Assembly: GCA_002011815.1 (NCBI GenBank) | Contig: MTOV01000002.1 | Span: 240,612-275,134, forward strand | DNA: 34,523 bases | DNA from: Nitrospirae bacterium JdFR-86 | Lineage (GTDB): Bacteria > Nitrospirota > Thermodesulfovibrionia > Thermodesulfovibrionales > JdFR-86 | Reading direction: 5' to 3' | Shown: positions 1 through 34,523 of the stretch, one piece after another | Numbering within the stretch: the stretch's first letter is position 1 | How the letters are laid out: each line of letters begins with the position of its first letter | Translations under genes and position numbers: made by a program | Notes under the pieces: generated by a model | Seen by the model: only the letters and a program-made list of their open reading frames with translations | Told to the model about the DNA's origin: nothing | Databases searched by the model: none

Positions 1-2
1 CA

Positions 3-755
3 GCTGCCCATGCAGGAGATTATGTCATCGGTGAGGGTGATGGGCTGCACATCTCGGTCTGGGGAGTAAAAGAATTAAGCATATCCACAAAGGTTCGACC
101 TGACGGAAAGATTACAGTGCCAGCACTGGGCGAGGTGACTGTAACAGGTCTTACCCCCAAAGACCTGAAGATAATACTCACGAAAAAACTTAAAAAGCTC
201 ATTAAAAACCCTGTTGTCACTGTAGTGGTTACCGAGATAACCAACAACAAGGTTTATATTTTTGGCTCGGGGGTAAACCCCGGAGTCTATAACCTGAATC
301 GAAGAACCACGCTTCTGGAGCTTCTCTGCCAGATAGGTAACGTCAAAAACGCAGACCTTCGAAGAGCCTATGTGCTTAGAAAAGGAAAAAAGATTAAGGA
401 AAACTTTTACAAACTCTTCGTCAACGGAGACATATCAGAAGACATCACGATCGAACCGAATGATGTTGTTTTCTTCCCTTCACTGACTGATAAAAACGTT
501 TATGTGGTGGGTGCTGTCAATATGCCCAAGTTCATAGAGTACAGAGAAGGCTTGACCGTAATGGAGGCAATTCTTGAGGCAGGAGGTTTTACAAAGTTTG
601 CAAAGCAGAACAGCACAGTCATCTTCAGAAAGGACGGGGATAAAGAGATCTCAATCCCTGTGAGGATAAAAGACCTGATTCAGGACGGTGACCAGAGTCA
701 GAACGTAAGGCTGAAGCCAGGTGACTATGTAGTCGTCAAAGAGGGAATCTTCTAG
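3..755 (+). CDS. Polysaccharide export protein (Wza-like), 5' truncated
   Basis: Outer-membrane polysaccharide export protein that would form the channel for the finished polymer. The frame is open from base 3, so the gene begins outside the window and about 250 residues are visible; the GTG at 117 lies inside the domain and is not the start. Visible residues about 5-80 form the Poly_export domain (YVIGEGDGLHISVWG at its start, then VRPDGKITVPALGEV). Two SLBB domains follow, from about residue 83 (KVYIFGSGVNPGVY) and about 168 (NVYVVGAVNMPKF). The signal peptide and lipobox expected upstream cannot be seen. It is followed 11 bases later by the chain-length gene, the usual XrtA-locus order. 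Family assignment is firm; lipoprotein status is inferred. Confidence 0.93.
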   Translation, partial: AAHAGDYVIGEGDGLHISVWGVKELSISTKVRPDGKITVPALGEVTVTGLTPKDLKIILTKKLKKLIKNPVVTVVVTEITNNKVYIFGSGVNPGVYNLNRRTTLLELLCQIGNVKNADLRRAYVLRKGKKIKENFYKLFVNGDISEDITIEPNDVVFFPSLTDKNVYVVGAVNMPKFIEYREGLTVMEAILEAGGFTKFAKQNSTVIFRKDGDKEISIPVRIKDLIQDGDQSQNVRLKPGDYVVVKEGIF

Positions 756-766
756 GGGGAATATTA

Positions 767-2308
767 ATGGAGTCAACAGGCTCGGATATCAAAAGGTACT
801 TACATCTTATTAACAAAAGAAAGTATGTATTCATTATCACTGCAATCTCGATTGTAACCATTGCAGTGGCAATCAGTTATCTTCTGCCAAACATGTATGA
901 GGCTAAATGCACGGTGTTCATTGAGAGGAATGTCATCGAGAATCTCATCAAGGACATTGCTGTAACTCCATCCATGGAAGACAGGCTTAAGGTTCTGTCA
1001 TATGCAATGAAGAGCAGAAACCTTCTTCTTAAGGTAATAAAAGAGCTTGACCTCGATGTAAATCAGAAAAATCAGGCAGAGATAGAAAAAATGATTGAGC
1101 ATCTGCAGAAGAACACAACGATTGACACAGACAGCAAGAGAAACAAGAGCATGAACCTGTTCGTCGTATCCTACAGGGACAAAGACCCGGTGCTTGCCAA
1201 AAACTATGTCAACACGCTGGTAAGACGATACATCGAAGAGAACCTTTCAGAGAAGAGAAAAGAGGCCTACGGGGCTAACAGGTTTCTTTCAGAACAGATC
1301 AGGTTTTTCAAAGAAAAACTGGATAACGTAGAGTCTGAACTGGTCAACTTCAGAAAGGAAAGAGGTATTTTCATAGCCATAGACGAACGCAAAGTGGTGG
1401 ACGAAATAAAGAACGACCAGGAGGCGCTTGAAGAACTCAGGATTCGAAGAAAAGAACTGGAGGCTAAAAAGAAACTGGTAGAGCAACAGATGAAAGAGGA
1501 AAACCCTTATACAGTGGCAATATTCGGCAAGAAGATAGGAGACCCTAACGACAAGCTGATAGTGCTTCAGAACAAATTAAACGAGTTGTTGATGAAATAC
1601 ACAGAGAATTATCCAGAGGTAATCAGGGTAAAGGCAGAGATCGAGGCATTGAAGGAACAGCTAAAAACCGGACAGACAAAAACGGCTACAGAGGAGTCTC
1701 AGGCCTCTGAGACAGAGATGTCCACATTAAACCCTCTTTACCAGCAGTACAAGGAAGAGCTGGCAAAGATAGGGCTTGAACTTGCAGCACTTAAGGTAAA
1801 GGAAGAACATCTTAAGAAACGTATAGAGTCAAAGAAGGCTTACCTCAGGGACATTCCAGCAGAGAAGAAAAAACTTATGGACATGGAAAGAGAAAGGAAC
1901 ACTTACAAAAATATTTATGAAAAACTTGTTTACAGGCTCGGGCAGTCCGAGGTCTCAAAACAGATGGAGGTTCAGGACAAGGCAGCCACCTTCAGGATAG
2001 TAGATCCTGCTGTCCTGCCGACTAAACCTGTAAGTCCAAATAGGGTGAAGATTATACTCCTTGGGATTTTCGCCGCCTTTGCAGGAGGGCTTGGAATCGT
2101 CATAGCACTTGACCACATGGATAAGTCAGTGAAAACAGTTGATGCCCTTAAGACACTGGGATTCCCGGTACTTGCAATAATACCGAACATTCAGAATTCA
2201 GAAGAACTGATGGAAAAACGGAAAAGAGACATCATGGTTTACAGTCTTGCAGGGGCATATATGCTGTGCATTCTGGGAATCATGACGATAGAGTTACTGA
2301 AGACATAA
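767..2308 (+). CDS. Wzz-like chain-length determinant of the XrtA type
   Basis: Inner-membrane polysaccharide co-polymerase that sets polymer length with the neighbouring tyrosine kinase. The 513-residue protein has an N-terminal membrane segment at about 20-40, a long periplasmic coiled-coil region at about 165-400 rich in E/K/L, and the Wzz signature PAVLPTKPVSPNR just before a second membrane segment at about 425-447. A further hydrophobic stretch at about 487-510 ends the protein. The cytoplasmic kinase domain is absent and is supplied by the next gene, a split arrangement typical of XrtA loci. The start is preceded by AGGGGGA at a sensible distance. Identity as a Wzz/chain-length protein is firm. 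Confidence 0.93.
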   Translation: MESTGSDIKRYLHLINKRKYVFIITAISIVTIAVAISYLLPNMYEAKCTVFIERNVIENLIKDIAVTPSMEDRLKVLSYAMKSRNLLLKVIKELDLDVNQKNQAEIEKMIEHLQKNTTIDTDSKRNKSMNLFVVSYRDKDPVLAKNYVNTLVRRYIEENLSEKRKEAYGANRFLSEQIRFFKEKLDNVESELVNFRKERGIFIAIDERKVVDEIKNDQEALEELRIRRKELEAKKKLVEQQMKEENPYTVAIFGKKIGDPNDKLIVLQNKLNELLMKYTENYPEVIRVKAEIEALKEQLKTGQTKTATEESQASETEMSTLNPLYQQYKEELAKIGLELAALKVKEEHLKKRIESKKAYLRDIPAEKKKLMDMERERNTYKNIYEKLVYRLGQSEVSKQMEVQDKAATFRIVDPAVLPTKPVSPNRVKIILLGIFAAFAGGLGIVIALDHMDKSVKTVDALKTLGFPVLAIIPNIQNSEELMEKRKRDIMVYSLAGAYMLCILGIMTIELLKT

Positions 2309-2320
2309 AGGAGAGACTGT

Positions 2321-3139
2321 ATGAGCAGAATAGAGAAAGCACTTGAGAAGGCAACAAGACTGAGGAATAAGACAAGTAGCGGTGCAGTCAGTGAGACACT
2401 TGCCGTCAGGGAAGATACACTCGATGTAACAAAGGTAAGCTCTTACATTATTACCCTGACTGACCCGACTTCTCCAATCTCTGAAGAGTACAGGAAGCTG
2501 AAGTCTATGGTCGTAAGACTTACAAAGCAGGAGGGCTTCAAAAACACAATCATGGTAACAAGCACACTTAGCAAGGAAGGCAAAAGCATTACTGCTATAA
2601 ATCTTGCAATTACATTGTCTCAGGAGTACGACTACACCGTGCTGTTGATTGATGCAGACCTTAGAGACCCGTCCTTGCACAGGTACCTCAATCTGACTCC
2701 GGAGGCAGGCCTTACTGACTGTCTTGTTGACGGGCTTGATATAAGCAGGGCTCTGCTGAAGCCAGGCATAGGCAAACTGTCGTTTCTGCCCTCAGGAAAG
2801 AAAGTAAAGAATCCGGTTGAGCTTCTGGCTTCGCAGAGGATGAAGGAACTTATTGATGAAATCAAACACCGTTATTCAGACAGATACATTATCATTGACA
2901 CTCCGCCGACACTTCCTTTTGCAGAGACACGCTCCATCAGCGCACTGGTTGACGGCATAGTGTTCGTGGTTAAAGAAGGTGTGGCTTCTCTTCAGAACAT
3001 CAGTGATGCCCTGGAGATTCTTAAAGACCATAACATACTCGGCATAGTGTACAACGATGTTGGCATTGAGAGTCTGGAAGGCAGGTATCACTATTATTAT
3101 CCCTACAGCCAGCATGCAAATACTAAGGAAGGTGCTTGA
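2321..3139 (+). CDS. Tyrosine autokinase (BY-kinase) of polysaccharide export
   Basis: Cytoplasmic bacterial tyrosine kinase that cycles between phosphorylated and unphosphorylated states to control the Wzz-like partner encoded just upstream. A Walker A motif lies at about residues 80-89 (TSTLSKEGKS; the usual Gly-Glu-Gly-Lys has Lys-Glu-Gly-Lys here), the Walker A' motif LLIDADLRDP at 108-117, and the C-terminal tyrosine cluster YHYYYPYS at about 256-263 is the autophosphorylation tail. AAGGAG precedes the ATG. The TGA stop overlaps the ATG of the next gene (TGATG), suggesting translational coupling. Length (272) is usual for the separate-kinase form. Confidence 0.94.
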   Translation: MSRIEKALEKATRLRNKTSSGAVSETLAVREDTLDVTKVSSYIITLTDPTSPISEEYRKLKSMVVRLTKQEGFKNTIMVTSTLSKEGKSITAINLAITLSQEYDYTVLLIDADLRDPSLHRYLNLTPEAGLTDCLVDGLDISRALLKPGIGKLSFLPSGKKVKNPVELLASQRMKELIDEIKHRYSDRYIIIDTPPTLPFAETRSISALVDGIVFVVKEGVASLQNISDALEILKDHNILGIVYNDVGIESLEGRYHYYYPYSQHANTKEGA

Positions 3140-4302
3140 TGACAAGAGGTATGTACGAAGAATTTTTTAATTTCAGGACAAAGCCTTTTGAGCTTGTACC
3201 GAACCCTGACTTCCTGTATCTGAGTAAAACACATAAGAAGGCACTGACCCACCTCGACTACGGGATAAGGGAAAAGGCAGGATTCATACTCCTGACAGGG
3301 GAAGTTGGCTCTGGAAAAACCACCCTTATAAGGGACTTTATAAAGAGGTTGGATGGAAAGGTAACCCTCTCGAAGGTATTCAACACGAAGGTAAACTCTG
3401 AGCAACTCATCTCGATGATCAACGATGACTTTGGTCTTGATATCAAGGGTAAGGACAAAGTCCTGCTGCTGAAGGAACTTTATGACTTCCTTATTGACCA
3501 GTATGCGAAAGGATACCACTGCGTGCTCATAATTGACGAGGCACAGAACCTTACGACAGAACTCCTTGAAGAAATCAGGATGCTGTCGAATCTTGAGACA
3601 GACAGGTCCAAACTCCTGCAGATAATACTGGCAGGGCAACCTGAACTTAAAAAGATACTTGCCTTGCCAGAACTCCGACAGCTAAGACAGCGCATAAGCA
3701 TAAGCTGCCATCTCCTGCCACTTACAAAAAAGGAAACAGAGGAGTACATATTCCACAGACTTGAGATAGCAGGCAACAGAGATGCAGTCAAGTTTGCAGA
3801 CGGAACTATTGACATTATTCACAGTTTTAGCAGGGGAATTCCAAGGCTCGTCAATATCGTCTGCGACTTTCTACTTCTGTCAGCGTACGTCGAAGAGACA
3901 AAAGAGCTTACGGCAGACCTTGTCAAAGAGGTCATTGACGATATAGAGATGGAAACCGGTTACTGGCAGGATGAAACAGATGCACAGCCAACGGACAAAG
4001 ACCTGATAGACCGTCTGGACAGGCTCGAAAAAGAGGTCTCAATGCTCAAGGTCGACTACGCAAGAAAAGAAGAAATATCCCGAAGGCTTTTTGAACTGGA
4101 GAAGATGTTTATAAAGTGCATCAACAAGAACCAGACAGACTTTATAAAGGCAGGAATCAGACTTAGGCATGAACTCAAAATAATCAAGGCGATATCTGCT
4201 GAATTGGGAAAAGAAGTCAGACAGATGTTAGAGAAAAGAAAGTCAGGTTTTACTGAAGAAAACAGCCGACTTTCAGTTGTTGTGCAGAAGGACATCAGAT
4301 GA
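3139..4302 (+). CDS. XrtA-associated ExeA-like AAA ATPase
   Basis: ATPase of the ExeA/GspA type regularly found in XrtA exopolysaccharide loci; its exact task is unknown, but the family links ATP use to envelope assembly. Starting at the ATG that overlaps the kinase stop, it has the family opening (MYEEFFNFRTKPFELVPNP), Walker A GEVGSGKTT at about 54-62 and Walker B LIIDEAQ at about 128-134. The C-terminal third (about 280-370) is heptad-like and charged (LIDRLDRLEKEVSMLK), probably a coiled coil. TTG at 3136 and ATG at 3151 are alternative starts. AAGGA about ten bases upstream favours 3139. The stop overlaps the next start. Confidence 0.9.
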   Translation: MTRGMYEEFFNFRTKPFELVPNPDFLYLSKTHKKALTHLDYGIREKAGFILLTGEVGSGKTTLIRDFIKRLDGKVTLSKVFNTKVNSEQLISMINDDFGLDIKGKDKVLLLKELYDFLIDQYAKGYHCVLIIDEAQNLTTELLEEIRMLSNLETDRSKLLQIILAGQPELKKILALPELRQLRQRISISCHLLPLTKKETEEYIFHRLEIAGNRDAVKFADGTIDIIHSFSRGIPRLVNIVCDFLLLSAYVEETKELTADLVKEVIDDIEMETGYWQDETDAQPTDKDLIDRLDRLEKEVSMLKVDYARKEEISRRLFELEKMFIKCINKNQTDFIKAGIRLRHELKIIKAISAELGKEVRQMLEKRKSGFTEENSRLSVVVQKDIR

Positions 4303-4832
4303 TGGCAAGAGAAGGGTTTTATATGGACGAGCAGGTACTCAACTGGTATGCCTTGTATGTAAAGTCAAGGCATGAGTTTTTTACACAAGGCGAGCTGACT
4401 AAAAAAGGGATAGAGACGTACCTGCCTTCTGTAAAAAGGCTTAGACGCTGGAAGGACAGAAAGAAGTTCGTCGAATTCCCGCTCTTTCCCGGATACCTTT
4501 TTGTGCACATACGACCTAATCCAGAGGAATTTATCAATGTACTTAAGACGATGGGAGCTGTAACCCTTGTTTCTGCAGAATCAGGGCGTCCGACACCTGT
4601 GCCTCCTGAGGAAATAAACTCTCTAAAGCTTTTGCTTAAAAGCGGTAAGGACTTCGACATCTATCCTCATCTGAAAGAGAGGACACGGGTCAGGGTAAAA
4701 AGAGGACCCCTGAAAGGTGCAGAGGGGGTTCTGAAAAGCAAAGAAGACCAGCATATATTTCTGGTTAACATAGAGCTTTTGGGCAGAAGTCTGGGTGTGA
4801 AGATTTACGCAGACGACATAGAACAGGCCTGA
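4299..4832 (+). CDS. NusG/RfaH-like transcription antiterminator
   Basis: NusG paralogue expected to bind RNA polymerase and help it read through the long polysaccharide operon. The NGN domain starts at about residue 14 (WYALYVKSRHE) and includes FPLFPGYLFVHIRP; the C-terminal KOW region has RTRVRVKRGPLKGAEGVL. Length (177) fits the RfaH/UpxY/LoaP group, and its place inside a polysaccharide operon makes it a specialised paralogue, not housekeeping NusG. The first ATG overlaps the ATPase stop (ATGA) and has AGAAGGA upstream. ATG 4323, with GAAGGG upstream, is an equally plausible start just before the domain. The gap that follows carries RNA hairpins and an ops-like motif that could be its target. 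Confidence 0.9.
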   Translation: MMAREGFYMDEQVLNWYALYVKSRHEFFTQGELTKKGIETYLPSVKRLRRWKDRKKFVEFPLFPGYLFVHIRPNPEEFINVLKTMGAVTLVSAESGRPTPVPPEEINSLKLLLKSGKDFDIYPHLKERTRVRVKRGPLKGAEGVLKSKEDQHIFLVNIELLGRSLGVKIYADDIEQA

Positions 4833-4853
4833 AAGCCCTACCGAGACTTAAAA

Positions 4854-4873
4854 AAGACTTAGGGAGAAGTCTT
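4854..4873 (+). promoter_or_regulatory. Leader hairpin 1 downstream of the NusG paralogue
   Basis: AAGACTT and AAGTCTT are perfect 7-base inverted arms around the loop AGGGAG, in the untranslated gap after the antiterminator gene. No U-run follows, so it is not a canonical terminator. Bases 4869-4873 are also needed by hairpin 2, so the two structures exclude each other. Confidence 0.5.
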
Positions 4874-4903
4874 CTCTGTTACACCGCATGTAACTGAGAA
4901 GGC
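4869..4903 (+). promoter_or_regulatory. Leader hairpin 2, competing with hairpin 1
   Basis: The 14-base arms 4869-4882 and 4890-4903 pair with 12 Watson-Crick pairs, one G-U pair (4870/4902) and one T-T mismatch (4877/4895), around the 7-base loop ACCGCAT. This is the longest inverted repeat I see in an intergenic part of the window. It ends at the start of an ops-like sequence. A role as an antiterminator recruitment or pausing element is inferred from position only. Confidence 0.5.
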
Positions 4904-4912
4904 GGAGCATTG
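4901..4912 (+). promoter_or_regulatory. ops-like motif (weak)
   Basis: GGCGGAGCATTG resembles the RfaH-recruiting ops element GGCGGTAGCGTG with one missing base and one other change. It sits directly at the 3' foot of hairpin 2, 69 bases after the stop of a NusG paralogue. GGCGGA also occurs by chance in several glycine codon pairs in this window, so the match alone is weak. Confidence 0.25.
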
Positions 4913-4975
4913 CCCAGACCATGAAAGTCTATCGCAGAGAATTACAAGATGACAGAAAACGGATAAAGAGCGTTC

Positions 4976-6196
4976 GTGAAGTTAAGGATTTTAGCCATAG
5001 CAGTGCTTACACTTTTCTCTGCCATTGTAGCTGAGCCTGCTGAGTTCAGGATTCAGCCGTCTTTCAGTATCAGCGAAGAATACAATGACAATATCCTTCT
5101 TGAAGAAGACAAGACAGAAGACTACATTACGAGACTCTTGCCCTCGGTCACGTTGAAATACGAAGCACCGCTGTGGAAATGGGACATCAGATACACGCTC
5201 GATTACAGAGACTACGCAAAAGGAACACGGGCAGATGAAGCAGCGCACAAACTCAGTGCCGATGGATATATCGAATTGTTGAATGAACGGTTGTTTATGA
5301 ATCTAAGTGATAAATTCAGCAGGGAATCCTTGGATATTACAAGGGATTTTACCAAAGAAAGCCTGTTTGTGAACCAGTCAGACAAGAATGTCTTTACGGC
5401 AAATCCTTATTTCGTTCTAAGACCAAACCCTCTGACAAGTATAACAATAGGGTATATCTACACGAACATCTGGTACAGAGAGGACACAGCAGTGGATAAG
5501 GCAGACAATACAGCATATATCGAGTCGGCATTCGAACTGTCGCCGAAAGTGCAGTTGAACGCAGGGTATAAATACACGCAGGAAGACAGCGATGCCAAAG
5601 ACTATGATAAATCCGATGTATATATTGGCTCAAGATACGAATACGCAGAAGGCTCATATCTTTCCGGCACGATAGGAAACAGCTGGCTGGATTTTAAAGG
5701 TGGAAAAAGCCACAGCAATGTGTTCTGGAACGGAAGCATCGTCCATAGATTTTCTGCATTTACAGGCTCTCTGGAGGCTTCTCTGGACTACATTGAGAAC
5801 CCTCAGGGAAACCCATCAAGGGTAAATACATATTCAATGTCTGTCTTCAGAGCGCGTGAGAGAAGCTCTCTAAACTTCTCTGCATCAGTTAAGGAGTACA
5901 GGGATTCAGAGACCAAGGGCCTGCAGACCAAAACTTATACAGGAAATGGCAACATCAAATACGAGTTTACACCGAAGCTGACAGGCAATGTTGATTTCAC
6001 TGTCGAAAAGTTTGAAGAAAAACTCCAGCTCTCCTATACGAGGCGATTCCTCGTAGGTCTGGAAATCGAATATATGTTTTCCAAAGGCCTTGCATTAAAT
6101 TTTAAGTACCGGCATACAGATTCTTACTCACCAAAGATTGCATCCGACAACTATGACAACAACAGATTCATAGTTATGGCAGAAAAGAGTTTTTAA
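4976..6196 (+). CDS. XrtA-locus outer-membrane beta-barrel protein
   Basis: Secreted protein of the beta-barrel family found in XrtA/PEP-CTERM polysaccharide loci, likely an outer-membrane partner of polymer export. It starts at GTG with AAAGAG upstream. The signal peptide is about residues 1-19 (LAIAVLTLFSAIVA, cleavage before EP). The mature protein opens with QPSFSISEEYNDNILLEE, the family's hallmark, and then shows repeated alternating amphipathic strands with aromatic ends through the last strand (FIVMAEKSF, with terminal phenylalanine as in many outer-membrane proteins). Length 406 residues. There is no enzymatic motif. The preceding 143-base gap holds the leader hairpins, so this gene may head the segment controlled by the antiterminator. 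Confidence 0.85.
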   Translation: MKLRILAIAVLTLFSAIVAEPAEFRIQPSFSISEEYNDNILLEEDKTEDYITRLLPSVTLKYEAPLWKWDIRYTLDYRDYAKGTRADEAAHKLSADGYIELLNERLFMNLSDKFSRESLDITRDFTKESLFVNQSDKNVFTANPYFVLRPNPLTSITIGYIYTNIWYREDTAVDKADNTAYIESAFELSPKVQLNAGYKYTQEDSDAKDYDKSDVYIGSRYEYAEGSYLSGTIGNSWLDFKGGKSHSNVFWNGSIVHRFSAFTGSLEASLDYIENPQGNPSRVNTYSMSVFRARERSSLNFSASVKEYRDSETKGLQTKTYTGNGNIKYEFTPKLTGNVDFTVEKFEEKLQLSYTRRFLVGLEIEYMFSKGLALNFKYRHTDSYSPKIASDNYDNNRFIVMAEKSF

Positions 6197-6219
6197 ACAT
6201 CTACTGTCACGGAAAAAGC

Positions 6220-7368
6220 ATGAAAAACCTCTTGTTTAAGAACAAAAAGCTCGAGTCTTCTATTCGGCTTACGGATTATCTGGCTGATCAGACCTCTGGA
6301 CTTTATGTCGAGGATTATTTTAATGAGTTGCTCTCTCTGGAGAGGAAAAGAACAGAGCGTTCGAGAAAGCCGTTTCTGCTGATGCTTCTGAGCATCAAAG
6401 AGACTGCTCTTTATGGAACAAGACAAGAGGTCATAAAAAAGATAGCATCAGCATTGTTTTCATCCACAAGAGAGATAGATGTAAAAGGCTGGTATAAATA
6501 TGACTCTGTCATAGGAGTCATATTTGCAGAGATGAACGGGATAGACAAAAACTCAGTGGAACTCAAGATATATAACAGCCTGAATAAAGTCCTGACCCCG
6601 GAACAGATGAGAAGAATCGAAATATCCTTTCATGTTTTCCCGGAGGATCCTGATGACCAGAGGCCTCATCGTCCGCCTGATTTAAACCTATACCCTGATC
6701 TATCAAGGCGGAACTCTTCCAAGAAGCCGTCTCTCCTTCTTAAAAGGGTTATTGACATTATAGGTGGAATTACCGGGTTGGTTGTCTTTTCACCTTTGTT
6801 CGTCATCATTGCGCTTTCGATTAAACTTTCTTCTAAAGGACCGATACTGTTTAAACAAGAGCGGGTTGGCTTATTCGGAAAGAGATTCACTTTCTTAAAA
6901 TTCAGGTCAATGTATGTTGACAACGACCCGAACATCCATAAGGAATACATCAAGCAGTTCATCTGCGAACAGAAGGCGCACAGTGCAAACGACGGTAATG
7001 GACAGAACCGTGTATATAAGATAGAAAAAGACCCAAGGGTCACCCCTGTTGGAAGACTGCTACGCAAGACCAGTCTCGATGAACTTCCCCAGTTTCTAAA
7101 CGTACTTAAAGGGGAGATGTCCCTTGTAGGTCCACGCCCTCCCATCCCTTACGAGCTGGAAAACTACGACATCTGGCACAGACGCAGAGTGCTTGAGGTA
7201 AAGCCCGGAATCACAGGGCTCTGGCAGGTTAAAGGCAGAAGCTTTACTACATTCGATGAGATGGTGCGACTGGATCTCAAATACGTAAGAGAATGGTCTT
7301 TGTGGCTGGACATTAAGATTCTGTTTCAGACGCCTTGGGTTGTCTTGAGTGGCAAAGGTGCTTATTAA
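6220..7368 (+). CDS. Initiating sugar-phosphate transferase with degenerate GGDEF-like N-terminus
   Basis: Monotopic phosphoglycosyl transferase that moves a sugar phosphate from a UDP sugar to undecaprenyl phosphate, the first committed step of the repeat unit. The catalytic half starts at about residue 172 with the reentrant membrane helix (RVIDIIGGITGLVVFSPLF). It contains KFRSM (227-231), the Asp-Glu dyad in DELPQ (D287, E288) and GPRPP, all intact. The first 145 residues have no membrane helices. They read like a GGDEF fold (RSRKPFLLMLLSI, then STREIDVKGWYKYDSVIGVIF) with the GGDEF residues replaced by YDSV, so cyclase activity is unlikely. WbaP-type relatives have membrane helices there instead. 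Confidence 0.9.
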   Translation: MKNLLFKNKKLESSIRLTDYLADQTSGLYVEDYFNELLSLERKRTERSRKPFLLMLLSIKETALYGTRQEVIKKIASALFSSTREIDVKGWYKYDSVIGVIFAEMNGIDKNSVELKIYNSLNKVLTPEQMRRIEISFHVFPEDPDDQRPHRPPDLNLYPDLSRRNSSKKPSLLLKRVIDIIGGITGLVVFSPLFVIIALSIKLSSKGPILFKQERVGLFGKRFTFLKFRSMYVDNDPNIHKEYIKQFICEQKAHSANDGNGQNRVYKIEKDPRVTPVGRLLRKTSLDELPQFLNVLKGEMSLVGPRPPIPYELENYDIWHRRRVLEVKPGITGLWQVKGRSFTTFDEMVRLDLKYVREWSLWLDIKILFQTPWVVLSGKGAY

Positions 7369-7396
7369 TAAATAATTTTTTGATAAAGGAGAAGAA

Positions 7397-8500
7397 ATGG
7401 AGGTATATCCTGTAAATATCAGTGAAAGGGTTGTTACAAAAGATGTTGTGGGTTTTGTTGAATCCGAATCTGTCCGGATAGCACCCCGCCACGATGGTAT
7501 ACGTATCGGTGTTATCGGATATGGCTACTGGGGACCTAACATAGTACGGAATTTCAACAGCATTGAAGAGGCAAGCGTCCACTCTGTCTGCGACAGAAAC
7601 CAGGAAGCCTTAGGGCGGGCAAAGAGGGTATATCCAGCTATAGAAGTGACATCAGATTATCGTGAGATTGTCACATCTGCAGAGATAGATGCAGTTGCAG
7701 TCATCACCCCTGTATCAACGCATTATGAACTTGCCAAGAAGGCTCTTCAGAACGGAAAGCATGTTTTTGTGGAAAAACCCTTCACTGCCACTGCCGCACA
7801 AGCAGAAGAGCTGATAGAACTGGCAGAGAGGAAAAGGCTCAAGATTATGGTTGACCATACTTTTCTCTTTACCGGTGCAGTGAGAAAAATCAAACAAATC
7901 CTTGATGAAGACATATTGGGAGACCTGTATTATTACGACTCCATGAGGGTAAATCTCGGGCTTTTCCAGCATGACGTTAATGTAATCTGGGATCTTGCCC
8001 CCCATGACTTATCCATCATGGATTACCTTATCGAAGAGAAACCTGTTGCTATATCAGCAAACGGAACATCGCACTTCAACGGGATGGAGGATGTTGCCTA
8101 CATCACTGTTCACTTTAACAGCAATATGATTGCTCACTTTAATGTAAACTGGCTGTCGCCTGTCAAGGTTAGAAAGACACTTATTGGCGGAGAGAAGAAG
8201 ATGTTGCTCTGGAATGATCTGGAGGCAGATGAAAAAATCAAGATCTACGACAAGGGAGTTGAGGTGGAAAATAAAGAAGGGATATACAACCTGCTTGTCA
8301 GTTATCGTTCAGGCGACATGTGGGTGCCAAAAGTAGATCAGAACGAGGCACTCAAAATAGAAACAGAGCACTTTATTGACTGCATCATAAATGACGAGAC
8401 ACCAATTAATGACGGGTACGCTGGTCTTAGGGTGGTAAGGATGCTCGAGGCGTGCAACAAATCAGTAAAGAACAATGGGAAACTGGTGAAATTGTCATGA
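7397..8500 (+). CDS. Gfo/Idh/MocA nucleotide-sugar oxidoreductase (WbpB/WlbA-like)
   Basis: NAD-dependent sugar-nucleotide oxidoreductase. The Rossmann motif GVIGYGYWGPN is at 38-48 and the family's EKP at 126-128; the C-terminal domain includes APHDLSIMDYL. A 35-residue tail precedes the Rossmann fold, but AAAGGAG just before this ATG supports the start. It is followed, with an ATGA overlap, by a hexapeptide acyltransferase and then an aminotransferase. That trio matches the WbpB/WbpD/WbpE logic that oxidises C3 of a UDP-N-acetyl-glucuronate, aminates it and acetylates the amine. The UDP-GlcNAc dehydrogenase that would feed it is not in the window. Family firm, substrate inferred. Confidence 0.88.
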   Translation: MEVYPVNISERVVTKDVVGFVESESVRIAPRHDGIRIGVIGYGYWGPNIVRNFNSIEEASVHSVCDRNQEALGRAKRVYPAIEVTSDYREIVTSAEIDAVAVITPVSTHYELAKKALQNGKHVFVEKPFTATAAQAEELIELAERKRLKIMVDHTFLFTGAVRKIKQILDEDILGDLYYYDSMRVNLGLFQHDVNVIWDLAPHDLSIMDYLIEEKPVAISANGTSHFNGMEDVAYITVHFNSNMIAHFNVNWLSPVKVRKTLIGGEKKMLLWNDLEADEKIKIYDKGVEVENKEGIYNLLVSYRSGDMWVPKVDQNEALKIETEHFIDCIINDETPINDGYAGLRVVRMLEACNKSVKNNGKLVKLS

Positions 8501-8976
8501 ACTATTTAGCCATAGCAGATGATGTCCAGCTGGGGGAAAACGTAAAGCTCTCGAAGTTTGTAAATCTCTATGGCTGTTCTATAGGGGATAACACTAAGAT
8601 CGGTGCTTTTGTCGAGATTCAGAAGAACGCACGGGTCGGAAAGTACTGTAAGATTTCCAGCCACACGTTTATCTGTGAGGGCGTAACCATAGAAGACAAT
8701 GTCTTTGTCGGGCACAACGTTACATTTATAAATGACACATATCCCCGCGCTACAAACTCCAAGGGAGAGTTAAAGACCGAAAAAGACTGGAAAGTAGAGC
8801 CTACACTGGTCAAGAAAGGTGCATCCATTGGCTCCGGTGCAACGATTCTCAGCAATGTCACCATCGGAGAAAATGCAATTGTTGGTGCAGGCAGTGTGGT
8901 AACAAAAGATGTGCCTCCAAACTCCATTGTTATTGGAAACCCTGCAAGACTCCTAAAAACCCTGCACAATGAGTAA
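8497..8976 (+). CDS. Hexapeptide-repeat acyltransferase (WbpD/WlbB-like)
   Basis: Left-handed beta-helix acyltransferase, probably transferring acetyl from acetyl-CoA to the 3-amino group of a nucleotide sugar. Hexapeptide repeats run through most of the 159 residues (LGENVKLSKFVNLYG, IGDNTKIGAFVEI, IEDNVFVGHNVTF, IGSGATILSNVTIGENAIVGAGSVVTKDVPP) and it ends in the common IGNPARLLKTL. The ATG at 8497 overlaps the oxidoreductase stop. An upstream ATG at 8452 would add 15 residues that are merely the shifted reading of the previous gene's end. The last eight bases overlap the aminotransferase start. Confidence 0.9.
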   Translation: MNYLAIADDVQLGENVKLSKFVNLYGCSIGDNTKIGAFVEIQKNARVGKYCKISSHTFICEGVTIEDNVFVGHNVTFINDTYPRATNSKGELKTEKDWKVEPTLVKKGASIGSGATILSNVTIGENAIVGAGSVVTKDVPPNSIVIGNPARLLKTLHNE

Positions 8977-10177
8977 CAATACCAGAATTCCTTTTGTAGA
9001 TCTTATCACCCCTCATTTGGAGCTTAAGGAAGAACTCGGAGCGATCTTTGAGAAAGCCTTAAGCTCTGGAAGGTTTATTGGCGGACCTGTGGTCGAAGAG
9101 TTCGAGACGGAGTTTGCCAAGTACTGTGGTGTGAAATACTGTATCGGGGTAGCCAGTGGTACAGACGCCCTGCGGTTTGCACTTATAGCTGCAGGCATCA
9201 AGAAAGACGATACAGTGATTACAGTCCCGAACTCCTTTATCGCAACCACAGAGGCTATCTCTCAGACAGGGGCTCTGCCTGAATTCATAGATATCAACGA
9301 ACGCACCTATAATATGGATTCTGAAAAACTCAGGGAGTATCTGGAAACACAATGCTACATTGACAATGATACAGGCAGGCTCATAAGCAAAAGGACAGGA
9401 AGAGATGTTACTAGTATTGTTCCTGTGCATCTTTATGGTCAGACAGCTGACATGGAACCGATACTGGAACTTGCAGGGAAATACAATCTGGTTGTGATTG
9501 AGGACGCATGTCAGGCACATGGGGCTGAATATTTTTTTAAAAAGGAAGACCAATGGAGAAAGGCCGGCTCTATGGGACTTGCGGCTGCCTTTAGTTTCTA
9601 TCCGGGGAAAAACCTTGGTGCCTGCGGAGAAGGTGGTGCGGTCACCACTAACGATGAGGAAGTCGCCCGGAAAGTTAGAATGTTTCGGGATCACGGTCAG
9701 GCTAAAAAATACATCCATGAGATGGAAGGATACAACGGAAGGCTTGACGCAATACAGGCAGGAATACTCAGGGTCAAGCTCAGGCACATCAGCCAGTGGA
9801 ATGAAGACCGCCGCCGAAATGCCTATCTTTACAATGAACTGCTTGGTGGAATCGACGGCATCATAACACCCTATGAACCCTCATGGACAAAGCCTGTCTA
9901 TCACTTATATGTAATACGCACCAAGAACAGGGATGAACTCCAGAGGTATTTTTCAGAAAACCATATTGCCACCGGGCTTCATTATCCGATACCGCTTCAC
10001 CTGCAAAAGGCATACGAAAGATTAGGCTACAGGAAAGGCGATTTTCCAGTGTCAGAAAGGGTCGCTTCGGAGATTCTTTCACTGCCCATGTACCCTGGAC
10101 TCAGACCTGAACAGCAAAGCCATGTCGCTGAAAAGATAAAAGAATTCGTCCTGAACAGTACGCTGAATGTGTCTTAA
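8969..10177 (+). CDS. DegT/DnrJ/EryC1/StrS sugar aminotransferase (WbpE-like)
   Basis: PLP-dependent aminotransferase acting on a keto nucleotide sugar, with glutamate as usual donor. The PLP-binding lysine is K214 in SFYPGKNLGACGEGG. D179 in VVIEDACQAHGAE contacts the pyridine nitrogen, and ASGTDALRFAL is the phosphate-binding region at about 62-72. The 402-residue length is slightly long because of an insert at about 125-148 (CYIDNDTGRLISKRTGRDVT). It overlaps the acyltransferase by eight bases, and with it and the oxidoreductase forms a three-gene amino-sugar cassette. Substrate is inferred from neighbours. Confidence 0.92.
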   Translation: MSNNTRIPFVDLITPHLELKEELGAIFEKALSSGRFIGGPVVEEFETEFAKYCGVKYCIGVASGTDALRFALIAAGIKKDDTVITVPNSFIATTEAISQTGALPEFIDINERTYNMDSEKLREYLETQCYIDNDTGRLISKRTGRDVTSIVPVHLYGQTADMEPILELAGKYNLVVIEDACQAHGAEYFFKKEDQWRKAGSMGLAAAFSFYPGKNLGACGEGGAVTTNDEEVARKVRMFRDHGQAKKYIHEMEGYNGRLDAIQAGILRVKLRHISQWNEDRRRNAYLYNELLGGIDGIITPYEPSWTKPVYHLYVIRTKNRDELQRYFSENHIATGLHYPIPLHLQKAYERLGYRKGDFPVSERVASEILSLPMYPGLRPEQQSHVAEKIKEFVLNSTLNVS

Positions 10178-10183
10178 ACCCGA

Positions 10184-11224
10184 ATGGCTTTGAGACTGGA
10201 AGTCATAAACCCGATAGAGTACAGGAGATGGAACGACCTGCTGATCTCAAATCAGGACTACTCGTTTTTTCACTCCTCAAACTGGGCGCAGGTGCTGTGT
10301 GAATCATACGGATATAAACCGCTTTATTTTACATCCGTCAACAACGGCAGGCTTTCTGCCCTGGTGCCGGTCATGGAGATAAAAAGCTTCATTACAGGAC
10401 GCAGAGGCGTATCCCTTCCTTTCTCTGACTACTGCGAGCCATTGGTGTCTGAAAAAGGCCTTTTTCAGGACGTGGTCAACCGGATAATTGAACACGGCAG
10501 GGAAGCCGGCTGGAGATCTGTAGAATTAAGAGGCGGAAAGAACTTTCCACAGGATGTGCCTCCTTCTTCATATTACTATACCCACACACTGGAGCTTTCA
10601 GAGGATGAAGAGCAGGTCTTTGACCGCTTCCGGAGCAGTACAAAAAGGAATATAAAAAAAGCAGTCAAAGAAGGAGTGGCAGTAAGCATTCACAAATCAG
10701 CAGAGTCAGTAAAGGAATTTTACAGATTAAACTGCATGACCAGAAAACAGCATGGACTGCCACCACAGCCTTATCGCTTCTTCAAAGCGATATATGAGCA
10801 TATTATTTCCAGAGGTCTTGGATTCGTCGTGCTTGCATCCTACGGTAAAAAGAGCATTGCAGGCGCTGTTTATTTTCATCTAGGCAGAAAGGTTTTTTAT
10901 AAATATGGGGCTTCGGATAGAAGATACCAGCACCTCAGAGCAAACAACCTCGTCATGTGGGAGGCAATAAAATGGTACTGCCAGAATGGATATAAAAGTT
11001 TTTGCTTTGGAAGAACCGAGCCTGAAAACAAAGGACTCATGCAGTTTAAAGCCGGATGGGGTGTTAAAGAGAAAGTCATAAAATACTTCAAATACGACAT
11101 AAAGCGAGAAACCTTTGTAAAAGACTGCCCAAGAATGAATGGACTGCATAACAGGGTTTTCAGCAAGATGCCCATTCCCCTTCTGACGGTTATTGGTTCA
11201 CTGCTATACAGACATATAGGATAG
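10184..11224 (+). CDS. FemAB-like XrtA-associated acyl/aminoacyltransferase
   Basis: Member of the FemAB/GNAT-like group regularly found in XrtA loci; FemAB proteins transfer amino acids or acyl groups, so this one may decorate the polymer or a lipid-linked unit. Typical stretches are SFFHSSNWAQVLCESYGYKP near residue 27, FRSSTKRNIKKAVKEGV near 150 and the GNAT-like core GLGFVVLASYGKKSIAGAVYF. NNLVMWEAIKWYCQNGYK and GLMQFKAGWGVKE follow, all usual for the family. Length 346. It begins six bases after the aminotransferase stop without a clear ribosome site, so coupling is likely. The actual substrate cannot be told from sequence. Confidence 0.85.
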   Translation: MALRLEVINPIEYRRWNDLLISNQDYSFFHSSNWAQVLCESYGYKPLYFTSVNNGRLSALVPVMEIKSFITGRRGVSLPFSDYCEPLVSEKGLFQDVVNRIIEHGREAGWRSVELRGGKNFPQDVPPSSYYYTHTLELSEDEEQVFDRFRSSTKRNIKKAVKEGVAVSIHKSAESVKEFYRLNCMTRKQHGLPPQPYRFFKAIYEHIISRGLGFVVLASYGKKSIAGAVYFHLGRKVFYKYGASDRRYQHLRANNLVMWEAIKWYCQNGYKSFCFGRTEPENKGLMQFKAGWGVKEKVIKYFKYDIKRETFVKDCPRMNGLHNRVFSKMPIPLLTVIGSLLYRHIG

Positions 11225-11251
11225 CACGGGTTTTCCTGCAGGAAGGAAACA

Positions 11252-12199
11252 GTGATAAACAGTGGATACTATCGTTTCAGGTCGTTTATTCCAAGGCGTT
11301 TGCAGATTTTACTGCGGAGAAGAATAATGCTCAGGAGGCGCGCACTGCATGCAGACATCTGGCCTATAGATGAGAAAGCCAGCAGGCAGCCTGAGGGATG
11401 GTCTGGCTGGCCAGGGAAGAAAAGGTTTGCCTTAATCCTGACGCACGATGTGGAGACAGAAAGAGGTCAGGAAAAATGTTACAAGTTAACAAAGATAGAG
11501 GAGGCGCTGGGCTTCAGGTCTTCATTTAATTTCGTCCCTGAACGGTACAGTGTTTCAAGCGAACTCAGGCATTATCTTGTCAGCAACGGATTTGAAGTGG
11601 GTGTGCACGGGCTTTATCACGATGGAAAGCTTTATAAATCCAGAAAGATTTTTCAAGAACGTGCTGTCAAGATAAACAAGTATATAAAGGAATGGGGAGC
11701 TTCTGGCTTTCGTTCTCCTGCCATGCACCACAATCTTGAGTGGATACATGATTTGGACATAGAATACGATGCCTCTACATTTGATACCGACCCATTTGAG
11801 CCCCAGCCCGACGGCATGGGAACGATTTTTCCATTCTGGGTGTCAGGAAATTCCAATAATAAAGGATATGTGGAGCTTCCGTACACCCTTCCACAGGACT
11901 TTACGCTGTTTATCCTCATGGGAGAAAAGAGCATAGACATCTGGAAACAGAAACTGGACTGGATCATCGAGCACGGCGGCATGGCACTTCTTAACACCCA
12001 CCCGGATTATATGAGTTTTGATGAGACAGAACAAAACCCTGAGGAATATCCAGCGGAATATTATGAGGAATTTCTCAGATACATTAAATCCAGATACGAG
12101 GGTCAGTACTGGCATGTACTGCCCAAGGAGATAGCCCGCTTCTGGGCAGGGGACTCAAGAGGCAAGATGCATCGCAAAACCAGACACACGGATATCTGA
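11252..12199 (+). CDS. Polysaccharide deacetylase-like protein (NodB fold)
   Basis: Carbohydrate esterase 4-like protein, probably removing acetyl groups from the polymer or its intermediates. It starts at GTG behind a good AGGAAGG. The NodB first motif appears as LTHDVE (D66) at 63-68, the second as HGLYH with metal-binding histidines at 119 and 123, and the third as SGFRSPAMHHN. There is no signal peptide; the N-terminus is very basic (RRLQILLRRRIMLRRR), suggesting the cytoplasm or membrane inner face. A second, different deacetylase lies at 13394. Variants with THDVE differ from the classical TFDDG form, so substrate is uncertain. Confidence 0.83.
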   Translation: MINSGYYRFRSFIPRRLQILLRRRIMLRRRALHADIWPIDEKASRQPEGWSGWPGKKRFALILTHDVETERGQEKCYKLTKIEEALGFRSSFNFVPERYSVSSELRHYLVSNGFEVGVHGLYHDGKLYKSRKIFQERAVKINKYIKEWGASGFRSPAMHHNLEWIHDLDIEYDASTFDTDPFEPQPDGMGTIFPFWVSGNSNNKGYVELPYTLPQDFTLFILMGEKSIDIWKQKLDWIIEHGGMALLNTHPDYMSFDETEQNPEEYPAEYYEEFLRYIKSRYEGQYWHVLPKEIARFWAGDSRGKMHRKTRHTDI

Positions 12200-12215
12200 A
12201 AAAGGTAGTATAAAA

Positions 12216-13385
12216 ATGAGAGTCTGCATGCTCGCATATACGTTTTATGAGACTGACGGTCGCGTAAAGAGATACGCTGAGACACTTGCCAAGCGCGGTG
12301 ACCACGTAGATGTAATAGCCTTAAGGAGAGAAGGACAGAGGCACCATGAGATGCTAAACGGAGTAGAAGTACATCGAATACAAAAAAGGGTGTTTAATGA
12401 AAAACGGAAGACATCATATCTGTTCCGGCTAATAAAATTCTTCATTAACTCCACAATCTTCCTTACGAAAAGACACTTACGCAGTCCATACGACGTAATA
12501 CATGTCCATTCTGTGCCGGACTTTGAAGTGTTCGCCGCACTGCTTCCGAAACTGACAGGGGCAAAGATTATTCTGGATATTCACGACATAGTCCCGGAAT
12601 TTTACATCAGCAAGTTCAACGCAAGTAAAAGCTCCCTGCTTTATAAGGCACTGATATTAATCGAGAAGGCTTCCATTGCGTTTTCGAACCATGTGATTAT
12701 CTCAAACCATATCTGGCAGGAAAAATTAACTTCCCGCTCAGCCTGTAATGGAAAGTGCACAGCCATTCTGAATTATCCCGACCCTGACATCTTTTACAGG
12801 CGTCCTAAAGAAAAGAACAACGGCAAGTTCATAATCATATACCCGGGGACATTGAACTGGCATCAAGGGGTTGACATAGCAATCAAAGCGTTTGCAATCA
12901 TCAAAGACCAAGCCCCAGAAGCCGAGTTTCATATACACGGAGAAGGAAGCTCAAAAAGGTCACTCGAAAATCTGGTCTCCAGTCTGGGGCTTGAGAACAG
13001 AGTATTTTTCAAAAACTACCTCCCTGTGGATAAGATTGCAGAGGTGATGGCAAATGCAGACCTTGCTGTAGTGCCCAAAAGGGCTGACTCCTTTGGAAAC
13101 GAGGCATTCAGCACAAAAATACTGGAATTCATGGCGCTTGGCGTTCCTGTAATAGTCTCAGACACAAATATTGACAGACACTATTTCAATGACTCTGTGG
13201 TGAAGTTTTTCCATTCCGGCAATGAAAGGGACCTGGCAAAATCCATGCTCCTGCTGATAAAAGACCAAGCGTTGAGAGAACGCCTTGTGAAAAATGCATT
13301 TGAGTATGTCGGAAAAAATAACTGGGGTCTGAAAAAACAGGACTACCTTGACCTCATAGATTCCATTTGCTGTAACAATAAATAA
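12216..13385 (+). CDS. Glycosyltransferase family 4 (GT-B fold)
   Basis: Retaining GT-B glycosyltransferase adding one sugar to the lipid-linked repeat unit at the inner membrane. The N-terminal domain has MRVCMLAYTFYETDGRVKRY, VIHVHSVPDFEVF and ILDIHDIVPEFY. The C-terminal donor domain has IIYPGTLNWHQGVDIAIKAF, FHIHGEGS and the E-x7-E type element FGNEAFSTKILEFMALGVPVI. Length 389 is usual. AAAGGTAG precedes the start. Donor and linkage cannot be inferred. Confidence 0.9.
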   Translation: MRVCMLAYTFYETDGRVKRYAETLAKRGDHVDVIALRREGQRHHEMLNGVEVHRIQKRVFNEKRKTSYLFRLIKFFINSTIFLTKRHLRSPYDVIHVHSVPDFEVFAALLPKLTGAKIILDIHDIVPEFYISKFNASKSSLLYKALILIEKASIAFSNHVIISNHIWQEKLTSRSACNGKCTAILNYPDPDIFYRRPKEKNNGKFIIIYPGTLNWHQGVDIAIKAFAIIKDQAPEAEFHIHGEGSSKRSLENLVSSLGLENRVFFKNYLPVDKIAEVMANADLAVVPKRADSFGNEAFSTKILEFMALGVPVIVSDTNIDRHYFNDSVVKFFHSGNERDLAKSMLLLIKDQALRERLVKNAFEYVGKNNWGLKKQDYLDLIDSICCNNK

Positions 13386-13393
13386 ACATTAAT

Positions 13394-14251
13394 ATGGCAC
13401 TTCGCATTGACCGTCTGGCAACTTTGTATCTTGCCTATCCTCTGATGCAAAGACACCTGCGCAAGGGGATACATATCCCCATATTGATGTATCACAGCAT
13501 CTCAGATGACAGGGAGGACGGTGTTCATCCGTACTATCGCTTAAACACCTCTCCTGATATCTTTGCCAGCCACATGCGGTTTCTCTACGAGAATAACTAC
13601 TCTGCCATCAGTCTTGATGGGGTGTATCAGCAACTTGCATCAGGAGAAAGACCAGACAATAAGCTTGTGGCAATAACCTTTGATGACGGATACCGCGACT
13701 TCTACACACAGGCATTCCCGGTTTTACAACGATATCATTACACTGCAACCGTGTTTCTACCAACAGGATTCATTGACAATAAAGAACTAAGACTCAAGGG
13801 GAAAGAACACCTCAACTGGTATGAGATACAGGAGCTACACCACGCAGGAATAAAGTTCGGCTCGCATACGGTAACACACCCACAACTGAGGTTTCTAAAG
13901 AGCACAGACGTTGAGTTCGAACTTAGGCAATCCAAAGAGACCATTGAAGATAAGCTTGGAGCACCGGTAAATGCCTTCTCTTATCCTTTTGCATTCCCAG
14001 AGGAGGACAAGGAGTTTACGGAATATTTAAGAGACATCCTCCAGAAATCTGGGTACAAATGCGGGGTCAGTACCAGAGTTGGGACAACCAGCATAAAAGA
14101 CGATATTCTTTTTCTAAAGAGGATTCCAGTCAACTCCTGTGATGACACCCCCCTGCTCGAGGCTAAACTCGAAGGGGCTTATAACTGGTTTTACAAGTCC
14201 CAGTATCTATTTAAGATGGCAAAAAGAATACTTACTGCCAAGAACCTCTAA
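13394..14251 (+). CDS. Polysaccharide deacetylase (CE4, PgaB/IcaB-like)
   Basis: Second carbohydrate esterase 4 protein of the locus, with classical motifs. PILMYHSISDD is at 29-39, TFDDGY (95-100) holds the catalytic base and metal aspartate, GSHTVTHP (157-163) holds metal histidines 158 and 162, and AFSYPFAFPEED follows. The opening resembles PgaB/IcaB enzymes that act on poly-N-acetylglucosamine-like chains. No clear signal peptide is seen. It follows the family 4 glycosyltransferase by eight bases. With the other deacetylase it implies a partly de-N- or de-O-acetylated polymer. Confidence 0.9.
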   Translation: MALRIDRLATLYLAYPLMQRHLRKGIHIPILMYHSISDDREDGVHPYYRLNTSPDIFASHMRFLYENNYSAISLDGVYQQLASGERPDNKLVAITFDDGYRDFYTQAFPVLQRYHYTATVFLPTGFIDNKELRLKGKEHLNWYEIQELHHAGIKFGSHTVTHPQLRFLKSTDVEFELRQSKETIEDKLGAPVNAFSYPFAFPEEDKEFTEYLRDILQKSGYKCGVSTRVGTTSIKDDILFLKRIPVNSCDDTPLLEAKLEGAYNWFYKSQYLFKMAKRILTAKNL

Positions 14252-14261
14252 GTAAAGTAAT

Positions 14262-15134
14262 ATGGAACAAAAAGAACGATACGTGATAATAACACCTGTA
14301 CGGGACGAAGAAAAATACATCGCGCTCACCATCGAATCAGTCATCAATCAGACTGTAAAACCACTGGAATGGGTCATTGTAAATGACGGCTCAAGCGACA
14401 ATACCGGCAGAATAATTGACGAGTATGCAAGCCAGTATTCATGGATCCGTGCAGCACATAGGGAAAACAGAGGATTTCGTAAAGCTGGAGGTGGAGTCAT
14501 AGAAGCATTCTATGATGGGTATAACTCCTTGAAATCCAGAGAGTGGGACTTTATCGTAAAACTTGACGGGGACCTATCTTTCGAAAACGATTATTTCGAG
14601 AGATGCTTAGAGCACTTTAGGAGAGACCCGGAACTTGGTATCGGCGGAGGCTCTATTTACAACGCCGTTAACGGAAGCCTGAAGTTTGAAAAAGTTCCTG
14701 TCTTTCACGTAAGAGGTGCAACAAAAATATATAAAAGAGACTGCTGGAAAGCGATTGGTGGGATTTTAAACATTCCCGGATGGGACACCATCGATGAAGT
14801 GAAAGCGAACATGCTGGGCTGGAAAACCAAAAGCTTTTCTGAGTTGAAAGTAATCCATCACCGTTACACAGGGACGGCTGAAGGACTATGGCGCAATTCT
14901 ATAAAGAACGGGATGGCAAATTACATCTCAGGGTATCATCCGCTTTTTATGTTTCTTAAATGCTTAAAGAGGACTTTGCAGAAACCTTATATAGTAGGAG
15001 CAGCAGGGCTTTTTTATGGTTTTATAAGCGGCTATATCAAGAAGATACCCCAAGTTGATGACAAAGCCCTGATTGATTATCTAAGAAAACAGCAGATGAA
15101 TAAACTTCTGTTGAAGCCAACCATCTGGAAATAA
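14262..15134 (+). CDS. Glycosyltransferase family 2
   Basis: Inverting GT-A glycosyltransferase. It opens with YVIITPVRDEEKYIALTIES and has VIVNDGSSDNT for nucleotide binding, then FIVKLDGDLSFEN with the metal-binding DGD. RGATKIYKRDCWKAIGGI and WDTIDEVKANMLGWK form the acceptor side. The C-terminus includes a hydrophobic stretch (IVGAAGLFYGFISGY, about 243-257) that may tether it to the membrane. Length 290. It lies ten bases after the deacetylase. Donor sugar unknown. Confidence 0.9.
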   Translation: MEQKERYVIITPVRDEEKYIALTIESVINQTVKPLEWVIVNDGSSDNTGRIIDEYASQYSWIRAAHRENRGFRKAGGGVIEAFYDGYNSLKSREWDFIVKLDGDLSFENDYFERCLEHFRRDPELGIGGGSIYNAVNGSLKFEKVPVFHVRGATKIYKRDCWKAIGGILNIPGWDTIDEVKANMLGWKTKSFSELKVIHHRYTGTAEGLWRNSIKNGMANYISGYHPLFMFLKCLKRTLQKPYIVGAAGLFYGFISGYIKKIPQVDDKALIDYLRKQQMNKLLLKPTIWK

Positions 15135-15162
15135 AAGCTCGTTGAAGAACTAAATCAGGGAT

Positions 15163-16143
15163 ATGGATCTGTCCATAATAATAGTCAACTGGAACTCTGC
15201 AGACTATGTCAGGAAGTGTCTCCTGAGCATATACAGCCAGACGAAGGGGCTGGATTTCGAGGTCATTGTCATTGACAATGCCTCTCATGACAGATGCGAG
15301 GGAATCATAAGGAACGAGTTTCCACAGACAAAGTTCATACAGAGCAAGGAGAACATCGGTTTTGCAAGGGCTAATAATCTGGGTGCTCAGCACTCCTCAG
15401 GCAGAAACCTGCTTTTTCTAAACCCTGATACCGAGATAATCGGCTCCGCAGTCAATGTAATGTTTTCGTATCTGGAATCGATGCCAGATGCTGGGGCTGT
15501 GGGTTGCAAACTGCTTAACTCTGACTTATCAATACAAACAAGTTGTATCCAGCCTTTCCCAACGATCCTGAATCAGATTCTGGATGTTGAGTATTTAAAG
15601 TTAAGATTTCCCAAGTTTAAATTCTGGGGGATTAAACCACTGTTTTTCAGTAATAGCAAGCCAGAGAAAGTTGATGTTATTTCCGGTGCCTGCATTATGG
15701 TGAAAAGAGGGATATTTGAAAAAGTAGGGCTGTTCAGCACAGATTATTTTATGTACTCCGAGGATGTTGACCTTTGTTACAAGATTCAGAATGCAGGACA
15801 TAAAATATATTACATAAATGAGGCTGAGGTTGTTCATCACGGAGGAGGAAGCACGCGGGCAAAGAGGGAAGACTACTTTGCGGCCGTTCTTATGAGGGAG
15901 TCAATCTTCAGATTTATTAAAAAAACACGGGGAAGAACGAATGCCTTGATATATAAACTCACGATGTTGACTGTCTCACTGGGGCGTCTGATGCTTATTG
16001 CTGCTTTAATGCCGTTAGCCGTTTTGGCCGGCAAATATGACGCTTTAGCTTTCCCTTTTAATAAATGGAAAAAGGTCCTCAGCTGGTCCATGGGATTCGA
16101 AAGATGGGCAAGGGAATCGACCTGCAACAGGGGTGATTTCTAA
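15163..16143 (+). CDS. Glycosyltransferase family 2 (WbbL-like)
   Basis: GT-A glycosyltransferase of the rhamnosyltransferase-like group. MDLSIIIVNWNSADYVRKCL and VIDNASHD start the nucleotide-binding fold. ENIGFARANNLGAQ and LFLNPDTEI carry the DxD-like motif, and YFMYSEDVDLCYKIQNAGHKI is the typical acceptor/catalytic segment. A membrane stretch at about 267-287 (LTVSLGRLMLIAALMPLAVLA) is common in WbbL relatives. Length 326. Rhamnose transfer is only suggested by family resemblance. Confidence 0.9.
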   Translation: MDLSIIIVNWNSADYVRKCLLSIYSQTKGLDFEVIVIDNASHDRCEGIIRNEFPQTKFIQSKENIGFARANNLGAQHSSGRNLLFLNPDTEIIGSAVNVMFSYLESMPDAGAVGCKLLNSDLSIQTSCIQPFPTILNQILDVEYLKLRFPKFKFWGIKPLFFSNSKPEKVDVISGACIMVKRGIFEKVGLFSTDYFMYSEDVDLCYKIQNAGHKIYYINEAEVVHHGGGSTRAKREDYFAAVLMRESIFRFIKKTRGRTNALIYKLTMLTVSLGRLMLIAALMPLAVLAGKYDALAFPFNKWKKVLSWSMGFERWARESTCNRGDF

Positions 16144-16216
16144 ACCCAAGAAGGCTGTGATTCGGATAAAAACGCCCAATAAAACCAAATGTATGTACTG
16201 CTTTTAAGGCCCTCCG

Positions 16217-18121
16217 ATGTGTGCGATTTGCGGAAAGTTTAATTTTCAAGAAGGCCGCCCCGTAGAGTCGGCTCTCATCAAGAGGATGATGGATGTTATG
16301 AAACACCGGGGGCCTGATGAAGAGGGCATGTATATTGACCAACGGATAGGCATTGGGCACAAGCGGTTGTCGATTATTGATTTAAAGACAGGAAGACAGC
16401 CGATGTCAAATGAAGACGGAACAGTTTGGCTTGTATATAACGGAGAGATTTACAATTACAAAGCATTAAGGTCTTACCTTATTGGGAGGGGTCATGACCT
16501 TAAGACCGACTCTGATACCGAAGTCATTGTGCATCTTTATGAAGAGTATGGTGAAGGGCTTCTGTCAAAGCTTAGAGGAATGTTCTCTTTTGCCTTATGG
16601 GACAAGAAAGAAAACATTTTGTTGCTTGCTAGGGACAGGGTCGGAATAAAACCTCTTTATTATCATCTAAGTAATGATTCGCTTGTTTTTGCTTCCGAAA
16701 TTAAGGCCATCTTGGAAGACCCCTCTGTAAGGAGAGAAGTCAACCTTTCAGGTATAGACAGATTTCTGACATTTCTTTACATGCCTGGAAAAGAGACACT
16801 GCTAAGAAATGTTTATAAACTCAGTCCAGGCCATTATATGGTGGTCAAAGACGGAAAAGTCGAGGTAAAACAATACTGGGATCTGAACTTCGAAGAGTCT
16901 CCAGTCGGTAATAACCTAAAGGGCTCGGTGACAGAACTGACCGAACTGTTAAGAGAAACAGTTCAGGCACATATGATTAGTGATGTGCCGGTAGGTTTTC
17001 TACTAAGCGGGGGAGTAGATTCCACTGCACTTCTGTGTTTCGCCATTGAGGAGACCAACAAAGATATATATACATTCACGATTGGATTTGAGGGCGAGCA
17101 TTTCGCCGACGAAAGATATTACGCAAGGCTGGCCGCCAACAGGTTCGGAACAAGACATTATGAGATGACTATTACAGGGAGAGATTTCTGGGGGTTTCTT
17201 CCGAAATATGTTTGGCATATAGAGGAGCCTGTGTGTGAGCCACCTGCAATTGCATTGTATTATGTATCCAAATTGGCAAAAGAGCATGTTAAAGTCCTCA
17301 TCTCGGGTGAGGGCGGGGACGAGGCATTTGCAGGATATCAGAATTACAGAAACATGGTTTGGCTAGAACGGTTAAAAACCGTGTTCAACCCTTTTAATGA
17401 CAGTGTTTCAAAGCTTTTTCTCAGTTTGAGCCGTCTCGGGATTACTAAAAAATTTGAGAGATATGCAGCCCTTATGGCAATCCCTTTAGAAGAATACTAT
17501 TTTAGTCGCACTTCAACGCCTTTTAGCTTTTTCAACAAGAATCGTAATGAACTGTATTCCTCAGAGTTAAAAAATAAAGTGGACAAAGACTTTTCACTGG
17601 AACCAGTAAAGACCTCTTTCTCGCGTGTCGTCAAGCAAAACAACTTGAACAAGATGTTGTATGTTGACACAAAAACATGGCTTCCGGACGACCTTCTTGT
17701 GAAGGCTGACAAGATGACTCTGGTCAACTCTCTGGAACTCCGTGTTCCACTTCTCGACCATAAAGTGCTGGAGTTTGCAGCTGGCTTACCTACCAATTAT
17801 AAATTAGGTGGGTTTACAACTAAATACATTTTAAAGAAAGCTTTTTCTAATAAAGTGCCTAAAGAAATCTTATATAGAAGAAAAACTGGTTTTCCTGTTC
17901 CTTATGAATCTTGGTTTAGGAATGACTTAAAGAATAATATTTCCGATATCTTGATGGATAAAAGAACTCTACAAAGGGGTTATTTTAAAAAAAAAGCAAT
18001 AGAAAATTTAATTAAACAAAATTCAACTCAGGTGGATTATTCAAGAGAAATATTTTCTCTTTTGGTTCTTGAATTATGGCATCGGATTTTTATTGAAAAC
18101 AATGGTATTGTACTAGTATAA
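16217..18121 (+). CDS. Asparagine-synthase-like XrtA amidotransferase, composite 3' end
   Basis: Glutamine-dependent amidotransferase of the asparagine synthase B type that accompanies XrtA loci, where it probably amidates a uronic-acid group of the polymer. The class II glutaminase domain starts MCAICGKF with catalytic Cys2, and the synthetase domain has the PP-loop FLLSGGVDSTA at about 260 plus ISGEGGDEAFAGYQNY. Length 634 is normal and the frame is intact. The last ~110 codons, from about 17790, are abruptly AT-rich (78 G/C in 300 bases at 17821-18120) against 56 of 120 at 17641-17760. The conserved region around VNSLELRVPLLDHKVLEFA therefore looks like a recombination point. A 73-base gap precedes it. 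Confidence 0.92.
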   Translation: MCAICGKFNFQEGRPVESALIKRMMDVMKHRGPDEEGMYIDQRIGIGHKRLSIIDLKTGRQPMSNEDGTVWLVYNGEIYNYKALRSYLIGRGHDLKTDSDTEVIVHLYEEYGEGLLSKLRGMFSFALWDKKENILLLARDRVGIKPLYYHLSNDSLVFASEIKAILEDPSVRREVNLSGIDRFLTFLYMPGKETLLRNVYKLSPGHYMVVKDGKVEVKQYWDLNFEESPVGNNLKGSVTELTELLRETVQAHMISDVPVGFLLSGGVDSTALLCFAIEETNKDIYTFTIGFEGEHFADERYYARLAANRFGTRHYEMTITGRDFWGFLPKYVWHIEEPVCEPPAIALYYVSKLAKEHVKVLISGEGGDEAFAGYQNYRNMVWLERLKTVFNPFNDSVSKLFLSLSRLGITKKFERYAALMAIPLEEYYFSRTSTPFSFFNKNRNELYSSELKNKVDKDFSLEPVKTSFSRVVKQNNLNKMLYVDTKTWLPDDLLVKADKMTLVNSLELRVPLLDHKVLEFAAGLPTNYKLGGFTTKYILKKAFSNKVPKEILYRRKTGFPVPYESWFRNDLKNNISDILMDKRTLQRGYFKKKAIENLIKQNSTQVDYSREIFSLLVLELWHRIFIENNGIVLV

Positions 18122-18134
18122 GGTTACTTTGACA

Positions 18135-18146
18135 CTTAAATTTAAG
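18135..18146. repeat. 12-base perfect palindrome
   Basis: CTTAAATTTAAG is a perfect palindrome 14 bases after the amidotransferase stop and about 120 bases upstream of the -24/-12-like element, the distance range at which sigma-54 activators often bind. Its AT-only core makes chance occurrence plausible. Confidence 0.3.
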
Positions 18147-18228
18147 GAAATATTAGTTTAGTGGTTTTCATTTAAACAATACCCATAAACACTCATAAAT
18201 CAAGGACTTATAAGAAACTAGGATGAGC

Positions 18229-18244
18229 AAAGTTACTAAACTTT
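18229..18244. repeat. Inverted repeat AAAGTT-N4-AACTTT
   Basis: The two 6-base arms are perfect inverted copies around ACTA, 14 bases upstream of the -24/-12-like element. The spacing equals that of the CRP-type site further on. It could be an operator; nothing else supports it. Confidence 0.3.
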
Positions 18245-18257
18245 AATGAAATTAAAT

Positions 18258-18274
18258 TTGGCATAATTTTTGTC
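18258..18274 (+). promoter_or_regulatory. Candidate sigma-54 (-24/-12) promoter
   Basis: TTGGCATAATTTTTGTC has the -24 GG at 18260-18261 and, exactly ten bases on, GT at 18272-18273 where the consensus has GC. The TTGGCA half is strong and the -12 half is one base off. The locus encodes PrsR, a sigma-54 activator, which makes such a promoter expected in this system. The predicted transcript would start near 18285, leaving a leader of about 138 bases. Confidence 0.4.
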
Positions 18275-18331
18275 GATACAATTTTATTCTAATGGGAGTT
18301 GTTTTAATGATTAAGGATGATAAAGCATATC

Positions 18332-18347
18332 TGTGATACGAATCACA
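18332..18347. promoter_or_regulatory. Consensus CRP/FNR-family binding site
   Basis: TGTGATACGAATCACA is a perfect palindrome of the form TGTGA-N6-TCACA, the consensus for CRP-family regulators (cAMP-CRP, Clp and relatives). It lies 76 bases before the beta-helix start codon, and downstream of the transcript start predicted for the -24/-12-like element. It would therefore repress that promoter, or activate another one nearer the gene. Confidence 0.5.
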
Positions 18348-18369
18348 TTCATCTGTTAGAAAATATGTA

Positions 18370-18387
18370 TTGTTATAGTTGTTATAG
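18370..18387 (+). repeat. Tandem 9-base direct repeat TTGTTATAG x2
   Basis: Two exact adjacent copies of TTGTTATAG lie between the CRP-type site and the start codon. The first copy supplies a -35-like TTGTTA, with TATACA 17 bases after it (18393-18398). If that is a real promoter the leader would be only about 18 bases, so this reading is tentative. Confidence 0.35.
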
Positions 18388-18422
18388 CAGTATATACAAT
18401 TACTAGAGAGGAAGTTCTCAGA

Positions 18423-20003
18423 ATGAAGAAAAAAACATGTCTTTTGGTTGCTTTCTTCGCAATCCTTTTTTGCGTATCAAGTGTATCAGCTGCCACTTGG
18501 TATGTAGATAAAGATGCTACCGGTTTAAATGACGGCACATCATGGGAAAATGCATGGCAGAGCTTTGCTGATATAAATTGGAATAAAATTCAGCCCGGGG
18601 ATACTGTTTATATCAGTGGGGGAAGTACGAGTAAGACCTATAATGAAGGGCTTACGATTGGGGCGAGTGGTTCAGAGGGGAACCCAATTACAATTAAAGT
18701 TGGGCAGGATAGTGGACATAATGGAATAGTAATATTGGAGGGGGGTGCAGATTATGGAATTCATGTAAATGGTAAATCGTGGGTAACTATTTCCGGACAA
18801 TTGGACAATGGCATAGAGCCAAATATGATTGTTAGAAACTACAATAAAGATGCAATACTGCTTCAGTCCATTACTGGTATAGTAGTTGAGTATTTAGAGG
18901 TTGGTCCTATCACCAATTATGGACCTGCGTATGGGCATTGTGTGCATATTCGCGATGGTTATATTGGCGGGAGCAATAGAGTCCACCACAACAAAATTCA
19001 TGATTGTTATGATTATGGCATAATTATAAGGGACACTTCAGACTTATTCAAAAATGATGACTATTTACGGATAGACCATAATGAGATTTATAATCTTGGG
19101 CATGATGGTATTCACGCTGGTGCTAGTGCAGGTGGTTTAACAATTGACCATAATGAGATACACACAGCACTTTCTGGTGAGAATCAAAATCCGGTTTACA
19201 TTGACGGTATGCACCTTAGAGGATTTAACTACTTAACTGTAGCTTATAATAAAATTTACGATTTGGAAGGGCCAGATGGGATGTATGCGTATCTATACTT
19301 TGAGGCGGATACTGGACAATCAAATGTATCTGCAAATGACATCTATGTTTATAACAATGTTATATATGAGACAGATCAAAGCTATGACCACTATTCTGTT
19401 GGAATAGCTTTTGGGTGCAAAGCTTGTACGTCACTTACAAATGTAAGCATCCTAAATAACACGATTGTTGATATGGAATACAATGTGCTTGCTTTTAATA
19501 CATACAATGCCAACCCTGTATCGAACGTTATAATAGCTAATAATATTATTTATAACGGTTGCCTGAACAACATTGGAAGTAACCGTTACTTGATTGGATT
19601 AAGTCATTTGGATGGCATAACGACAGGTAGTTTCGGTGATACACCTACTCCTGATATAATTTGGGATTACAACTTGGTAGATGTAAGTAATAGCGATACA
19701 ATAATGGCAACATATAATGACAAACCTTATAACTACAATGATTGGAAGAGTGTTTCAGGATGTGATGCTAATGGTGTTACAAGTGATCCGACATTTGTAA
19801 ATTGGATAGAAGGGAACGCTGTTGATCTTCATTTAGACGCTACAGACACAGCCGCTATTAATCAAGGCCGGACACGAACTGAGTTCAGTGACGACTACGA
19901 TGGCATAACGCGTCCACAAGGGAACGCATGGGATATAGGTGCTTATGAGTATCATAAGCTGGCGCCAAGTCCTCCTACCAATTTGAGGGTAGTGAATAAT
20001 TAA
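18423..20003 (+). CDS. Secreted right-handed parallel beta-helix protein
   Basis: Exported protein, likely a polysaccharide-binding or -modifying beta-helix (lyase- or epimerase-like fold). The signal peptide is residues 1-23 (LLVAFFAILFCVSSVSA, cleavage before ATWYVD). The mature start TWYVDKDATGLNDGTSWENA is common in this group. Repeated coils follow (RVHHNKIHDCYDYGIIIRD, IDHNEIYNLGHDGIHAG, VAYNKIYDLEG, VYNNVIYET, ILNNTIVDM, IANNIIYNG) and then the closing segment RPQGNAWDIGAYEY. It ends in PPTNLRVVNN, which looks like the start of a fibronectin-III domain that is cut short. No PEP-CTERM sorting signal is present. Base use is AT-rich, unlike the left half of the operon. AGAGAGGAAG precedes the ATG. 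Substrate unknown. Confidence 0.85.
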   Translation: MKKKTCLLVAFFAILFCVSSVSAATWYVDKDATGLNDGTSWENAWQSFADINWNKIQPGDTVYISGGSTSKTYNEGLTIGASGSEGNPITIKVGQDSGHNGIVILEGGADYGIHVNGKSWVTISGQLDNGIEPNMIVRNYNKDAILLQSITGIVVEYLEVGPITNYGPAYGHCVHIRDGYIGGSNRVHHNKIHDCYDYGIIIRDTSDLFKNDDYLRIDHNEIYNLGHDGIHAGASAGGLTIDHNEIHTALSGENQNPVYIDGMHLRGFNYLTVAYNKIYDLEGPDGMYAYLYFEADTGQSNVSANDIYVYNNVIYETDQSYDHYSVGIAFGCKACTSLTNVSILNNTIVDMEYNVLAFNTYNANPVSNVIIANNIIYNGCLNNIGSNRYLIGLSHLDGITTGSFGDTPTPDIIWDYNLVDVSNSDTIMATYNDKPYNYNDWKSVSGCDANGVTSDPTFVNWIEGNAVDLHLDATDTAAINQGRTRTEFSDDYDGITRPQGNAWDIGAYEYHKLAPSPPTNLRVVNN

Positions 20004-20010
20004 AATTGAA

Positions 20011-21369
20011 TTGAGCCTCCCCGCCTTTAAGACAGAAGAAGCTGCAGCCCAAACGACTGTTACACTACTTGGTGTAACCTACAATACAGGCAATTATGGT
20101 GTTCGAGCGCTTTTGAGTGGTACGGTTGAGAGCATTGTGCAAACGTATGAAAATGTTCAGATCAACATTCTGGACTATGGTGTTGAACCAGACATCTGGA
20201 ATGAGCAGACATCCAGAGGGGATAAGAGCATCCCTCTCATCAACCTTAGGTTTACGTGGAAGCTCTACCTTCCCAACAATATTTTCCGTTTGTTATGCAT
20301 TACCGTGATAGCACGGCTTTTGCCTTCAAATGCATTAAAGAGACGGTTGCTTTATAGCAATCCTTGGCTTCGGCAAATCTTATCAGCTTGTGTTCATTTT
20401 TCTCTGTCTGGAGGAGACAGCTTCAGCGATATTTATGGTTTAAGGCGTCTTTTGTACGTCAGTCTTCCTCAGATTCTTGTGCTTTTACTAGATAAGCCAC
20501 TGGTATTGTTACCCCAGACGTATGGCCCTTTCAAGAATTGGTTTGCACGTTGCATCGCTCGTTGGATTCTTAAGCGTGCCACCCTAATTTACTCAAGGGA
20601 TGTTCGAGGATTAGCATTGGTAAGAAAGTTGTTTCCTAATGGAGAAGTCGAGGCTCATTTCGCTCCGGACCTTGGTTTTGCCATGCGCCCAGAATCAGTT
20701 CGAGAAGAGATTATTCATAAGTTAAGAAGCATTCGGAATCACAACCCTTTGGTTGGTCTAAATATAAGTCGACTCCTCTATATGGGAGGATATAATCGTA
20801 ATAATATGTTTGGCCTGAAGGAAGATTATCCATCATTAGTTCGAGGTTTACTTGACTTCTTGGTAAACAAATTAAAGGTCACCGTTTTGTTGATACCACA
20901 CGTTTTCGGTGGGCCGGAAAGTGAAGAAAGTGAATTGATGCTTTACCGATCCTTATGGCAGGATTTCCAAAAAAATTATGGAAATCGAATATTGTTTTTT
21001 AACGAGACATTCACACATCGACAGATGAAGACGATCATTGGTCAATGCACCTTGTTTATTGGATCGCGTATGCATGCCTGTATAGCCGCCATTTCGCAAA
21101 ATGTACCTTCTATCGCATTAGCATATAGTAATAAATTTACCGGTGTGATGAATTCCGTATGTGACGCAGTCCGAGTTGTGGACCTCCGTCAAGCCCAAAC
21201 ATATGAGGTATGCAAGACGGTTAACGACACACTCATAAATTGCCAACAGATTCGAGATCAACTGGAGCGTAGAATGCCAGAAATCAACGCGCAAATTTAT
21301 GAACTTTTTCGATCTGAGGCAGTCCAAAAAATGCTTAGTTGTGACGTTCTCGCGGAAAATGCGTCGTGA
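20011..21369 (+). CDS. Polysaccharide pyruvyl transferase family protein (WcaK-like)
   Basis: Protein of the polysaccharide pyruvyl transferase family; characterised members add pyruvate ketals from phosphoenolpyruvate to sugars. VTLLGVTYNTGNYGVRALLSGT is the family's N-terminal element, FSLSGGDSFSDIYG and LLPQTYGPFKNWFAR the middle, and FIGSRMHACIAAISQNVPSIALAYSNKF the C-terminal signature at about 350-377. The start is doubtful: TTG at 20011 has no visible ribosome site, no ATG lies between the in-frame TGA at 19993-19995 and the conserved domain, and the beta-helix stop is only seven bases upstream. Reinitiation or an altered 5' end are possible. GC is higher than in the beta-helix gene. 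Confidence 0.83.
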   Translation: MSLPAFKTEEAAAQTTVTLLGVTYNTGNYGVRALLSGTVESIVQTYENVQINILDYGVEPDIWNEQTSRGDKSIPLINLRFTWKLYLPNNIFRLLCITVIARLLPSNALKRRLLYSNPWLRQILSACVHFSLSGGDSFSDIYGLRRLLYVSLPQILVLLLDKPLVLLPQTYGPFKNWFARCIARWILKRATLIYSRDVRGLALVRKLFPNGEVEAHFAPDLGFAMRPESVREEIIHKLRSIRNHNPLVGLNISRLLYMGGYNRNNMFGLKEDYPSLVRGLLDFLVNKLKVTVLLIPHVFGGPESEESELMLYRSLWQDFQKNYGNRILFFNETFTHRQMKTIIGQCTLFIGSRMHACIAAISQNVPSIALAYSNKFTGVMNSVCDAVRVVDLRQAQTYEVCKTVNDTLINCQQIRDQLERRMPEINAQIYELFRSEAVQKMLSCDVLAENAS

Positions 21370-21415
21370 GGTGGGTATTACAAAGGCGAACTTACCTTAG
21401 AAGGTTAACACTATT

Positions 21416-22705
21416 ATGAACCCGCTCGTAGGACAGGTTACGCTGGTTTTGATTTTGGTGATTCTTTTCTTACCACGCAGGTGGGCTGCTCTGGGGGTTG
21501 TCTCAGGTGTTTTGTACGTCACTCAAAGCGAGTTCTTTGTGGTAGGTGGAATCGATTTCACAGCAATAAGGTTTATTATACTCGTTGGATTCATTCGGGT
21601 CGTTATGAGGAAAGAGGTTTCATTTTCGAGATTGAACAAGATTGACAAAAGCCTATTGATATTTAATATCGTATATTTATTAGTCTTTGCTCTGCGCTCT
21701 CAATTGAATCCCAGTATTCATTCAGGCCTAATGTATCAACTTGGTTTTTTTTGCGATGGTTTGCTGTCCTACTTTACATTTCGAGGACTTTTGAAAGACT
21801 TGGATACGTTCAGGCAGTTTCTAAAAGATATAGCATTTCTCATTCTGCCATTTACGATATTTATAATCATAGAAGGTGTAACAGGAAGAAATTTCTTTTC
21901 CCTCATGGGAGGTGTACCCGAAACACCAATTCTCAGGAAGGGCTATTACAGATGTCAAGGGAGTTTTCGTCATGCAATCACAGCTGGCACATTTGGTGCC
22001 ACTTTGGTACCCCTTTTCATAGGTCTGGCGCGGTTAGCAAACAAGAGGTTTTGGGCTGTGATTGGGATTATTTTGGGTGCATTGATCACAATTGCGTCGC
22101 ATTCTAGCGGTCCCCTTATGACATTTATTGGTGGCGTCACTGCATGGATGTGCTGGCCTTTACGTGAAAGGATGCGGATAGTGAGATGGGCGATCGTTGG
22201 TTTTTTTGTCTCACTGGCTGTGGTAATGAAAGCACCAGTTTGGTTCATCATTGATCGAGTTGGTGACCTCGTGGGAGCAGGGGATGGCTGGCACCGTGCT
22301 AATTTAATTGACAAATTCATTAATAGCTTCTGGGAGTGGTGGTTGATGGGAATGCCGATTGAAAAAACTGCGGATTGGGCTGCTACAAAAATGCCTTGGG
22401 GAACGGTGGATGTGACTAACGGGTACGTCTCAGTGGGTATCAATGGTGGGTTAATCTCCTTGGTTCTTTTTATATGGCTGTTTAAGAATTGCTATCAGTT
22501 ACTGGGAAGAGCCATGGAAAAAATCCGGCGTGGGGACACTCAAAATGATAAACGAAACGAAGTGCTATTGTGGGGTCTCGGCAGCGCTCTATTCAGTCAT
22601 ATGATGAGTCTTATTTCCGTCACTTACTGGGATCAATCGTACGTGATGTGGTACATGTTACTTGCAGTGATTTCCAGTTTGACAGAGCATTCAAACTGGA
22701 ATTAA
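21416..22705 (+). CDS. wzy: O-antigen polymerase/ligase-like protein (Wzy)
   Basis: Inner-membrane polymerase expected to join lipid-linked repeat units in the periplasm. The 429 residues are mostly hydrophobic, with roughly ten or more membrane segments (for example VTLVLILVILFLPRRWAALG, IAFLILPFTIFIIIEGVTG, AIVGFFVSLAVVMKAPVWFI). A large loop with YRCQGSFRHAITAGTFGATL resembles the Wzy_C/WaaL family core. AGAAGG lies ten bases before the ATG. It sits directly before the flippase gene. The polymerase rather than ligase role is inferred from the neighbouring Wzx and Wzz-like proteins. Confidence 0.82.
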   Translation: MNPLVGQVTLVLILVILFLPRRWAALGVVSGVLYVTQSEFFVVGGIDFTAIRFIILVGFIRVVMRKEVSFSRLNKIDKSLLIFNIVYLLVFALRSQLNPSIHSGLMYQLGFFCDGLLSYFTFRGLLKDLDTFRQFLKDIAFLILPFTIFIIIEGVTGRNFFSLMGGVPETPILRKGYYRCQGSFRHAITAGTFGATLVPLFIGLARLANKRFWAVIGIILGALITIASHSSGPLMTFIGGVTAWMCWPLRERMRIVRWAIVGFFVSLAVVMKAPVWFIIDRVGDLVGAGDGWHRANLIDKFINSFWEWWLMGMPIEKTADWAATKMPWGTVDVTNGYVSVGINGGLISLVLFIWLFKNCYQLLGRAMEKIRRGDTQNDKRNEVLLWGLGSALFSHMMSLISVTYWDQSYVMWYMLLAVISSLTEHSNWN

Positions 22706-22791
22706 TCAGTATCAAAAGGCTGTACAAGAAAAATGGGATTACTCCATATATTTTGAGTCAAGTCCTATATTATGGATGAACGGCAGAAAGA

Positions 22792-24246
22792 ATGAATCGG
22801 TTGTTTAACTCAATAGGAAATCTGCTGCGAGGCAGTGATATAAAAAGTAAGGCGGTACGTGGAAGTATGGCTTTAAGCACAGGAGCTATTTTTCAACGCG
22901 CGCTGAGACTGGGACGTATAATGATTTTGGCGCATCTTCTGGTACCGGAAGACTTTGGTCTCGTTGCCATCACCATGATGGTGGTGGTAATGTTGGAGTC
23001 TGTCACAGATGCTGGTATTCGACTTTCGATTATTCAGAACAAAGAAGGTACCAGTCCTTCGTATCTGAATGCCGCCTGGTGGTTCCAGTCCGCAAGAGGT
23101 CTCGGTTTGTTTCTTGTGGCATTTATTCTTGCGCCGTATATAGCTGTCTTTTACGAAAACCCCATACTTACTGGTTTGTTAAGGGTTTCTTTTTTATCTA
23201 TTTTATTTAATGGTTTGGTTAGCCCACGTGTTCACCTTCTAGAGCGGGAATTTCGGTTTGGAAAGTGGACACTGCTTTCACAAGTGTCTGCCCTATTAGG
23301 GACATTAATTACCATTATTTTGGCATATTATCTTCGTAGTGTATGGGCTATTGTCTTGGGGACAGTAGTGGAGCGTTTCCTTTATTGCTTGATGTCTTAT
23401 ATCTTTTATCCTTTTCGTCCCAGGCTTAAAGTTGACAAAAATAGCATTTCAAAGCTCTTTAAATTTGCTAAGGGGGTTTTTGGGCTACCTGTGTTGAACC
23501 TCATTTCGCGGCAGGCCGATATTTTTATCCTGGGTAAAGTAGTCGCTTCGGCAATTCTTGGAAGCTATTATCTTGCACTACAGCTAGCAGAGCAGTTTAG
23601 CAATTTCTTTTCCAGCGTGTTTTTCCCAGTTTTACTTCCTTCCTTTTCAGCAATGCAGGAAAATAAGTCAATTTTGAAAAGTGCTTTACTATCAGTAAAT
23701 TGTGGGGTTGCTACGCTGGGTATACCAATAGTGGCGTTCATGGCAGTAAATTCCCACAAGATCCTTTTAGTATTATATGGTAGTCAGTATACAAACGCAG
23801 AATTGGCATTTTCGATACTATCTTTAAATGTGTTTGCTCGTGCGCAAGCCGCTGTATTATCACAAGTTTATTTTGGGTTGGGCCTACCGCATCTTCTCCG
23901 TCGACAGTCTTTGAAGCGAACAGCGTTGATAGCCACTTTTATGTATCCAGCCGCACGATTTGCTGGATTATCTGGTGCTGCTTTTGTCATGCTTTCGGCG
24001 AACATTTCAATGCTTATTTTTCAACTATACAGCTTAAAAGGAATTCTACGTTTTAAGCTGATAGATTTTTTTGGTAAGTGGATTACAGGGATTGGATTGG
24101 GGATGCTTGTTTTGATGCCAAACGTTTTTCTGTCGGTTTTTAAAATTGACTCGCTCATACTTCAATCAGTACTTTCAATAGGAATGATGATAACTGTAAT
24201 CACCTTTGGATTTATCAAGACGTTTAGACAAACTACACTACAATAG
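22792..24246 (+). CDS. wzx: Wzx-like oligosaccharide flippase (MOP family)
   Basis: Inner-membrane flippase that would turn lipid-linked repeat units to the periplasmic face. The 484 residues carry about 12 to 14 membrane segments. The N-terminus has SMALSTGAIFQRALRLGRIMILAHLLVPEDFGLVAI, and FAKGVFGLPVLNLISRQADIFILGKVV opens the second half, both typical of the PST/MOP flippases (WzxC group). GCAGAAAGA precedes the ATG. The 86 bases between wzy and this gene hold no gene of their own. Confidence 0.9.
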   Translation: MNRLFNSIGNLLRGSDIKSKAVRGSMALSTGAIFQRALRLGRIMILAHLLVPEDFGLVAITMMVVVMLESVTDAGIRLSIIQNKEGTSPSYLNAAWWFQSARGLGLFLVAFILAPYIAVFYENPILTGLLRVSFLSILFNGLVSPRVHLLEREFRFGKWTLLSQVSALLGTLITIILAYYLRSVWAIVLGTVVERFLYCLMSYIFYPFRPRLKVDKNSISKLFKFAKGVFGLPVLNLISRQADIFILGKVVASAILGSYYLALQLAEQFSNFFSSVFFPVLLPSFSAMQENKSILKSALLSVNCGVATLGIPIVAFMAVNSHKILLVLYGSQYTNAELAFSILSLNVFARAQAAVLSQVYFGLGLPHLLRRQSLKRTALIATFMYPAARFAGLSGAAFVMLSANISMLIFQLYSLKGILRFKLIDFFGKWITGIGLGMLVLMPNVFLSVFKIDSLILQSVLSIGMMITVITFGFIKTFRQTTLQ

Positions 24247-24310
24247 ATCAAGATGTGAAATATTTAGAGCTCCATTCTGAATTTGGGCACATCAAGTAAG
24301 AAACTATAAA

Positions 24311-24961
24311 ATGCAAAATTCAGCCTTTCTTGATAAAGAGAACTCCTATTATACTTTTGTTAACGAGTCTCTACTTCCTTTGATCCCAGAGAGGCCGAAC
24401 ATTGTCATGGACATAGGTTGCGCTACAGGGCGGCTTGGCCAGAAATTGCTTCAAGCGGGTAACGCAAGTGAGCTTTACGGAGTAGAAATATTTGAACCAG
24501 CTGCCAACGAAGCGAAGAAAATTTATAAGAGGGTTCACGTTGGAGACATAGAAGAAATGAAGTTAGATTACAAAAATTACTTTGATGTTGTCGTTTGCGG
24601 CGACATATTGGAGCATTTAAAAGAACCATCTAAGGTGGTTAGTGAAATATATTCTTGGTTGGTAAAAGGAGGACTAATAGTTTGTAGTGTGCCAAATGTC
24701 CGGTACTGGCGAATCTGGCGAGATTTAATTTTCAAGGGGAAATGGGAATATACTATCGAGGGAATAATGGATCATACGCATCTACGATTTTTTACTTTAA
24801 GTTCATTCAGGAAAATGTTAATTGAAACATCTTTCGAGATTGAATATCAAGGTTTGCGTATCGCAAATGGTCTTAAACAGCGTGCATTTAACAGGCTGAC
24901 ATTCGGGCTTTTCGAAGAGTTTTTCGGAATTCAGATGTTGTTTCGTGGCCGGAAGAGATAA
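24311..24961 (+). CDS. Class I SAM-dependent methyltransferase
   Basis: Methyltransferase of the Methyltransf_23-like group, likely methylating a sugar or the chain end. Motif I is VMDIGCATGRLGQKLL (about 32-47), the acidic residue after strand 2 is E in YGVEIFEPA, and DVVVCGDILEHLKEP is the post-motif strand. GGLIVCSVPNVRYWRIW and HTHLRFFTLSSFRKML are typical of polysaccharide-locus methyltransferases. Length 216. The 64-base gap before it and the weak ribosome site suggest loose packing compared with the left operon. Acceptor unknown. Confidence 0.88.
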   Translation: MQNSAFLDKENSYYTFVNESLLPLIPERPNIVMDIGCATGRLGQKLLQAGNASELYGVEIFEPAANEAKKIYKRVHVGDIEEMKLDYKNYFDVVVCGDILEHLKEPSKVVSEIYSWLVKGGLIVCSVPNVRYWRIWRDLIFKGKWEYTIEGIMDHTHLRFFTLSSFRKMLIETSFEIEYQGLRIANGLKQRAFNRLTFGLFEEFFGIQMLFRGRKR

Positions 24962-25047
24962 TACCATTTATTTGGCATCGAGATCCACAATATTAGTAAT
25001 GTTATGCAAGCTATTAAGACACCAAATTTCATGAGGATTAAAAGATC

Positions 25048-26001
25048 ATGAATGTTAGCGTTGTCATCCCGACTTACAACTCTGCAAGGACTATCCAGGC
25101 AACCCTTGACTCGGTGTTACAGCAAACCGTTCCACCGGATGAAATACTTATTTTGGATGATGGAAGTACTGATAATACACTTTCCATATTGGATTCCTAC
25201 AAATCAAGTGTTATTATATTCCAGCAAAAGAACAAAGGCGTTGCAAGTGCACGTAACTTTCTCTGCAAGCAAGCCAGAGGGGATCTCATAGCCTTTCTCG
25301 ATCATGATGACATCTGGCACCCCAAGTACCTTGAAGTACAGCGAGGACTCTATGAATCTTTCCCTAACGCTGTTGCATATTTCACAGAGCATGTGAATTT
25401 TTACGGATATAGTAATTATGATTGGAGTAGTTGTTTATTAGATCCCCAGCCGACTGTTGAGCTTATAACTCCCCGGAGTTTTTTCAAAAGGTATTATGAG
25501 GCCACAGGTCCATTTGCCTCCATGAGCTACTGCTGTGTCCCAAAGTGGGTGCTGAAGAAGATTGGTAGAGAATCATTCTGCGTTAAAGTGAGTGGAGTGG
25601 ACGATTCTTACTTTTTTGGTCTATTAACACTTTTAGGATCCGTAGTATATATCCCATTGCCTCTAGTTGCCTATAGGATAACAAGTGAGGCTCAATCGGC
25701 CAATCGTTTGAAAAGCTTAGCGCTATGGGTAGAGATGTTTCAACTTCTCGAGGAACGCTATCGAAAGGTGGATGACACAGAACTCTTCAGAGTGTTCAAA
25801 ATGGCTTTCGCTTCAAAGAGACGTCAATACGGTAAGACTTTAATGGGCATAGGAGAAACTTCAGAAGCACGAAGGCAGTTCTGGTATTCTCTAAACAATA
25901 GCAGTAATCTCGTATCGATTGTAAAATCGCTATCGCTGTTGTTCCTTTCCTTCATGCCAGCTTTATTACAACCCAAATGGCCCTCTAGTTATCGAAAATG
26001 A
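25048..26001 (+). CDS. Glycosyltransferase family 2
   Basis: GT-A glycosyltransferase. It opens with MNVSVVIPTYNSARTI, has ILDDGSTDNTLSIL for donor binding and NKGVASARNF followed by LIAFLDHDDIWHPKYLEVQ with the DxD-type motif (DHDD). The C-terminal part has SGVDDSYFFGLLTLLGSVVY and a hydrophobic end (SLSLLFLSFMPALLQPKW). Length 317. It is in the AT-rich cassette and preceded by an 86-base gap. Sugar specificity is not visible. Confidence 0.9.
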   Translation: MNVSVVIPTYNSARTIQATLDSVLQQTVPPDEILILDDGSTDNTLSILDSYKSSVIIFQQKNKGVASARNFLCKQARGDLIAFLDHDDIWHPKYLEVQRGLYESFPNAVAYFTEHVNFYGYSNYDWSSCLLDPQPTVELITPRSFFKRYYEATGPFASMSYCCVPKWVLKKIGRESFCVKVSGVDDSYFFGLLTLLGSVVYIPLPLVAYRITSEAQSANRLKSLALWVEMFQLLEERYRKVDDTELFRVFKMAFASKRRQYGKTLMGIGETSEARRQFWYSLNNSSNLVSIVKSLSLLFLSFMPALLQPKWPSSYRK

Positions 26002-26067
26002 CAAGCATATAGAGATCTTTTCAAAACCTTCTCAGTCGGATTAAAAGACAAGCAATGTGGAGAAAAG

Positions 26068-26211
26068 ATGGATTTAAGAGAGCGCTCATTTCGAATCAAC
26101 AAATGCTCAACATCCTCAAGTTATATGTTTGTGTGTTCAACTTACTACTATTTTAAGCAATATTGTCTGTTTTTCTACGGGGATCAAAAAGCTTCTCTTG
26201 CAACCTGCTAA
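26068..26211 (+). CDS. Possible 47-residue ORF of unknown function
   Basis: The 223-base gap between two glycosyltransferase genes contains one ATG-led ORF (MDLRERSFRINKCSTSSSYM at its start) with GGAG four to five bases upstream. It has no recognisable domain, is rich in Ser, Tyr and Cys, and a competing frame over the same bases also looks protein-like (RIKRQAMWRKDGFKRAL). It may be a decayed gene end. Its last bases touch the strong ribosome site of the next gene. Confidence 0.15.
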   Translation: MDLRERSFRINKCSTSSSYMFVCSTYYYFKQYCLFFYGDQKASLATC

Positions 26212-26224
26212 AAGGAGGTTTATT

Positions 26225-27403
26225 ATGAAAGAAAACAAACCTATACGAGTATTATACAGCTATCCCCATAAGCTTGGCGCAGACAGGATCTGCTACACTG
26301 CGTGGCAACAGGTCAATAGCTTAGCTGCTGCAGGAGCGGATGTTTTGGTTTTTCCTGGTGTTCTTCACAAGTCCTTACCTGGCGGTGTAAAAGTTCACCC
26401 AACTCTTTCTTGGGGGAAGCTACGCATTTCATATAAACTTCTTGGCACTATGCGTGCTTGCACTTTGCACGACTACATTGTATCTCGCAGAATCGAGAAA
26501 CTGAATGGGCAGATCGATATCATCCACACATGGCCTCTTGGGGCGTTGCGAACGCTTAAAACCGCTGCGAGACTGGGGATTCCCACTGTATTAGAAAGAC
26601 CCAATGCACATACACGCTTTGCATACGAAGTGGTGCGAAAAGAATGCGAACGTTTGGGAGTCTCCTTACCACCTGATCATGAACATGCATTTAAACCTGA
26701 TGTTCTTCAAAAAGAAGAAGAAGAGTATCAACTAGCCTATCGAATACTGTGTCCGTCTGATTTTGTCGTTCGTACTTTTATTGAACAGGGTTTTTCTCAG
26801 GAGAAGTTGGTGCGACATCAATACGGGTTCGACGAAAAACGCTTCTATCCAGACAATAAACCGCGAGACCGAAAGAAGGGACTGACCATGTTGTTTGTCG
26901 GCGTCTGTGCGGTGAGAAAGGGATTGCACTACGCCTTAGAGGCATGGTTGCAATCTCCAGCACATCACGATGGCACTTTTTTAATCGCTGGAGAGTTCCT
27001 ACCAGAATACGCTCAAAAACTGTCATCTATGTTATCTCATCCAAGTGTCAAAGTTCTAGGGCATCGAAACGATATACCGGAACTAATGCGAAAGAGTGAC
27101 ATAATGATTCTCCCTAGCATCGAGGAAGGATTCGGTCTTGTATGTGTAGAAGCCATTGGCAGCGGCTGTGTCCCACTGGTTTCCGACGCTTGTACAGAGG
27201 GTTGCAAACACATGGATAATGCTCTGGTGCATCGTGTCGGAGACGTGGATGCACTATCACAGCAAATCACAATGCTCCATGAAGATCGTGAACTTCTTAA
27301 TAAGTTGCGAGATAGGGCTCTTCGCAGCGCGCCACAGATTACGTGGAATGCAGCCGGATTCAAGTTGCTTCAAGTATATCGCGAAATTATAGCAACAAAA
27401 TAA
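26225..27403 (+). CDS. Glycosyltransferase family 4 (GT-B fold)
   Basis: GT-B glycosyltransferase. The start is fixed by the strongest ribosome site in the window, AAAGGAGG, seven bases before this ATG; an upstream in-frame ATG at 26129 would add 32 unlikely residues. The N-terminal domain has IRVLYSYPHKLGADRICY and DIIHTWPLGALRTL. The C-terminal domain has LTMLFVGVCAVRKGLHYALEAW, LIAGEF and IMILPSIEEGFGLVCVEAIGSG with the E-x7-E element. Length 392. It is the last intact gene of the AT-rich cassette and is followed by a decayed glycosyltransferase. Confidence 0.9.
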   Translation: MKENKPIRVLYSYPHKLGADRICYTAWQQVNSLAAAGADVLVFPGVLHKSLPGGVKVHPTLSWGKLRISYKLLGTMRACTLHDYIVSRRIEKLNGQIDIIHTWPLGALRTLKTAARLGIPTVLERPNAHTRFAYEVVRKECERLGVSLPPDHEHAFKPDVLQKEEEEYQLAYRILCPSDFVVRTFIEQGFSQEKLVRHQYGFDEKRFYPDNKPRDRKKGLTMLFVGVCAVRKGLHYALEAWLQSPAHHDGTFLIAGEFLPEYAQKLSSMLSHPSVKVLGHRNDIPELMRKSDIMILPSIEEGFGLVCVEAIGSGCVPLVSDACTEGCKHMDNALVHRVGDVDALSQQITMLHEDRELLNKLRDRALRSAPQITWNAAGFKLLQVYREIIATK

Positions 27404-27472
27404 TAATTAAGATGTTATGATCACTTGAGTCGATCTTACTAATAAGGCAGAATGTTTATTTTGACTATTTTT

Positions 27473-27580
27473 GTGAAAGTCGGTGTTGTGATTCCAACAT
27501 AGGGTAGAACAGCAACTATTCATACTCCAGATTTGGTATTGTAGCAAATCCTTTTACCAGATAAAATATTGGTGTTCTTC
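27473..27580 (+). pseudogene. Decayed N-terminus of a family 2 glycosyltransferase
   Basis: From the GTG at 27473 the frame reads VKVGVVIPT, a stop, GRTATIHTPDLVL, a stop, then QILLPDKILVFFT and another stop. This is the usual opening of a family 2 glycosyltransferase (VVIPTYNR..., LDSVLKQTLLPDKILVVDDGS) with two internal stops at the expected Tyr and Gln codons and no catalytic remainder. The bulk of the gene is missing. It lies at the right edge of the AT-rich cassette, just before the remnant at 27583. Confidence 0.6.
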
Positions 27581-27582
27581 AC

Positions 27583-27852
27583 TTGATCCAAATGGAGACT
27601 GGTTATATCTCTCTGGAGCGCACTGATCCTGAAATATTAGAAAAATCTCAGAGCAACTTGCTGTCAAAAAGAGAAGCAATCTGGGGAAGACTAGCTACGA
27701 TGAAGGCATTTACAATTCCAACACCAGAGCTTAATGGATTCTCTCTTTTTAAAAACTGGCGTGGGTTGCCAGCAAAAGAAAAGGCTCGCTCTGTTCTGGG
27801 TACAGCCCGAAGGATCATCCAGCGGGGATACTACAGAAGCAGGACTCTATGA
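27583..27852 (+). pseudogene. C-terminal gene remnant coupled to the exosortase gene
   Basis: An open frame of 89 codons (TTG start; ATG at 27592) in a different frame from the glycosyltransferase fragment just upstream. It reads like the tail of a longer protein (SQSNLLSKREAIWGRL, then LFKNWRGLPAKEKARSVLG and ARRIIQRGYYRSRTL). I do not recognise the family. It has no convincing ribosome site, but its TGA overlaps the exosortase ATG (ATGA), the tight coupling of an original operon gene. The simplest reading is the surviving 3' end of a gene whose body was lost when the cassette was exchanged. A short functional protein cannot be excluded. Confidence 0.5.
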
Positions 27853-28769
27853 AAACGAATGCCATTAAGACCGCATTACACCCCAGAAGTAACACTGTGC
27901 ATGCAAAGAGTCAGATAATGTCAAGAAACCTCTCATTTTTGTTCTTCAATATCATCACACTCGTGACCTTCTACGCACCCATGAAAGAGCTGGTACTAAC
28001 CTCATTTCATAATGAACTCTACTCACATATCATCCTTATCCCTCTGGTAAGCAGCTACCTGATTTTTTCAAGAAGGAAGACGGTGTTTTCAGAAGTGAAA
28101 TACTCTTATATCGCCGGCATTGTCTTAATAACAGCTGGCACTTTACTGTATCTTGTTGGAAGAAACAACAGGCTCGGATTCAACCAGAACGACTATCTGG
28201 CTTTTATGATGTTTTCAGCCCTGATATTCTGGACAGGTGGCTTCGTGATGCTTTACGGAATACAGTCATTTAAGAATGCCACATTTCCACTTCTATTCCT
28301 TATATTCATGATACCGATTCCAACCGTAGTGGTAAAAAGGATAATCCTTCTGCTGCAGACAAGCTCTGCCGAGACTGTCTATGGACTTTTTAAACTCACT
28401 GGTGTTCCGTTTTTACGTGAGGGGTTTACATTTTATCTTCCCCAGCTCAGTATCGAAGTTGCAGAGCAGTGCAGTGGAATCCGTTCAAGCCTGGCGCTGT
28501 TTATCACCAGCATTCTGGCAGGGCATCTCTTCCTCAAAACCGGATGGAGAAAAGTAGTTTTGATCTTATTTGTATTTCCCATCACGGTGTTTAAGAACGG
28601 TCTGCGAATTGCAACGATCTCTCTGCTTGGGGCATACGTGGATGAGAGGATTCTCCATAGCTCTCTTCACAAACAGGGCGGAATACCTTTCTTCATACTT
28701 GCGCTTGTATTTCTAACACCGGTGCTTTGGCTTCTGAAAAAAACAGAAAAAACCGGGATAAAGAAGTAA
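27849..28769 (+). CDS. xrtA: Exosortase (XrtA-type transpeptidase)
   Basis: Inner-membrane cysteine transpeptidase that recognises PEP-CTERM tails of exported proteins, cleaves them and probably attaches them to a surface glycan. The 306 residues have about eight membrane segments and the full exosortase triad: Cys208 in EVAEQCSGIRSS, Arg253 in KNGLRIATIS and His274 in LHKQGGIPFF. It overlaps the upstream remnant and is followed six bases later by PrsK, the standard partner of this exosortase type. It lacks the fused EpsI domain seen in some relatives, and no PEP-CTERM protein is visible in the window, so its substrates are elsewhere. The A subtype is inferred from neighbours. Confidence 0.93.
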   Translation: MKTNAIKTALHPRSNTVHAKSQIMSRNLSFLFFNIITLVTFYAPMKELVLTSFHNELYSHIILIPLVSSYLIFSRRKTVFSEVKYSYIAGIVLITAGTLLYLVGRNNRLGFNQNDYLAFMMFSALIFWTGGFVMLYGIQSFKNATFPLLFLIFMIPIPTVVVKRIILLLQTSSAETVYGLFKLTGVPFLREGFTFYLPQLSIEVAEQCSGIRSSLALFITSILAGHLFLKTGWRKVVLILFVFPITVFKNGLRIATISLLGAYVDERILHSSLHKQGGIPFFILALVFLTPVLWLLKKTEKTGIKK

Positions 28770-28775
28770 GCTAAG

Positions 28776-30854
28776 ATGTTTGGAACTGTTCTGTCAGCCA
28801 CTGCAGCCTTTCTCCTTTTAATGCTTTCTGGCTATAGCATGCTAAAACGCAGGGGTGCCACTGATGTTGCTTTTTGCCTTGCCACCCTGTTGCTTGCGGC
28901 AGTGGAAGTAACAGACCAGCTTCTGCTGAACGGGTCATACGATACTGTTTTACTAAAAAAGACTGCGCTTTTTCTTGAATCGCTCCTGCCCGTAGTGTTT
29001 CTGGTCTTTAGTGTTACCTACTCGCGGCAGAAGTCTGCTGAATCAATTTCTGTCTTGTGGGGCTGTCTTATGGCAGCAGCCCTGCTCTTCCCCACAGTGG
29101 TAGTTCTATTCCCGCTGGATGACTTCTTCTACTCGCCTGACCTTCAGACAGAAAAAATACTATTTCTTGGAAAAGTCGGCTACTGGTTCTATATAGGCAT
29201 GATGGTTTACTGCGTTATAGCGCTCGTAAACATAGAGTCCACTTTTACGTCTTCCTCCGGCAAAGACAGATGGAAAATGAAATACGAGGTAACAGGCATA
29301 AGCGCTGTGCTTGCAGTCCTGATTTTCTACTTCAGTCAGGGACTCCTGTACAGGACTATAAACATGAACCTGATACCCGTAAGGTCAGGTGTCCTGATAA
29401 TCGCCACTTTCCTTATAGGTTATTCAAGGTTCTTCAGGGGCAATGACGTAAAAGTCGTGGTATCAAGATATGTCCTTTACAGGTCTCTAACACTCCTTTT
29501 AATCGGACTCTATTTGCTCATTCTCGGGCTAATCGGTGAGGGGATGAGATATTTCGATGTCTCATTTAGCAAAGACCTGACAATATTTATTGCCTTTGCC
29601 AGTGGCATTGCCATGCTGCTTATCCTGCTTTCAGAGCAGTTAAGAAGAAGGGTAAAGGTGTTTATCAATAAACATTTCTACGCCCACAAGCATGACTACA
29701 AAACTGAGTGGCTCAAGTTCACCCAACGGCTTTCAGCATGCAGAACACTCACAGATGTACAGAACGTCATTCTCAACACATATAAAGAGACTTTTGGTCT
29801 TGAGGGCGCTTCCCTGTACCTCCTTGACAAAGAAAGGAGCAGATATATACTTGTAGCCACTCAGGAGATGCCTGACACTATAGCTGAACTCAAGGCATCC
29901 AAAGAGCTTATCTCCTACTTTACGGAACACAGCAGGGTGTTTAATCCCCTTGACAACGAGTATATTCCCAACGCTGAAGAAGCCCTGTTCGTCCACCACA
30001 CAGGAGCAAGGCTCATAGTTCCACTGACAGGCAACGGAAAGGTAGAAGGTATTGTAGTCTTCGGGAAACAACTGGCAAAGGAAGAGTTTATATATGAGGA
30101 TTATGACCTGATGAAGACCCTTGCAAAACAGGCTGCACTATCCATCATCAACTTCAGGCTTTCTGAAGAGCTTGCCGAGACAAGGGAAGTAGCGGCAGTA
30201 GCACGGATATCTTCGTTCGTAATCCATGACCTTAAGAACCTTGCATACACACTCTCGCTTCTCCTGGAGAATGCAGAAGACTACATTGGCGAGCCAGAGT
30301 TCCAGACTGACATGCTCGACACCATCAGGAACGCAATCACAAAAATGAAAGGGCTTATCCAGAAACTAAAGACTATTCCTGAAAAACATACATTGAATAC
30401 CGAGTTTGCAGATATAAGCCTTCTTGCAAGGGATGTAATGAAGGAGATCGAAAAAATAAACTCGGATGTCGAGTTCGTCTATAAGGGTTCGTCCACTGTT
30501 TCAATGATTGACGTAGAAGAAGTCAGAAAGGTTATACTGAACCTGATTTTGAACGCACTTGATGCAACAAACGGAAAGGGTGTAATCAAGGTTGAGGCAG
30601 GCTACAATGGAGACACGACTTACGTAAGTGTAGAGGACAGCGGATGCGGAATAGAAGAGGACTTCATCAAAAACCATCTGTTTAAACCGTTCAGAACTAC
30701 AAAAAAGAAAGGGCTTGGAATCGGACTTTACCAGTGCAAACAGATAGTAGAGGCACACGGTGGAAGAATCGAGGTAAGTAGTGAGGTCGGAAAAGGCTCT
30801 GTCTTTACAGTGTACCTGCCTGCTGAAAGAGTACCAGTGCATACAGTGCAATAA
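28776..30854 (+). CDS. prsK: PrsK, XrtA/PEP-CTERM system sensor histidine kinase
   Basis: Membrane sensor kinase of the PrsK-PrsR pair that controls PEP-CTERM protein genes. The first ~290 residues hold about eight membrane segments. A GAF domain follows at about 320-460 (LEGASLYLLDKERSRYILVAT, ARLIVPLTGNGKVEGIVVFG). Then come an unusual H-box SFVIHDLKNLAYTLSLLLEN with His484, and an ATPase domain with NLILNALDAT (N box), VEDSGCGI (G1) and GLGIGLYQC (G2). All kinase motifs are intact. Length 692 is typical. It sits between the exosortase and its response regulator. Confidence 0.95.
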   Translation: MFGTVLSATAAFLLLMLSGYSMLKRRGATDVAFCLATLLLAAVEVTDQLLLNGSYDTVLLKKTALFLESLLPVVFLVFSVTYSRQKSAESISVLWGCLMAAALLFPTVVVLFPLDDFFYSPDLQTEKILFLGKVGYWFYIGMMVYCVIALVNIESTFTSSSGKDRWKMKYEVTGISAVLAVLIFYFSQGLLYRTINMNLIPVRSGVLIIATFLIGYSRFFRGNDVKVVVSRYVLYRSLTLLLIGLYLLILGLIGEGMRYFDVSFSKDLTIFIAFASGIAMLLILLSEQLRRRVKVFINKHFYAHKHDYKTEWLKFTQRLSACRTLTDVQNVILNTYKETFGLEGASLYLLDKERSRYILVATQEMPDTIAELKASKELISYFTEHSRVFNPLDNEYIPNAEEALFVHHTGARLIVPLTGNGKVEGIVVFGKQLAKEEFIYEDYDLMKTLAKQAALSIINFRLSEELAETREVAAVARISSFVIHDLKNLAYTLSLLLENAEDYIGEPEFQTDMLDTIRNAITKMKGLIQKLKTIPEKHTLNTEFADISLLARDVMKEIEKINSDVEFVYKGSSTVSMIDVEEVRKVILNLILNALDATNGKGVIKVEAGYNGDTTYVSVEDSGCGIEEDFIKNHLFKPFRTTKKKGLGIGLYQCKQIVEAHGGRIEVSSEVGKGSVFTVYLPAERVPVHTVQ

Positions 30855-30878
30855 AACCCCATACAAAGCAAAGCCGAA

Positions 30879-32240
30879 ATGGAAAAACTCCTGATTGTCG
30901 ATGACAACAACGATATAAGAAAACAGCTTAAATGGGGGCTTAGCAAAGACTACACCGTGCTTTCTGCAGGAAACGCTAAGGAGGCTCTTGCCTTTTTCAG
31001 AAAGCACCAGCCAAAGGTAGTGGTTCTTGACCTGGGTCTGCCACCCCATGAGAGCGAGTCAGCAGAAGGGTTCAGGTGTCTTGAGGAGATTCTGGCAGAT
31101 GCACCCAACACAAAGGTGATAATAATTACAGGAAATGACGAAAGAAAAACTACACTTAAGGCTGTACAGATGGGAGCTTATGACTTTTATCAAAAGCCAG
31201 TAAACCTCGACGAACTAAAGGTCATCATAAACAGGGCATTTCACCTGTATAACATTGAAGAAGAAAACCTCAGACTGCATCTTGCCCTTGACAGCAAGAC
31301 TACTGAACTGGGCGGAATGTTTGGACAGTGTTCTGAGATGCTAAAGGTCTTCTCAACCATTAGAAAGGTTGCCTCCTCCGATGTCTCTGTACTTATAGTA
31401 GGAGACAGCGGTACAGGCAAGGAGCTGGCAGCAAGGGCAATTCATTCAATGAGCCTCAGAAAAGACGGTCCTTTTGTGCCGATAAACTGCGGCGCCATAC
31501 CTGAAAGCCTGCTTGAGTCAGAACTCTTCGGGCATGAAAAAGGTGCATTCACCGGCGCGCATACACAACTGCAAGGCAAGTTTGAATATGCACATAAAGG
31601 GACTCTCTTTCTTGACGAGATAGGAGAACTGCCAGCCAACCTGCAGGTAAAACTGCTCAGGTTTCTGCAGGAAAAGACCATCCAGCGGGTAGGCGGCAGA
31701 GAGGACATCTATGTGGATGCAAGAATAATCGCCGCTACAAATATTGAAATATCAAAGGCAATACAGGAAGGGAAATTCAGAGAGGATCTTTACTACAGGA
31801 TAGGGGTCATAACTCTGAACCTGCCAAAACTGAGTCAGCGCAAAGGCGATATAATGCTGCTTTCAAACCTCTTTCTCAGGAAGTTCAGTGCAGAGTTCGG
31901 GAAAAAGATTAAAGGGTTCAGCGCATCAGCAGTAGAACTGCTTGAGTCGTACAATTGGCCAGGCAATGTAAGAGAGCTCGAAAACAGAATACAAAGAGCT
32001 GTAATTATGTCTGAGTCTTCAATAATAGAGCCACATGACCTTGGATTTACAGAAAAGCCAGCGAGACAAAAGGTTACTTTCCAAAACGGCATGACACTTA
32101 AAGAGGCAAGGGACAAGGTCGAAAAAGAGATGATAATATCTGCTGTCGAAAGACACAATGGCAATATAGCAAAGGCTGCTGTAGAACTCGGTATCAGCAG
32201 ACCAACCTTATACGACCTTATGAGAAAGCACGGCATTTAA
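30879..32240 (+). CDS. prsR: PrsR, sigma-54-dependent response regulator
   Basis: NtrC-type activator partnered with PrsK. The receiver domain has the acidic pair at residues 8-9 (LLIVDDN) and phospho-acceptor Asp51 (VVVLDLGLPP). The AAA+ domain has Walker A GDSGTGKE at about 175, the sigma-54 contact loop GAFTGA at about 221-226, and GTLFLDEIGELP as Walker B. A Fis-type helix-turn-helix ends the protein (GNIAKAAVELGISRPTLYDL). Length 453. It would act on -24/-12 promoters such as the candidate at 18258. The gene ends 44 bases from a convergent lipoprotein gene. Confidence 0.96.
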   Translation: MEKLLIVDDNNDIRKQLKWGLSKDYTVLSAGNAKEALAFFRKHQPKVVVLDLGLPPHESESAEGFRCLEEILADAPNTKVIIITGNDERKTTLKAVQMGAYDFYQKPVNLDELKVIINRAFHLYNIEEENLRLHLALDSKTTELGGMFGQCSEMLKVFSTIRKVASSDVSVLIVGDSGTGKELAARAIHSMSLRKDGPFVPINCGAIPESLLESELFGHEKGAFTGAHTQLQGKFEYAHKGTLFLDEIGELPANLQVKLLRFLQEKTIQRVGGREDIYVDARIIAATNIEISKAIQEGKFREDLYYRIGVITLNLPKLSQRKGDIMLLSNLFLRKFSAEFGKKIKGFSASAVELLESYNWPGNVRELENRIQRAVIMSESSIIEPHDLGFTEKPARQKVTFQNGMTLKEARDKVEKEMIISAVERHNGNIAKAAVELGISRPTLYDLMRKHGI

Positions 32241-32284
32241 AATTATCTTGCCATTGCCGCGCTCATCTGAGCCAGACCACCGGT

Positions 32285-32662
32285 TTAATTACAATACACC
32301 TCAGTCTCATAATTATCAGGGTATCTTACCTCGTTGGAATACTTACTTTCATTACCATGCGCATCATAAGCTGTTACAGCAAAATAATATGTGCCCGACG
32401 TGAGGTTACTGATAGTATAGGTAGTTGTGTTGCCCACAATAACTATCGGTTCTCCATAACTACAAGACGACGTTCCGTAATATATCTTATAGCCTGCGAG
32501 GTCTGTTAGGGCAGTTCCATCCTCATTTTCAGTAGGTGCATCCCACACCAACTTCACACTGAGAGTATTACTGTCACTACTACCACTAGTACTGTCGCCG
32601 CCTCCTCCACAGCCTGCCACCACCAGTAAAAATACCAGAATAAATACTCCTTTATGCCACAC
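32285..32662 (-). CDS. Small fibronectin type III lipoprotein
   Basis: A 125-residue secreted lipoprotein. It starts at GTG with AAGGGG upstream. Residues 1-17 are a lipoprotein signal peptide with lipobox VVAG-Cys18, followed by a glycine/serine linker, then one fibronectin type III domain at about 35-115 (LVWDAPTENEDG, AGYKIYYGTSS, YTISNLTSGTYYFAVTAYDAHGNES, with YSNEV as the last strand). It converges on prsR and is not obviously part of the operon. It may bind a polymer or protein at the cell surface; function is not known. Confidence 0.85.
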   Translation of the reverse strand: MWHKGVFILVFLLVVAGCGGGGDSTSGSSDSNTLSVKLVWDAPTENEDGTALTDLAGYKIYYGTSSCSYGEPIVIVGNTTTYTISNLTSGTYYFAVTAYDAHGNESKYSNEVRYPDNYETEVYCN

Positions 32663-32723
32663 TTTTGTCCCCTTTGCAGACTGTTGGACATCCAGAACTC
32701 AAACCCTACCGTCTTTCATTATC

Positions 32724-32752
32724 ATTTTATACGGTCGTGCTAACTAACACAA
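32724..32752 (-). promoter_or_regulatory. Possible sigma-70-like promoter of the lipoprotein gene
   Basis: On the minus strand TTGTGT (32752-32747) and TAAAAT (32729-32724, five of six to consensus) are 17 bases apart, about 60 bases before the lipoprotein GTG. The -35 match is only three of six. Confidence 0.25.
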
Positions 32753-32786
32753 TTACCAGTGCCTTACGACTTCAGGAAGGTATCTC

Positions 32787-34523
32787 TCATAGTAATTTCA
32801 GTGTACTTTCGAGGGCTTTTACGACCTTCGGGTCATAGAGCTTGCCTGCCCCTTTCTTAATCTCCTGCAGTGCCTTCTCACGCGTGAACGCTTTTCTGTA
32901 GGGTCTTTTCGCAGTCATTGCGCAGAAGGCATCTACCACAGAGAGAACCCTTGAGAGGAAAGGTATCTGATTGCCTTTCAAGCCGTCAGGGTATCCAGTG
33001 CCGTCGTATCTTTCATGGTGGTGAAGTATTGCCTTCTTGACATCCTCTGAGAACTCAAAACTATTCAGCAAGTCGAGCGTGGTATACGGATGGACTTTTA
33101 ACGTGCGGGTCTCCATAGAGGAAAGTTTCTGCTTTTTCTTAAGCACGCTCTCGTCAATAAGTGTAAGCCCCAGATCATAAATCATGGATATATAGAGTGC
33201 CAACCTTTTGTCTTCTTCTTTTGCATCAAGCCTGTTCATTATTTCAATCATCAGGTTGGGGAAGAGGGCGTCTTTTTTATGGTACTTTTTCTCGGCATTA
33301 AGCAGACCGTCAAAAGATGTAACAAAGTGCTTGAGGCTATCTTCTCTGTACTTGCCTGTATATAGTCCTTCTATGAAGCGGGAAACCCTTTCGCTTAACA
33401 CCGAAGCTATATGAAGGTCTTTGCTTGTGAACGGCTCTGACGAAACTTTATTATTCAGATTAAGCACTCCTATTACCTTATCCTGCATTTTCAACGGCAG
33501 GCAGAGGAGAGACTTGGTGTTGTAATGCGGCATGTTTCTTTTTCCGAAACGAGGGTCGCTTTCTATGTTTTCTATTAACAGCGGAGCACCCTCAAGTGCA
33601 ACCCAGCCAGCGATTCTGTCGCCAAACCTTATTCTTGTCCGCTTTACAATGTTCTCGTCCAGCCCTCTGGCACTCCTGATTGAAAGCTCACCAGTAAGCT
33701 CATCAAGAAGCATTATAGAGCATGTATTCACGCCAAGCAGTTCTGAAATGAATTCGATAAACATCTCCATTGTTGTGTCAATGACCGCTTCTATCTTCTG
33801 TCTTGTACTCTTTGGAATCTTGATGGAGACGACCAAAGTGCTGTTGGTGTCTTCTACATTCAGCTCCCACCTGTGAAGCTCTGCTACCTTCCATGCAAGA
33901 TAGAGCTTTAACCTTTCTTCAGACTGGTCTTTTTGAAGTGTATGCCTTGAGTTGAAAAGGTAAGGCAGTATGGTATCTGGCATTCTTCTTGGGATAGTTA
34001 GATTTACCAGCACGGAGTCGCTCTCCTTGACATTGATTTTTATGATGTCATCATCCTCAAGGTAATAACTCAAACTCTCTATCAGATTGATAAAGAGCTG
34101 GAGGACTCTTATCTTGTCTCCTACAATGTCTGATGTATCTTCTTTAACATTCAGCTGTACTTGTATATTCTTTTTTGCAAGTATGCTTTTTAGCAGTTTT
34201 GAGTTCACTGTTTCTTCCAAAAGCTCTGGAAGACTTATTATGGACTTTGTGACGATTCGTGCTTCATCCTCAAGCCTTAGGAAATCAAGCAGGTTTTCAA
34301 CGATGGAAACAAGTTTGTCTGTTTCCTCTGCGATAATGTCATAGAATTCCTTTTGTTCGCTTTTAGGCAGACCCCCAGCCTGACGTAGGTAATATACAGC
34401 GCCTTTAATCGAGTTAAGCGGGGTGCGTAGTTCGTGTGATATATAAGTAAGGGACTCGGTTTTTACGACATCGGCTTCTATAAGCTTTCTGTTTATTGTC
34501 TCAAGCTCGGCAGCGTTTACCCT
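32787..34523 (-). CDS. HisKA / degenerate ATPase / GAF / HD-GYP signalling protein, 5' truncated
   Basis: The 3' 578 codons of a gene that begins beyond the window; the TTG at 34220 is internal. Visible residue 30 is the histidine of an intact HisKA box (SLTYISHELRTPLNSIKGA). The next domain has ATPase-like shape (DKIRVLQLFINLIESL) but lacks the G1 and G2 glycine boxes (TIPRRMPDTILPYLF, SEERLKLYLAWKVAELHRWEL), so ATP binding is doubtful. A GAF domain follows (CSIMLLDELTGELSIRSARG, SLLCLPLKMQDKVIGVLNL). The C-terminal HD-GYP domain keeps HHERYDGTGYPDGL, but the HD motif reads IYDLGL in place of LHDIGK, so c-di-GMP hydrolysis is uncertain. It could act as a signal-binding scaffold. Confidence 0.88.
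   Translation of the reverse strand, partial: RVNAAELETINRKLIEADVVKTESLTYISHELRTPLNSIKGAVYYLRQAGGLPKSEQKEFYDIIAEETDKLVSIVENLLDFLRLEDEARIVTKSIISLPELLEETVNSKLLKSILAKKNIQVQLNVKEDTSDIVGDKIRVLQLFINLIESLSYYLEDDDIIKINVKESDSVLVNLTIPRRMPDTILPYLFNSRHTLQKDQSEERLKLYLAWKVAELHRWELNVEDTNSTLVVSIKIPKSTRQKIEAVIDTTMEMFIEFISELLGVNTCSIMLLDELTGELSIRSARGLDENIVKRTRIRFGDRIAGWVALEGAPLLIENIESDPRFGKRNMPHYNTKSLLCLPLKMQDKVIGVLNLNNKVSSEPFTSKDLHIASVLSERVSRFIEGLYTGKYREDSLKHFVTSFDGLLNAEKKYHKKDALFPNLMIEIMNRLDAKEEDKRLALYISMIYDLGLTLIDESVLKKKQKLSSMETRTLKVHPYTTLDLLNSFEFSEDVKKAILHHHERYDGTGYPDGLKGNQIPFLSRVLSVVDAFCAMTAKRPYRKAFTREKALQEIKKGAGKLYDPKVVKALESTLKLL

Follow-up and report, generated by a model that had tools for sequence, protein, structure and literature searches.

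An asnB-type gene in an exosortase-type exopolysaccharide locus of Nitrospirae bacterium JdFR-86 most likely spans the junction at which a block of sugar-coat genes was swapped. The explanation that we favour, with a probability of about 0.6, is a layered cassette exchange in which two related alleles crossed over within a conserved part of asnB. A first-pass annotation had reported an abrupt GC drop inside this gene and read it as the trace of homologous recombination with a diverged copy, marking the left boundary of an exchanged polysaccharide cassette. The drop and the intact frame are confirmed here, while the nature of the donor and the position of the boundary have to be revised.

The window, i.e., the whole stretch of 34,523 nucleotides that was analysed, is an exosortase-type exopolysaccharide locus in which a conserved core flanks an exchangeable middle on either side; all genes of the window discussed below are on the forward strand. 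The left core (1-14251) belongs to an exosortase locus of the XrtA/PEP-CTERM type, has a host-like GC3 of 0.47-0.52 and encodes an export protein, a chain-length determinant, a tyrosine kinase, an ATPase, a sugar transferase, a FemAB-like protein, a glycosyltransferase and a polysaccharide deacetylase. Composition is host-like again from 27849 on, in the right core (GC3 0.47-0.50), which starts with an exosortase (27849-28769) and continues with the histidine kinase PrsK (28776-30854) and the response regulator PrsR (30879-32240). The XrtA/PEP-CTERM exopolysaccharide locus has reportedly been described in an earlier paper. The window resembles it in that the chain-length determinant, tyrosine kinase and ATPase set (TIGR03007, TIGR03018 and TIGR03015), PrsK (TIGR02916) and PrsR (TIGR02915) all score above curated cut-offs. 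It differs in that the exosortase and the amidotransferase stay below the XrtA cut-offs: the exosortase passes the general model TIGR02602 but reaches 143.2 of the 208 bits set for the XrtA model TIGR03109, and the asnB product reaches 568.3 of the 816.9 bits set for the XrtA amidotransferase model TIGR03108.

The composition step inside asnB

The asnB-type gene (16217-18121) is 634 codons long. Its product scores 521.6 bits against TIGR01536 (cut-off 267.1) and is likewise above cut-off for PF00733 and PF13537, and the translation contains both the catalytic Cys2 at the N-terminus (MCAICGK) and the ATP-pyrophosphatase loop (LLSGGVDSTAL). The position of the gene in a glycan locus suggests a putative role in sugar amidation instead of asparagine synthesis. 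Codons 1-526 (16217-17794, hereafter the head) have near host-like composition and encode the Ntn glutaminase domain, including Cys2, and most of the synthetase domain, to which the SGGVDS loop belongs. Codons 527-634 (17795-18121, the tail) are AT-rich with cassette-like codon usage, and the family alignment still runs on to residue 627.

The GC figures given in the first-pass annotation are exact, with 56 of 120 bases (46.7%) at 17641-17760 and 78 of 300 (26.0%) at 17821-18120, and all 634 codons are open across the drop, as it had stated. By maximum likelihood, the GC change-point within the gene is at 17795, codon 527. GC3 falls from 0.449 to 0.191 if the gene is split at codon 520, the optimum (support interval 509-541), and none of 2000 codon permutations gave a split as strong. 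No other gene among the 262 in 400 kb of the same contig has an internal GC3 step as large (log-likelihood gain 14.1 for asnB; runner-up 6.9), and over the last 114 codons asnB has the lowest GC3 (0.193; next lowest gene 0.316).

A step of this kind is not a general property of the family. We compared 66 asnB homologues drawn from the class itself, Omnitrophota and further phyla: GC3 of the tail minus that of the head averages +0.008 (SD 0.052) in them compared to -0.255 here, about 5 SD from the homologue mean, and none of the 66 has the step; the first-pass annotation had held that its recurrence in orthologues would speak against an exchange. Amino-acid make-up as the sole cause is ruled out as well, given that a score based on synonymous codons only also switches; the tail is somewhat enriched in residues of the FYMINK group (0.40, compared to 0.33 in homologues).

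The downstream block and its codon habit

Seven genes follow asnB between 18423 and 27403. The first encodes a secreted right-handed beta-helix protein (18423-20003; PF13229, NF041518) and has the lowest GC3 of all contig genes tested (0.32, z = -4.1). A search for its relatives at E<=1e-10 in 228 genomes of the class and 285 Omnitrophota genomes returned nothing, an empty answer without positive control and therefore a weak one. Next come a polysaccharide pyruvyl transferase-like gene (20011-21369; PF04230; GC3 0.41) and a gene for a multi-pass membrane protein (21416-22705; GC3 0.45) that has no Pfam or NCBIfam match. From its placement, which is that of a polysaccharide polymerase, the latter is probably of the O-antigen-polymerase type; within the class it occurs in only 3 other genomes, all of one family (f4) and all with this locus. 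The block is completed by a Wzx-type flippase (22792-24246; PF13440, PF01943; GC3 0.37) and by three genes with Pfam matches and GC3 values of 0.39-0.41, namely a methyltransferase (24311-24961), a GT2 (25048-26001) and a GT4 (26129-27403), the last gene of the compositional cassette.

These seven genes share a T-ending codon habit that is foreign to the genome, and the asnB tail matches it. Their GC3 is 0.32-0.45 and their T3 0.30-0.45, compared to 0.44-0.52 and 0.19-0.29 for the genes on the left up to 16143; outside the window, gene GC3 is very even (mean 0.471, SD 0.037, in 400 kb of the contig). No other seven-gene run in the sampled 400 kb has a GC3 as low or a T3 as high. In a synonymous-only codon model with leave-one-out scoring, all core genes (15/15) came out as core-like and all block genes (7/7) as cassette-like. 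With the same model, the asnB head scores -0.019 per codon, i.e., slightly core-like, and the tail +0.178, i.e., cassette-like. Codons 521-634 together reach +20.3 nats, whereas 114-codon stretches of core genes, taken as the null, have a mean of -13.3 (SD 5.8) and a maximum of 0.5. The best switch point on synonymous codons only is codon 380 and not 520-527, because the head is nearly codon-neutral between these positions; GC therefore places the seam better than codon choice does. Elsewhere on the contig there is a second seven-gene run of low GC3 (mean 0.406; G000:C1 340738-349870, or 100127-109259 in window coordinates), which is probably another acquired block.

Relatives on either side of the step

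The closest known relative of asnB is on a 3257-base contig of an Omnitrophota MAG (L005), on which two GT2 genes precede asnB as they do in the window. The GT2 genes here (14262-15134, GC3 0.44, and 15163-16143, GC3 0.50) and asnB are 61%, 65% and 69% identical to those of L005, while relatives in the same class reach only 35-45% (at best 45% for asnB and 35-39% for the GT2 at 15163). Mis-binning of L005 is unsupported, its GC of 37% and GC3 of 0.27-0.37 fitting its genome (GC3 median 0.36). It is possible, judging from these identities, that the GT2-GT2-asnB unit was exchanged between phyla, i.e., this lineage and Omnitrophota. The five genomes of the same family contain no asnB orthologue. 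Neither there nor in the collections searched did we find parental alleles, sister strains that have or lack the cassette, or a donor sequence.

The L005 asnB stops at residue 560, so that residues 561-634 have no close comparison. Identity to L005 is 68% over residues 1-520 and 79% over residues 527-560 (34 residues); the best homologue other than L005 reaches 57.5% over residues 521-560. Separate trees for head and tail, as the first-pass annotation had suggested, both pair the window with L005, with SH-aLRT values of 100 for the head and of 92 for the tail, the latter from only 34 shared columns. The nearest relatives that it had expected to differ are therefore one and the same up to residue 560, an outcome that it had itself named as a refutation and that here speaks against a distant donor; at least as far as this residue the tail does not come from a distant asnB. 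A crossover between near alleles would likewise give a single nearest relative on both sides. Across most homologues, the tail is conserved like the head (44-49% versus 40-44%).

We compared the window with the loci of three genomes of the same order (G049, G008 and G108), all from family f4. The left core is collinear in all three, with 47-71% identity over 6220-14251 and 47-75% for the genes from 7397 to 13394. From 14262 on, identity drops to 33-41% (polymerase 50-52%) and the gene order is different: the GT2 pair is 33-36% identical to its positional counterparts, asnB 41%, the pyruvyl transferase 41% (G049 and G008) and the flippase 37%, and in none of the three loci is a beta-helix gene found directly after asnB. 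What differs from these relatives thus starts near 14251 and not at 17795. Orthology at 47-71% reaches no further than gene 13394, and its drop lies 3.5 kb to the left of the GC step. Contrary to the earlier claim, the step is therefore not where the exchanged region begins; it is a real left compositional edge, that of a block made up of the asnB tail and the genes 18423-27403.

Other loci of the order vary in similar ways. The middle genes of G008 have a GC3 of 0.42-0.49 compared to 0.59-0.64 in its core, without a step inside asnB, indicating that AT-richer inner genes recur in the exosortase locus. Near position 18516 of the G008 locus (L159, G008:C54), the polymerase follows the GT2 pair without the asnB that G049 has in between; asnB is an optional part of the locus. 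A further locus of the order (L119, G045:C50) shares with the window the order of asnB, exosortase, PrsK and PrsR; its GC3 also jumps, from 0.47 to 0.65, at a glycan-gene edge. Unlike here, that edge lies between genes (8587/8692), upstream of an asnB pair, and not inside asnB.

The drop in identity at 14262 and the continuation of the L005 lineage through the step would also fit an entry of the whole middle (14262-27403) as roughly one piece, the left part of which has since ameliorated or was closer to the host at the start, with no crossover in asnB. We consider this unlikely: amelioration affects all codons and would not leave a GC3 step of 0.26 within one gene, and such a step is unmatched in the 261 other genes and the 66 homologues.

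The AT-rich patch and the origin of the seam

Segmentation of 14-26 kb returned a single patch, 17795-18444, with 26.5% GC between flanks of 42.7% and 40.9%. Low GC therefore continues past the asnB stop codon, through an AT-rich intergenic stretch (18122-18444 by segmentation) up to the start of gene 18423; the contig's non-coding DNA has 42% GC on average (400-kb sample). Within the patch, 76 bases upstream of the ATG of the beta-helix gene, lies a perfect CRP/FNR-type palindrome, TGTGATACGAATCACA (18332-18347, forward strand), which is a candidate site and has one match in the window versus 0.02 expected by chance. Upstream of the same gene, a search for a sigma-54 promoter with up to one mismatch gave no match. 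There is no support for edges marked by a mobile element, an RNA gene or site-specific repeats: Rfam gave no match, and the repeats linking the two edges are weak and chance-sized. The patch DNA had no relatives among phages or plasmids, and no viral relatives of the asnB protein were found.

The patch being more AT-rich than all its surroundings and taking in a non-coding stretch, and the tail protein still being orthologous to that of L005, AT-biased mutation or relaxed selection confined to 17795-18444 could be considered, in a vertically inherited gene and unrelated to the downstream cassette. This is improbable, more so than an entry in one piece: a tail conserved like the head shows that selection is not relaxed, and its synonymous codon choice is that of the next seven genes. 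An assembly chimera joining the asnB genes of two related organisms is conceivable for a genome in 25 contigs but very improbable, as it needs a second join near 27404-27848, where the host-like core resumes; the open frame and the order of the genes are those expected of a working locus, the contig is 451 kb long, and the genome has a completeness of 100 and a contamination of 0. The least probable origin of the step, which taken by itself it would explain, is recombination with a distant asnB copy of another clade, the donor initially proposed, given the closeness to L005 of residues 527-560, the pairing in the tail tree and the absence of a second asnB copy from the genome, although this contradicts a distant source up to residue 560 and residues 561-634 alone may still have one.

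The intact frame and the switch from a slightly core-like head to a block-like tail are most simply explained by a crossover within asnB. Homologous recombination in the gene, as originally suggested, would be in line with this; the distant donor is not, as far as residue 560. In the layered exchange that we favour, donor and crossover as well as the order and number of events are inferred. An older layer, with the L005-type lineage and host-like composition, would comprise the two GT2 genes and asnB, from 14262 to about 17794. A younger or less ameliorated layer, with its foreign T-ending codons, would comprise the asnB tail, the AT-rich patch and the seven genes to about 27403. RecA-type homologous recombination may have joined the resident asnB to an AT-richer, related allele from its own sub-clade, with the crossover in the conserved segment around codons 505-527, a possible homology arm just before the step. 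As read from the sequence, this would have brought in the 3' end of asnB along with the genes behind it and produced a hybrid that is functional and, the two parents being one and the same gene, still in frame. One donor of a single composition does not quite fit a patch of 26.5% GC next to a block of about 41%, and the downstream block may itself be composite, given the more AT-rich patch. It is a doubtful further idea that asnB serves as a shared homology arm for exopolysaccharide cassettes between phyla (this lineage and Omnitrophota); if so, the segment VNSLELRVPLLDHKVLEFA would recur as a breakpoint in unrelated loci.

In the O-antigen loci of classical bordetellae, segments of lower GC have breakpoints at their edges and inside genes, and their transfer was inferred to be homologous recombination without mobile elements (PMC3849452). 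The window is similar in being a surface-glycan locus with a lower-GC segment and a probable breakpoint inside a gene. It differs in that it comes from an uncultured lineage and is an exopolysaccharide locus of the exosortase type, and in that the Bordetella breakpoints come from several sister strains, whereas ours comes from composition and order-level relatives. Exchange of AT-rich glycan segments is an established process, of which the asnB seam is a clear new example; it leaves the general picture unchanged. Composition by itself makes the seam visible, in an uncultured lineage for which no sister strains have been sequenced, and the presence of the GT2-GT2-asnB unit in an Omnitrophota genome hints at interphylum exchange. 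Seams inside genes that keep the gene working reveal where blocks of surface-sugar genes can be exchanged.

Follow-up and report, generated by a model that had tools for sequence, protein, structure and literature searches.

The last gene of the stretch of DNA analysed here (the window, 34,523 nucleotides of contig MTOV01000002.1 of Nitrospirae bacterium JdFR-86) encodes a histidine kinase-like protein with a C-terminal HD-GYP domain. As the catalytic parts of both have been lost, the surfaces expected to bind a messenger and to accept phosphate have been kept, and the gene lies beside the regulator of a surface-slime (exopolysaccharide) locus, which apparently activates it, the protein is probably a sensor in the slime circuit and not an enzyme. 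The more specific reading of the sequence comparisons, that it is a conserved pseudoenzyme switch, a c-di-GMP-responsive pseudokinase within a PrsR/sigma54 circuit, is given an even chance.

The gene extends 513 nt beyond the window end and the full-length protein has 749 aa (L036:1399-3648, minus strand; window 32787 to about 35036), with the domain order GAF–HisKA–pseudo-HATPase–GAF–HD-GYP. The region beyond the window end holds the coding sequence of the first GAF domain as well as the sigma54 element and two sites resembling the PEP-CTERM box. The earlier note had seen kinase, GAF and phosphodiesterase domains in one chain, to which the full protein adds the N-terminal GAF domain. Pfam found two GAF domains, HisKA (1.5e-15) and HD_5 (4.4e-35) in the full protein; HATPase_c was not reported on it at E<=0.01 and gave only E=0.18, under the Pfam cut-off, on the window part. 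A structure model covering the window part only (mean pLDDT 69.8, pTM 0.52) resembled the kinase structures HK853, ZraS, DivL (4q20) and RetS. Its quality was low across the HD-GYP part (pLDDT block means 30-53, residues 451-520), too low to judge the fold of that domain. Genes for tRNA-Glu and tRNA-Gln lie upstream of the pseudokinase gene (L036:4151-4315).

Homologues were collected by protein search, with matches in 36 of 199 relatives at E<=1e-100. A phylum-wide sample of 395 genomes, which overlaps the first set, gave matches in 37 at E<=1e-80, and one locus was added from the named assembly GEOBC. The resulting alignment held 49 sequences, including a second copy in G162. The gene was not found in any of the five same-family genomes searched. 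The record titled Geobacteraceae bacterium GEOBC (L032) carries close relatives of both the pseudokinase gene and prsR, which might reflect a misassigned taxonomy or a transfer of the locus.

Table 1 Features of the pseudokinase gene and its neighbours, in window positions
Feature	Position	Strand	Basis or remark
Exosortase of polysaccharide locus	27849..28769	+	TIGR02602 above cut-off
prsK, histidine kinase of PEP-CTERM system	28776..30854	+	TIGR02916; HATPase_c 5.6e-25
prsR, sigma54-dependent response regulator of PEP-CTERM system	30879..32240	+	TIGR02915, 679.5 bits vs cut-off 502.6
Small fn3-domain putative lipoprotein, between pseudokinase gene and prsR	32285..32662	-	Pfam fn3 5.9e-06; lipoprotein by eye
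Pseudokinase/pseudo-HD-GYP gene, in-window part (578/749 aa)	32787..34523	-	ORF open at window end
HD-GYP (HD_5) domain without H-site half	32823..33266	-	Pfam HD_5 3.1e-35 (window part); residue table
Retained HHE...DG.GYP	32988..33020	-	HHE and GYP invariant 43/43
YDLGL where HDIGK expected	33165..33179	-	residue table, 43 HD domains
Second GAF domain	33369..33782	-	Pfam GAF
Pseudo-HATPase domain, without G1/G2 glycines or magnesium-Asn	33801..34262	-	sequence boxes; modelled fold still kinase-like
HisKA (DHp) domain, phospho-accepting His intact (codon 34434-34436)	34266..34463	-	Pfam HisKA

The two catalytic domains

The phospho-accepting histidine is present in all 48 homologues with a readable DHp domain, and its surroundings, SHELRTP in the JdFR-86 protein, are nearly invariant; in the 49th row (G204) it sits in another frame, upstream of a frameshift. 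That this histidine is kept and that the ATPase domain lacks both glycine boxes had been noticed in the window sequence, and both observations are borne out. In JdFR-86 IPRRMP stands at the G1 box and ERLKLYLA at the G2 box, the glycines missing from both, and the magnesium Asn of the N-box is also replaced, by Ser. Across the family the G1 Asp is kept in 1/49 sequences and the G2 GxG in 4/49, all belonging to the outer clade G203/G204/G212/G220, and the second Asn of the N-box in 6/49. The replacements are themselves conserved (VGDK, LKLYLA, HRW), with Trp in place of the second Gly of HGG in 38/49 and Lys or Arg at the G2 glycine in 42/49. For nine of eleven chosen homologue pairs dN/dS is at most 0.35 in every domain; of the remaining two, one has saturated dS and the other gives 0.83 for DHp at a dS of 0.04, with GAF1 undefined. 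Because these values extend to all domains, the pseudo-HATPase domain is, to judge from its sequence, remodelled and not abandoned.

Such a protein could be a phosphotransferase like PhyT, Spo0B or ChpT, its DHp histidine relaying phosphate between regulators and its HD-GYP domain a ligand-free structural or dimerising leftover. The nearly invariant histidine and SHELRTP beside ruined ATPase boxes are what this would predict, and degenerate kinases turned phosphotransferases are documented; they share with the family the kinase fold, the retained His and the degenerate catalytic domain (PMC5898713), whereas the account given there mentions no HD-GYP domain and the family His-box is still of the standard HisKA type. 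A clade without HD-GYP also survives under selection, adjoining an HK-NtrC pair. A leftover, however, would have no need of the nucleotide-side residues of HD-GYP, which are invariant in 43/43 domains, Tyr285 and Ile294 included, and in seven loci the pseudokinase gene has a diguanylate cyclase gene next to it, so that this explanation is considered credible but unlikely. A distinctly unlikely one is a reverse sensor like DivL, in which the kinase fold docks a phosphorylated regulator and signals to another kinase without phosphate chemistry of its own. The match of the model to DivL and RetS and the established role of the repurposed DivL kinase fold as a regulator sensor (PMC4211667) favour it, but DivL has exchanged its His for Tyr, the very residue that the pseudokinase family retains in every readable sequence.

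The HD-GYP half was compared over 43 full domains, the six homologues without one (G173 and G068, cut at contig ends; G248, G219, G211 and G162b, a domain-less clade) being left out. Columns are named by PmGH numbering, assigned by motif matching via a paralogue and supported by a phmmer alignment to 4mcw. In PmGH the H-site lies near H221 and the G-site near Y285, with E185 bridging M and H and D222 bridging G and M. Exchanging H189, H221, K225 or D308 for alanine impaired activity, and the c-di-GMP-bound subunit carried G-site iron only (PMC4159591). The earlier note had read the HD histidine as lost (YDLGL) and HHE...DG.GYP as kept. Both stand, and K225, H189 and D308 are additional losses: the JdFR-86 protein has neither the HD histidine nor the catalytic Lys (K225), the His at H189 or D308, and has HHE, DGTGYP and the later Asp. 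In the family the HD His column holds Tyr in 38 domains, His in 4 and Phe in 1; the HDxxK lysine is found in 0/43, the H189 column is Lys in 34 and His in 3, and the D308 column is Asp in 1/43. Each of H189, H221, K225 and D308 is intact in 13/14 own-genome HD-GYP paralogues. An alternative histidine at the metal site, raised in the earlier note, was looked for: the H189 column is mostly Lys, and no new conserved His was found.

On the other side of the site D222, H250, H276, H277, E278, G284, Y285, P286, I294, D305 and A309 are invariant (43/43), and of the nucleotide-contact residues R314 is present in 37/43 and the K317 position is Arg or Lys in 37/43. E185 and D183 were not counted among the lost ligands, E185 being mostly missing in the own-genome paralogues too and the D183 column perhaps misaligned. 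Two of these paralogues are unusual: one (G000:C14:40081-40575, in L042) reads KDIGK with the upstream His replaced and HHE and GYP kept, and another (C12:36030) reads HDIGF.

Read against PmGH, the H-site half of the family domain is gone and the GYP/nucleotide half kept, a pattern expected of a c-di-GMP receptor. It is very likely that kinase and phosphodiesterase activities have both been lost, and somewhat probable that the HD-GYP domain binds c-di-GMP. The JdFR-86 genome has 14 further HD_5 places and 11 GGDEF places (10 strong), so c-di-GMP signalling is very probably present in the organism. The suggestion of "a receptor or scaffold rather than an enzyme" can thus be divided: half-site retention and cyclase neighbours favour the receptor, and the term scaffold suits the kinase half less well, since every readable DHp domain still has its phospho-accepting His. 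Residual hydrolysis is improbable. Asp222, His250, His276, His277 and Asp305 might still hold some metal in a reduced centre, with Tyr and Lys substituting for the missing ligands to give a weakly active phosphodiesterase, but the four residues each needed in PmGH (PMC4159591) are nearly always lost together, and Lys225 is in no member.

Several characterised proteins resemble parts of this arrangement. DvhD of Desulfovibrio vulgaris has a degenerate HD-GYP domain, with metal ligands lost as in the pseudokinase family, that binds c-di-GMP without hydrolysis and changes its dimer contacts (PMC13090378). It differs in having lost both HD and HH (SQ, Met/Asn), whereas the family keeps Asp222 and both His and so has more ligands left, and in its PAS and periplasmic domains and lack of a kinase (PMC13090378). 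A solved chain, 9rbz, matched the JdFR-86 protein by sequence and is presumably DvhD, given its SQ motif. SgmT of Myxococcus xanthus is likewise a GAF-kinase protein in which a C-terminal dead c-di-GMP-turnover domain serves as receptor, in extracellular matrix control; unlike the family it is an active hybrid kinase, its receptor domain is GGDEF, and its regulator DigR has an Xre-type HTH and is not a sigma54 protein (PMC3509222). PA2572 of Pseudomonas aeruginosa has an inactive variant HD-GYP (YN-GYP) with a regulatory role, in a REC-YN-GYP response regulator described without kinase or GAF domains (PMC3411652).

Selection and the history of the losses

Intact motifs among orthologues, which the earlier note took as the mark of recent decay, were found for the HD His in 4/43 domains and for the HD-GYP Lys in none, and an intact ATPase domain only in the frameshifted outer member G204. 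As the intact motifs are confined to the outer relatives and G118, and the Lys is in 0/43, the decay is not recent. The dN/dS values place the gene under purifying selection, and since the same losses recur across the family they are not due to chance. The losses are, on these comparisons, old and fixed; the family-wide residue losses and dN/dS rule out recent decay. That the gene is decaying without function, as a patchy distribution (36/199 relatives) and one frameshifted copy (G204) might suggest, is highly improbable in view of purifying selection in every domain, sites invariant in 43/43 and a conserved promoter element.

A maximum-likelihood tree was rooted on G203/G204/G212/G220, the root being assumed. 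Carriers of the HD His are G203, G212 and G220, in the outer clade with G204, and G118, which reads HDLGL and is nested among Tyr members. G204 combines YDLGL with an intact ATPase domain (Pfam 1e-28), which means that the HD loss did not have to follow the kinase loss. The frameshift in this homologue (L122:6110-9000), between the HisKA and ATPase parts, may be an assembly error or real. The four HD-GYP-less members form a single clade (99/97), in which c-di-GMP sensing would therefore be dispensable.

Gene neighbourhood and promoter

The in-window neighbour of the pseudokinase gene is an exosortase/exopolysaccharide locus ending in the exosortase, prsK and prsR. The exosortase scores best as XrtC (190 bits, cut-off 300) and is under the XrtA cut-off, in a locus otherwise of XrtA type. 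BLAST matches of the fn3 putative lipoprotein (49-68% identity) recur near the pseudokinase gene in several relatives. In JdFR-86 the pseudokinase gene and prsR are convergent and not co-transcribed, and ten of the 49 loci, JdFR-86 included, have a convergent PrsR relative as neighbour (at least 70% over the ATPase part). Up to a distance of 5 kb, 21/49 loci (with uneven flanks) have an NtrC-type regulator and 28/49 have none, some flanks of the latter being short. Where at least 2.5 kb is available to either side, 10 of 28 loci have one within 2.5 kb, whereas about 5% would be expected (binomial 8e-7, treating as independent loci that are not); where 5 kb is available to either side, 8/23 loci have one within 5 kb, against about 9%, the expected rate being derived from 17 strong sigma54-activator genes in the JdFR-86 genome. 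In G248, G211 and G162b the one-strand order is HK, NtrC, pseudokinase, the last two genes 18 to 58 nt apart.

The locus had been called c-di-GMP-relevant. Gene order supports this in seven relatives (L084, L087, L102, L104, L106, L082 and L097, of the 49 loci), where a GAF-GGDEF protein with an intact-looking GGEEF is encoded directly upstream on the same strand, with a gap of 23 to 363 nt; in JdFR-86, with no GGDEF (diguanylate cyclase) gene adjacent to the pseudokinase gene, it is something that we infer. In eight loci (L087, L090, L091, L094, L102, L104, L105 and L106) the pseudokinase gene has a gene for a Crp-type regulator immediately downstream on its own strand, the spacing ranging from an overlap to 197 nt, and seven loci have a polysaccharide export gene no more than about 2 kb away. 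PrsK occurs in 14 of the 36 genomes carrying the pseudokinase gene, above chance (Fisher p 2e-4), and is missing from the other 22; with so partial an overlap a strict partnership with PrsK was rejected.

Upstream regions were scanned for GG-N10-GC with sigma54 consensus letters (score 6 or more), 48 or 47 of them being long enough to be counted. A sigma54 element was found in 22/47 pseudokinase upstream regions and in 30/388 other genes of the same loci (Fisher 1e-10), several of these 30 looking like real targets, e.g. export and PEP-CTERM-like genes. The signal emerged only through this comparison of homologues: the window contained 0 matches to the consensus and L036 contained 2, not clearly above shuffles. 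Near-perfect elements precede export genes near the homologues in L083, L086, L097, L101 and L107. This suggests that polysaccharide export belongs to the same sigma54 regulon as the pseudokinase gene.

The upstream region in JdFR-86 also contains TGTAAAGATTTCCAACA without mismatch, 73 nt ahead of the sigma54 element, and a second copy, with one mismatch, further upstream, the nearer copy being reversed in orientation. In six genomes TGTAAAGATTTCCAACA, or a sequence one letter off, stands exactly 90 nt before the start of the element; with one mismatch allowed it occurs once per genome in those six, five of them of one genus, each time before the pseudokinase gene. More distant members have one or two related copies. 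Compared by description, the reverse complement of TGTAAAGATTTCCAACA, 17 nt with a TTTACA end, agrees with motif 1 of the PEP-CTERM regulon, which is paired with a sigma54 element across a spacer of 32-92 nt (PMC1569441); the JdFR-86 spacer falls inside that range. No box was found within the window because the start of the pseudokinase gene lies outside it.

A loose form of the box has 8 places in the JdFR-86 genome (control 5). The pseudokinase gene (two copies) and one PEP-CTERM place have a sigma54 element, and the five others have none scoring 6 or more within 260 nt; two PEP-CTERM genes in the genome are preceded by both a box of this kind and a sigma54 element. PEP-CTERM genes of G074 are fronted by the box TGTCGGAAAACTTTACA, as is the cyclase ahead of the pseudokinase gene. 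Of 18 places with box and sigma54 element in four genomes, at least 4 of them chance-like by box letters, 6 precede genes for PEP-CTERM-tailed proteins and 1 precedes the cyclase gene in a cyclase-pseudokinase pair. Given the element revealed by comparing homologues and the box shared with PEP-CTERM genes, transcription of the pseudokinase gene very probably depends on sigma54 and a PrsR-type activator, in JdFR-86 and its closest matches at least.

A candidate c-di-GMP input to PrsK-PrsR

These observations can be joined in a mechanism. PrsR with sigma54 would make the protein, as the promoter comparison suggests, and c-di-GMP or a relative would be bound by the YD-GYP pocket without hydrolysis, for which half-site retention and the neighbouring cyclases argue. 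The GAF domains may bind further ligands. By the precedent of DvhD, SgmT and PhyT, the dimer would change upon c-di-GMP binding, and the DHp His might relay or drain the phosphate of the neighbouring NtrC-type regulator, or dock a partner. The partner system would be PrsK-PrsR in JdFR-86 and another NtrC-type pair in relatives, making the protein a c-di-GMP-informed feedback component of exopolysaccharide/PEP-CTERM expression. Action on an NtrC-type regulator, argued by analogy, has slightly less than an even chance. Several observations weigh against the mechanism: the five same-family genomes have no copy of the gene, 22 of the 36 carriers have no PrsK, 28 of the 49 loci show no NtrC-type regulator up to 5 kb away, the JdFR-86 gene is convergent with prsR and has no adjacent cyclase, and one clade does without HD-GYP. 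Tentative, and rather doubtful as a whole, is the fullest version: an undescribed phylum-wide family that would unite in one chain a kinase and a phosphodiesterase, both dead, the first with its phospho-acceptor and the second with its c-di-GMP pocket still live, and that, made by PrsR/sigma54 (in some relatives from a cyclase-pseudokinase operon with the same promoter type), would gate PrsR phosphorylation by c-di-GMP in a feedback loop.

The PEP-CTERM/PrsK-PrsR regulon resembles the present case in its 17-nt TTTACA-ending motif and sigma54 element, and its regulator adjoins the pseudokinase gene; it differs in that, as described in PMC1569441, no HD-GYP or c-di-GMP component is mentioned. 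No paper linking PEP-CTERM to HD-GYP and exosortase came up in a literature search.

As a natural experiment, the family shows how a pseudoenzyme evolves, with one side of a metal site lost and the other fixed across the phylum. The ATPase domain erodes stepwise, from G204 to G203 to the remaining members, and one clade then sheds HD-GYP, keeping the kinase half in an operon with an NtrC-type pair. The stimulus of PrsK has been termed obscure since its naming (PMC1569441). The family offers a concrete candidate for a c-di-GMP input to PrsK-PrsR and, if the mechanism is true, would supply the c-di-GMP input so far missing from the PEP-CTERM/exosortase system.
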